Of a stretch of DNA of 64,000 nucleotides, positions 1 through 64,000 are shown one piece after another; within the stretch, counting starts at the first letter, position 1; every line of letters begins with the position of its first letter. The translations under genes were made by a program, and so were the position numbers. The notes under the pieces were generated by a model that was not told the origin of the DNA, did not search any database, and saw nothing but the letters and a program-made list of their open reading frames with translations. This stretch comes from Paralichthys olivaceus (Eukaryota > Chordata > Actinopteri > Pleuronectiformes > Paralichthyidae): NCBI RefSeq assembly GCF_024713975.1, contig NC_091112.1, positions 1,902,001 to 1,966,000 of the forward strand, given 5' to 3'.

Positions 1-1417
1 CATGTTGGTTTATAAAAAGTTGTGGAGAAATAACAGGTTCAGTCTGTTGATGTGAATCAAGACTGTTATTGATGTAAATACATATATTTGAACATCTGTT
101 TAATGGTTGATGGTTCATTTCCCATCAAACACCTCAATTATTCATCTAAACTGGCTCAACTGACAAATAAGGCGACGACTCAGTTTCGGTTTTTATTGTG
201 GTCAGTTGGTGGCGCTGTTTCCATAGATACAGAAAGTGCTGAGGACAAACAGCTTCCTGCTTTGTTGGTTCAATATTCAACCTCATTTAGGCATAAAGAC
301 CGTGAGTAACATGACTGACATGACACATTACTAATGAATGATCTGTTATCAATGTGACCTCCTACTCCAATACCATCAACACAAATTATTACTAACACAC
401 AACACAAATTCATCTAGAATGTAAATGATAGAAGTGAAAAGAAGCAGGGAGACAAAGACTCATGATGAGGCTGCCTCCATAATGAAGAAATGACAGATGT
501 CTGTTCATACTTTCTAATGTGATCACATCTGCACTAAAGCCTGACTGCTTGATATGAGTCTGTCTCAGATATGAAGGTATCAGTGTTTGTGTTGGTCCAT
601 ATGCACCAATTTCATTTGTGCACAATAAACAAAGAAGATGTGCATTTATCTTTACATTTTAAAACATGGATAAAAACATACATGTTTATTTTCTTCATTC
701 AAGTTCTGTTTGGTAATATTTGTGTTTTCTTTGTATTATTATTACAGTTCTAGTTATTTATCATGAATCTAATGGTTTAACATTTAAACATAAAGTCTCA
801 GTTACATGTCTTTGTCATAAGTATTTGACATTAACATCTTTGGAATCAGTGCCAAACATACATATTAAAAAATCTACATTCTATACATTTAAAACACAGT
901 CAAGCCCTTCCTGTAACAACGTCACACTTTGATTTGTTAGCTGGGTCCAGTATAAATGTATATGTGTATATATGGAGGAATATATATATATATATATATT
1001 TATATATAGACTGAGAGAAACCACTAACAGCTCATATGTTGTGTTCAAAATGTTCATGATTTCACAATTTTAATTTTGAATATGATAATGAGGACTTTCA
1101 GAATAAATGTCTCATGTAGTAACTGGAAATTGAAGTAGTTTTCACTTCACATTAAATTCTCTGCAGTAGAAAATATTATTTTCTCATATTAAATCTTTGA
1201 GTCGTTAGATTGAATCCATGTTTAAGACGTAGAATTCAAAGTAAAGAGTGTCTGGACTCTGGAGCAGACGTTTTATCTCTCAATGTATTTTTGTGTTTGT
1301 TTACCACACAACAGAGATGCTGAAGTTGTGTTGAATGTGCTTCATGTCTTCTTGACTCTGAGTGCAGTGATTTATTAAACATTCTGAAAACTAAAGTCAC
1401 TTTAACTTTTCTTGCAG
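1..1417 (+). other. Intron 1 (3' part) of MHC class I copy 1
   Basis: This stretch matches intron 1 of copies 2-6 almost base for base; for example, its first bases correspond to about 8,124 in copy 2. It shows that the window begins inside a gene whose signal-peptide exon lies to the left. It contains a TA microsatellite at about 979-1,009 and ends at a pyrimidine-rich acceptor (TTGCAG) before 1,418. Short open frames here recur in all copies but have no splice or start context and are read as intron sequence. Confidence 0.85.
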
Positions 1418-2594
1418 GGACTCACTCTCTGAAGTATTTCTTCACTGGGTCCTCTCAAGTCCCAAACTTTCCAGAGTTTGTGGCTGTTGGTTTCGTTGAT
1501 GAAGTTCAGATGACTCACTATGACAGCAACACAATGAAAGCAGAACCCAAACAGGACTGGATGTTGAAGACAGTTTCACAGTACTGGGAGATTCACACTC
1601 AGAAGTCTTTAGATGCACAGCAGAGATTCAAAGTTGAAATGGAAATCTTAAAGGAACGCTTCAACCACACTGAAGGTTTGTTTACGTTTTACTCTCTAAT
1701 AATAACAACACACACAGACACACACACTCACATTTTCATTTATTTGATTTGATCTCAAATATTTACTAATTAATCAAACATGTGATCAATAGATTTAAAT
1801 TTTTTTAACAAGTAAAAATCTGAAATGTTTTGTGAAGTTTCTTAAATATTAGAGTTTGTTGCTTCTCTTACTTTCTGATGAATTAAATACAGTGACAGAC
1901 ATTTTCACTACTTTCTGATATTTGCTTGAGTTTAAACAAGTGATTGATTCATTAACAAAATCCAGAATCAACAACGAGCAGAATGATTAGTTTGAACCTG
2001 AAATATATATCAAATCAACAGTAGAGCAGCAGATTCATGTCACTGTGCTGACCACAGTGTGTCCACAAAATAAGACACACACCAGAGAATCACACGTTGG
2101 ATTAGATTTACCCAAACACAGTGTCAAAGCCAGAAGACATTTATATAGTGTAGTGCTGAAGAAGACATTTATTACTGGATCAGCAGAAAAAAATCTTTAT
2201 CAACAACTGTGAATTTGGTGTGAGCAGTAAACTGTGTGGATGGATGTGTTATGGGTCAGAGAAGAACTTTAAATTCAGCTGCAGATCAGGAGCTGATCCA
2301 GGAATATTTTCTATCTCTTTAGCTTTTTCAACATTTTCCTTGATTTCCCAGAGTAACTCATGGATCTTGTTCAAAAATAAGATGTTCAGTGACTGATATT
2401 TATGAGTTTGTGCAACTTGGTCATAAAAACGTGTCTCTAGTGAATTTAAATGTGTTTTCATGAGGTGAGTGTTGGGCCTTGGTGGAGGTTTGTACTGGAC
2501 TGAGTGATGCTCTAGTTTGATGCTACAGAAACCTGGGGGTGTGAGTGTGTGTGTGAGTGTGTGAGTGTGTGAGTGTGTGAGTGTGTGAGTGTGT

Positions 2595-2658
<64 letters not shown>

Positions 2659-3052
2659 GCGTGTGTGCGTGTGTGTGTGTGATGAAGATGTGATAGTAAC
2701 AGCTCAGATCTCTGTCTCTCTCTCAGGTGTCCACATCATCCAGTGGATGTCTGGTTGTGAATGGGACGATGAGACTGGAGAAGTTAAAGGTTATCATCAG
2801 TGTGGTTATGATGGAGAAGACTTCATATCATTGGACCTGGAGACACTGACGTATATCGCTCCAACACCACAGGCTGTTATCACCAAACTGAGGTGGGATA
2901 ATGATAAAGCTCGAATTGCATATAATAAGAACTACTTAACCCAGGAGTGTCCTTACTGGCTGAAGATTTTCGTGGAGCATGGGAAGAGCTCTCTGCTGAG
3001 AACAGGTGAAATCACATAACCTCCATGAACATGATGTTCCTCTTTCATTTCT

Positions 3053-3087
<35 letters not shown>

Positions 3088-5383
3088 CTCTTTTTATGCC
3101 TCTGCTCCGGCGACACCTAGTGGTCGCTGGCATTATGTTCTGGGGTCGTCCGTCCGTCCCATCACTGTGAACACGATATCTCCAGAATGTCTTTAGAGAA
3201 TTTCCTCAGATTTGGTGCAAACATTCACTTTGACTCAAAGATGAACTGATTAGAGTTTGGTGGTCAAAGGTCAAAGGTCAAGGTCACAGTGACCTCATGT
3301 TACTGTGAATGTGTTAGACCGCCCCTGAATTGAGACACAGCCCGAGTGTCCTCCCTCCTCACCCCCCGACTGACCTGCGCTCACTTTGCACTTTAACAAA
3401 AAATACCAACATGAACCAGAAGTTATCAGGACCTGTTCAGTACATGAGGTTTACTTTGTGTTTGAATAAAGAAAATAAATATCCTGATATAAAACTGTCA
3501 CCTTTCAATAAATACTGTGATATTACTCTGACGTCATATCGTCCACCCAGTGTCTTTGCATCACTTCAGCCTCTGTCTCGCTCACATCTCACAGTTCTTC
3601 ACTTGTCTCGTATATGAACAGACATGACTGATGCTAAATCAATGGAATCAAACAGGAATGGTATTATTAGTATACAATACATTAGAATGACCCATAAACT
3701 GTCTTTCTTCTTTCTCCCCAGAGCTTCCCTCGATGTCTCTCCTCCAGAAGTCTCCCTCCTCTCCAGTCAGCTGCCACGCTACAGGTTTCTACCCCGACTC
3801 AGCCATGTTGTTCTGGAGGAAAGACGGAGAGGAGCTTCATGAGGACGTGTACGTCGGAGAGGTCCTCCCCAACCATGACGGGACCTTCCAGATGAGCACT
3901 GACCTGCAGGTTTCATCAATCCCACCTGAAGACTGGAGGAGGTACGACTGTGTGTTCCAGATCTCTGGTGTGAAGGAGGACATCGTCAAAAGACTGGACA
4001 AAGACTCAGTGGAGTCCAACAGAGGTGAGACTTGAGTCAGTGATGACGGTGGGAAACACACATTACATTTCCACTAACAGTCCTGCAGGTCATGTATGCT
4101 GACGTGTAGCAGGAGAAGTTTTCTCTCTGTTGGTTTTGGGTCATTTTCTTTCTTCAGTTTTTATCAATAAATTTAGATCAGTGTTAAAAACAACAGCCGG
4201 ACAAAGAAACAGGTTGATTGTGTGTGTTTGTTGTGTCTATTGTACAGGATTGTGGTTCAGGGAGATTGTTGTCGTCTAACCTGCTTCATCTGTTCAGGTT
4301 GTGATGCTTTGTTTTTTTATTCCACTCAACAGAGAAGCCCACTGACGTGACCACCACCATCATCGTCGCTGCAGTGGTCGCTCTCGCTGTCGTCCTCGCT
4401 GTCATTGGATTCATCGTGTACAGGAAGAGGAATGGTGAGAGACCAACACAGAAGCTTTGTCCAATATTTTTCTGGTGTTTTTATTTCAGACTCTTTTAAC
4501 GAATGCTTCGTCTGGATCAAACCTCTTGAAACAAACTTCAGTTCCTCACACACCAACATCTGTTTCAAGAGCTGCAGGGTTCACACAAAGTTTTCTAACT
4601 TCACTCTGCACCATAGACTGTTCATAAAAAGCTCCGCACACAACGTCCAGCACACAAACAATAAAAAGTGACAGTATATTGTGGATCGTTTGAGGAGGAT
4701 CGCCACTAGAAAAAACAAAGACAAAATTCTGTTTGTTTTTTTAACTGTAATAACTGAAATTATTTGTATTTTCTTTTTATTTCAGCTGAATGTCCCCCAT
4801 CTCGTAAGTAAAACTTCTATTTCTACTCTGTTTTCTTTTTATACTAATATGCTTTATGAGGACGTCACGTCACGTTGACACAGCAGCTGAAAGTACGAAC
4901 ATGTCCAGTTTTATAAAACACCCCCAACTCCTCTTTGCTCCACTTTTTATTGGTCCACACCGGCGCCAGTCAGGGAGGCGTTATGTTTTCAGGCTGTTCA
5001 TCTGTTCGTCCCCATCTTGTGAACACGATATCTCAAGAATGCTTTGAGGGAATTTCTTCAAATTTGCCACAAATGCTCACTTAGGCCTTGTCCACACTAC
5101 TGCCAATATTTCTTTCAATGGATTTGAGGCTCCCCACAGGAACCTGACCCAGTGCAGGACTCTAGAAAAGCCTCCGTAGATTAAATAGGCTTCATTTTGT
5201 GCTGAAGAGAGTTTTCAGGACTGTTCCCTGCAGTGTTGGTTGTTTGTAATAAAAGTGTCTGTTCAGAGGAGGATGGTCTCATGATGTGTTTCTGACCTCA
5301 CAGCTGGAAATGATCCAAACGTCTTAAACCCTCTGAACCCAGATGGACAAGTTTCTAATCCTCCAAGTGAGACGTCCTCCTGA
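1418..5383 (+). CDS. MHC class I heavy chain, copy 1 (type A, 5' partial)
   Basis: This is a classical-type class I heavy chain that presents peptide at the cell surface with beta2-microglobulin. Exons are 1418-1675 (alpha1), 2727-3005 (alpha2), 3722-4024 (alpha3, Ig C1), 4333-4434 (transmembrane), 4786-4803 and 5304-5383 (tail, stop TGA). All junctions are GT-AG and phase 1. With the usual 55-nt exon 1, which is outside the window, the protein would be 364 aa. Visible hallmarks are KYF (Y7), QYW (Y59), R84, glycosylation site NHT at 86, alpha2 cysteines in GCEW and ECPYW, ITKLRW (T143, W147), NYL (Y159), and alpha3 cysteines in SCHATGF and YDCVF. R replaces K at 146 and F replaces Y at 171. 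An unusual cysteine (HQCGY, about position 116) sits on the groove floor. The tail begins AECPPS. The style is teleost U lineage. Confidence 0.93.
2200..2490 (-). mobile_element. LINE 3'-end-like repeat fragment in intron 2 of copy 1
   Basis: Read on the - strand, this carries landmarks of a common teleost interspersed repeat: CCTCCACCAAGGCCCAAC, then CAAACTCATAAATATCAGT, then a CCATGAGTTACTCTGGGAA segment. I recall these from RTE-type LINE 3' ends. Related fragments occur at 10,380-10,672, 26,965-27,260, 35,710-36,000 and, partly, 19,247-19,333. More diverged ones lie at 51,403-51,545 and 55,530-55,790. The exact family is uncertain. Confidence 0.6.
2540..2681. repeat. TG-rich microsatellite, intron 2 of copy 1
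   Basis: GT dinucleotides with occasional GA/GC interruptions directly precede the alpha2 exon. Similar tracts precede alpha2 in copies 2, 4, 5 and 6, partly changed to GA repeats in copies 2 and 6. The tract creates long spurious Val/Cys open frames. Confidence 0.9.
3055..3310. repeat. CT microsatellite plus teleost dispersed repeat, intron 3 of copy 1
   Basis: A CT tract is followed by a repeat recognisable from GGGGTCGTCCGTCCGTCCCA, ACACGATATCTCCAGAATG and AAAGGTCAAAGGTCAAGG. Longer versions lie at the same place in copies 2 (12,850-13,215), 3 (20,117-20,475), 4 (28,820-29,185) and 5 (37,915-38,280). Copy 1 has an internal deletion relative to them. Class not determined. Confidence 0.75.
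4950..5240. repeat. Dispersed repeat fragments in intron 6 of copy 1
   Basis: A second, shorter relative of the GATATCTC repeat (TCTGTTCGTCCCCATCTTG, then ACACGATATCTCAAGAATG) runs directly into a block starting GGCCTTGTCCACACTAC. That block resembles the end of a teleost hAT-like element. The same fused pair is present at 14,878-15,160, 22,140-22,420, 30,840-31,130 and 39,935-40,225, so it predates the gene duplications. Confidence 0.6.
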
Positions 5384-5747
5384 ACACAGTGAGTTGCTCC
5401 ATATGTTCAACAAAACTTAAACTAAGTGCAAAGTAACACGTGTGTGATCATGTGTAAAACCTCTGTTTTAATTAGAATGAAAACAATCATTAGAGATTTT
5501 TAAGAGCAAGGCACAGATCAGAAACCTTCACGTTAACAGATTCAATGTTGAAATTAAAACTCAAATATCAGCAGTGACACAACAATTCAAATGTTGATAA
5601 AACCATTTTTTTTTCCTGAGTAAAATTTGGTTTCACTGTTAAATGAGGGAATCGTGGAAATATTAGGTCTCAATACTGTAAATACATAAACTACGTGGCT
5701 TTGTGGAACTGAACATTTAATCTTTCATTTTCTTTTTTTCACTTTAG

Positions 5748-7660
5748 GTTTATGGACGTTTGCACTGGAACAAGAAGCAGTGTCACCACATTCTCCCCCT
5801 TACACTGGGAGTTCACTGATTATTCATCACTCACATCATAAACTGATCGTCAGGGTCAGACATTTATCAAAATACAAATAACGCAAATCAATACTACTGA
5901 CAAATTTGAAATATAAATGGTGGCGTTGGTTAAATCTGATCTTTTAGTTAAAAATCCAAAATAGTTTCAGTTTTATATTCCTGGTGTTGGGGCATCCTTG
6001 TAAAATCCTTCTAAATAATACAAATGTAAATATACATATATAGACGCCCACACATCCACATCTTAGGGTCTGGAAATATAACCTGTCTAATGATTCCAGA
6101 AATCTGTTTGTATGTGACTCACGTCTCTGGAGAACCGTTCATTTGATCTGCTTCACACTCGACATGTGTGTTGTTAAGGGCCCGGGGAAGTGCAGCGTTG
6201 AATCTGGTGTGATTTGGACAAGTGACACATTCAATGTTCATACAATTGAAAAACATGCTGCGTAAATGGAGACTGTGAATGAGCTGCAGATGTTGTACAT
6301 GGTTTTCTCTGTGTGTTGTACACCTGCTGAGAATCAGTGACACACTTCAGTCCTCATAGTGTCTCTGCAGAATAGAAAGTGGATGGATAAAGTTCTTCAT
6401 CTTCACTGTGGTGAATCGTCTTGATCACTTGACTCGTACACAAATCATTCAGTTAATGATTCAATGTCATTTACAGGAAATATACTTCTTCATGATTTAT
6501 ACCAGGTGACATCAGATTACACACAATAACAAGTTGTGTTCACACACGTACACACAACACGAGCGTCAGTACAAAATTAGTTTTCCAATTGTGTCAATAT
6601 TCTGCTTTTATTTTATTTCTTGAAGTGAATCATATAAAAATCTAGTTTTGATTCTATCTTGAATTGGCCTGAACAAGAAATGAATGAATCAAGAGTTGCT
6701 TGTGTTTTGTTTGTTTGGTTATATTCATGCTTTGTTGTGCTCTTAAACATTAGAAGTTCATTTGAGTTGAGATTATAAAAGGGTTGTGGGATGTTTTAAG
6801 CCTCTGATGTGAAAGGTTCTCTTCAGATTTCCTGTTAGTTTTTAGGGACAAGGGACTTTTCTGTTTTAGCCTCGTTAACATTTACACTGCAAAAATGAAA
6901 AGGTTCGAAAAACGCCGAATCACTGAACTGATCTTTGGTCATTTTAAAAACTTCACATTTTCTCAGAGCTGCGAGTTCTAGTGTCACTGCTCACCAGGCT
7001 CCAGAGGATTGAAGCACTTTATTCCACATGTAGACGTGAAATGTTTCACCCTGAGCAGTGATGTTCTCCATCACAACATTTAAATACATTTATATTGTCT
7101 TATCGACCACTCAGACACTTTACCGTTCACATTCAGTCACATTCACTCGTTCACAAAGTGTTTTTTCTGTCACACGTCAATCACACACATTGTCCACTGA
7201 GCTGTCAGGGGTAGTTTTCGTGTCTGTGAACGATCCGCTCTACCTCCTGAGCCACAGCCGCCAACATATGCAACTGCAGATCCAGAATCTCTGTCCTGTA
7301 TTCAACCTGAACACTCAGCTTCATGACGTGAGGCCACGTTTCCCCTGATGAGACGTGAGAGGTGCCACATCACAAACTTACTATTTTGTGTTTTGCCGTC
7401 ATAAATTCAGCAACTTTACAAATTTAACAAAGTAAAGTTAGTTGAAGAAAATACTTTTACTACGTTTACAAAATGCATTAAGTTTTCTTTGTTTGTTATA
7501 TTTTTAGAAATTGCAGAAAACGCAATTCCAAGTTTTGATTTTTACAGTGTAGAAAGTGAACGTTGACGTGTTGAGTTTTTATAAATGAATGTTAAATGAA
7601 GCTGCTTTGCTGTTTCATTCCTTTTGTGTTTTGAATAAAGTCCCTGATACTCTCTTGGAT
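5748..7660 (+). other. 3' UTR exon and polyadenylation signal, copy 1
   Basis: The stop-containing exon continues to a good donor (ACA|GTGAGT at 5389). The next acceptor (CACTTTAG, exon from 5748) opens a non-coding last exon that is conserved in copies 1-5. The AATAAA at 7634-7639 lies in a block conserved at the end of every unit. The stop codon is only a few bases before the last junction, so nonsense-mediated decay is not expected. Copy 1 keeps about 1.3 kb of UTR that is missing from copies 2, 4 and 5. Confidence 0.7.
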
Positions 7661-7779
7661 TTCTGTCTCTTTGTGATTCAATGTGTAGAAAAGTTGAAAA
7701 CGTCTGTGAAAGTTCAAATTGCCCACTTGTAAAATAATATCACAGAACTAATTCAGGGTTGACTTGTGACCCACATCTG

Positions 7780-7880
7780 GTGACCAGAACTTTACTTTCA
7801 CTTCCGTTAATTACCTCAGTTGGTTTACCTGGATTTAAGTGACGTCGAGGCTGATCCTGAATTCTCATTGGCTCAGATGA
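7780..7880 (+). promoter_or_regulatory. MHC class I promoter module (ISRE, X2/CRE, Y box), copy 2
   Basis: An ISRE-like block lies at about 7789-7805 (complement reads GAAGTGAAAGTAAAG). A CRE/X2-like TGACGTC is at 7840-7846 and an inverted CCAAT (CTCATTGGCTC) at 7864-7874. Order and spacing resemble the ISRE plus SXY arrangement of vertebrate class I promoters, bound by IRF and by RFX/CREB/NF-Y with NLRC5. No clear TATA box is visible. The module begins only 150 bp after the upstream gene's AATAAA. Confidence 0.7.
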
Positions 7881-8007
7881 TGTCCCCTCCTCTCTGTGTG
7901 TCCTCTCATCTCGTTGTTTTTGTCTCTGGAGCCACAGTCCGTCTCTCTGTGGACCGAAGACCTCATCTACCTTCAGTCCAGCAAAGAGAAATATAGCACC
8001 GCTCACA

Positions 8008-9100
8008 ATGCACACTTTACTTTTCCTGCTTCTACTGGCAGGAACACACAGCGCGACGGCAAGTGAGTTCTAGTTTCTACTTGATTATTTCACTGAGTTC
8101 TTCATGACGTGTCTCGTGTTTCATGTTGGTTTATAAAAAGTTGTGGAGAAATAACAGGTTCAGTCTGTTGATATGAATCAAGACTGTTATTGATGTAAAT
8201 ACATATATTTGAACATCTGTTTAATGGTTGATGATTCATTTCCCATCAAACACCTCAATTATTCATCTAAACTGGCTCAACTGACAAATAAGGCGACGAC
8301 TCAGTTCTGGTTTTTATTGTGGTCAGTTGGTGGCGCTGTTTCCATAGATACAGAAAGTGCTGAGGACAAACAGCTTCCTGCTTTGTTGGTTCAATATTCA
8401 ACCTCATTTAGGCATAAAGACCGTGAGTAACATGACTGACATGACACATTACTAATGAATGATCTGTTATCAGTGTGACCTCCTACTCCAATACCATCAA
8501 CACAAATTATTACTAACACACAACACAAATTCATCTAGAATGTAAATGATAGAAGTGAAAAGAAGCAGGGAGACAAAGACTCATGATGAGGCTGCCTCCA
8601 TAATGAAGAAATGACAGATGTCTGTTCATACATTCTAATGTGATCACATCTGCACTAAAGCCTGACTGCTTGATATGAGTCTGTCTCAGATATGAAGGTA
8701 TCAGTGTTTGTGTTGGTCCATATGCACCAATTTCATTTGTGCACAATAAACAAAGAAGATGTGCATTTATCTTTACATTTTAAAACAGGGATAAAAACAT
8801 ACATGTTTATTTTCTTCATTCAAGTTCTGTTTGGTCATATTTGTGTTTTCTTTGTATTATTATTACAGTTCTAGTTATTTATCATGAATCTGATGGTTTA
8901 ACATTTAAACATAAAGTCTCAGTTACATGTCTTTGTCATAAGTATTTGACATTAACATCTTTGGAATCAGTGCCAAACATACATATTAAAAAATCTACAT
9001 TCTCTACATTTAAAACACAGTCAAGCCCTTCCTGTAACAACGTCACACTTTGATTTGTTAGCTGGGTCCAGTATAAATGTATATGTGTATATATGGAGGA

Positions 9101-9161
<61 letters not shown>

Positions 9162-9863
9162 GACTGAGAGACACCACTAACAGCTCATATGTTGTGTTCA
9201 AAATGTTCATGATTTCACAATTTGAATTTTGAATATGATAATGAGGACTTTCAGAATAAATGTCTCATGTAGTAACTGGAAATTGAAGTAGTTTTCACTT
9301 CACATTAAATTCTCTGCAGTAGAAAATATTATTTTCTCATATTGAATCTTTGAGTCGTTAGATTGAATCCATGTTTAAGACGTAGAATTCAAAGTAAAGA
9401 GTGTCTGGACTTTGGAGCAGACGTTTTATCTCTCAATGTGTTTTTGTGTTTGTTTACCACACAACAGAGATGCTGAAGTTGTGTTGAATGTGCTTCATGT
9501 CTTCTTGACTCTGAGTGCAGTGATTTATTAAACATTCTGAAAACTAAAGTCACTTTAACTTTTTCTTGCAGGGACTCACTCTCTGAAGTATTTCATCACT
9601 GCGTCCTCTCAAGTCCCAAACTTTCCAGAGTTTGTGTATGTTGGTTATGTTGATGAAGTTCAGATCGAACACTATGACAGCAACACAAAGAAATTAGAAC
9701 CCAAACAGGAGTGGATGTTGAAGGCAACAGATCCACATTACTGGGAGAGGGTGACTCAGTACTATTTGGGTCACCAGCAGGACTTCAAAGTCAGCATTGA
9801 AATCTTAAAGAAAAGCTTCAACCAGACTGAAGGTTTGTTTACGTTTCACTCTCTAATAATAAC

Positions 9864-9904
<41 letters not shown>

Positions 9905-10756
9905 ACACTCACATTTTCATTTATTTGATTTGATCTCAAATATTTACTAATTAATCAAACATGTGATCAATAGATTTAAATTTTTTAACAAGTAAAAATC
10001 TGAAATGTTTTGTGAAGTTTCTTAAATATTAGAGTTTGTTGCTTCTCTTACTTTGTGATGAATTAAATACAGTGACAGACATTTTCACTACTTTCTGATA
10101 TTTGCTTGAGTTTAAACAAGTGATTGATTCATTAACAAAATCCAGAATCAACAACGAGCAGAATGATTAGTTTGAACCTGAAATATATCAAATCAACAGT
10201 AGAGCAACAGATTCATGTCACTGTGCTGACCACAGTGTGTCCACAAAATAAGACACACACCAGAGAATCACACGTTGGATTAGATTTACCCAAACACAGT
10301 GTCAAAGCCAGAAGACATTTATATACTGTAGTGCTGAAGAAGACATTTATTACTGGATCAGCAGAAAATAATCTTTATCAACAACTGTGAATTTGGTGTG
10401 AGCAGTAAACTGTGTGGATGGATGTGTTATGGGTCAGAGAAGAACTTTAAATTCAGCTGCAGATCAGGAGCTGATCCAGGAATATTTTCTATCTCTTTAG
10501 CTTTTTCAACATTTTCCTTGATTTCCCAGAGTAACTCATGGATCTTGTTCAAAAATAAGATGTTCAGTGACTGATATTTATGAGTTTGTGCAACTTGGTC
10601 ATAAAAACGTGTCTCTAGTGAATTTAAATGTGTTTTCATGAGGTGAGTGTTGGGCCTTGGTGGAGGTTTGTACTGGACTGAGTGATGCTCTAGTTTGATG
10701 CTACAGAAACCTGGGGGTGTGTGTGTGTGTGTGTGTGTGAGTGAGAGAGTGTGTGT

Positions 10757-10827
<71 letters not shown>

Positions 10828-13800
10828 GATAATAACAGCTCAGATCTCTGTCTCTCTCTCAGGTGTCCACATTATCCAGGCCATGGCTGGCTGTGAATGG
10901 GACGATGAGACTGGAGAAGTTAAAAGTTATCTTCAGGGTGCTTATGATGGAGAAGACTTGATATCATTTGACCTGGAGACAGAGACGTGGATCGCTCAAA
11001 GACCACAGGCTGTTATCATCAAACTGCAGTTGAATAATGATAAAGCTCAACTTGCAGATCTTAAGAACCGCTTAACCAAGGTGTGTCCTTACTGGCTGAA
11101 GATTTTCCTGGAGCATGGGAAGAGCTCTCTGCTGAGAACAGGTGAAATCACATAACCTCCATGAACATGATGTTCCTCTTTCATTTCTTACTCTGTGGCA
11201 TCACAGTGAACGAGAGCAGATACACAGACACCTGCTGTGACTCAGTTTGTTCACTTTCTATCATCATCGCTGTCTCTCTCTCTCCTTCCCTCCTTTCTCT
11301 CTCTCTGTCTGTCTCTCTCTCTCAATTCAATAAGCTTTATTGGCATGACTGTGTATTACAATATTGCCAAAGCGTTATAATATAAAAATAAAATAATACA
11401 AAACAATGTATTATTTTAGCAAAATAATAAATTATTCATCAATTAAAACTATACTATACATGAATAAAACTATACTATACATGAATAAAACTATACTTTA
11501 CATGAATAAAACTATACTATACATTAATAAAACTATACTTTACATGAATAAAACTATACTTTAAATCAATTAAAACTTTACTATACATTAATAAAACTAT
11601 ACTTTACATCAATAAAACTATACTTTACATCAATAAAACTATACTTTACATTAATAAAACTATACTTTACATCAATAAAACTATACTATACATTAATAAA
11701 ACTATACTTTACATGAATAAAACTATACTTTACATCAATACAACTATACTATACATTAATAAAACTATACTATACATTAATAAAACTATACTATACATGA
11801 ATAAAACTATACTATACATGAATAAAACTATACTTTACATCAATACAACTATACTATACATTAATAAAACTATACTTTACATGAATAAAACTATACTTTA
11901 CATCAATACAACTATACTATACATTAATAAAACTATACTATACATTAATAAAACTATACTATACATGAATAAAACTATACTATACATGAATAAAACTATA
12001 CTATACATGAATAAAACTATACTTTACATCAATACAACTATACTATACATTAATAAAACTATACTATACATTAATAAAACTATACTATACATGAATAAAA
12101 CTATACTATACATGAATAAAACTATACTTTACATCAATACAACTATACTATACATTAATAAAACTATACTATACATTAATAAAACTATACTATATATCAA
12201 TTTAAAAAAGGTGTGTATCATACAGAGGTAATTATTACAGAACAGTATCTATCTAATGATCAGTATTTTCATCAGTGAGCTGGTTGTTGTGCAGCTTTTC
12301 TCTTCTTCTGTGACTGACACTCACATATTTTACAGCTTCTACAGCAGTGGCACTTTTTTCTCCCAGTAGATGATGTAGTAGTTTGGTCTGAGAGTTTGTC
12401 AAAATTTGGGGTTGTGTGTGTAAAGTGAGTGTAGAGCTGTGTTCTGATGTCTGTGTATGCGTCACAGTGCAGCAGGAAGTGCTGCTCTGTCTCTACCTGT
12501 CTGTGCGGACAGTGCAGATACAGCCACGTCTGTCTGTGTCGGCCTCTCTCTAAGGCCAGGCTGTGGTTGCTGAGTCTGTACATAGTCAACGTTTTCCTCA
12601 GTCTGGGGTCAGTGACAGAGCTCAGATAATCTGCCATGGAGTATTGTCTGTTTAGGGACAAATAGCATTGGGGTTAGCTTTGGGTTTTGGTTGCAGATGT
12701 CCAATAGTTGATGGAATTGTCTTTTTCTTTAGTTATAATTTGGTGGGGCCGGATTGTGTGAGGACGGTCTGGGTGCCCTGTGCTGTTGGAGCTGAGCCGG
12801 TGGACCAGCTGGCTTAGAAAGAAAAATCTCTCTCTCTCTCTCTCACTGCTCTTTTTATGCCTCTGCTCTGGCGACACCTAGTGGCCGTTGGCATTATGTT
12901 CTGGGGTCGTCCGTCCGTCCCATCACTGTGAACACGATATCTCCAGAATGTCTTTAGAGAATTTCCTCAGATTTGGTGCAAACATTCACTTTGACTCTAG
13001 AATTAACTCACTTGATTTTTGTAGCCAAAGGTCAAAGGTCAAGGTCACGGTGGACTAAACAAATATGTTTATGTTTTTCTTGAACATGATGTCATCAGAT
13101 CAGCTTCAGATTTGGTACAAACGTTCACTTGGACTCAGAGATCGATTAGTTATTGATTAGATTTTGGAGCCTGAAGGTCAAAGGTCAAGGTCACAGTGAC
13201 CTCATGTTACTGTGAATGTGTTAGACCGCCCCTGAATTGAGACACAGCCCGAGTGTCCTCCCTCCTCACCCCCCGACTGACCTGCGCTCACTTTGCACTT
13301 TAACAAAAAATACCAACATGAACCAGAAGTTATCAGGACCTGTTCAGTACATGAGGTTTACTTTGTGTTTGTATAAAGAAAATAAATATCCTGATATAAA
13401 ACTGTCACCTTTCAATAAATACTGTGATATTACTCTGACGTCATATCGTCCACCCCAGTGTCTTTGCATCACTTCAGCCTCTGTCTCGCTCACATCTCAC
13501 AGTTCTTCACTTGTCTCGTATATGAACAGACATGACTGATGCTAAATCAATGGAATCAAACAGGAATGGTATTATTAGTATACAATACATTAGAATGACC
13601 CATAAACTGTCTTTCTTCTTTCTCCCCAGAGCTTCCCTCGATGTCTCTCCTCCAGAAGTCTCCCTCCTCTCCAGTCAGCTGCCACGCTACAGGTTTCTAC
13701 CCCGACTCAGCCATGTTGTTCTGGAGGAAAGACGGAGAGGAGCTTCATGAGGACGTGTACGTCGGAGAGGTCCTCCCCAACCATGACGGGACCTTCCAGA

Positions 13801-15304
13801 TGAGCACTGACCTGCAGGTTTCATCAATCCCACCTGAAGACTGGAGGAGGTACGACTGTGTGTTCCAGATCTCTGGTGTGAAGGAGGACATCGTCAAAAG
13901 ACTGGACAAAGACTCAGTGGAGTCCAACAGAGGTGAGACTTGAGTCAGTGATGACGGTGGGAAACACACGTTTCATTTCCACTAACAGTCCTGCAGGTCA
14001 TGTATGCTGACGTGTAGCAGGAGAAGTTTTCTCTCTTTTGGTTTTGGGTCATTTTCTTTCATCAGTTTTTATCAATAAATTTAGATCAGTGTTAAAAACA
14101 ACAGCCGGACAAAGAAACAGGTTGATTGTCTGTGTGTGTTTGTTGTGTCTATTGTACAGGATTGTGGTTCAGGGAGATTGTTGTCGTCTAACCTGCTTCA
14201 TCTGTTCACGTTGTGATGCTTTGTTTTTTTATTCCACTCAACAGAGAAGCCCACTGACGTGACCACCACCATCATCATCATCATCGTCGCTGCAGTGGTC
14301 GCTCTCGCTGTCGTCCTCGCTGTCATTGGATTCATCGTGTACAGGAAGAGGAATGGTGAGAGACCAACACAGAAGCTTTGTCCAATATTTTTCTGATGTT
14401 TTTATTTCAGAGTTTTTTAACGAATGCTTCGTCCGGATCAAACCTCATGAAACAAACTTCAGTTCCTCACACACCAACATCTGTTTCAAGAGCTGCAGGG
14501 TTCACACAAAGTTTTCTAACTTCACTCTGCACCATAGACTGTTCATAAAAAGCTCCGCACACAACGTCCAGCACACAAACAATAAAAAGTGACAGTATAT
14601 TGTGGATCGTTTGAGGAGGATCGCCACTAGAAAAAACAAAGACAAAATTCTGTTTGTTTTTTTAACTGTAATAACTGAAATTATTTGTATTTTCTTTTTA
14701 TTTCAGCTGAATGTCTCCCATCTCGTAAGTAAAACTTCTATTTCTACTGTGTTTTCTTTTTATACTGATATGCTTTATTAGGACGTCACGTCACGTTGAC
14801 ACAGCAGCTGAAAGTACGAACATGTCCAGTTTTATAAAACACCCCCAACTCCTCTTTGCTCCACTTTTTATTGGTCCACACCGGCGCCAGTCAGGGAGGC
14901 GTTATGTTTTCAGGCTGTTCATCTGTTCGTCCCCATCTTGTGAACACGATATCTCAAGAATGCTTTCAGGGAATTTCTTCAAATTTGCCACAAATGTTCA
15001 CTTAGGCCTTGTCCACACTACCGCCAATATTTCTTTCAATGGATTTGAGGCTCCCCACAGGAACCTGACCCAGTGCAGGACTCTAGAAAAGCCTCCGTAG
15101 ATTAAATAGGCTTCATTTTGTGCTGAAGAGAGTTTTCAGGACTGTTCCCTGCAGTGTTGGTTGTTTGTAATAAAAGTGTCTGTTCAGAGGAGGATGGTCT
15201 CATGATGTGTTTCTGACCTCACAGCTGGAAATGATCCAAACGTCTTAAACCCTCTGAACCCAGATGATCAAGTTTCTAATTCTCCAAGTGAGACGTCCTC
15301 CTGA
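8008..15304 (+). CDS. MHC class I heavy chain, copy 2 (type B)
   Basis: This is a complete 368-aa class I chain. Exons are 8008-8062 (signal MHTLLFLLLLAGTHSATA), 9572-9832, 10863-11141, 13630-13932, 14245-14355, 14707-14724 and 15225-15304 (stop). All junctions are GT-AG in compatible phase. Y7 (KYF), Y59 (HYW), N86 glycosylation (NQT), the alpha2 and alpha3 cysteines and the C1 domain are intact. The C-terminal side of the groove has changed: S84, I143 (VIIKL), Q146, L147 for W, R159 (KNRL) and F171. These positions normally bind the peptide carboxy end or floor, so conventional peptide presentation is doubtful. I infer a non-classical class I molecule. Intron 3 carries a LINE fragment with a greatly expanded 21-bp minisatellite. 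Alpha3 is identical to copies 1, 3 and 4. Confidence 0.93.
9095..9160. repeat. TA microsatellite, intron 1 of copy 2
   Basis: An interrupted TA repeat, longer than its counterparts in copies 1 (979-1,009) and 3 (about 18,459-18,482). Confidence 0.9.
9866..9906. repeat. CA microsatellite after alpha1 exon, copy 2
   Basis: A CA repeat about 35 bp into intron 2. Equivalent tracts lie at 19,187-19,214, 26,420-26,492 and 35,164-35,240, with different lengths. Confidence 0.9.
10380..10672 (-). mobile_element. LINE 3'-end-like repeat fragment in intron 2 of copy 2
   Basis: Nearly identical to the 2,200-2,490 fragment and at the orthologous position, so it was inherited through gene duplication rather than inserted anew. 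Confidence 0.6.
10716..10825. repeat. TG/GA microsatellite, intron 2 of copy 2
   Basis: A GT tract changing to a long GA tract just upstream of the alpha2 acceptor. Copy 6 has a shorter GT/GA tract at the same place. Confidence 0.9.
11322..12826 (-). mobile_element. LINE ORF2 C-terminal fragment with 3' UTR, intron 3 of copy 2
   Basis: On the - strand, a reading frame at about 12,272-12,826 shows the C-terminal part of a non-LTR retrotransposon ORF2: MADYLSSVTDP, RLSNHSLALERGRH and CPHRQVETEQHFLLHC (a Cys/His cluster). A 3' UTR follows, ending near AATAAAGCTTATTGAATTG at 11,322. The 5' part is missing and abuts a CT tract. Orthologous fragments are in copies 4 and 5 but not 1 or 3. In copy 2 a Lys codon has become a stop near 12,675, so it is dead. 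Confidence 0.75.
11439..12196. repeat. 21-bp minisatellite (about 36 units) inside the LINE 3' UTR
   Basis: Tandem units of the form ACTATACTNTACATNAATAAA vary at two or three positions (TTT/TAT, GAA/CAA/TAA). The period is 21 bp, so it reads as a repeating 7-residue peptide, which is an artefact. The same locus has about 4 units in copy 4 and about 10 in copy 5. It is not a CRISPR array, because the units are contiguous without spacers. Confidence 0.92.
12850..13215. repeat. Teleost dispersed repeat, intron 3 of copy 2
   Basis: Fuller version of the 3,103-3,310 repeat, with two AGGTCA-like half-site clusters (about 13,026-13,048 and 13,174-13,196). Same location and sequence as in copies 3-5. 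Confidence 0.75.
14878..15160. repeat. Dispersed repeat fragments in intron 6 of copy 2
   Basis: Orthologous to 4,950-5,240 in copy 1: the GATATCTC-type fragment fused to the hAT-like CCTTGTCCACACTAC block. Confidence 0.6.
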
Positions 15305-15667
15305 ACACAGTGAGTTGCTCCATATGTTCAACAAAACTTAAACTAAGTGCAAAGTAACACGTGTGTGATCATGTGTAAAACCTCTGTTTTAATTAGAATG
15401 AAAACAATCATTAGAGATTTTTAAGAGCAAGGCACAGATCAGAAACCTTCACGTTAACAGATTCAATGTTGAAATTAAAACTCAAATATCAGCAGTGACA
15501 CAACAATTCAAATGTTGATAAAACCATTTTTTTTTCCTGAGTAAAATTTGGTTTCACTGTTAAATGAGGGAATCGTGGAAATATTAGGTCTCAATACTGT
15601 AAATACATAAACTACGTGGCTTTGTGGAACTGAACATTTAATCTTTCATTTTATTTTTTCACTTTAG

Positions 15668-16230
15668 GTTTATGGACGTTTGCACTGGAACAAGAAGCAG
15701 TGTCACCACATTCTCCCCCTTACACTGGGAGTTCACTGATTATTCATCACTCACATCATAAACTGATCGTCAGGGTCAGGTTTTTTTCGTGTCTGTGAAC
15801 GATCCGCTCTACCTCCTGAGCCACAGCCGCCAACATATGCAACTGCAGATCCAGAATCTCTGTCCTGTATTCAACCTGAACACTCAGCTTCATGACGTGA
15901 GGCCACGTTTCCCCTGATGAGACGTGAGAGGTGTCACATCACAAACTTCCTATTTTGTGTTTTGCCGTCATAAATTCAGCAACTTTACAAATTTAACAAA
16001 GTAAAGTTAGTTGAATAAAATACTTTTACTAAGTTTACAAATCCATTACATTTCCTTTGTTATATTTTTAGAAATCGCAGTAACGCAATTCTAAGTTTTC
16101 ATTTTTACAGTGTAGAAAGTGAACGTTGACGTGTTGGGTTTTTATAAATGAATGTTAAATGAAGCTGCTTTGCTGTTTCATTCCTTTTGTACTTGTGTTT
16201 TGAATAAAGTCCCTGATACTCTCTTGGATT
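15668..16230 (+). other. 3' UTR exon and polyadenylation signal, copy 2
   Basis: Acceptor CACTTTAG before 15,668; AATAAA at 16203-16208. Relative to copy 1, about 1.3 kb is deleted just after 15,779 (joining to sequence equivalent to about 7,217). Copies 4 and 5 share this deletion. Confidence 0.7.
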
Positions 16231-16694
16231 TCTGTCTCTTTACGATTCAATGTGTAGAAAAGTTGAACACATCTGTGAAAGTTCAAATGTTCATTATTGA
16301 GACACACTCACCTGGACAGGTCCATCATAGACAGTCAGACCAGACAACATGCGGATGTGAACCACTTCAGGTAATGATGTGACACTTCTGGTCTCCTTCT
16401 TGTGGCCCAAACAAAATGGATGTGATTCTAAAGTTGCCCACTTGTAAAATTATATCACAAAACTAATTCAGGGTTGACTTGTGACCCAGATCTGGTGAAA
16501 AGGAGCAGAACACCCAAGTGCCATCATTCCCCACCGCATGTGGGCCGATGTGGGATGTGAGGGATGAAGGTCGAATCTGGACCAAAACAGTTTTCCTGTG
16601 TAGGATTGTTCATCAGCTGAAAACCACAAGTCATGAGCATGAATGATCCTGTGGTTGTGGACCTCTGCTCTTCATTCAACACAAACACATCCTC

Positions 16695-16795
16695 ACGACC
16701 AGAACTTTACTTTCACTTCCGTTAATTACCTCAGTTGGTTCACCTGGATTTAAGTGACGTCGAGGCTGATCCTGAATTCTCATTGGCTCAGGTGA
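16695..16795 (+). promoter_or_regulatory. MHC class I promoter module, copy 3
   Basis: ISRE-like block at about 16,703-16,720, TGACGTC at 16,755-16,761, inverted CCAAT at 16,779-16,789. Copies 3, 5 and 6 have an extra stretch of about 350 bp between the upstream polyadenylation signal and this module that copies 2 and 4 lack. Confidence 0.7.
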
Positions 16796-16922
16796 TGTCC
16801 CCTCCTCTCTGTGTGTCCTCTTATCTCGTTGTTTTTGTCTCTGGAGCCACAGTCCGTCTCTCTGTGGACAGAAGACCTCATCTACCTTCAGTCCAGCAAA
16901 GAGAAATATAGCACCGCTCACA

Positions 16923-19182
16923 ATGCACACTTTACTTTTCCTGCTTCTACTGGCAGGAACACACAGCGCGACGGCAAGTGAGTTCTAGTTTCTACTTGAT
17001 TTGATTTGAAATGAAAGACAAATGCTCCGTGTATTTAAAAGACACTTCAATGATTTGAAGGTCTGTTGTAATGTTGGATGTTTGGTTCCTTCAGATTTTA
17101 GAAGTTGAATAAAGTTTCAAAGAGCTGATTTCAAAGTTCATGTTAGTAAATGTCATGGATCTCATGTAAGAAGGAAAGCTTCTGTTCTCTTTCTGAAAAG
17201 CTGAACTGAAAAGTGACTTTTCTTTTTCTTTCTTCTGATCCGGACCATTAGTTGATTTCGTCCTTTGATCAGAACCATTAAGATCGACACGGTCCGAGCT
17301 GGTTCTGGACAAAATGACGCAACGATTCTGCAAAAAGTCCAACAGACTCCGATAAATCAAGAAACAGTGAAACACGAAGCAACGTTTCAACTCAGCGAGA
17401 AAACCAAGAGTTTCTTGTCTGTTCTAAACATTATGAACTTGATTATTTCACTGAGTTCCTCATGACGTGTCTCGTGTTTCATGTTGGTTTATAACAAGTT
17501 GTGGAGAAATAACAGGTTCAGTCTGTTGATATGAATCAAGACTGTTATTGATGTAAATACATATATTTGAACATCTGTTTAATGGTCGATGATTCATTTC
17601 CCATCAAACACCTCAATTATTCATCTAAACTGGCTCAACTGACAAATAAGGCGACGACTCAGTTCTGGTTTTTATTGTGGTCAGTTGGTGGCGCTGTTTC
17701 CATAGATACAGAAAGTGCTGAGGACAAACAGCTTCCTGCTTTGTTGGTTCAATATTCAACCTCATTTAGGCATAAAGACCGTGAGTAACATGACTGACAT
17801 GACACATTACTAATGAATGATCTGTTATCAATGTGACCTCCTACTCCAATACCATCAACACAAATTATTACTAACACACAACACAAATTCATCTAGAATG
17901 TAAATGATAGAAGTGAAAAGAAGCAGGGAGACAAAGACTCATGATGAGGCTGCCTCCATAATGAAGAAATGACAGATGTCTGTTCATACTTTCTAATGTG
18001 ATCACATCTGCACTAAAGCCTGACTGCTTGATATGAGTCTGTCTCAGATATAAAGGTATCAGTGTTTGTGTTGGTCCATATGCACCAATTTCATTTGTGC
18101 ACAATAAACAAAGAAGATGTGCATTTATCTTTACATTTTAAAACACGGATAAAAACATACATGTTTATTTTCTTCATTCAAGTTCTGTTTGGTCATATTT
18201 GTGTTTTCTTTGTATTATTATTACAGTTCTAGTTATTTATCATGAATCTAATGGTTTAACATTTAAACATAAAGTCTCAGTTACATGTCTTTGTCATAAG
18301 TATTTGACATTAACATCTTTGGAATCAGTGCCAAACATACATATTAAAAAATCTACATTCTATACATTTAAAACACAGTCAAGCCCTTCCTGTAACAACG
18401 TCACACTTTGATTTGTTAGCTGGGTCCAGTATAAATGTATATGTGTATATATGGAGGAATATATATATATATATTTATATATAGACTGAGAGGAACCACT
18501 AACAGCTCATATGTTGTGTTCAAAATGTTCATGATTTCACAATTTGAATTTTGAATATGATAATGAGGACTTTCAGAATAAATGTCTCATGTAGTAACTG
18601 GAAATTGAAGTAGTTTTCACTTCACATTAAATTCTCTGCAGTAGAAAATATTATTTTCTCATATTAAATCTTTGAGTCGTTAGATTGAATCCATGTTTAA
18701 GACGTAGAATTCAAAGTAAAGAGTGTCTGGACTCTGGAGCAGACGTTTTATCTCTCAATGTATTTTTGTGTTTGTTTACCACACAACAGAGATGCTGAAG
18801 TTGTGTTGAATGTGCTTCATGTGTTCTTGACTCTGAGTGCAGTGATTTATTAAACATTCTGAAAACTAAAGTCACTTTAACTTTTTCTTGCAGGGACTCA
18901 CTCTCTGAAGTATTTCTGCACTGGGTCCTCTCAAGTCCCAAACTTTCCAGAGTTTGTGGCTGTTGGTTATGTTGATGAAGTTCAGATCGGTTACTATGAC
19001 AGCAACACAATGAAAGCAGAACCCAAACAGGACTGGATGTTGAAGACAGGTTCACAGTACTGGGAGAGTCACACTCGGAAGGCTTTCGATGCACAGCAGA
19101 GATTCAAAGTCGAAATGGAAATCTTAAAGGAACGCTTCAACCACACTGAAGGTTTGTTTACGTTTCACTCTCTCATAATAAC

Positions 19183-19218
<36 letters not shown>

Positions 19219-22200
19219 TATTTATTTTAACAAGTACAAATCTCAACATTTTCCTTGATTTCCCAGAGTAACTCATGGATCTTGTTCAAAAATAAGATGT
19301 TCAGTGACTGATATTTATGAGTTTGTGCAACTTGGTATAACTACACCGGTCCAATGAATAGTGACCACGCATCATACAGATGTTCTGATCTTTTGAAGTT
19401 TTATTTTCTCTCTCACATCAGCAGACACCGTGAAAACTATAACAGAATAAAAGACAAAAAACAAAGGTTTCAAATTTACATCTCTTAGGTATTTTCAAGT
19501 CTCTGTAGCAAGCGTCCAAACAAAGTCTCTCAAGCTCATATCTGTTCATAGACAGGCCCATGTACGAACAGCAACAGAAAATGTCAAATTACCAAGGTTT
19601 TCCTCTCCACAGTCGTCAAAGTGCTTGCTCATTGTGGGAACTGTTGGGTTTCTTTATATTTTGATTTTAAGGTCCTGATCTTCTATGTAAAGTGCTTTGA
19701 GATAATTTATATTTTGATTTGTCGCTATACAAATAAAATTGAATTGAATTGAATCTCTGTCTCTCTCTCAGGTGTCCACATTTACCAGTGGATGCACGGT
19801 TGTGAATGGGACGATGACACTGAAGAAGTTAAAGGTTATCATCAGGGTGGTTATGATGGAGAAGACTTCATATCATTGGACCTGGAGACAGAGACGTATA
19901 TCGCTCCAACACCACAGGCGGTCATCACCAAACTGAAGTGGGATACTAATAAAGCTCTACTTGCATATAATAAGAACTACTTAACCCAGGTGTGTCCTTA
20001 CTGGCTGAAGAAGTTCCTGGAGCTTGGGAAGAGCTCTCTGCTGAGAACAGGTGAAATCATATAACCTCCATGAACATGATGTTCCTCTTTCATTTCTTAC
20101 TCTCTCTCTCACTGCTCTTTTTATGCCTCTGCTCTGGCGACACCTAGTGGCCGCTGGCATTATGTTCTGGGGTCGTCCGTCCGTCCCATCACTGTGAACA
20201 CGATATCTCCAGAATGTCTTTAGAGAATTTCCTCAGATTTGGTGCAAACATTCACTTTGACTCAAAGATTAACTCACTTGATTTTTGTAGCCAAAGGTCA
20301 AAGGTCAAGGTCACGGTGGCCTCACAAAGTATGTTTATGTTTTTCTTGAACATGATGTCATCAGATCAGCTTCAGATTTGGTACAAACGTTCACTTGGAC
20401 TCAGAGATCGATTAGTTATTGATTAGATTTTGGAGCCTGAAGGTCAAAGGTCGAGGTCACAGTGACCTCATCTTACTGTGAATGTGTTAGACCGCCCCTG
20501 AATTGAGACACAGCCCGAGTGTCCTCCCTCCTCACCCCCCGACTGACCTGCGCTCACTTTGCACTTTAACAAAAAATACCAACATGACCCAGAAGTTATC
20601 AGGACCTGTTCAGTACATGAGGTTTACTTTGTGTTTGTATAAAGAAAATAAATATCCTGATATAAAACTGTCACCTTTCAATAAATACTGTGATATTACT
20701 CTGACGTCATATCGTCCACCCCAGTGTCTTTGCATCACTTCAGCCTCTGTCTCGCTCACATCTCACAGTTCTTCACTTGTCTCGTATATGAACAGACATG
20801 ACTGATGCTAAATCAATGGAATCAAACAGGAATGGTATTATTAGTATACAATACATTAGAATGACCCATAAACTGTCTTTCTTCTTTTTATCCCCAGAGC
20901 TTCCCTCGATGTCTCTCCTCCAGAAGTCTCCCTCCTCTCCAGTCAGCTGCCACGCTACAGGTTTCTACCCCGACTCAGCCATGTTGTTCTGGAGGAAAGA
21001 CGGAGAGGAGCTTCATGAGGACGTGTACGTCGGAGAGGTCCTCCCCAACCATGACGGGACCTTCCAGATGAGCACTGACCTGCAGGTTTCATCAATCCCA
21101 CCTGAAGACTGGAGGAGGTACGACTGTGTGTTCCAGATCTCTGGTGTGAAGGAGGACATCGTCAAAAGACTGGACAAAGACTCAGTGGAGTCCAACAGAG
21201 GTGAGACTTGAGTCAGTGATGACGGTGGGAAACACACGTTTCATTTCCACTAACAGTCCTGCAGGTCATGTATGCTGACGTGTAGCAGGAGAAGTTTTCT
21301 CTCTGTTGGTTTTGGGTCATTTTCTTTCTTCAGTTTTTATCAATAAATTTAGATCAGTGTTAAAAACAACAGCCGGACAAAGAAACAGGTTGATTGTGTG
21401 TGTTTGTTGTGTCTATTGTACAGGATTGTGGTTCAGGGAGATTGTTGTCGTCTAACCTGCTTCATCTGTTCAGGTTGTGATGCTTTGTTTTTTTATTCCA
21501 CTCAACAGAGAAGCCCACTGACGTGACCACCACCACCACCATCATCGTCGCTGCAGTGGTCGCTCTCGCTGTCGTCCTCGCTGTCACTGGATTCATCGTG
21601 TACAGGAAGAGGAATGGTGAGAGACCAACACAGAAGCTTTGTCCAATATTTTTCTGGTGTTTTTATTTCAGACTTTTTTAACGAATGCTTCGTCCGGATC
21701 AAACCTCATGAAACAAACTTCAGTTCCTCACACACCAACATCTGTTTCAAGAGCTGCAGGGTTCACACAAAGTTTTCTAACTTCACTCTGCACCATAGAC
21801 TGTTCATAAAAAGCTCCGCACACAACGTCCAGCACACAAACAATAAAAAGTGACAGTATATTGTGGATCGTTTGAGGAGGATCGCCACTAGAAAAAACAA
21901 AGACAAAATTCTGTTTGTTTTTTTAACTGTAAGAACTGAAATTATTTGTATTTTCTTTTTATTTCAGCTGAATGTCTCCCATCTCGTAAGTAAAACTTCT
22001 ATTTCTACTCTGTTTTCTTTTTATACTAATATGCTTTATTAGGACGTCACGTCACGTTGACACAGCAGCTGAAAGTACGAACATGTCCAGTTTTATAAAA
22101 CACCCCCAACTCCTCTTTGCTCCACTTTTTATTGGTCCACACCGGCGCCAGTCAGGGAGGCGTTATGTTTTCAGGCTGCTCATCTGTTCGTCCCCATCTT

Positions 22201-22565
22201 GTGAACACGATATCTCAAGAATGCTTTGAGGGAATTTCTTCAAATTTGCCACAAATGTTCACTTAGGCCTTGTCCACACTACCGCCAATATTTCTTTCAA
22301 TGGATTTGAGGCTCCCCACAGGAACCTGACCCAGTGCAGGACTCTAGAAAAGCCTCCGTAGATTAAATAGGCTTCATTTTGTGTTGAAGAGAGTTTTCAG
22401 GACTGTTCCCTGCAGTGTTGGTTGTTTGTAATAAAAGTGTCTGTTCAGAGGAGGATGGTCTCATGATGTGTTTCTGACCTCACAGCTGGAAATGATCCAA
22501 ACGTCTTTAAGCCTCTGAACCCAGATGCACAAGTTTCTAATTCTCCAAGTGAGACGTCCTCCTGA
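16923..22565 (+). CDS. MHC class I heavy chain, copy 3 (type A)
   Basis: This is a complete 366-aa class I chain. Exons are 16923-16977, 18894-19151, 19772-20050, 20898-21200, 21509-21616, 21968-21985 and 22486-22565. It has Y7, Y59 (QYW), R84, NHT glycosylation, ITKLKW (T143, K146, W147) and Y159 (NYL). Only F171 departs from the usual anchor set, so it is the best complete candidate for a peptide-presenting molecule here. It carries an additional cysteine at about residue 9 (KYFCTG), on the groove floor, which is unpaired in the standard fold. Intron 2 is remodelled: the usual TG tract is replaced by an L2/SINE-like tail ending only about 20 bp before the alpha2 acceptor. Intron 3 lacks the LINE present in copies 2, 4 and 5. 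Confidence 0.94.
19333..19757 (+). mobile_element. LINE/SINE-type insertion in intron 2 of copy 3
   Basis: Unique to copy 3. The last 160 bp are typical of teleost L2-like LINE or SINE tails: TTGTGGGAACTGTTGGG, GTAAAGTGCTTTGAGATAA, CGCTATACAAATAAAATTG and terminal GAATT repeats. The upstream 240 bp are unidentified and may be a separate fragment. The host intron is cut inside the LINE-like fragment that starts at 19,247, so the insertion came with or after a deletion. Confidence 0.65.
20117..20475. repeat. Teleost dispersed repeat, intron 3 of copy 3
   Basis: Orthologous to 12,850-13,215. It directly follows a short CT tract because no LINE lies between them in this copy. Confidence 0.75.
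22140..22420. repeat. Dispersed repeat fragments in intron 6 of copy 3
   Basis: Orthologous to 4,950-5,240. Confidence 0.6.
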
Positions 22566-22929
22566 ACACAGTGAGTTGCTCCATATGTTCAACAAAACTT
22601 AAACTAAGTGCAAAGTAACACGTGTGTGATCATGTGTAAAACCTCTGTTTTAATTAGAATGAAAACAATCATTAGAGATTTTTAAGAGCAAGGCACAGAT
22701 CAGAAACCTTCACGTTAACAGATTCAATGTTGAAATTAAAACTCAAATATCAGCAGTGACACAACAATTCAAATGTTGATAAAACCATTTTTTTTTCCTG
22801 AGTAAAATTTGGTTTCACTGTTAAATGAGGGAATCGTGGAAATATTAGGTCTCAATACTGTAAATACATAAAATACGTGGCTTTGTGGAACTGAACATTT
22901 AATCTTTCATTTTCTTTTTTTCACTTTAG

Positions 22930-23790
22930 GTTTATGGACGTTTGCACTGGAACAAGAAGCAGTGTCACCACATTCTCCCCCTTACACTGGGAGTTCACTG
23001 ATTATTCATCACTCACATCATAAACTGATCGTCAGGGTCAGACATTTATCAAAATACAAATAACACATATTAAAAACTACTGACAAATATGAAATATAAA
23101 TGGTGGCATCGATTAAATTTGATCTTTTAGTCAAAATAAGAAATGTGAACTTACCTCTGATGAAATGTTTGTTAAAATATTGGTAAATCAAATAAGGATT
23201 GTTACTTTTACTGAGTATATTGTCTTATCGACCACTCAGACACTTTACCGTTCACATTCAGTCACATTCACTCGTTCACAAAGTGTTTTTTCTGTCACAT
23301 GTCAATCACACACATTGTCCACTGAGCTGTCAGGGGTAGTTTTCGTGTCTGTGAACGATCCGCTCTACCTCCTGAGCCACAGCCGCCAACATATGCAACT
23401 GCAGATCCAGAATCTCTGTCCTGTATTCAACCTGAACACTCAGCTTCATGACGTGAGGCCACGTTTCCCCTGATGAGACGTGAGAGGTGTCACATCACAA
23501 ACTTACTATTTTGTGTTTTGCCGTCATAAATTCAGCAACTTTACAAATTTAACAAAGTAAAGTTAGTTGAATAAAATACTTTTACTACGTTTACAAAATG
23601 CATTAAGTTTTCTTTGTTTGTTATATTTTTAGAAATTGCAGAAAACGCAATTCCAAGTTTTGATTTTTACAGTGTAGAAAGTGAACGTTGACGTGTTGGG
23701 TTTTTATAAATGAATGTTAAATGAAGCTGCTTTGCTGTTTCATTCCTTTTGTGTTTTGAATAAAGTCCCTGATACTCTCTTGGATTTCTG
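22930..23790 (+). other. 3' UTR exon and polyadenylation signal, copy 3
   Basis: Acceptor before 22,930; AATAAA at 23759-23764. Length is intermediate between copy 1 and copies 2, 4 and 5, with its own internal deletion near 23,120-23,220. Confidence 0.7.
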
Positions 23791-23904
23791 TCTCTTTGTG
23801 ATTCAATGTGTAGAAAAGATGAACACGTCTGTGAAAGTTCAAATTGCCCACTTGTAAAATAATATCACAAACTAATTCAGGGTTGACTTGTGACCCACAT
23901 CTGG

Positions 23905-24005
23905 TGACCAGAACTTTACTTTCACTTCCGTTAATTACCTCAGTTGGTTTACCTGGATTTAAGTGACGTAGAGGCTGATCCTGAATTCTCATTGGCTCAG
24001 ATGAT
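23905..24005 (+). promoter_or_regulatory. MHC class I promoter module, copy 4 (altered X2)
   Basis: ISRE-like block at about 23,912-23,929 and an inverted CCAAT near 23,989-23,999. The X2/CRE-like site reads TGACGTA (23,964-23,970) instead of TGACGTC, as in copy 5. It is closely spaced after the copy 3 polyadenylation signal, as for copy 2. Confidence 0.68.
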
Positions 24006-24131
24006 GTCCCCTCCTCTCCGTGTGTCCTCTCATCTCGTTGTTTTTGTCTCTGGAGCCACAGTCCGTCTCTCTGTGGACAGAAGACCTCATCTACCTTCAG
24101 TCCAGCAAAGAGAAATATAGCACCGCTCACA

Positions 24132-25670
24132 ATGCACACTTTACTTTTCCTGCTTCTACTGGCAGGAACACACAGCGCGACGGCAAGTGAGTTCTAGTTT
24201 CTACTTGATTTGATTTGATTTGAAATGAAAGACAAATGCTCCGTGTATTTAAAAGACACTTCAATGATTTGAAGGTCTGTTGTAATGTTGGATGTTTGGT
24301 TCCTTCAGATTTTAGAAGTTGAATAAAGTTTCAAAGAGCTGATTTCAAAGTTCATGTTAGTAAATGTCATGGATCTCATGTAAGAAGGAAAGCTTCTGTT
24401 CTCTTTCTGAAAAGCTGAACTGAAAAGTGACTTTTCTTTTTCTTTCTTCTGATCCGGACCATTAGTTGATTTCGTCCTTTGATCAGAACCATTAAGATCG
24501 ACACGGTCCGAGCTGGTTCTGGACAAAATGACGCAACGATTCTGCAAAAAGTCCAACAGACTCCGATAAATCAAGAAACAGTGAAACACGAAGCAACGTT
24601 TCAACTCAGCGAGAAAACCAAGAGTTTCTTGTCTGTTCTAAACATTATGAACTTGATTATTTCACTGAGTTCTTCATGACGTGTCTCGTGTTTCATGTTG
24701 GTTTATAAAAAGTTGTGGAGAAATAACAGGTTCAGTCTGTTGATATGAATCAAGACTGTTATTGATGTAAATACATATATTTGAACATCTGTTTAATGGT
24801 TGATGGTTCATTTCCCATCAAACACCTCAATTATTCATCTAAACTGGCTCAACTGACAAATAAGGCGACGACTCAGTTCTGGTTTTTATTGTGGTCAGTT
24901 GGTGGCGCTGTTTCCATAGATACAGAAAGTGCTGAGGACAAACAGCTTCCTGCTTTGTTGGTTCAATATTCAACCTCATTTAGGCATAAAGACCGTGAGT
25001 AACATGACTGACATGACACATTACTAATGAATGATCTGTTATCAATGTGACCTCCTACTCCAATACCATCAACACAAATTATTACTAACACACAACACAA
25101 ATTCATCTAGAATGTAAATGATAGAAGTGAAAAGAAGCAGGGAGACAAAGACTCATGATGAGGCTGCCTCCATAATGAAGAAATGACAGATGTCTGTTCA
25201 TACTTTCTAATGTGATCACATCTGCACTAAAGCCTGACTGCTTGATATGAGTCTGTCTCAGATATGAAGGTATCAGTGTTTGTGTTGGTCCATATGCACC
25301 AATTTCATTTGTGCACAATAAACAAAGAAGATGTGCATTTATCTTTAAATTTTAAAACAGGGATAAAAACATACATGTTTATTTTCTTCATTCAAGTTCT
25401 GTTTGGTCATATTTGTGTTTTCTTTGTATTATTATTACAGTTCTAGTTATTTATCATGAATCTGATGGTTTAACATTTAAACATAAAGTCTCAGTTACAT
25501 GTCTTTGTCATAAGTATTTGACATTAACATCTTTGGAATCAGTGCCAAACATACATATTAAAAAATCTACATTCTATACATTTAAAACACAGTCAAGCCC
25601 TTCCTGTAACAACGTCACACTTTGTTTTGTTAGCTGGGTCCAGTATAAATGTATATGTGTATATATGGAG

Positions 25671-25717
<47 letters not shown>

Positions 25718-26419
25718 GACTGAGAGAAACCACTAACAGCTCATATGTTGTGTTCAAAATGTTCATGATTTCACAATTTGAATTTTGAATATGATAATGA
25801 GGACTTTCAGAATAAATGTCTCATGTAGTAACTGGAAATTGAAGTAGTTTTCACTTCACATTAAATTCTCTGCAGTAGAAAATATTATTTTCTCATATTA
25901 AATCTTTGAGTCGTTAGATTGAATCCATGTTTAAGACGTAGAATTCAAAGTAAAGAGTGTCTGGACTCTGGAGCAGACGTTTTATCTCTCAATGTATTTT
26001 TGTGTTTGTTTACCACACAACAGAGATGCTGAAGTTGTGTTGAATGTACTTCATGTCTTCTTGACTCTGAGTGCAGTGATTTATTAAACATTCTGAAAAC
26101 TAAAGTCACTTTAACTTTTTCTTGCAGGGACTCACTCTATTAATTATTTCTTCACTGCGTCCCCTCAAGTCCCAAACTTTCCAGAGTTTGTGGTTGTTGG
26201 TTATGTTGATGAAGTTCAGATCAGTCACTATGACAGCAACACAATGAAAACAGAACTGAAACAGGACTGGCTGTGGAAGGCAACAAATTCAGAGTTCTGG
26301 GAGAGGTTTACTCAGTACCTTTTGGGTTACCAGCAGGACTTCAAAGCCAACATTGAAATCTTAAAGGCACTCTTCAAGCAGACTGAAGGTTTGTTTACGT
26401 TTCACTCTCTAATAATAAC

Positions 26420-26486
<67 letters not shown>

Positions 26487-27331
26487 ACACTCACATTTTC
26501 ATTTATTTGATTTGATCTCAAATATTTACTAATTAATCAAACATGTGATCAATAGATTTTAATTTTTTTAACAAGTAAAAATCTGAAATGTTTTGTGAAG
26601 TTTCTTAAATATTAGAGTTTGTTGCTTCTCTTACTTTCTGATGAATTAAATACAGTGACAGACATTTTCACTACTTTCTGATATTTGCTTCAGTTTAAAC
26701 AAGTGATTGATTCATTAACAAAATCCAGAATCAACAACAAGCAGAATGATTAGTTTGAACCTGAAATATATCAAATCAACAGTAGAGCAGCAGATTCATG
26801 TCACTGTGCTGACCACAGTGTGTCCACAAAATAAGACACACACCAGAGAATCACACGTTAGATTAGATTTACCCAAACACAGTGTCAAAGCCAGAAGACA
26901 TTTATATAGTGTAGTGCTGAAGAAGACATTTATTACTGGATCAGCAGAAAATAATCTTTATCAACAACTGTGAATTTGGTGTGAGCAGTAAACTGTGTGG
27001 ATGGATGTGTTATGGGTCAGAGAAGAACTTTAAATTCAGCTGCAGATCAGGAGCTGATCCAGGAATATTTTCTATCTCTTTAGCTTTTTCAACATTTTCC
27101 TTGATTTCCCAGAGTAACTCATGGATCTTGTTCAAAAATAAGATGTTCAGTGACTGATATTTATGAGTTTGTGCAACTTGGTCATAAAAACGTGTCTCTA
27201 GTGAATTTAAATGTGTTTTCATGAGGTGAGTGTTGGGCCTTGGTGGAGGTTTGTACTGGACTGAGTGATGTTCTAGTTTGATGCTACAGAAACCTGAGTG
27301 TGTGTGTGTGTGTGTGTGTGAGTGTGTGTGT

Positions 27332-27411
<80 letters not shown>

Positions 27412-27876
27412 TGAAGATGTGTAATAACCGCTCAGATCTCTGTCTCTCTCTCAGGTGTCCACATTTTCCAGGCCATGGCTGGCTGTGAATGGGACGATGA
27501 GACTGGAGAAGTTAAAGGTTATCTTCAGGGTGGTTATGATGGAGAAGACTTGATATCATTGGACCTGGAGACAGAGACGTGGATCGCTCATAGACCACAG
27601 GCTGTTATCATCAAACTGCAGTTGGATAATGATAAAACTCAACTTGCAGATTTTAAGAACACCTTAACCCAGGTGTGTCCTGACTGGCTGAAGATTTTCG
27701 TGGAGCATGGGAAGAGCTCTCTGCTGAGAACAGGTGAAATCACATAACCTCCATGAACATGATGTTCCTCTTTCATTTCTTACTCTGTGGCATCACAGTG
27801 AACGAGAGCAGATACACAGACACCTGCTGTGACTCAGTTTGTTCACTTTCTATCATCATTGCTCTCTCTCCTTCCC

Positions 27877-27919
<43 letters not shown>

Positions 27920-30900
27920 TGTCTGTCTCTCTCTCTCTCTCTCAATTCAATAAGCTTTATTGGCATGACTGTGTATTACGATATTGCCAAAGTGTTATAA
28001 TATAAAAATAAAATAATATAAAACAATGTATTATTTTAGCAAAATAATAAATTATACATCAATTAAAACTATACTTTACATCAATAAAACTATACTATAC
28101 ATGAATAAAACTATACTATACATGAATAAAACTATACTATATATCAATTTAAAAAAGGTGTGTATCATACAGAGGTAATTATTACAGAACAGTATCTATC
28201 TAATGATCAGTATTTTCATCAGTGAGCTGGTTGTTGTGCAGCTTTTCTCTTCTCCTGTGACAGACACTCACATATTTTACAGCTTCTACAGCAGTGGCAC
28301 TTTTTTCTCCCAGTAGATGATGTAGTAGTTTGGTCTGAGAGTTTGTCAAAATTTGGGGTTGTGTGTGTAAAGTGAGTGTAGAGCTGTGTTCTGATGTCTG
28401 TGTATGCGTCACAGTGCAGCAGGAAGTGCTGCTCTGTCTCTACCTGTCTGTGCGGACAGTGCAGATACAGCCACGTCTGTCTGTGTCGGCCTCTCTCTAA
28501 GGCCAGGCTGTGGTTGCTGAGTCTGTACATAGTCAACGTTTTCCTCAGTCTGGGGTCAGTGACAGAGCTCAGATAATCTGCCATGGAGTATTGTCTGTTT
28601 AGGGACAAATAGCATTGGGGTTTGCTTTGGGTTTTGGTTGCAGATGTCCAATAGTTGATGGAATTGTCTTTTTCTTTAGTTATAATTTGGTGGGGCCGGA
28701 TTGTGTGAGGACGGTCTGGGTGCCCTGTGCTGTTGGAGCTGAGCCGGTGGACCAGCTGGCTGAGAAAGAAAAATCTCTCTCTCTCTCTCTCTCTCTCCTT
28801 CTCCTTCTCTCTCTCTCTCACTGCTCTTTTTATGCCTCTGCTCTGGCGACACCTAGTGGTCGTTGGCATTATGTTCTGGGGTCGTCCGTCCGTCCCATCA
28901 CTGTGAACACGATATCTCCAGAATGTCATTAGAGAATTTCCTCAGATTTGGTGCAAACATTCACTTTGACTCAAGAATTAACTCACTGGATTTTTGTAGC
29001 CAAAGGTCAAAGGTCAAGGTCACGGTGGCCTCACAAAGTATGTTTATGTTTTTCTTGAACATGATGTCATCAGATCAGCTTCAGATTTGGTACAAACGTT
29101 CACTTGGACTCAGAGATCGATTAGTTATTGATTAGATTTTGGAGCCTGAAGGTCAAAGGTCAAGGTCACAGTGACCTCATGTTACTGTGAATGTGTTAGA
29201 CCGCCCCTCAATTGAGACACAGCCCGAGTGTCCTCCCTCCTCACCCCCCGACTGACCTGCGCTCACTTTGCACTTTAACAAAAAATACCAACATGAACCA
29301 GAAGTTATCAGGACCTGTTCAGTACATGAGGTTTACTTTGTGTTTGTATAAAGAAAATAAATATCCTGATATAAAACTGTCACCTTTCAATAAATACTGT
29401 GATATTACTCTGACGTCATATCGTCCACCCAGTGTCTTTGCATCACTTCAGCCTCTGTCTCGCTCACATCTCACAGTTCTTCACTTGTCTCGTATATGAA
29501 CAGACATGACTGATGCTAAATCAATGGAATCAAACAGGAATGGTATTATTAGTATACAATACATTAGAATGACCCATAAACTGTCTTTCTTCTTTCTCCC
29601 CAGAGCTTCCCTCGATGTCTCTCCTCCAGAAGTCTCCCTCCTCTCCAGTCAGCTGCCACGCTACAGGTTTCTACCCCGACTCAGCCATGTTGTTCTGGAG
29701 GAAAGACGGAGAGGAGCTTCATGAGGACGTGTACGTCGGAGAGGTCCTCCCCAACCATGACGGGACCTTCCAGATGAGCACTGACCTGCAGGTTTCATCA
29801 ATCCCACCTGAAGACTGGAGGAGGTACGACTGTGTGTTCCAGATCTCTGGTGTGAAGGAGGACATCGTCAAAAGACTGGACAAAGACTCAGTGGAGTCCA
29901 ACAGAGGTGAGACTTGAGTCAGTGATGACGGTGGGAAACACACGTTTCATTTCCACTAACAGTCCTGCAGGTCATGTATGCTGACGTGTAGCAGGAGAAG
30001 TTTTCTCTCTGTTGGTTTTGGGTCATTCTCTTTCTTCAGTTTTTATCAATAAATTTAGATCAGTGTTAAAAACAACAGCAGGACAAAGAAACAGGTTGAT
30101 TGTGTGTGTTTGTTGTGTCTATTGTACAGGATTGTGGTTCAGGGAGATTGTTGTCGTCTAACCTGCTTCATCTGTTCACGTTGTGATGCTTTGTTTTTTT
30201 ATTCCACTCAACAGAGAAGCCCACTGACGTGACCACCACCACCACCACCATCATCGTCGCTGCAGTGGTCGCTCTCGCTGTCGTCCTCGCTGTCGCTGGA
30301 TTCATCGTGTACAGGAAGAGGAATGGTGAGAGACCAACACAGAAGCTTTGTCCAATATTTTTCTGGTGTTTTTATTTCAGAGTTTTTTAACGAATGCTTC
30401 GTCCGGATCAAACCTCATGAAACAAACTTCAGTTCCTCACACACCAACATCTGTTTCAAGAGCTGCAGGGTTCACACAAAGTTTTCTAACTTCACTCTGC
30501 ACCATAGACTGTTCATAAAAAGCTCCGCACACAACGTCCAGCACACAAACAATAAAAAGTGACAGTATATTGTGGATCGTTTGAGGAGGATCGCCACTAG
30601 AAAAAACAAAGACAAAATTCTGTTTGTTTTTTTAACTGTAATAACTGAAATTATTTGTATTTTCTTTTTATTTCAGCTGAATGTCCCCCATCTCGTAAGT
30701 AAAACTTCTATTTCTACTCTGTGTTCTTTTTATACTGATATGCTTTATTAGGACGTCACGTCACGTTGACACAGCAGCTGAAAGTACGAACATGTCCAGT
30801 TTTATAAAACACCCCCAACTCCTCTTTGCTCCACTTTTTATTGGTCCACACCGGCGCCAGTCAGGGAGGCGTTATGTTTTCAGGCTGTTCATCTGTTCGT

Positions 30901-31274
30901 CCCCATCTTGTGAACACGATATCTCAAGAATGCTTTGAGGGAATTTCTTCAAATTTGCCACAAATGCTCACTTAGGCCTTGTCCACACTACTGCCAATAT
31001 TTCTTTCAATGGATTTGAGGCTCCCCACAGGAACCTGACCCAGTGCAGGACTCTAGAAAAGCCTCCGTAGATTAAATAGGCTTCATTTTGTGCTGAAGAG
31101 AGTTTTCAGGACTGTTCCCTGCAGTGTTGGTTGTTTGTAATAAAAGTGTCTGTTCAGAGGAGGATGGTCTCATGATGTGTTTCTGACCTCACAGCTGGAA
31201 ATGATCCAAACGTCTTAATGCCTCTGAACCCAGATGGACAAGTTTCTAATCCTCCAAGTGAGACGTCCTCCTGA
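24132..31274 (+). CDS. MHC class I heavy chain, copy 4 (type B)
   Basis: This is a complete 368-aa class I chain. Exons are 24132-24186, 26128-26388, 27455-27733, 29604-29906, 30215-30325, 30677-30694 and 31195-31274. It is the most diverged groove of the array. Alpha1 starts THSINYF instead of THSLKYF. Position 59 is F (EFW), position 84 is L, and the N86 glycosylation site is lost (FKQTEG instead of FNQTEG). In alpha2, I143, Q146, L147 and T159 (KNTL) replace the usual T, K, W and Y, and 171 is F. Disulfide cysteines, the C1 domain, the transmembrane segment and the tail are intact. I infer a non-classical molecule. Intron 3 carries the LINE fragment with a still-open ORF2 C-terminus. Confidence 0.93.
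25674..25715. repeat. TA microsatellite, intron 1 of copy 4
   Basis: Longer TA tract than in copies 1, 3 and 5. Confidence 0.9.
26420..26492. repeat. CA microsatellite, intron 2 of copy 4
   Basis: About 30 CA units directly after the alpha1 donor region. Confidence 0.92.
26965..27260 (-). mobile_element. LINE 3'-end-like repeat fragment in intron 2 of copy 4
   Basis: Orthologous to 2,200-2,490 and nearly identical. Confidence 0.6.
27298..27410. repeat. TG microsatellite, intron 2 of copy 4
   Basis: Nearly pure GT tract before the alpha2 exon. Confidence 0.92.
27942..28773 (-). mobile_element. LINE ORF2 C-terminal fragment, intron 3 of copy 4
   Basis: Same insertion as in copy 2 (11,322-12,826), but the 21-bp minisatellite is only about 4 units (28,064-28,145). 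The ORF2 C-terminal frame on the - strand is uninterrupted from about 28,773 to 28,219, so the premature stop in copy 2 arose there. No 5' part or reverse-transcriptase core is present. Confidence 0.75.
28820..29185. repeat. Teleost dispersed repeat, intron 3 of copy 4
   Basis: Orthologous to 12,850-13,215, preceded by a CT tract. Confidence 0.75.
30840..31130. repeat. Dispersed repeat fragments in intron 6 of copy 4
   Basis: Orthologous to 4,950-5,240. Confidence 0.6.
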
Positions 31275-31637
31275 ACACAGTGAGTTGCTCCATATGTTCA
31301 ACAAAACTTAAACTAAGTACAAAGTAACACGTGTGTGATCATGTGTAAAACCTCTGTTTTAATTAGAATGAAAACAATCATTAGAGATTTTTAAGAGCAA
31401 GGCACAGATCAGAAACCTTCACGTTAACAGATTCAATGTTGAAATTAAAGCTCAAATATCAGCAGTGACACAACAATTCAAATGTTGATAAAACCATTTT
31501 TTTTTCCTGAGTAAAATTTGGTTTCACTGTTAAATGAGGGAATCGTGGAAATATTAGGTCTCAATACTGTAAATACATAAAATACGTGGCTTTGTGGAAC
31601 TGAACATTTAATCTTTCATTTTATTTTTTCACTTTAG

Positions 31638-32210
31638 GTTTATGGACGTTTGCACTGGAACAAGAAGCAGTGTCACCACATTCTCCCCCTTACACTGGGA
31701 GTTCACTGATTATTCATCACTCACATCATAAACTGATCGTCAGGGTCAGGGTTTTTTCGTGTCTGTGGACGATCCGCTCTACCTCCTGAGCCACAGCCGC
31801 CAACATATGCAACTGCAGATCCAGAATCTCTGTCCTGTATTCAACCTGAACACTCAGCTTCATGACGTGAGGCCACGTTTCCCCTGATGAGACGTGAGAG
31901 GTGTCACAGCACAAACTTACTATTTTGTGTTTTGTCACCATAAATTCAGCAACTTTACAAATGTAACAAAGTAAAGTTAGTTGAAGAAAATACTTTTACT
32001 ACGTTTACAAATGCATTAAATTTTATTTGTTCGTTATATTTTTAGAAATTGCAGAAAACGCAATTCCAAGTTTTCATTTTTACAGTGTAGAAAGTGAACG
32101 TTGACGTGTTGGGTTTTTATAAATGAATGTTAAATGAAGGTGCTTTGCTGTTTCATTCCTTTTGTACTTGTGTTTTGAATAAAGTCCCTGATACTCTCTT
32201 GGATTTCTGT
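31638..32210 (+). other. 3' UTR exon and polyadenylation signal, copy 4
   Basis: Acceptor before 31,638; AATAAA at 32178-32183. Shares the large UTR deletion with copies 2 and 5. Confidence 0.7.
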
Positions 32211-32674
32211 CTCTTTGTGATTCAATGTGTAGAAAAGTTGAACACATCTGTGAAAGTTCAAATGTTCATTATTGAGACACACTCACCTGGACAGGTCCAT
32301 CATATACAGTCAGACCAGACAACATGTGGATGTGAACCACTTCAGGTAATGATGTGACACTTCTGGTCTCCTTCTTGTGGCCCAAACAAAATGGATGTGA
32401 TTCTAAAGTTGCCCACTTGTAAAATAATATCACAAAACAAATTCAAGGTTGACTTGTGACCCAGATCTGGTGAAAAAGGAGCAGAACACCCAAGTGCCAT
32501 CATTCCCCACCGCATGTGGGCCGATGTGGGATGTGAGGGATGAAGGTCGAATCTGAACCAAAACAGTTTTCCTGTGTAGGATTGTTCATCAGATGAAAAC
32601 CACAAGTCATGAGCATGAATGATCCTGTGGTTGTGGACCTCTGCTCTTCATTCAACACAAACACATCCTCACGA

Positions 32675-32770
32675 CCAGAACTTTACTTTCACTTCCGTTA
32701 ATTACCTCAGTTGGTTCACCTGGATTTAAGTGACGTAGAGGCTGATCCTGAATTCTCATTGGCTCAGGTG
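32675..32770 (+). promoter_or_regulatory. MHC class I promoter module, copy 5 (altered X2)
   Basis: ISRE-like block near 32,679-32,696, TGACGTA at 32,731-32,737 and an inverted CCAAT near 32,755-32,765. The upstream spacing is the long form seen for copies 3 and 6. Confidence 0.68.
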
Positions 32771-32898
32771 ATGTCCCCTCCTCTCTGTGTGTCCTCTTAT
32801 CTCGTTGTTTTTGTCTCTGGAGCCACAGTCCGTCTCTCTGTGGACAGAAGACCTCATCTACCTTCAGTCCAGCAAAGAGAAATATAGCACCGCTCACA

Positions 32899-35160
32899 AT
32901 GCACACTTTACTTTTCCTGCTTCTACTGGCAGGAACACACAGCGCGACGGCAAGTGAGTTCTAGTTTCTACTTGATTTGATTTGAAATGAAAGACAAATG
33001 CTCCGTGTATTTAAAAGACACTTCAATGATTTGAAGGTCTGTTGTAATGTTGGATGTTTGGCTCCTTCAGATTTTAGAAGTTGAATAAAGTTTCAAAGAG
33101 CTGATTTCAAAGTTCATGTTAGTAAATGTCATGGATCTCATGTAAGAAGGAAAGCTTCTGTTCTCTTTCTGAAAAGCTGAACTGAAAAGTGACTTTTCTT
33201 TTTCTTTCTTCTGATCCGGACCATTAGTTGATTTCGTCCTTTGATCAGAACCATTAAGATCGACACGGTCCGAGCTGGTTCTGGACAAAATGACGCAACG
33301 ATTCTGCAAAAAGTCCAACAGACTCCGATAAATCAAGAAACAGTGAAACACGAAGCAACGTTTCAACTCAGCGAGAAAACCAAGAGTTTCTTGTCTGTTC
33401 TAAACATTATGAACTTGATTATTTCACTGAGTTCTTCATGACGTGTCTCGTGTTTCATGTTGGTTTATAAAAAGTTGTGGAGAAATAACAGGTTCAGTCT
33501 GTTGATATGAATCAAGACTGTTATTGATGTAAATACATATATTTGAACATCTGTTTAATGGTTGATGATTCATTTCCCATCAAACACCTCAATTATTCAT
33601 CTAAACTGGCTCAACTGACAAATAAGGCGACGACTCAGTTCTGGTTTTTATTGTGGTCAGTTGGTGGCGCTGTTTCCATAGATACAGAAAGTGCTGAGGA
33701 CAAACAGCTTCCTGCTTTGTTGGTTCAATATTCAACCTCATTTAGGCATAAAGACCGTGAGTAACATGACTGACATGACACATTACTAATGAATGATCTG
33801 TTATCAATGTGACCTCCTACTCCAATACCATCAACACAAATTATTACTAACACACAACACAAATTCATCTAGAATGTAAATGATAGAAGTGAAAAGAAGC
33901 AGGGAGACAAAGACTCATGATGAGGCTGCCTCCATAATGAAGAAATGACAGATGTCTGTTCATACTTTCTAATGTGATCACATCTGCACTAAAGCCTGAC
34001 TGCTTGATATGAGTCTGTCTCAGATATGAAGGTATCAGTGTTTGTGTTGGTCCATATGCACCAATTTCATTTGTGCACAATAAACAAAGAAGATGTGCAT
34101 TTATCTTTACATTTTAAAACAGGGATAAAAAACATACATGTTTATTTTCTTCATTCAAGTTCTGTTTGGTAATATTTGTGTTTTCTTTGTATCATTATTA
34201 CAGTTCTAGTTATTTATCATGAATCTGATGGTTTAACATTTAAACATAAAGTCTCAGTTACATGTCTTTGTCATAAGTATTTGACATTAACATCTTTGGA
34301 ATCAGTGCCAAACATACATATTAAAAAATCTACATTCTATACATTTAAAACACAGTCAAGCCCTTCCTGTAACAACGTCACACTTTGTTTTGTTAGCTGG
34401 GTCCAGTATAAATGTATATGTGTATATATGGAGGAATATATATATATATTTATATATAGACTGAGAGAAACCACTAACAGCTCATATGTTGTGTTCAAAA
34501 TGTTCATGATTTCACAATCTGAATTTTGAATATGATAATGAGGACTTTCAGAATAAATGTCTCATGTAGTAACTGGAAATTGAAGTAGTTTTCACTTCAC
34601 ATTAAATTCTCTGCAGTAGAAAATATTATTTTCTCATATTGAATCTTTGAGTCGTTAGATTGAATCCATGTTTAAGACGTAGAATTCAAAGTAAAGAGTG
34701 TCTGGACTCTGGAGCAGACGTTTTATCTCTCAATGTATTTTTGTGTTTGTTAACCACACAACAGAGATGCTGAAGTTGTGTTGAATGTGCTTCATGTCTT
34801 CTTGACTCTGAGTGCAGTGATTTATTAAACATTCTGAAAACTAAAGTCACTTTAACTTTTTCTTGCAGGGACTCACTCTCTGAAGTATTTCTTCACTGTG
34901 TCCCCTCAAGTCCCAAACTTTCCAGAGTTTGTGGCTGTTGGTTATGTTGATGAAGTTCAGATCAGTCACTATGACAGCAACACAAAGAAAGTAGAACTCA
35001 AACAGGACTGGATGTTGAAGGCAACAGATTCAGAGTTCTGGAAGGGGTTGACTCAGTACTTTTTGGGTCACCAGCAGGACTTCAAAGTCTACATTGAAAT
35101 CTTAAAGGCACTCTTCAACCAGACTGAAGGTTTGTTTACGTTTCACTCTCTAATAATAAC

Positions 35161-35240
<80 letters not shown>

Positions 35241-38200
35241 TTTTCATTTATTTGATTTGATCTCAAATATTTACTAATTAATCAAACATGTGATCAATAG
35301 ATTTTAATTTTTTAACAAGTAAAAATCTGAAATGTTTTGTGAAGTTTCTTAAATATTAGAGTTTGTTGCTTCTCTTACTTTCTGATGAATTAAATACAGT
35401 GACAGACATTTTCACAACTTTCTGATATTTGCTTCAGTTTAAACAAGTGATTGATTCATTAACAAAATCCAGAATCAACAACGAGCAGAATGATTAGTTT
35501 GAACCTGAAATATATCAAATCAACAGTAGAGCAGCAGATTCATGTCACTGTGCTGACCACAGTGTGTCCACAAAATAAGACACACACCAGAGAATCACAC
35601 GTTGGATTAGATTTACCCAAACACAGTGTCAAAGCCAGAAGACATTTATATACTGTAGTGCAGAAGAAGACATTTATTACTGGATCAGCAGAAAATAATC
35701 TTTATCAACAACTGTGAATTTGGTGTGAGCAGTAAACTGTGTGGATGGATGTGTTATGGGTCAGAGAAGAACTTTAAATTCAGCTGCAGATCAGGAGCTG
35801 ATCCAGGAATATTTTCTATCTCTTTAGCTTTTTCAACATTTTCCTTGATTTCCCAGAGTAACTCATGGATCTTGTTCAAAAATAAGATGTTCAGTGACTG
35901 ATATTTATGAGTTTGTGCAACTTGGTCATAAAAACGTGTCTCTAGTGAATTTAAATGTGTTTTCATGAGGTGAGTGTTGGGCCTTGGTGGAGGTTTGTAC
36001 TGGACTGAGTGATGTTCTAGTTTGATGCTACAGAAACCTGGGGGTGGGGTTTATTATTGACAGACTGACTCCCGATTGGTCGAGCGTGTGTACCAGCGAG
36101 ACCTCGGTACCTTTGCTCCATAACCGATCGCTCTGGATGACAGCGTTCATATCTGTTGTATTTTGGCTTCGTTCCTGGACAGTGGGAGGAAGTGGAGACG
36201 TGTCGTCCATCTTTATAAACAGTCATGGTCTGTTGCTGCTGCTCACATGATGTCACCACCTTCAGCAGAGCAGATGAACTGTGTGTGTGTGTGTGTGTGA
36301 GTCTGTGTGTGTGTGTGTGTGTGATGAAGATGTGTAATAACAGCTCAGATCTCTGTCTCTCTCTCAGGTGTCCACATTTTCCAGAAGATGGCTGGCTGTG
36401 AATGGGACGATGAGACTGAAGAAGTTAAAAGTTATCTTCAGGGTGCTTATGATGGAGAAGACTTGATATCATTTGACCTGGAGACAGAGACGTGGATCGC
36501 TCAAAGACCACAGGCTGTTATCATCAAACTGCAGTTGGATAATAATAAAGCTCAACTTGCAGATTTTAAGAACACCTTAACCCAGGAGTGTCCTTACTGG
36601 CTGAAGATATTCGTGGAGCATGGGAAGAGCTTTCTGCTGAGAACAGGTGAAATCACATAACCTCCATGAACATGATGTTCCTCTTTCATTTCTTACTCTG
36701 TGGCATCACAGTGAACGAGAGCAGATACACAGACACCTGCTGTGACTCAGTTTGTTCACTTTCTATCATCATCGCTGTCTCTCTCTCTCCTTCCCTCCTT
36801 TCTCTCTCTCTCTCTCTCTGTCTGTCTCTCTCTCTTTCTCACTCTCTCTCCCTCTCCTTCCCTCCTTTCTGTCTCTCTCTCAATTCAATAAGCTTTATTG
36901 GCATGACTGTGTATTACAATATTGCCAAAGCGTTAAAATATAAAAATAAAATAATACAAAACAATGTATTATTTTAGCAAAATAATAAATTATACATCAA
37001 TTACAACTATACTTTAAATCAATTAAAACTATACTATACATGAATAAAACTATACTATACATGAATAAAACTATACATTAATAAAACTATACTATACATT
37101 AACAAAACTATACTATACATCAATAAAACTATACTATACATGAATAAAACTATACTATACATGAATAAAACTATACTATACATGAATAAAACTATACTAT
37201 ACATGAATAAAACTGTACTATATATCAATTTAAATAAGGTGTGTATCATACAGAGGTAATTATTACAGAACAGTATCTATCTAATGATCAGTATTTTCAT
37301 CAGTGAGCTGGTTGTTGTGCAGCTTTTCTCTTCTCCTGTGACAGACACTCACATATTTTACAGCTTCTACAGCAGTGGCACTTTTTTCTCCCAGTAGATG
37401 ATGTAGTAGTTTGGTCTGAGAGTTTGTCAAAATTTGGGGTTGTGTGTGTAAAGTGAGTGTAGAGCTGTGTTCTGATGTCTGTGTATGTGTCACAGTGCAG
37501 CAGGAAGTGCTGCTCTGTCTCTACCTGTCTGTGTGGACAGAGCAGACACAGCCACGTCTGTCTGTGTCGGCCTCTCTCTAAGGCCAGGCTGTGGTTGCTG
37601 AGTCTGTACATAGTCAACGTTTTCCTCAGTCTGGGGTCAGTGACAGAGCTCAGATAATCTGCCATGGAGTATTGTCTGTTTAGGGACAAATAGCATTGGG
37701 GTTTGCTTTGGGTTTTGGTTGCAGATGTCCAATAGTTGATGGAATTGTCTTTTTCTTTAGTTATAATTTGGTGGGGCCGGATTGTGTGAGGACGGTCTGG
37801 GTGCCCTGTGCTGTTGGAGCTGAGCCGGTGGACCAGCTGGCTGAGAAAGAAAAATCTCTCTCTCTCTCTCTCTCTCTCCTTCTCCTTCTCCTTCTCTCTC
37901 TCTCTCTCACTGCTCTTTTTATGCCTCTGCTCTGGCGACACCTAGTGTCCGTTGGCATTATGTTCTGGGGTCGTCCGTCCGTCCCATCACTGTGAACACG
38001 ATATCTCCAGAATGTCTTTAGAGAATTTCCTCAGATTTGGTGCAAACATTCACTTTGACTCAAGGATTAACTCACTTGATTTTTGTAGCCAAAGGTCAAA
38101 GGTCAAGGTCACGGTGGCCTCACAAAGTATGTTTATGTTTTTCTTGAACATGATGTCATCAGATCAGCTTCAGATTTGGTACAAACGTTCACTTGGACTC

Positions 38201-40368
38201 AGAGATCGATTAGTTATTGATTAGATTTTGGAGCCTGAAGGTCAAAGGTCAAGGTCACAGTGACCTCATGTTACTGTGAATGTGTTAGACCGCCCCTGAA
38301 TTGAGACACAGCCCGAGTGTCCTCCCTCCTCACCCCCCGACTGACCTGCGCTCACTTTGCACTTTAACAAAAAATACCAACATGACCCAGAAGTTATCAG
38401 GACCTGTTCAGTACATGAGGTTTACTTTGTGTTTGTATAAAGAAAATAAATATCCTGATATAAAACTGTCACCTTTCAATAAATACTGTAATATTACTCT
38501 GACGTCATATCGTCCACCCCAGTGTCTTTGCATCACTTCAGCCTCTGTCTCGCTCACATCTCACAGTTCTTCACTTGTCTCGTATATGAACAGACATGAC
38601 TGATGCTAAATCAATGGAATCAAACAGGAATGGTATTATTAGTATACAATACATTAGAATGACCCATAAACTGTCTTTCTTCTTTCTCCCCAGAGCTTCC
38701 CTCGATGTCTCTCCTCCAGAAGTCTCCCTCCTCTCCAGTCAGCTGCCACGCTACAGGTTTCTACCCCGACTCAGCCATGTTGTTCTGGAGGAAAGACGGA
38801 GAGGAGCTTCATGAGGACGTGTACGTCGGAGAGGTCCTCCCCAACCATGACGGGACCTTCCAGATGAGCACTGACCTGCAGGTTTCATCAATCCCACCTG
38901 AAGACTGGAGGAGGTACGACTGTGTGTTCCAGATCTCTGGTGTGAAGGAGGACATCGTCAAAACACTGGACAAAGACTCAGTGGAGTCCAACAGAGGTGA
39001 GACTTGAGTCAGTGATGACGGTGGGAAACACACGTTTCATTTCCACTAACAGTCCTGCAGGTCATGTATGCTGACGTGTAGCAGGAGAAGTTTTCTCTCT
39101 GTTGGTTTTGGGTCATTTTCTTTCATCAGTTTTTATCAATAAATTTAGATCAGTGTTAAAAACAACAGCCGGACAAAGAAACAGGTTGATTGTCTGTGTG
39201 TGTTTGTTGTGTCTATTGTACAGGATTGTGGTTCAGGGAGATTGTTGTCGTCTAACCTGCTTCATCTGTTCAGGTTGTGATGCTTTGTTTTTTTATTCCA
39301 CTCAACAGAGAAGCCCACTGACGTGACCACCATCATCATCATCATCATCGTCGCTGCAGTGGTCGCTCTCGCTGTCGTCCTCGCTGTCACTGGATTCATC
39401 GTGTACAGGAAGAGGAATGGTGAGAGACCAACACAGAAGCTTTGTCCAATATTTTTCTGGTGTTTTTATTTCAGACTTTTTTAACGAATGCTTCGTCCGG
39501 ATCAAACCTCATGAAACAAACTTCAGTTCCTCACACACCAACATCTGTTTCAAGAGCTGCAGGGTTCACACAAAGTTTTCTAACTTCACTCTGCACCATA
39601 GACTGTTCATAAAAAGCTCCGCACACAACGTCCAGCACACAAACAATAAAAAGTGACAGTATATTGTGGATCATTTGAGGAGGATCGCCACTAGAAAAAA
39701 CAAAGACAAAATTCTGTTTGTTTTTTTAACTGTAATAACTGAAATTATTTGTATTTTCTTTTTATTTCAGCTGAATGTCCCCCATCTCGTAAGTAAAACT
39801 TCTATTTCTACTCTGTTTTCTTTTTATACTAATATGCTTTATTAGGACGTCACGTCACGTTGACACAGCAGCTGAAAGTACGAACATGTCCAGTTTTATA
39901 AAACACCCCCAACTCCTCTTTGCTCCACTTTTTATTGGTCCACACCGGCGCCAGTCAGGGAGGCGTTATGTTTTCAGGCTGTCCATCTGTTCGTCCCCAT
40001 CTTGTGAACACGATATCTCAAGAATGCTTTGAGGGAATTTCTTCAAATTTGCCACAAATGCTCACTTAGGCCTTGTCCACACTACTGCCAATATTTCTTT
40101 CAATGGATTTGAGGCTCCCCACAGGAACCTGACCCAGTGCAGGACTCTAGAAAAGCCTCCGTAGATTAAATAGGCTTCATTTTGTGCTGAAGAGAGTTTT
40201 CAGGACTGTTCCCTGCAGTGTTGGTTGTTTGTAATAAAAGTGTCTGTTCAGAGGAGGATGGTCTCATGATGTGTTTCTGACCTCACAGCTGGAAATGATC
40301 CAAACGTCTTAATGCCTCTGAACCCAGATGGACAAGTTTCTAATTCTCCAAGTGAGACGTCCTCCTGA
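32899..40368 (+). CDS. MHC class I heavy chain, copy 5 (type B)
   Basis: This is a complete 368-aa class I chain. Exons are 32899-32953, 34869-35129, 36368-36646, 38694-38996, 39309-39419, 39771-39788 and 40289-40368. The groove is close to copy 4: Y7 kept, F59 (EFW), L84, I143, Q146, L147, T159, F171. The N86 glycosylation site (NQT) is kept. Alpha3 differs from copies 1-4 by one visible change (VKTLDKD for VKRLDKD), shared with copy 6. The transmembrane exon opens with an ATC run (six Ile codons). Intron 2 carries a repeat insertion also present in copy 6, and intron 3 has the type B LINE fragment. I infer a non-classical molecule that arose by duplication of a copy-4-like gene. Confidence 0.93.
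35164..35240. repeat. CA microsatellite, intron 2 of copy 5
   Basis: Long CA tract with a GCGC interruption near 35,209. Confidence 0.92.
35710..36000 (-). mobile_element. LINE 3'-end-like repeat fragment in intron 2 of copy 5
   Basis: Orthologous to 2,200-2,490. Confidence 0.6.
36042..36275 (-). mobile_element. Interspersed repeat insertion in intron 2 of copy 5
   Basis: On the - strand it reads like a common teleost non-autonomous repeat: TTTATAAAGATGGACGACAC, then CACTGTCCAGGAACGAAGCC, then GACCAATCGGGAGTCAGTCT. It inserts after AAACCTG, where copies 1, 2 and 4 go straight into the TG tract. Copy 6 has the same insertion at 44,367-44,600. A diverged relative lies at about 54,970-55,090. 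Confidence 0.6.
36881..37855 (-). mobile_element. LINE ORF2 C-terminal fragment, intron 3 of copy 5
   Basis: Same insertion as in copies 2 and 4. The ORF2 C-terminal frame is open (about 37,855 to 37,300). The 21-bp minisatellite occupies about 37,001-37,222 (about 10 units). Confidence 0.75.
37915..38280. repeat. Teleost dispersed repeat, intron 3 of copy 5
   Basis: Orthologous to 12,850-13,215. Confidence 0.75.
39935..40225. repeat. Dispersed repeat fragments in intron 6 of copy 5
   Basis: Orthologous to 4,950-5,240. Copy 6 has lost this region. Confidence 0.6.
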
Positions 40369-40731
40369 ACACAGTGAGTTGCTCCATATGTTCAACAAAA
40401 CTTAAACTAAGTGCAAAGTAACACGTGTGTGATCATGTGTAAAACCTCTGTTTTAATTAGAATGAAAACAATCATTAGAGATTTTTAAGAGCAAGGCACA
40501 GATCAGAAACCTTCACGTTAACAGATTCAATGTTGAAATTAAAGCTCAAATATCAGCAGTGACACAACAATTCAAATGTTGATAAAACCATTTTTTTTTC
40601 CTGAGTAAAATTTGGTTTCACTGTTAAATGAGGGAATCGTGGAAATATTAGGTCTCAATACTGTAAATACATAAAATACGTGGCTTTGTGGAACTGAACA
40701 TTTAATCTTTCATTTTATTTTTTCACTTTAG

Positions 40732-41305
40732 GTTTATGGACGTTTGCACTGGAACAAGAAGCAGTGTCACCACATTCTCCCCCTTACACTGGGAGTTCAC
40801 TGATTATTCATCACTCACATCATAAACTGATCGTCAGGGTCAGGGTTTTTTCGTGTCTGTGGACGATCCGCTCTACCTCCTGAGCCACAGCCGCCAACAT
40901 ATGCAACTGCAGATCCAGAATCTCTGTCCTGTATTCAACCTGAACACTCAGCTTCATGACGTGGGGCCACGTTTCCCCTGATGAGACGTGAGAGGTGTCA
41001 CAGCACAAACTTACTATTTTGTGTTTTGTCACCATAAATTCAGCAACTTTACAAATGTAACAAAGTAAAGTTAGTTGAAGAAAATACTTTTACTACGTTT
41101 ACAAATGCATTAAATTTTATTTGTTCGTTATATTTTTAGAAATTGCAGAAAACGCAATTCCAAGTTTTCATTTTTACAGTGTAGAAAGTGAACGTTGACG
41201 TGTTGGGTTTTTATAAATGAATGTTAAATGAAGGTGCTTTGCTGTTTCATTCCTTTTGTACTTGTGTTTTGAATAAAGTCCCTGATACTCTCTTGGATTT
41301 CTGTC
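40732..41305 (+). other. 3' UTR exon and polyadenylation signal, copy 5
   Basis: Acceptor before 40,732; AATAAA at 41272-41277. Shares the large deletion with copies 2 and 4. Confidence 0.7.
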
Positions 41306-41767
41306 TCTTTGTGATTCAATGTGTAGAAAAGTTGAACACATCTGTGAAAGCTCAAATGTTCATTATTGAGACACACTCACCTGGACAGGTCCATCATAGA
41401 CAGTCAGACCAGACAACATGCGGATGTGAACCACTTCAGGTAATGATGTGACACTTCTGGTCTCCTTCTTGTGGCCCAAACAAAATGGATGTGATTCTAA
41501 AGTTGCCCACTTGTAAAATAATATCACAAAACAAATTCAAGGTTGACTTGTGACCCAGATCTGGTGAAAAAGGAGCAGAACACCCAAGTGCCATCATTCC
41601 CCACCGCATGTGGGCCGATGTGGGATGTGAGGGATGAAGGTCGAATCTGGACCAAAACAGTTTTCCTGTGTAGGATTGTTCATCAGCTGAAAACCACAAG
41701 TCATGAGCATGAATGATCCTGTGGTTGTGGACCTCTGCTCTTCATTCAACACAAACACATCCTCACG

Positions 41768-41862
41768 ACCAGAACTTTACTTTCACTTCCGTTAATTACC
41801 TCAGTTGGTTCACCTGGATTTAAGTGACGTCGAGGCTGATCCTGAATTCTCATTGGCTCAGG
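41768..41862 (+). promoter_or_regulatory. MHC class I promoter module, copy 6
   Basis: ISRE-like block near 41,773-41,790, intact TGACGTC at 41,825-41,831 and an inverted CCAAT at 41,849-41,859. The promoter looks as complete as those of copies 2 and 3 despite the damaged 3' end of the gene. Confidence 0.7.
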
Positions 41863-41992
41863 TGATGTCCCCTCCTCTCTGTGTGTCCTCTTATCTCGTT
41901 GTTTTTGTCTCTGGAGCCACAGTCCGTCTCTCTGTGGACAGAAGACCTCATCTACCTTCAGTCCAGCAAAGAGAAATATAGCACCGCTCACA

Positions 41993-43536
41993 ATGCACAC
42001 TTTACTTTTCCTGCTTCTACTGGCAGGAACACACAGCGCGACGGCAAGTGAGTTCTAGTTTCTACTTGATTTGATTTGAAATGAAAGACAAATGCTCCGT
42101 GTATTTAAAAGACACTTCAATGATTTGAAGGTCTGTTGTAATGTTGGATGTTTGGTTCCTTCAGATTTTAGAAGTTGAATAAAGTTTCAAAGAGCTGATT
42201 TCAAAGTTCATGTTAGTAAATGTCATGGATCTCATGTAAGAAGGAACGCTTCTGTTCTCTTTCTGAAAAGCTGAACTGAAAAGTGACTTTTCTTTTTCTT
42301 TCTTCTGATCCGGACCATTAGTTGATTTCGTCCTCTGATCAGAACCATTAAGATCGACACGGTCCGAGCTGGTTCTGGACAAAATGACGCAACGATTCTG
42401 CAAAAAGTCCAACAGACTCCGATAAATCAAGAAACAGTGAAACAGTGAAACACGAAGCAACGTTTCAACTCAGCGAGAAAACCAAGAGTTTCTTGTCTGT
42501 TCTAAACATTATGAACTTGATTATTTCACTGAGTTCCTCATCACGTGTCTCGTGTTTCATGTTGGTTTATAACAAGTTGTGGAGAAATAACAGGTTCAGT
42601 CTGTTGATATGAATCAAGACTGTTATTGATGTAAATACATATATTTGAACATCTGTTTAATGGTCGATGATTCATTTCCCATCAAACACCTCAATTATTC
42701 ATCTAAACTGGCTCAACTGACAAATAAGGCGACGACTCAGTTCTGGTTTTTATTGTGGTCAGTTGGTGGCGCTGTTTCCATAGATACAGAAAGTGCTGAG
42801 GACAAACAGCTTCCTGCTTTGTTGGTTCAATATTCAACCTCATTTAGGCATAAAGACCGTGAGTAACATGACTGACATGACACATTACTAATGAATGATC
42901 TGTTATCAATGTGACCTCCTACTCCAATACCATCAACACAAATTATTACTAACACACAACACAAATTCATCTAGAATGTAAATGATAGAAGTGAAAAGAA
43001 GCAGGGAGACAAAGACTCATGATGAGGCTGCCTCCATAATGAAGAAATGACAGATGTCTGTTCATACTTTCTAATGTGATCACATCTGCACTAAAGCCTG
43101 ACTGCTTGATATGAGTCTGTCTCAGATATGAAGGTATCAGTGTTTGTGTTGGTCCATATGCACCAATTTTATTTGTGCACAATAAACAAAGAAGATGTGC
43201 ATTTATCTTTACATTTTAAAACATGGATACAAACATACATGTTTATTTTCTTCATTCAAGTTCTGTTTGGTCATATTTGTGTTTTCTTTGTATTATTATT
43301 ACAGTTCTAGTTATTTATCATGAATCTAATGGTTTAACATTTAAACATAAAGTCTCAGTTACATGTCTTTGTCATAAGTATTTGACATTAACATCTTTGG
43401 AATCAGTGCCAAACATACATATTAAAAAATCTACATTCTATACATTTAAAACACAGTCAAGCCCTTCCTGTAACAACGTCACACTTTGTTTTGTTAGCTG
43501 GGTCCAGTATAAATGTATATGTGTATATATGGAGGA

Positions 43537-43569
<33 letters not shown>

Positions 43570-44610
43570 GACTGAGAGAAACCACTAACAGCTCATATGT
43601 TGTGTTCAAAATGTTCATGATTTCACAATCTGAATTTTGAATATGATAATGAGGACTTTCAGAATAAATGTCTCATGTAGTAACTGGAAATTGAAGTAGT
43701 TTTCACTTCACATTAAATTCTCTGCAGTAGAAAATATTATTTTCTCATATTAAATCTTTGAGTCGTTAGATTGAATCCATGTTTAAGACGTAGAATTCAA
43801 AGTAAAGAGTGTCTGGACTCTGGAGCAGACGTTTTATCTCTCAATGTATTTTTGTGTTTGTTTACCACACAACAGAGATGCTGAAGTTGTGTTGAATGTG
43901 CTTCATGTGTTCTTGACTCTGAGTGCAGTGATTTATTAAACATTCTGAAAACTAAAGTCACTTTAACTTTTTCTTGCAGGGACTCACTCTCTGAAGTATT
44001 TCGACACTGGGTCCTCTCAAGTCCCAAACTTTCCAGAGTTTGTGTCTGTTGGTTATGTTGATGAAGTTCAGATGATTCACTATGACAGCAACACAAAGAA
44101 AGTAGAACCCAAACAGGACTGGATGTTGAAGGCAACAGATTCACATTACTGGGAGAGGGAGACTCAGAACTATTTGGGTTATCAGCAGATCTTTAAAGTC
44201 AACATTGAAACCGCAAAGGAACGCTTCAACCAGACTGGAGGTTTGTTTATGTTTCAATAATAATAATAATAACAACACACACACACACTCACATTTTCAT
44301 TTATTTGATTTGATCTCAAATATTTACTAATTAATTAAACATGTGATCAATAGATTGTAATACAAAACCTGGGGGTGGGGTTTATTATTGACAGACTGAC
44401 TCCCGATTGGTCGAGCGTGTGTACCAGCGAGACCTCGGTACCTTTGCTCCATAACCGATCGCTCTGGATGACAGCGTTCATATCTGTTGTATTTTGGCTT
44501 CGTTCCTGGACAGTGGGAGGAAGTGGAGACGTGTCGTCCATCTTTATAAACAGTCATGGCCTGTTGCTGCTGCTCACATGATGTCATCACCTTCAACAGA
44601 GCAGATGAAC

Positions 44611-44649
<39 letters not shown>

Positions 44650-47069
44650 GGATAATAACAGCTCAGATCTCTGTCTCTCTCTCAGGTGTCCACATTGTCC
44701 AGCGGATGGTCGGCTGTGAATGGGACGATGAGACTGGAGAAGTTAAAGGTTATCGTCAGGGTGCTTATGATGGAGAAGACTTCATATCATTGGACCTGGA
44801 GACAGAGACGTGGATCGCTCATAGACCACAGGCTGTTATCACCAAACTGAAGTGGGATAATGAGAAAGCTGATCTTGCACATCTTAAGAACTACTTAACC
44901 CAGGAGTGTCCTGACTGGCTGAAGAAGTACCTGGAGCATGGAAAGAGCTCTCTGCTGAGAACAGGTGAAATCACATAACCTCCATGAACATGATGTTCCT
45001 CTTTCATTCCTTACTCTGTGGCATCACAGTGAACGAGAGCAGATACACAGACACCTGCTGTGACTCAGTTTGTTCACTTTCTATCATCATCGCTCTGTCT
45101 CTCTCTCTCTGTCTCTCTCTCTCTCTCTCTCTGGAGTGTGGTGGAGTGTGTGTGAGCTGAGAGCTGGTTGTGGTTTGTTAGCGTAGTTATGGACCTCACC
45201 AAGCTAACCAGAATTAAGATCGCGCCGGGCTTCCCTTGCACGGTGGAGGACTGCAGCTTGGCAGTGGGGGTGGTGGTGGGACACAGCAGTGTTGAGTCCG
45301 CTGCTAGAATGAACAACGTGGTTGTCATTTTTCTAGACATCGCAGAGAAGGTGAACATGGTGGGATTGAAGTGAACGATATGTTCGTTTCTGTTCTCGCC
45401 TCTCGCCACGCTGGTGGTTAAAGTCACTTTATCGAACGTCCCCCCGTTTGTCCCCCCGAGATGAGACACTGATAAGAGAACTATCGAGACATGGTAAGAT
45501 AGTGTCTCAGTTAAGGAAAGTGTCCTCTGGTTGTAAATCTCCTCTGTTGAAGCATGTGGTGTCGCACATAAGACAGCTCCACATGATTCTGGACAACAGC
45601 AGTGAGGAGCTGAACCTGGTGTTCAAGATCAGAGTGGAGGAGTTTGATTACATTATCTTTGTTACTTCAAACAACACAAAGTGTTTCAGCTGTGGACAGG
45701 AAGGACACCAAATTAAAGCATGTCCACTGAAAAATAAAGCAGCTGACAATCAGGAAGGACAGGAGGAGACAGGTGGGGTCCAGCAGGTGAGTGAGGGGGG
45801 ACAGGAGGGGACAGGTGAGGTCCAGCAGGTGAGTCAGGTGAGTGTGGGGGGGACCGGCAGAGATAAGTGAGGTACAGCAGGTGAGTGATATTGACATAGA
45901 GGGAGACGAGGAGGTGCTTAAAGTTCCTCGTCTAAAAAGAAAAACCAGGAGCAACAGTGGAAGCTCACAGGCAAGAAAAGAACAGTGAAGAAAGGAGGGA
46001 GAGGAGCAGCAGAGACTGAGTCCAACATGGAGACAGTCTCTGCTGACAGGGAATCCTCTGACTTCTGTTGGTGGTGAGGGCGAAGGTCGAGCATTTTAAC
46101 TTTGTTTTTATAAATGTCTACGCTCCGGTCTAAGGACCCAACAGAGTCTGTTTTTCCACCCCAGTGTCTTTGCATCACTTCAGCCTCTGTCTCGCTCACA
46201 TCTCACAGTTCTTCACTTGTCTCGTATATGAACAGACATGACTGATGCTAAATCAATGGAATCAAACAGGAATGGTATTATTAGTATACAATACATTAGA
46301 ATGACCCATAAACTGTCTTTCTTCTTTCTCCCCAGAGCTTCCCTCGATGTCTCTCCTCCAGAAGTCTCCCTCCTCTCCAGTCAGCTGCCACGCTACAGGT
46401 TTCTACCCCGACTCAGCCATGTTGTTCTGGAGGAAAGACGGAGAGGAGCTTCATGAGGACGTGTACGTCGGAGAGGTCCTCCCCAACCATGACGGGACCT
46501 TCCAGATGAGCGCTGACCTGCAGGTTTCATCAATCCCACCTGAAGACTGGAGGAGGTACGACTGTGTGTTCCAGATCTCTGGTGTGAAGGAGGACATCGT
46601 CAAAACACTGGACAAAGACTCAGTGGAGTCCAACAGAGGTGAGACTTGAGTCAGTGATGACGGTGGGAAACACATGTTTCATTTCCACTAACAGTCCTGC
46701 AGGTCATGTATGCTGACGTGTAGCAGGAGAAGTTTTCTCTCTGTTGGTTTTGGGTCATTTTCTTTCTTCAGTTTTTATCAATAAATTTAGATCAGTGTTA
46801 AAAACAACAGCCGGACAAAGAAACAGGTTGATTGTCTGTGTGTGTTTGTTGTGTCTATTGTACAGGATTGTGGTTCAGGGAGATTGTTGTCGTCTAACCT
46901 GCTTCATCTGTTCAGGTTGTGATGCTTTGTTTTTTTATTCCACTCAACAGAGAAGCCCACTGACGTGACCACCACCACCATCATCATCATCGCTGCAGTG
47001 GTCGCTCTCGCTGTCGTCCTCGCTGTCACTGGATTCATCGTGTACAGGAAGAGGCAGTGGCAGATTTAG
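41993..47069 (+). CDS. MHC class I heavy chain, copy 6 (type A, 3' end replaced by transposon)
   Basis: Exons are 41993-42047, 43980-44240, 44686-44964, 46336-46638 and 46951-47069, giving 338 aa. The groove is the most classical of the six: Y7, Y59 (HYW), R84, NQT at 86, T143, K146, W147 (ITKLKW), Y159 (NYL) and Y171 (KKYLEHG). Alpha3 is intact, with one further change (QMSADL). The transmembrane exon is in frame, but after YRKR it continues directly into a hAT-like terminal repeat, adding QWQI and a TAG stop at 47067-47069. The normal donor and both tail exons are absent. Intron 3 holds a Tx1-like LINE fragment. It may be a pseudogene, or a functional membrane chain with a shortened tail; expression needs a polyadenylation signal inside or beyond the element (an AATAAA is at 47578-47583). 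Confidence 0.8.
43539..43568. repeat. TA microsatellite, intron 1 of copy 6
   Basis: TA tract equivalent to that in the other copies. Confidence 0.88.
44367..44600 (-). mobile_element. Interspersed repeat insertion in intron 2 of copy 6
   Basis: Nearly identical to 36,042-36,275 of copy 5 at the homologous junction (AAACCTG). Copy 6 has lost the upstream LINE-like fragment, so intron 2 is short here. Confidence 0.6.
45132..46157 (+). mobile_element. Tx1-like LINE fragment (ORF1 and start of ORF2) in intron 3 of copy 6
   Basis: Broken frames match the ORF1 typical of teleost Tx1/L1-group elements: IKIAPGFPCTVEDCSLAVG and VVGHSSVESAARMNNVVVIF around 45,207-45,345, then ELSRHGKIVSQLRKV, GCKSPLLKHVVSH and a CCHC knuckle (CFSCGQEGHQIKAC) at about 45,475-45,725. 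At 46,070-46,145 a frame reads VVRAKVEHFNFVFINVYAP, the start of the ORF2 endonuclease. Internal stops and frameshifts make it inactive. The 3' end is cut: ordinary intron 3 sequence resumes at about 46,158. Confidence 0.8.
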
Positions 47070-47919
47070 CAATTTGGGGCCCAAGGCGAACACAGGCATG
47101 GGGCCCTCTGCACATGTTGTTCTCCATCTGTTTTCAATCCTTATTTATCAAAGAAAGTTCTACTTGTAACTTCTTCCCAACCCAACAAAACATATTAACA
47201 GTTTAACAAATGCACTCACAGTAAAATCTTATTTTCATAAACAATATGATCTCTTTACAATAAGAATGAACCATATTGTCCATTCTCACGGAAGATCTGA
47301 CGTCTATAAGTGTGGTTTTCAGCAGGATCTCTGATTAAGTTGATGATAGGCCTCTGTCTTATATCTTGTTTAATTAAGGGAGAAGACAACACACAAGGAA
47401 ATAGGAGGTAAATTATGGAGTAACATAAAAAATAACAACATGTACTTTTTACCATTTCTCTTTGTCCCTGCGTTCGCGCACACAAACACATTTTCAGTGA
47501 AACAGAGAAACACAAAGTTCATCTGATCACAGCTGCTTCATGATCAGAGCAGAAGCTGCAGTTTTAACTTATGAACTAATAAACACTCATCACTAGTTAC
47601 CAGGACCTGATCAGTCTGAAGGAACTCTGTGTTAGTTTGCTCATTACAACATGAGAGGCGACACACACAGGACTCAGTGTTGAAGTGACCGGAGCGACAC
47701 AGATTCATGATCTGACTCCATCGATTAATAACTAAACACATGATCATCATCTGAATAATCCGATAAAAACCAGAACAATTGAGCTGAACTAGTTGAACGG
47801 GTTCAACGCTTCTCGTCAGTCTCTGTTTACATCCTGAATCACCTCCGTGATTGGGGCCCCTGGTAGCTCGGGGCCCAAGGCAATTGCCGTCCATTGCCTA
47901 ATGGTTAAGTCCGCCTCTT
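47055..47919. mobile_element. hAT-like non-autonomous DNA transposon
   Basis: The left end CAGTGGCAGATTTAGC (47055) and the right end (GTTAAGTCCGCCTCTT, to 47919) are imperfect inverted repeats (about 11 of 16 positions). Subterminal GGGGCCCAAGGC blocks lie near both ends (about 47,077 and 47,871). This resembles a common teleost hAT family. No transposase frame is seen. The flanking 8-mers (47047-47054 and 47920-47927) do not match, so either the target duplication decayed or the right flank was exchanged. The left end lies inside the copy 6 transmembrane exon. Confidence 0.65.
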
Positions 47920-47927
47920 TTATGTTT

Positions 47928-48206
47928 TCGCAGCAGCAGCCAGCAGGAACCAGCAGGAACCAGCAGGAACCAGCAGCAGCAGCAGCAGCAGCAGGAACCA
48001 GCAGGAGCAGCAGGAGCAGGAACCAGCAGGAACCAGCAGCAGCAGCAGGAGGAGCAGCAGCAGGAACCAGCAGCAGCAGGAGCAGGAACCAGCAGGAGCC
48101 AGCAGCAGGAGCCAGCAGCAGCAGCAGGAGGAGCAGCAGCAGGAGGAGCAGCAGCAGGAACCAGCAGCAGCAGCAGGAACCACCAGCAGCAGCAGCAGCA
48201 GCAGGA

Positions 48207-48240
<34 letters not shown>

Positions 48241-48707
48241 ACCAGCAGCAGCAGCAGCAGGGACCAGCAGCAGCGGGACCAGCAGCAGCAGCAGCAGCAG
48301 CAGCAGGGACCAGCAGGAGCAGCAGCAGCAGGAACCAGCAGCAGCAGCAGCAGCAGGAACCAGCAGCAGCAGCAGCAGGAACCAGCAGCAGGAACCAGCA
48401 GGAGCAGCAGCAGCAGGAACCAGCAGCAGCAGCAGCAGGAACCAGCAGCAGGAGCAGCAGCAGCAGGAACCAGCAGCAGCAGCAGCAGCAGCAGGAACCA
48501 GCAGCAGCAGCAGCAGCAGCAGGAACCAGCAGGAGCAGCAGCAGGAACCAGCAGCAGCAGCAGCAGCAACAGCAGGAACCAGCAGGAGCAGCAGCAGCAG
48601 CAGCAGGAGCCAGCAGCAGCAGCAGGAGCAGCAGCAGGAGCCAGCAGGAGCAGCAGTAGGAGCCAGCAGGAGCAGCAGCAGGAGCCAGCAGGAGCAGCAG
48701 CAGCATC
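47928..48707. repeat. CAG-rich GC minisatellite
   Basis: About 780 bp built from CAGCAG runs interspersed with GAACCAGCAG and GAGCAG modules. It makes long spurious Ala/Cys/Leu or Gln/Ser open frames on both strands. It marks the end of homology with the MHC array. Confidence 0.9.
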
Positions 48708-49600
48708 ACATCTGTGAAACAGTTTTTCATAGTAGCTGATATTTTAGGAAAAGTCATCTGATCAGAAGTGTCGCTGCTGTTGTTGGATTCAAGTATCTGC
48801 TAGTGGTATATTTAAGATATGCCACTTTTTCAACTTTGGGAAGAACAAACTGACAAGAAGGAGCAGCGAGATGAATAATATAAAATCATGGAGAGAAGTT
48901 TTCTAGCACATTTTAAACTTACAGTTCCCAAAATCACTTGTTCAGCACAGTTTCTGCAGCTTCGTTATATTTGATAACACACCGAGGCTTCTTAACTTTA
49001 GCAGCTTCATCAAAGTATCTCAGAATAAAACGCTTTGACTTTTGAGAGAAAAATTTCAGTTTGATATTTCATCTTATTGAAAAATGTAGTCATTCTGTAT
49101 ATTTACACTCTGAGCCACTGTTCATTCAAACCACACAGGTCGTTTTTGTTTGTTACATCGACGTTCAAAGTGTCTTTTCTGTTATTTCAGGTGCGACTCC
49201 GCTGACTGAAACTTTTGGGAGAAATAAAAAAGGCATTCAAAAAAAAAAAATACACTTGCATTGACAGTTATTGTAAAAAATCTTTTAGTCCTTAGACTGG
49301 ATATGATGACAGCAGATTGACGATTTTTTATTTAATTATCAATATTTATATGATAAATTTAATTCATTAAATTATTACGTGCATTTTTTTCTGGTATCAA
49401 ACCTATTGATTATTATTTTTTTTGTAAATTATTTCATTGATACACGAATCAGGGAAAATAATGTGAATTGGACAAAATCTATTTTTTCCAAGTAATCTGG
49501 TGAATATTTATATATTTTGAATTGCTGCAGATGTTCTCTCATCTTATCAAACCAGTTCAACACAGTGTGAAGACGCAGAGAGACACTGATACTCTCCCTC
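48708..49600. other. Unassigned AT-rich sequence
   Basis: No exon with supporting splice sites, RNA gene or repeat is recognised. It contains an A-run near 49,240 and generally AT-rich DNA. It separates the minisatellite from the CpG-richer segment to the right. Confidence 0.5.
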
Positions 49601-50004
49601 ATCTACTCAATCAAATTACCGATAATCGATGAACTTCGGGTTTATCGATCAGCGCACACTGGACACCGTGCACGCGTAACGATCACGATCACGATGGCCT
49701 GAGGTGAAACTGCAAATTGCTCGTGCATGTGGCTCAGAGCCAGAATCCACGAGTCTTACCGAAGCGGCCCGAGCACCGCCGAGCTCCAATGGATCCAGAA
49801 ACACGACATGAGCCGAAACTCCCGAGCTGCTCCCCCCGCTGAAGTGAGCTGTTGTCGGGGTGAGGGGGACGAAGGAGGACGACATTAATGACATTTATAT
49901 TTTTTCTCTTTTTTAAAAAAAAAGGTGATTTCCAGCATCCATCGCTCCTCAGCTCCTCCCAGTCCTCCCAGGGTTTTTCATTCCGGATCAGAGGCGTGAG
50001 AAAG
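49600..50004 (+). promoter_or_regulatory. CpG-richer segment with possible non-coding first exon of the Ig-domain gene
   Basis: CpG content rises compared with the neighbours (ACGCGTAACGATCACGATC near 49,673). A purine-rich stretch ends in a good donor (GAAAG|GTAAGA at 50005) that could splice to the acceptor before 53,669. The segment is open on the opposite strand too, which fits CG-rich non-coding DNA. The assignment rests only on position and one donor. Confidence 0.35.
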
Positions 50005-50879
50005 GTAAGATGATCGTCACCATCAAACACTTGTACATGTAAGGCGGATTTCTTGTGCTCAGTGTTGGGCTCACAGGGAGACACAGGGTTAAATCCTGCA
50101 GTTTTGCCTCTCTGTGTTTTAATGGAGCTCCTCTGATGCTCACATTCAGGGCGTGTTACCCACGGCAACGAGGCGAGAGTGGGATGCTGGATGCTGGAGG
50201 GCAGCATCCTCCGGCGGGGAGAACAATGAACGGCCCCCGCACATGTAAAGCCTAGTTTATGTAACACAGGTTCAACTGTAGGAATTCCCCTCAAACAGGA
50301 GTATAGACTAGACATATAGAGGATAGACGTTCAATTGTAAGCCTCCTCTTTTCTGCCAGTTTTTAGGTTGAATGTATTTCCTCTCATCTTTATTGTAAAC
50401 ACCATGCTCACAGATATGACCATATCATAATGATATAGTTGATGATAAAATAATAATGTCTATGAATGTTGCTGTGGTGCAGGATCAGGTCATACATTTG
50501 GGATATACCCATTTATTAAGGGGGTATTTTCTGGTCCATCCCCGTGGAAATGGTTACGCAATGTACTGGCACACATCCGAGCTGCTGACTAAGTGGATTA
50601 ATAACCGTTCACACATTTATTCCTGCACATTTTTCATCTCGTGGCATCATGTCTGACTGACCCTCTTTCTTTCTGTCATCATTCAACTCTCATCCTCCTC
50701 CACCCCCCCCACCTCTCGTTTTCCTCCATCTTCCATCCGGACATCCCCAGCTGTAACGGGATAGCCCCCATTCATGGTGACACACCCTTGGTTGCACCAG
50801 CAGCTGCCTGCGTAACGGGTGAGGAGGGGGAGAAAAGAAAGGGAGAGAGATGAGGTGGAGTTAGAGGAGGGGGACTGGT

Positions 50880-50930
50880 GCAGAAGAGGAGAGTGTGTGT
50901 GTGTGTGTGTGTGTGTGTGGGGGGGGAAAC
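50880..50930. repeat. TG microsatellite with G run
   Basis: A GT repeat followed by eight G, within the putative intron 1 of the Ig-domain gene. Confidence 0.85.
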
Positions 50931-50938
50931 CCACTTTT

Positions 50939-51003
50939 AAAGTCACACTGATTTTATCATCTTTAGAGTTAAGATTGTAGCATTGAGTTTACTACTTTCG
51001 ATC
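50939..51003. repeat. Direct repeat, left copy
   Basis: About 64 bp containing AGTCACACTGATTTTATCAT and ending TTACTACTTTCGATC. It recurs at 52,712-52,775 with a few differences. Confidence 0.85.
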
Positions 51004-51402
51004 CTCTGGTTAAAATAATGAATGAACAGTCACGTGATGAATGAGGGGAATCTCGCAGGGTGAAGGATTGAAGCTTTTTCTGTAGACGGATGACGTCTGA
51101 AGCAGAAGTATTTATTCTTGACACCGGGGATGAAGCTGATGTGCAGTCACAGTGGCCACATATCATCACCGGTCATGTTGAGTTAAAGATTATCTTGAAG
51201 TCACCCTGTGTTAGAGAGGCCCCGAAATAAGATGATGTGCAGGAATAAAAAGTGAAATCAAACCATCATATCCACTGTGGGCGACACGTGACTGTAAGAG
51301 TTATTTTATATAACGGCAGCACAAGCCCAGTATATGCCTCCGGGGAAATTGTTGAAAATATAAAAAAACAAACAACGCCCCTCAGGATGTTACAGAGTGA
51401 GA

Positions 51403-51545
51403 AATCTGGATTCCTGGGTTTGCCCTCTCAATCGAATCCACTCCAAAATGCAATGGGTTCTTTCTTGACCCTTGTTCTTCCCTTTCATCAAGTTTCAACA
51501 AAATCAGTTGTGCAGTTTTTGCACAATCCTGCTAGAAGACGAACA
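51403..51545 (+). mobile_element. LINE 3'-end fragment (RTE-like)
   Basis: Landmarks TCCACTCCAAAATGCAATGG, TTCATCAAGTTTCAACAAAA and CAGTTTTTGCACAATCCTGC match the 3' end of a widespread teleost LINE. An A-run follows at about 51,567. Confidence 0.6.
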
Positions 51546-51819
51546 GAGATGAAGACATAACCTCGTAAAAAAAAAAAAAGCCAGAGAGAAGCAGAAAGAT
51601 GAGAGAGATGATATTGTAACAGGAGGAGGATGGAGGCGTGTTGTTCTAGATCCCACGGGGGTCAAGCGGGCAAGTGGTACAGTGAGGTAGATGGAAGAAG
51701 AAGACCTGAGAGTTCCATGTAAGGTATAGAGTGTCCGCATATGAACTTCGGGGCTTCTTGGATGACACCACACGAGCAGCATGGAGGCATGCTATGCTTC
51801 TTTTTTTTTTTTTACATTT

Positions 51820-51905
51820 GAGAAATGTTGTCCAGATGTACATTAAAATCTCCCAGCAATATTATGTTAGGGGAGAGTGAGCACAAACGGATAAGAAACG
51901 TTTAT
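51820..51905 (-). mobile_element. Possible LINE endonuclease remnant
   Basis: On the - strand a short frame reads NIILLGDFNVHLDN, which matches the LLGDFN motif of non-LTR retrotransposon endonucleases. Flanking sequence does not extend the match, so this is a short relic at best. Confidence 0.45.
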
Positions 51906-52711
51906 TGGGGGGGTGACGAGCTGAGGACCAGATGGATTTTATTGGGTGGGAGTCATCGAAGTGAAAGATCCACGGTGGATATTTCTGACCGTGGATGTCG
52001 GGATGATGTCATGTAAAAGCTCCTCGCCTCTCACGATGAAGCTGCTGGATGTTTCACCTCAGTTAATGTTTCGCCTCGTACAGCTCGACTGGTGTAATTG
52101 GTCATAACGAGAGACAGGGGGGCAGTGACCCCATTAAACTTCTGAGATGGACATGGTGCCCTCAGTCAATGGACAGCAGAGACATCCAGCTTCTTATGCT
52201 GATGCTTTTATCAGGGACAACAGTCGACTATTAGATTTCTCACATTTAATCGCAGCACCTGCTTTTTAAAATCAGTGACACCAGCAAACGCAGCTGCATC
52301 GCTTCAGTTTTTATCACATCCAAATCTGTGGTGTCTGCGTTTGTGTTGTTTGACACAAAGTTTTGTTTCAAGTTTTGTAGTTTTGTAGTGTCGTGCTTTT
52401 CCCTGTTATTGTGATAAACCCGTGTTTTTCTTCAAATGCATGAAGATGATATATACGGATTTGTGGCCACTACAGGAGCAAAGTACATTTTTATGTCATA
52501 AAAACTCAAAAGATGGAGGAAGAATGTTTTCAAAATTTGACAGCTGACCGAAAATATTAGATTGTTGAATCTTGGAGCTCCTTCCTTCATTTTAGCATAG
52601 GCCTCTACATAACCTTAGGTAGCCTTGTTAGTAAAAGCAGTTTACTCTGAGTGAATACAGTTCATGTGTTCGTTTGTCAATGACACGCAATGGGACTAAT
52701 TATGAAGTATT

Positions 52712-52775
52712 AAGGTCACACTGATTTATCATCGTTAGAGTTAAGATTGTAGCATTGAGTTTACTACTTTCGATC
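52712..52775. repeat. Direct repeat, right copy
   Basis: Partner of 50,939-51,003. The 1.7 kb between them holds the LINE relics at 51,403-51,545 and 51,820-51,905. Confidence 0.85.
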
Positions 52776-53684
52776 ACACACACTTGACTATTGATTAATA
52801 TTTATATAATCAGCAGCAGCCTCTCATTTTCTCCTCAGATGTAGTTTCTTTCTTCCCATGAATCAAACCTGAGCTTCATATGTTTGCGCTGCCTGAGCAC
52901 TCACACATGCAATAAGATAATGGCTCTGTAGATAATTGGAGCGAATGGTTCACAGTGCAGCAACTAGAGAATATGCTGTGATTACCGTCTTCCGCTTGAG
53001 GACTAAGAGCCTCTTGAGCAATTGTTCTGCCCACTTTATTGTTGGGGCGTCATTTTTGAAGTGGCTTTGTGTCAGAGAGAAGGTAGATGGGCTTTCTTCT
53101 TGTTCTTTTAAAAAGAAATAACACTCTAATCTCTTATCTTAAGATCCTGGCAGAAAATGTTTTTTTATTGCTCTCTCTTTCACAGTCTATAGATTCAGTG
53201 CTCATGGATGCAAACAGATTTTTGAGTCAAATGCATCAGCAGGATTTTGGTAAATGTTCATTTTTGTTTCTGTGTTTATGTTCAGTTAGTCTACACATTA
53301 AAACAACACTACAGCTGCTTTAACACATGCACTGAACTCTGGAGATCCTTTGCAGTTTCCCCAGAAGAGGTGTAAATTGGAGATGCAGCTTTTGTAAATT
53401 ATGATCCGAAGTTGTGAACAGACTGCCGATAGATATCAACAAACACAAGGTAGTTATTATAATGAAACATGAATTGAACACTAATTTTACATATTTACCT
53501 GACTTACTTATAACTTAAACTCTTTCAAAGAAAAACAAAGAACTATTGGTCATTTTCATTTATTTTCTCGCAATTAGTAAATATGTCTTTTTGAACCCTG
53601 ATTTATTTGTACCTTAGGAAACAATCATTTAAATTGTTTTGTATTGTGTATGTGTTTCTCTTTTGCAGAGAACGTCTATTCAGG

Positions 53685-56600
53685 ATGAAAGTAATCAGCG
53701 CTGCAGTGCTGAGCGCTGTGTTCTGCATGGGTAAGCACAAACATAATCAGTCATCCGGGAGCAGTTCAGATAAATGAACGGCAGAAACAGACTTCATGCA
53801 AAACCAAACGTGCTTCAGCTGAACAATTAACATAGACACAGTGAGAAGGGCTTCAAAGAAACAAACTTATTTTGTTATCTGTTAATTTCCTCTTATTTGC
53901 TTTGTTTCCTTTTCTTATGAGGCTTCAGATTGTATTTACATCCGGTCTATATTTAGCTGTCGTTACGTGATACATTTACATTTGAAAGGTTTTTGTGCTT
54001 CTGGGAGTAGTTGTGTGGTTTTTCACTCAGAACAAAGGGACCCTGGTCTTTGTTCAAATCAAGAGACAACTAAGAAAAGATGTATTTTAAAATACGCTCC
54101 TCTTTATCTTTTCTTTCGCAGTTGTGTCAGCGTCCGTGACAGGTAAAACCTCTCCCTGTTGGGCTTGCAGTGCATGACTAAGAGAAAGTAAATCAGAAAT
54201 CAAAGATTATCTGTCCTATGTGATCATATATGGGGACGTTAAACGTTAATGCCTGGGACCCCTGATGGTTTGTTGGGCCTGGGGAGGCCTCTTCGATGGG
54301 AGGTGGGGGGTTGGGTTTCCTCAGTTTTGTTTGTAGGATAATTGCTTTATAACCAAAGTCAGATTGATTGAACATATCCTGATTGCTTGCACCAGTCAAA
54401 GAGGAACGCAGGACAGCGTTCTTTGGGGAAGACATTCACATGGATGTCCCGCCTGGAAACGCTGGAGACGTCGTGTTCAAGCCCAGGACCAATCAGTCCT
54501 CTGATGTGGATCTGATGCGACATGGCCAGGTGGTGAACCCACGGGCCCGTCTCAACTTCCTGGGCCACCTGGTGCTAGAGGACGTACAGGAGGAGGACGA
54601 GGGCGTGTACGTCATCAAGAACAGCAACAACCCCAACACAGTCAAGCAGCTCGTCCTTATCATTCGGGGTAAGCTGTCTGCTGAGCATGACAAAGTGTGA
54701 AATTGAAATGGACCCTTCTGGAGAAATGCAGAAATCAAACGTATACAAATAAGAAGCTCATTTTCTCATCAGGCTGTATTTTATTGAGGTGTTACCTGAA
54801 GAGTGTTGCTTTGGAAACCAATGGAAACGTGAAAATTCAAGACTCAAATATGGTGTGAATAATACGTTATTTGTGAGATCATGAAAAACCATGTGTAAGT
54901 CTGAGTGTATTACTGAAGGCCTATTTGTTATATAACATCACAGAGAAGCAGGATTAGTTAAAACCGTACAGTGTATATAAAGATGGACGACGGGTCTCTG
55001 CCACCATACGTTGTTAAAGGAAGAAATTATCGAGTTCCTGCTGATGCACGTGTTCAGCCAATCGTGAGTCAGTAACAAACGAGAACAGCAGTCAGTGGAG
55101 TTCATACCTCCACCAAGGCACAACAGACCCCTTACAAAAACAAAGTCAAACTCACTAGATCCATCAACAACATGTTTTTGCTGTCACGTCATCCGTCTTT
55201 ACATGTACATAGATACAGTCTCTGAATAAAACAATGATTCATACAACCACCCCTCAGACTGCGCCTTGGAGCAAGTGGTGAAGTACGGAGAAACCTTCTA
55301 CATCCGCCTTAACCACATCGAAGGCCCCATCACCCTGGAGTTCAGGTACAGTCAGATTCAGAATCTATTCAACAGCGACTCATGTTTATTACACATTGTT
55401 GGGCTGGAGACGGATGCTCCGAATCAGCTTCAGTTAGAAGAAATATATACATCTGTTGCATTGCTTCCCCTTTTGGAACAAGTTTCGACTGTATGGTTCC
55501 TGTTGAACAAACAAATCAAAGACTGAACCGGAATTACACTTGGTGGAGCGCATACCTCTGTCAAGGCCCAGCTGTTGCTTAAGTTAAAGGCCTAATGAAT
55601 CCACATCATCTCAGCCACAAATTGGTTTAAGTGACAAGTTTCTAGCCCCATTTGTTTCTTAACAGCAGCTTCAAATCCCACTCTCTTACTAAACCAGGAA
55701 TCCGCCAGAGCTGGATTTTGATTTTCATCCGCACCAAATTGCACACACTCATAAATATCACTATTATTTTCAGCATTAAGATGTGAAACTCCTGCTCTGA
55801 CATGCTAACCACACTGGTGGTTGATGGGTTGCTCTGTATAACATCTTCAATACATTTTGTACCATGACAAGGCCCAGTCTGATTCAGTCCAATCAAACCG
55901 AGATACAGCAAACTACAGAGCCTCTGCCCGTGGTGCTGTACAACCAGACGGCGGTGTCGGCGGACGAATACGTGGGACGCCTGAGTGTGACGGAGAAACT
56001 GGTGACTCTGCACTTGGTCCGGATGACGGACGAGGGGAGCTTTACAGTACTGGACCACGAGGGCAAAATCAGGAAGAGGAACTGTCTTAATGTCAGAGGT
56101 GAGCAGTGATCGAGTGCTGATTTAAGTGACTAATCTATCAGTCTTGTGTGTTGGTGTATACATGCTGCTGTAATGTGAGTGTTGGTCTACAGACACTGAC
56201 GGCATTGTTTCATTCTTGAGTGAATTACCTGCAAAAATCCTTTAATCTCTGAAGTTTTTATTTTATTTTAATTTAAATTAGGGGTTAGGACAGTTGGCAG
56301 GGAAACTAAACTGCTGCAGCTGTAAAGACATGGTTTTCACCAAAATGCATCAAGAGCACATTAACTTTAATAAAAGTTATTCTCTACTCGCACGATGTAG
56401 TGTGACGTAATTCCACTTTCCACACTGCCCATCGGTTCACTTCCCTTCCACCCCAGACTGTTACTCTCGCATCCAACTTGATCTCCACAGTGTCTCCTTG
56501 TGCTTCAGAATTTATTTCACTCTCACAGTTAACTTTGTATATATCGTAAATAGTATCTACTGTTCGTTTTTTCTATATAGAGTGATAGAACGTGATATAC

Positions 56601-59600
56601 GAGATATGTGTTCCGCAGACGGACAGACAGACAGACAGAAGGATACACAGATATTTGTGGAATTAGGTGGATTAAATAAAGCTGAGATTGACCAACACAT
56701 GTTTCACTTTGCTGAATATGTGTCCAATAAAAAATATAAAAAAGTTTAATGACCCACGTGTGTTTATATTTCCTCCGATTGTCCTCCACAGAGCACCAGA
56801 ACTTCATGCGCCTCTCCTACGGAGAAAACCTAAAGATGAAACTCTACCTGCACCACTCCAACGTTAACATCGTCTACAAGCCCAAATCAGACAATAAGGA
56901 CAGAGTCATCCTGGACCAGGGGGTTCTGGTGATGCCGATAGATCCTCTGCTGGAGGGCAGGCTGACAGTGGAGGGGTCGGAGCTCATCATGAAGAAGGTC
57001 CAAATGGCGGACAGCGGCATCTTCAGAGTGACAGACCTCGCCGGGTTTCCTGTGGCTCAGGTCGATATAGAAGTAGAGGGTAAGAAAAATACCTATAATG
57101 GATTTAGTTCTGTAGTTGCTTTGTTGTGAGCCAACACATTTCCTATGCAAAGTGCCTCTGAGGTGTAGATTGTGTTTTTGAAAGGGTTTATGTGAGTGAG
57201 ATGATATTACAACTGTTATTAAGTATTTATGCAAAGAGGCTGATACACCCTGTGACTGTGCCAAACAAAGCTTATGAGCGAACAAATTTAGTCTTTCATA
57301 TTATGGTCTTTCTTGATTAGATCACAATTATACTTCTCTATTTTGTCATCTATTATCTGTTAATACACCAGGCTCCACTTATGAGCACCTGCAGGAGGAG
57401 ATAAAGTTATTGATGTTTTTATGAGATGACGTTACATCACCGGTTTAGCAATTGACTGAAGACTGAAAAAGACCGGAGTCACGCTGCCTGTTTATTCAAA
57501 TCTAATTCATATTCAATGTATCGCATGTCCGAAGCTGCACCAAGTTCCACACTGCGCTTCTTTGGGCTCTTAACAATATACATGGTGCAAGTGTGCAGCA
57601 GTGAAGATAAACAGTTGTCAAGATATGTGAGCCACAATAAGACAGACAGAGACTTCTGGAAGTTATACATACATGCATTCAAATAAAATGTTACTAATAA
57701 ATTAAAAACAACCGATTCTAGATATATCCAAAATGACTATTTATATTTCATTTCAAAGTTTCAGCTATAGTGTCAAGCTGTCCATATATATTTAGGAATG
57801 ACTAACGTGCATTGAAATCTGATTGTGTGATGTTTCGATATCTAAAGCTGTATGGGAAGTCTTTATGTGGTAACTGCTCCAGTCAAACACACCTGCTGAT
57901 GAAAACGTTTCAAAAAGAGGCTGTAATGAAAGATGAGTAGCTGCACAGCAAAGTCAGTGAATTCAGAATGGACGTCGTCCCTGGCTATTAGAGAAAAGAT
58001 TTATTATTTCTCTTTCCTGTCCTCGTCTTGCTCTCAGCCTACAAGCTGCCTCGCCTGACCGTGGCCATTCTCTGCATGCTGTGTCTGATCGCCTTCATGC
58101 TGCTGGTGTGTCTGCTGTCCTGCCTCTACAAAGTGCACAAGAGGAACAAAAAGAACAAAAAGCTCATGCTCATTGCGCAGCAGGCTGGCAAGGGCGATGG
58201 CGATGCTTTCAGACAGGTAACACCCACCCAGTGCAATTACCATCATTCTGAGAAAACAATTTTGACTCATCCTCACTGATATTTGATTTTGTGGAAATTT
58301 TCATGGCTGAGGACGGTTCAGGGAAACGTCATGTGTTGCTTTCCAGGTGTCCTGCGTACGTCCACAGAGCCGGCGCTCATATCTTGTCCTTGATGTGAGC
58401 TTGTCATTATTAGAAGCAGAGTTTTACAATCTAGAATGTCACTTCTTTCATTTTTAATGACGTACGAGCCAAAGTTGCGGTCTCAGGTCTGGCAGCAAGG
58501 GGGTGCAATCGCAGATAATTATAGCATTTTGGCACCAGATATTTTTGCATCAGGTTTCGGAAACTGCAGGGAACTCATGATTAGTCAACATGAAAATGCT
58601 TTTTTATTTGCCTTTGTAAAAAGAAATCATGAGTTCATTTTAGCCCCCTGGGTGTTTCTAGAACACCAAGCACCCGGTGTGTTTGAATCGGTGATAGAAT
58701 GAAAGCATGTTTTAAGACGGCTGATTTACAAAAACTGTTGCGGCTCCATCCTCACTCAGTCAGTTGTGAATGAATCGCTGTAATGATGAATGGATTATCA
58801 GGGTCCTCTGAGGTTGTGCTGAGCCCACAGGAACAAAATAAATAAAAAAACATTGATCCCTTTCTAGTTGGCCATTTAAAAACTGCTGCTCTTTCTTCAT
58901 TCAGCGGCTCAATACTGTCTGATTAACTGACTGATTGGATGATTTAGAGGAGTTGACAGTTAACCCCTCTGTCAACGCAACCATCCATCAAGCAACCCCA
59001 GTTGGGGATTTGTTAACCAACTGAATTTATGGAGCAATTAAAAACCCATTAGAAATAGATGACTCACCTATAGAGGACACACAAACATCACGGTCCGATA
59101 TTGATTTCTCTACCGAGAAAAAGGAGTTCAATACAACAACAACAACAACAACAAGTGGCACAAGAAATATGTCTGGATCAATTGTGTAAGAGTTTCATAA
59201 AAATAAAAAACCTTGGCTGTCAGAGTGAAGAATAAATACGTCTGTCATCAAGTGATGCCATTAAAGCAAGTGGGCCTAATTTGCCATTGGACTTCTAATT
59301 TAAACAAACTAAATTATCTTGAAGAGCGTTCCTGTTCTAAAATGATGACTGTTTCATTAGAAATCTAAATCACTGAGCTGACAGTGAACCCCTTCCTACC
59401 GAAGCAGCGGTCCCATTGAAAGATCGTTTAATCTGATTGAATTTATGAACCAATTAAAAACGCCCACGGCGGTCACATGACTGTGAAACAGCCCGAAAAG
59501 ACTGAAAGTGGACGATGATGATGAGACGGCAGCAATGACTCAAACTCGTCTGAGCCAGAGAAAAAAGCTGACTGAGCCCGACCCTGCAGTTATCACTGAC

Positions 59601-62600
59601 TCATCGAGATATTAAGTTTGCCACCGAGTCCGAGTGTGCAACATGTCGTGATCCACTTGAAACGTATCTTTGAGGAGTTGTCACACAGCTACCTGGCTCC
59701 AATCTGGAGCTTTTGTCAGCGACTTCCAAAACTCGTCTGCAGCTGAAAAATAGAAATCATGTGCTGTAATTGATGTAATGTAATTTCAGAGTTATCAGTG
59801 TAGACTGATGCTGAACATTTTCTTTAGTATTTGTCTGTGAAGTCACATTAATGTTACCTGTTTCTCTTTTTTTTTACTTTGTGTCTGAAATGATAAATGT
59901 TTGTCCTGTTTCTGATGTTTATGTGACGTTCGTCTTTCAATTTCACAACTGTTGAGTGAATTCTAAATACTGCTGTTGGAAATGAGGCCTCCCGGCTCAG
60001 TGATGATTGGTGGCCCAGCTAACGCTGTTGCCTGTGGTTACGTGTCTCCCTCTTGCTTTAAGGAGCCTCAAACGGAGCCTCTTCTTGGTGAGAGAATTGT
60101 GTTCCTGCCTCCTTTCCCCCTGAACCTCCCTCTTTATATTGGTGTGTAGAGAAACGTGCTGCGTTTGTGACAAATAAGTTCATTGATCAACTTGCTGCTT
60201 GTGACAGTTTCAGAAATGTGTTGTCAGTATTTTCTGAACTCCGGTGCTTGTAGTTGATCTAAATGAATCGAGGATACTGAGCAGCGCCACATTAGATAAA
60301 TCCTGGACACTGAGGAGAAACTGCTCGTGATGAACAAGCAGAAGTTGATCAGAGACCTCATTTGACTCAAAGTCAATGGATGACTTCAAGTGAATCTGGC
60401 AACATGACTTGGGACAAACTGTGTCCGTGATCCTGACAGACTTTAGAATAATCACGTGGCCGAGCTGTGGTGGAGAATTAATGTAGGATGCAAGTTTATA
60501 CAGTGTTTTATTGTTTTAAAGGAGACATATGATGCTTTTTCAAGGTTTCATTCCTCTAATGTGTGATATAGTTTATTGTGTGAATGTATAAGTTCTGCAA
60601 AGTCCGTGGTAAAGGGAGCTCCTCTCCCCCGCAGAAAACACTGAAGCTCCTGAAACACCACGTCAGTCGTCCCGTTGAAGCAAAGCGTTTCTGACAGAGG
60701 ATGACAAAAGGAGCTGCAGCAGTGGACAGATAATAGCACAAATTCAAATTATCAACCTGGATGTGAGCAGAATATGTCTCCTTTAAGTGCCTTGAGGTCA
60801 ATGACTTTTAAAATCAGAATGTTGGTATTTTCCACATTAAAACAACTGAGAACAATTGTAATGAGTTAAGTTTCCACATTATATTCAAATGAATGGACAC
60901 CAAGGGTTTTCAAAAATCATTGTTAGTCTGTGTATTTGTAAACAAAAGAAGATGGATATCAGTGTAAGTTTAGTTCTTCTTCTTTGGTTGGTGTATAAGT
61001 GAGGGTCAACCAACGTCAACATGCATCAGTCTTCTTCTTTTCTTGAGCTTAGTTGAAACAGATGAGACCATTTATATGCTAGAGCAGAATTGTAAACACT
61101 ATTTTGCTTCGATGAGCTCGGTCAGGTGTGAGAAATGTCTTTATTCTCAGCTGTTTCCTTGAGAGTTGTGATCAACTACGTGCCCAGGAAGTCTGTGGGT
61201 GTGTTGTCAGTGCTTCTTATGTCTGTGTCTAGTTTCTGTGGATTTAATGTTGTGTGTCTGTGTTGTAGTTTTTTTAGTAATGCGAACAAATCAATCAACA
61301 CGTGACCTGAAACACTGTGTACTATAACATTATTTTTACATTTATTCCCATTTATTGTTGTTAGTTACCAAAATACACCATAACTCACATTTCAGTGACT
61401 AATCATGATTCTTCCAGCTCTTAACTTAAGCAGTTAGCAGTTATTAATTATTACACCGGGCAAACTTTATTTTCTGGGTTTACTAACATAAAACATATTC
61501 TGTTTGCATATATATATATATATATATATATCAATGTATATGGATCGCCCCCTGGTGGCTTGCTGCAGTATAGGTCATAAACCCCTCCTCCTCCACATTA
61601 GCAGATGGAACAGATGTTTAAATATTTGACTGGATAAGTGAAAAGCCTGGGGATCACTGACGTCTGTGATTAATTCTGGTAAAAACACTGGAAGATTCGT
61701 AACTTCAAATAAAAACCGTGTGAGTTTTCCATTACCACTGATCAATGTGGGATAAATGTCTCGCTCATTGTATGTGTCTGTATTAGACATGTGTGTTTGT
61801 GTGTCCTCACGTGTTTTTAAGTGATTATACTGCGATGTATGTGCATAGGTGTTCCAATTATCGTGTGTGTCTCTCTGTGTGTGTGGACTAAGGTTGAGAT
61901 GACGGCAGTTTCCCTTGGCGTCGGTCGATCGGACAGGTTATGGATTTCCTCGTAGATCTTAGAACACACACACAACACATGTGAGCCGATGTCGGCGGCC
62001 GGAACTTAACCTGAGAGGCCGACATGAAACTCAGATCAATCCTCCCTCTCTGTCTCTTTATCATCTCTCTCCCTCCCTGCCTCTTCTCTGTGCATCTATA
62101 TCAGCTGCCTCACGTCTTCTCTTTCTGTCTCTCAATCCTTCACTCCTGTGTTGTCACTCTCTCCTCCTCACAATTTCTCACCCACCGAAATATAATCCAC
62201 ATTAGTGCTCCCTGCGAGCACACAGAATGATTTAATTTACTACTTTAATCATCCCAAACCTGCATCCCTTCATCCTCTCCCCCTGTCCTTTCATCCTTCT
62301 TCCCTCATTCTTACCTGCATGCCTTCATCCTCCTCTCCTCATCCCTTCATCCCCCCTTTCTCTTCCCTACTCACTTCTATTCATCATTCTTTCCTCATCC
62401 CTACCCACATCCTTTCATGCTCTACTCATTCTCTGCCTCTCATTCATGAATCCACCTCAACCCTTCATCTTTTCCTCTCCCACATTTATTCTTTGGACCT
62501 CCAGCCTCCACAAATCTTTCCTGCAGTTCCTAAGCCCCGACATTTTTGTAAGACCCGGCTCGGCTCTGCCTCCTCTCAACCTCCAGCCTCATTGCTCGTC

Positions 62601-62672
62601 TTTCAGTCATGTCATACAAGTGTCCTCTTCCATGTCTTATGTGTGTATGTAATTAAGAGCTTTCTTACCCTG

Positions 62673-62729
<57 letters not shown>

Positions 62730-62943
62730 TCTCAAGAAGTTTTCATGTGTTTTTGATCAATAGTTGGATGAAGTACCACAGCTGCCGGGATGCTACACTG
62801 CTGTGGCCATATTTTAACAAGAGTGTGTGTGTGTGTGTGTGGATCTGCAGGTGGTCCATGAGGTGTACACCAGGTTCACAGAGGAATCTCTGACGCAGTC
62901 CGTGTGTGATAAGCCCTCGGAGAGCACAGAGGTCACCATCAAG
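53685..62943 (+). CDS. Ig-like-domain type I membrane protein, 3' partial
   Basis: Not recognised with certainty. Exons are 53685-53730 (signal, MKVISAAVLSAVFCMG; 5' UTR from 53,669), 54122-54142, 54396-54668 (Ig-like 1), 55258-55345 plus 55872-56098 (Ig-like 2), 56792-57079 (Ig-like 3), 58038-58216 (transmembrane) and 62851-62943 (cytoplasmic). Phases are compatible throughout, giving 405 codons so far. An acceptor at 55878 instead of 55872 is equally in phase. Each Ig-like domain has the F-strand motif (DEGVYVI, DEGSFTV, DSGIFRV) but lacks the usual pair of core cysteines. N-glycosylation sites include NQS and two NQT. The helix at about residues 321-345 is followed by the basic KVHKRNKKNKK. 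The cytoplasmic part has one Tyr (HEVYTRF) without a clear ITIM. A surface adhesion or receptor role is a guess. The next exon lies beyond the window, or the stop is in an exon I missed. Confidence 0.8.
54970..55120 (+). repeat. Interspersed repeat fragment in intron of Ig-domain gene
   Basis: GTGTATATAAAGATGGACGA and CAGCCAATCGTGAGTCAGT match, in diverged form and opposite orientation, the insertion in intron 2 of MHC copies 5 and 6. CATACCTCCACCAAGGCAC follows. Confidence 0.5.
55530..55790 (+). mobile_element. LINE 3'-end-like fragment in intron of Ig-domain gene
   Basis: GCGCATACCTCTGTCAAGGC, CAGCTTCAAATCCCACTCTC and AAATTGCACACACTCATAAA belong to the same repeat family as the fragments in intron 2 of the MHC copies. 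Confidence 0.6.
58941..59470. repeat. Pair of diverged direct repeats in the last visible intron
   Basis: The segments at about 58,950-59,052 and 59,374-59,465 share an order of motifs (GTTGACAGTTAACCCCT / GCTGACAGTGAACCCCT, then GAATTTATGGAGCAATTAAA / GAATTTATGAACCAATTAAA). A short CAA repeat lies between them at about 59,134-59,152. No family assigned. Confidence 0.5.
60520..60782. mobile_element. 263-bp miniature inverted-repeat element with TTAA target sites
   Basis: The element starts AGGAGACATAT and ends ATATGTCTCCT, perfect 11-bp inverted repeats. It is flanked by TTAA at 60516-60519 and 60783-60786. TTAA duplications are typical of piggyBac and Kolobok superfamily elements. No transposase is encoded. 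The position is intronic in the Ig-domain gene. Confidence 0.85.
61506..61620. repeat. TA microsatellite and dispersed repeat fragment
   Basis: A TA tract (61,509-61,531) is followed by ATCGCCCCCTGGTGGCTTGC and CAGTATAGGTCATAAACCCC, a common teleost interspersed repeat. A diverged relative lies at 62,976-63,110. Confidence 0.6.
62030..62620. repeat. Pyrimidine-rich low-complexity tract
   Basis: Almost 600 bp strongly biased to C and T on the + strand (TCCCT, CATCCTT and CTCTCT motifs). It yields long spurious open frames rich in Ser, Pro and Leu. It lies upstream of the last visible exon of the Ig-domain gene. Confidence 0.75.
62676..62728. repeat. TG microsatellite
   Basis: About 26 GT units, about 120 bp before the exon at 62,851. 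A second short GT tract at 62,822-62,840 ends 10 bp before that exon. Confidence 0.93.
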
Positions 62944-62975
62944 GTCAGTGCTGGAACTAAAGTGAAGCCAACTCA

Positions 62976-63125
62976 TCTTGATTGCCCCCTTGTGGCTGGC
63001 TGCAGTATATATCATAAAACCCAGGTCACGTCCATCGTCCCATCGTTGTGATTGGTCAAGCTTGTATGTTGGCCAAACCTTGATTCCGCGGCTCGCCACC
63101 TCGATCGCTGCTGCACAGACGCATT
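62976..63125. repeat. Dispersed repeat fragment
   Basis: TTGATTGCCCCCTTGTGGCT and GGCTGCAGTATATATCATAA, then GTTGTGATTGGTCAAGCTTG: a diverged relative of the repeat at 61,540. Confidence 0.55.
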
Positions 63126-63222
63126 CTCCAAATTATGTTAAAAGCACCGGTTCTTTTTATACGGCAGCATTTGACTGATGAATGAAATGCAGGTGGTTGA
63201 ATGAGTTGGCAGCAGACGGTCG

Positions 63223-63300
<78 letters not shown>
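63223..63300. repeat. CA microsatellite
   Basis: About 38 uninterrupted CA units, the longest pure dinucleotide tract in this part of the window. Confidence 0.95.
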
Positions 63301-63302
<2 letters not shown>

Positions 63303-63479
63303 GAGCATCCAGAAGCGATCCAAAAATAGTTCATAGATCCAAAAATAAATAATCCATGACCCTGATAGAAAAGAGAAGTTGAGATATTACAAGTTTGCTG
63401 AGTAACAGTGGTGCAGTAGTTGTGCAGTTTAGAATATATACGTTCATATGAGATGCAGCTGGAATGTAAACATCTGTAT

Positions 63480-63850
63480 CATTCTGTAAATGTACCTGAA
63501 GGTATCGTACCGATAGTAACATGGATCTCAAACAGTCAGAGTCAGTGTTTGGCAGCTTACTGTGCTCTTGTGTCTCTGGGTTATAAGCTCCTCTCTGTTT
63601 GTCTGTCTGTCGGAGATATGACAGCCCCGAAGCGCCTCCCAGAGGGCAGCAGGTCAAACGGAAGATGTCCGGGGTGGGACGGGTCTTTCATTATGTTGGC
63701 AGCTCTGCTGAGGCAGCAGGAGCTCACTAAGTTCACCACAGAGTGCAGTGAGCAGCCGATGATCTTCTGGGCGATGTTAATGACCCTCTGAGGAGTCGTG
63801 CTGAGGGTTTGGCGTCACCGGCAGAGACGCAGTCAGTCAGCACACTGTCA
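63480..63850 (-). mobile_element. LINE ORF2 C-terminal remnant
   Basis: Translated on the - strand, 63,612-63,795 reads INIAQKIIGCSLHSVVNLV, then CLSRAANIMKDPSHPGH and LLPSGRRFGAVI. The DPSHPGH...LLPSGRR signature is the C-terminus of a common teleost non-LTR retrotransposon ORF2. Both ends are degraded and frameshifted. Confidence 0.75.
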
Positions 63851-64000
63851 GTGGAGCAGTACTGATAGTATATAAACACACATACAAAATTAAAGCATAC
63901 AGCCAACAGCATACACTTTATCCACTGTACGTAATGAAATGTGGTCTCATCCATAACCTCATGTATACAATTAGTTTAGATTTTCTTCCTGTGTCCTTTA

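Follow-up and report, generated by a model that had tools for sequence, protein, structure and literature searches.

The stretch of DNA analysed here, which we call the window, is 64,000 nucleotides from Paralichthys olivaceus (C20:1902001-1966000 in the searched genome of 588 Mb and 25 contigs). It contains six tandem MHC class I genes on the plus strand, with exons 2-5 of each placed by tblastn. Exons were joined with splice sites for copies 2-6; exon 1 and the promoter of copy 1 fall outside the window. In copies 2-5 there are seven coding exons, and YRKR is followed by a 33-residue cytoplasmic tail (NAEC...SETSS). Copy 6, the last of the six genes, has five exons against their seven. Its features are listed below.

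41645..41992, plus strand: promoter and 5' region of copy 6, with ISRE-like TTTACTTTCACTTCC, X2/CRE-like TGACGTCG and Y-box ATTGG
41993..42047, plus strand: exon 1, leader MHTLLFLLLLAGTHSATA, with ATG and a GCAA^gtgagt donor
43980..44240, plus strand: exon 2, alpha-1 domain, from tblastn and the exon join (Pfam MHC_I 3.1e-52 for alpha-1/2)
44686..44964, plus strand: exon 3, alpha-2 domain, from tblastn, the exon join and Pfam MHC_I
46336..46638, plus strand: exon 4, alpha-3 (C1-set) domain, from tblastn and the exon join (Pfam C1-set 8.7e-09)
46951..47069, plus strand: coding part of exon 5, with connecting peptide, transmembrane segment, YRKR, and QWQI-stop from the transposon
47047..47054, plus strand: GGAAGAGG, the presumed lone surviving copy of an 8-bp target site
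47055..47919, plus strand: putative non-autonomous hAT-type element, with its left end complete and T in place of G as its last base
47067..47069, plus strand: TAG stop codon, within the terminal inverted repeat
47578..47583, plus strand: AATAAA, a poly(A) signal belonging to the element family
47920..47929, plus strand: TTATGTTTTC, a possible 10-bp relic of MHC intron 5
47930..48705, plus strand: compound GCA microsatellite of 776 bp, at the array edge

With GT donors and AG acceptors at all four of its introns, copy 6 joins into one frame of 338 codons and a single stop, and no premature stop or frameshift interrupts the 1,017-base coding frame. The initial annotation of this DNA had taken the extracellular reading frame to be intact, and the single 338-aa frame confirms this. 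The microsatellite at 47930-48705 is a GCA/GGAACCA compound whose repeats give long open frames on each strand.

Exon 5 of copy 6 begins at 46,951 after caacag and tracks copies 1-5 as far as GGAAGAGG; aligned from the end of exon 4 up to that octamer, copy 6 is 98.3-99.3% identical to them. At the matching point in the exon copies 1-5 read AATG^gtgaga and then go on to the tail exons (joined in copies 2-5). Copy 6 instead reads CAG TGG CAG ATT TAG after ...GFIVYRKR (to 47,054), which is Q W Q I stop at 47,055-47,069, and exon 5 thereby enters the left end of the element, CAGTGGCAGATTTAG, in frame. The proposal that YRKR is followed by an in-frame terminal repeat giving QWQI-stop is correct to the base by the exon join and the alignment with copies 1-5. 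A genome search with 46,800-47,200 as the query (40 of 122 candidates scored) listed 20 transmembrane-exon places, copy 6 among them. The 19 others match the query up to base 239-255 and the element places match from base 244-256 onward, base 256 being 47,055. The element boundary at 47,055 is real, since it is fixed independently by this search and by the shared CAGTGG ends. We think it very probable that the anatomy is as described, with a terminal inverted repeat as the coding end and the native 3' end missing.

Elements of the hAT type have terminal inverted repeats that start with CAGNGG and make an 8-bp target-site duplication. The family of the copy 6 element has terminal inverted repeats with this start, and the right end in copy 6, ...AAGTCCGCCTCT, gives the reverse complement AGAGGCGGACTT, to be set beside the left end given above. 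A genome search with the element (40 of 494 candidates scored) led to 30 fetched loci, copy 6 included. CAGTGG is the exact start at 26 of the 29 others, and CTCTG is the finish at 13 of the 15 loci with an assigned right end, one (L022) having been placed by a pattern that requires CTCTG. The exact 16-mer CAGTGGCRGATTTAGC occurs at 32 places in the 588 Mb, copy 6 included, and its reversed control at none. For the 14 relatives with both ends assigned, and with small offsets allowed, the 8-bp duplications show 0-1 mismatch in seven (two are perfect) and 2-4 mismatches in the remaining seven. The ends and these duplications argue for a non-autonomous hAT-type element, and the earlier hAT-like assignment is probably right, with 8-bp duplications in several relatives and CAG...CTG ends. 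Scored with a matrix from 26 left flanks of the family, GGAAGAGG lies at the 98.5th percentile of window 8-mers, so by the family's own left flanks it appears to be a good target site. The AATAAA at 47,578 is present as the initial annotation stated, and the site is found in 13 of the 17 other loci whose alignment spans it (29 given; L039 spans it in part). Across the family the terminal repeat reads Q-W-R/Q-I-stop in the exon 5 frame.

One point needs correction. The MHC gene does not resume beyond the element: it lacks the rest of exon 5, exons 6-7 and its 3' end. We reject a plain insertion with the gene continuing past the element because the 2.6-kb downstream part of copy 5 has no match in 47,920-64,000 (blastn, 7-base words), and exons 6-7, the tail exons, were not found downstream of the element in the rest of the window. 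Copy 6 lacks the ordinary 33-residue tail made via exons 6-7; the transmembrane segment is kept and QWQI replaces the tail. Copy 6 is the exception among the 20 transmembrane-exon places listed: in the 19 others the match carries on into intron 5, although at one place on C18 it goes only some 20 bases before it is broken by a gap. No orphan tail at about 99% identity is present among the 50 matches listed (best 40 of 2172 candidates scored). A tail moved by inversion was rejected since the 11 other C20 copies at 98-100% all start inside the transmembrane exon, and a partial 91% piece at C20:1900297 is too diverged to be the displaced tail of copy 6. As far as the assembly and the matches listed show, the tail appears to be absent rather than moved. 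The 3' part of the gene is missing and not merely interrupted, so no splice route to a normal tail was found. Elsewhere on the contig, C20:1490394-1490642 holds a transmembrane exon and tail with no nearby alpha-2 match among the 20 listed, and may be a partial class I gene.

The last base of the copy 6 element is T instead of G, and the second target-site copy is absent; no 8-bp duplication was found at this element, GGAAGAGG and TTATGTTT differing at six of eight positions. The absent copy could be taken as a sign that the assembly has joined two unrelated places at 47,054, and near-identical tandem copies next to a 776-bp microsatellite are indeed hard to assemble. We consider such an artefact very improbable because a chimera is not expected to fall on a transposon terminal base, which is where this join sits, and it does so at a target-like octamer. 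The right flank after the microsatellite (48,720-50,600) has one match in the genome, itself; the window has no N runs; and an orphan tail, as noted, is not among the matches listed.

Elsewhere in the window the ten bases directly after the element, TTATGTTTTC, are found only in intron 5 of copies 1-5, each time at the site that lies 550 bp beyond GGAAGAGG, and the minus strand of the window has none. The chance of this match is about 0.7-1.7% by k-mer controls, and we regard the ten bases as suggestive of a relic of intron 5. At a class I paralogue on C18 (L059, C18:3189550-3190259) the gap in the match opens at the same intron 5 site, and other class I copies have a diverged repeat of this stretch nearby.

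The order of events that we infer is insertion first and right-side deletion second. A non-autonomous hAT element would have entered exon 5 at GGAAGAGG, in a young tandem copy of a teleost class I gene that is, by its motifs, presumably of U type. A deletion up to the GCA microsatellite would then have taken the right tip of the element, the second target-site copy and all 3' sequence of the gene, leaving the array edge at the microsatellite. Alternative transposition is a possible cause of the missing right flank, though not the one we favour. In the accessible text of PMC3744419, reversed-ends transposition of the maize hAT elements Ac/Ds leaves one terminus without a matching 8-bp duplication, beside duplications and deletions. 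In copy 6, however, it is the terminal base of the element that has changed, and end-joining after a deletion would account for this more readily.

The extracellular part of copy 6 is that of a class I chain, with an alpha-1/alpha-2 platform (PF00129, E 3.1e-52) and an alpha-3 C1-set domain (PF07654, E 8.7e-09), both above curated cut-offs. Among solved chains the nearest is 5h5z (E 2.5e-80; named MHC class I antigen), which we take to be from grass carp. Over 19 residues, the Kyte-Doolittle hydropathy of the transmembrane segment peaks at 3.02, compared with 3.62 for copy 5; YRKR comes next, followed by four residues where the tailed copies have 33. The initial annotation described a membrane-anchored chain without its normal tail, and this is what we would predict as well, since the transmembrane segment and basic residues are kept and QWQI replaces the tail. 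The product would be a 338-residue peptide-binding heavy chain that stays membrane-anchored, and the lack of a tail would most likely make a difference in trafficking or surface half-life and not in antigen binding. The 33-residue tails of copies 2-5 contain no YxxPhi or [DE]xxxL[LI] motif, so the loss of the tail may matter little.

It could be argued that the gene makes mainly a soluble molecule, a secreted class I chain produced by skipping exon 5 to a cryptic downstream acceptor or by using intron 4. According to the accessible text of PMC2846915, fish do have soluble class I molecules, and salmon ULA, ZBA and UHA1 are secreted by other routes. We find this improbable for copy 6. The exon 5 acceptor is kept, and a terminal exon needs no donor; intron 4 and exon 5 are 98.3-99.3% identical to those of copies with a normal exon 5; and the tail region of copy 5 is unmatched in 47,920-64,000.

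The accessible text of PMC2846915 defines a set of nine conserved peptide-anchor residues for fish class I. Copy 6 has YYYYRFTKW at these positions, with none of the nine different, as in classical (class Ia) U-lineage molecules. Departures number two in copy 1, seven in copy 2, one in copy 3 and eight in each of copies 4 and 5. The other five copies thus depart at one to eight of nine, so the anchors are not generally kept in the array, and the transposon-capped copy has the only full set among the six in the window. An alpha-2 search gave 20 matches, and 19 copies, copy 6 included, remain when a remote 35% hit (L079, one of nine different) is left out. Both domains are in view for 12 of the 19, and among these all nine anchors are found only in copy 6 and in a gene at C20:1822k (L066). 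The seven other copies have no alpha-1 in the fetched DNA; L069 matches at six of six visible positions, so more complete anchor sets are possible.

Copies 2, 4 and 5 (10865, 27457 and 36370) have intact tails and have lost seven or eight of the nine anchors, including K146/W147 to Q/L; judged by these residues, they look non-classical. Between the six copies, identity is only 82-95% in the alpha-1 and alpha-2 exons, while it is 98.8-99.5% in the final 1.2 kb of intron 1 and 99.3-100% in exon 4. Strong diversification appears to be confined to the groove exons of the array.

The ISRE/X2/Y promoter of copy 6 had been called intact, and it is identical to that of copy 3. Over 410 bp of promoter and exon 1 aligned for copies 2-6, the identity of copy 6 is 100% with copy 3 and 99.3% with copy 5, against 81.6% with copy 2 and 81.3% with copy 4. 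At the X2/CRE-like site of the promoter, copies 2, 3 and 6 have TGACGTCG, which is changed to TGACGTAG in copies 4 and 5. Having lost its donor, exon 5 would become the terminal exon and be read through the terminal inverted repeat to the QWQI-stop. A scan of 46,952-47,700 for the strong donor patterns GT[AG]AGT, GTAAG and GTGAG gave no match, and exon 5 is accordingly expected to serve as the last exon. Because a stop codon in the last exon does not normally trigger nonsense-mediated decay, we do not expect such decay for copy 6. Cleavage of the transcript would be possible at the element's own AATAAA, which is the likely RNA end signal for copy 6, and the loss of the native 3' end could lower its mRNA level. 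What we infer beyond this is transcription, use of the poly(A) signal, pairing with beta2m, surface display and altered trafficking.

The same locus can also be read as a dead gene at the array edge, a recent pseudogene whose tail, 3' UTR and terminator were removed by insertion and 3' deletion and whose frame has not decayed. The end of exon 5, exons 6-7 and everything beyond are lost, copy 6 is alone in such a state among the 20 transmembrane-exon places listed, and it has diverged little from its sisters. It has 2 singleton substitutions in 1158 columns of intron 1, 1 in 300 of exon 4 and 2 in 407 of intron 4 plus exon 5. The one in exon 4 is the only singleton in that exon among the six copies, and it changes an amino acid (T to A). 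There is no clear excess of singletons, and the non-coding DNA is about 99% identical to the sister copies. Either the event is young or the region has been homogenised. It is important to realize that this leaves little time for decay, so the intact frame is weak evidence of function, weaker than the initial annotation had supposed; an open frame would be expected even of a recently dead copy. Against a dead gene we would set the 1,017 bases of coding frame free of premature stops and frameshifts up to the transposon stop, the promoter identical to that of copy 3, the replacement stop and AATAAA supplied by the element, and the fully classical anchors. We take the dead gene seriously, at somewhat less than an even chance.

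In our own reading copy 6 may be a young class I gene of classical-like type, membrane-anchored but without a tail, and with a terminal exon made in part of transposon DNA. With expression included, and judged from sequence, we hold this at just short of an even chance. That the locus also functions, with the terminal repeat of a DNA transposon permanently established as the C-terminus of a classical-like antigen-presenting molecule and as the end of its transcript, seems to us rather unlikely. If it does function, copy 6 would be the one gene without a tail in an array where the tailed neighbours 2, 4 and 5 have lost most of their peptide anchors, and the element family, given its Q-W-R/Q-I-stop reading, would act as a portable stop-plus-poly(A) cassette.

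Tail-less class I, variable U tails, soluble salmon class I and a transposon-ended receptor are already known. Our literature search, with subscription papers mostly outside its reach, found no paper describing a class I gene whose C-terminus is a transposon end, and the apparent combination seen here, a DNA-transposon terminal repeat as the coding end of a class I gene whose native 3' end is missing, was not met in it. MICA*008 is class I-like and has its normal end replaced by new residues, as copy 6 does, but the cause is a frameshift in the transmembrane exon with no transposon, and the type of anchor is changed. HLA-G, like the predicted copy 6 product, is a class I chain that stays anchored in the membrane but ends shortly after the transmembrane segment, and its lost tail removes an endocytic motif and prolongs half-life, as the accessible text of PMC7698525 has it. 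However, the HLA-G stop is in its own exon 6, while the residues, stop and poly(A) signal of copy 6 come from a transposon, and the tails of the copy 6 paralogues have no YxxPhi or acidic-dileucine motif. The likeness is at most one of function and would not be a feature of shared descent.

In IL18R1-Short and similar transposon-terminated immune receptors an element supplies the transcript end and truncates the cytoplasmic side (accessible text of PMC13232192), as is proposed for copy 6. IL18R1-Short is an isoform that uses an intronic LINE2 poly(A) signal, according to the same text, whereas in copy 6 the terminal inverted repeat is itself coding and, with the normal 3' end missing, only the truncated form seems possible. 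In teleosts, class I tails of the U lineage vary, as in stickleback exon 7 and in cod, and sorting motifs in the tail have been proposed to steer trafficking (accessible text of PMC4364491). Those differences come from native exons; that of copy 6 comes from a transposon end. If copy 6 is expressed, an antigen-presenting molecule would owe its last coding sequence, its stop and the end of its transcript to a DNA transposon end, and we would have a natural tail-deletion experiment among closely related class I genes, with copy 3's promoter and full classical anchors. The role of the teleost class I tail would then be directly testable by comparing copy 6 with its neighbours.

Some minor features in and near the array are worth recording. 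Intron 3 of copy 6 has a CCHC zinc-knuckle-like stretch at 45650-45730 (CFSCGQEGHQIKACP), read by eye and probably a retroelement remnant. Arrays of a 21-bp unit (variants of TAAAACTATACTATACATGAA), very different in length, lie in intron 3 of copies 2, 4 and 5 (11444-12201, 28053-28148 and 36991-37229). Downstream of the array, at 54383-58279, there are open frames that resemble exons of an Ig-domain receptor with a transmembrane segment; they give one weak V-set hit, below cut-off.
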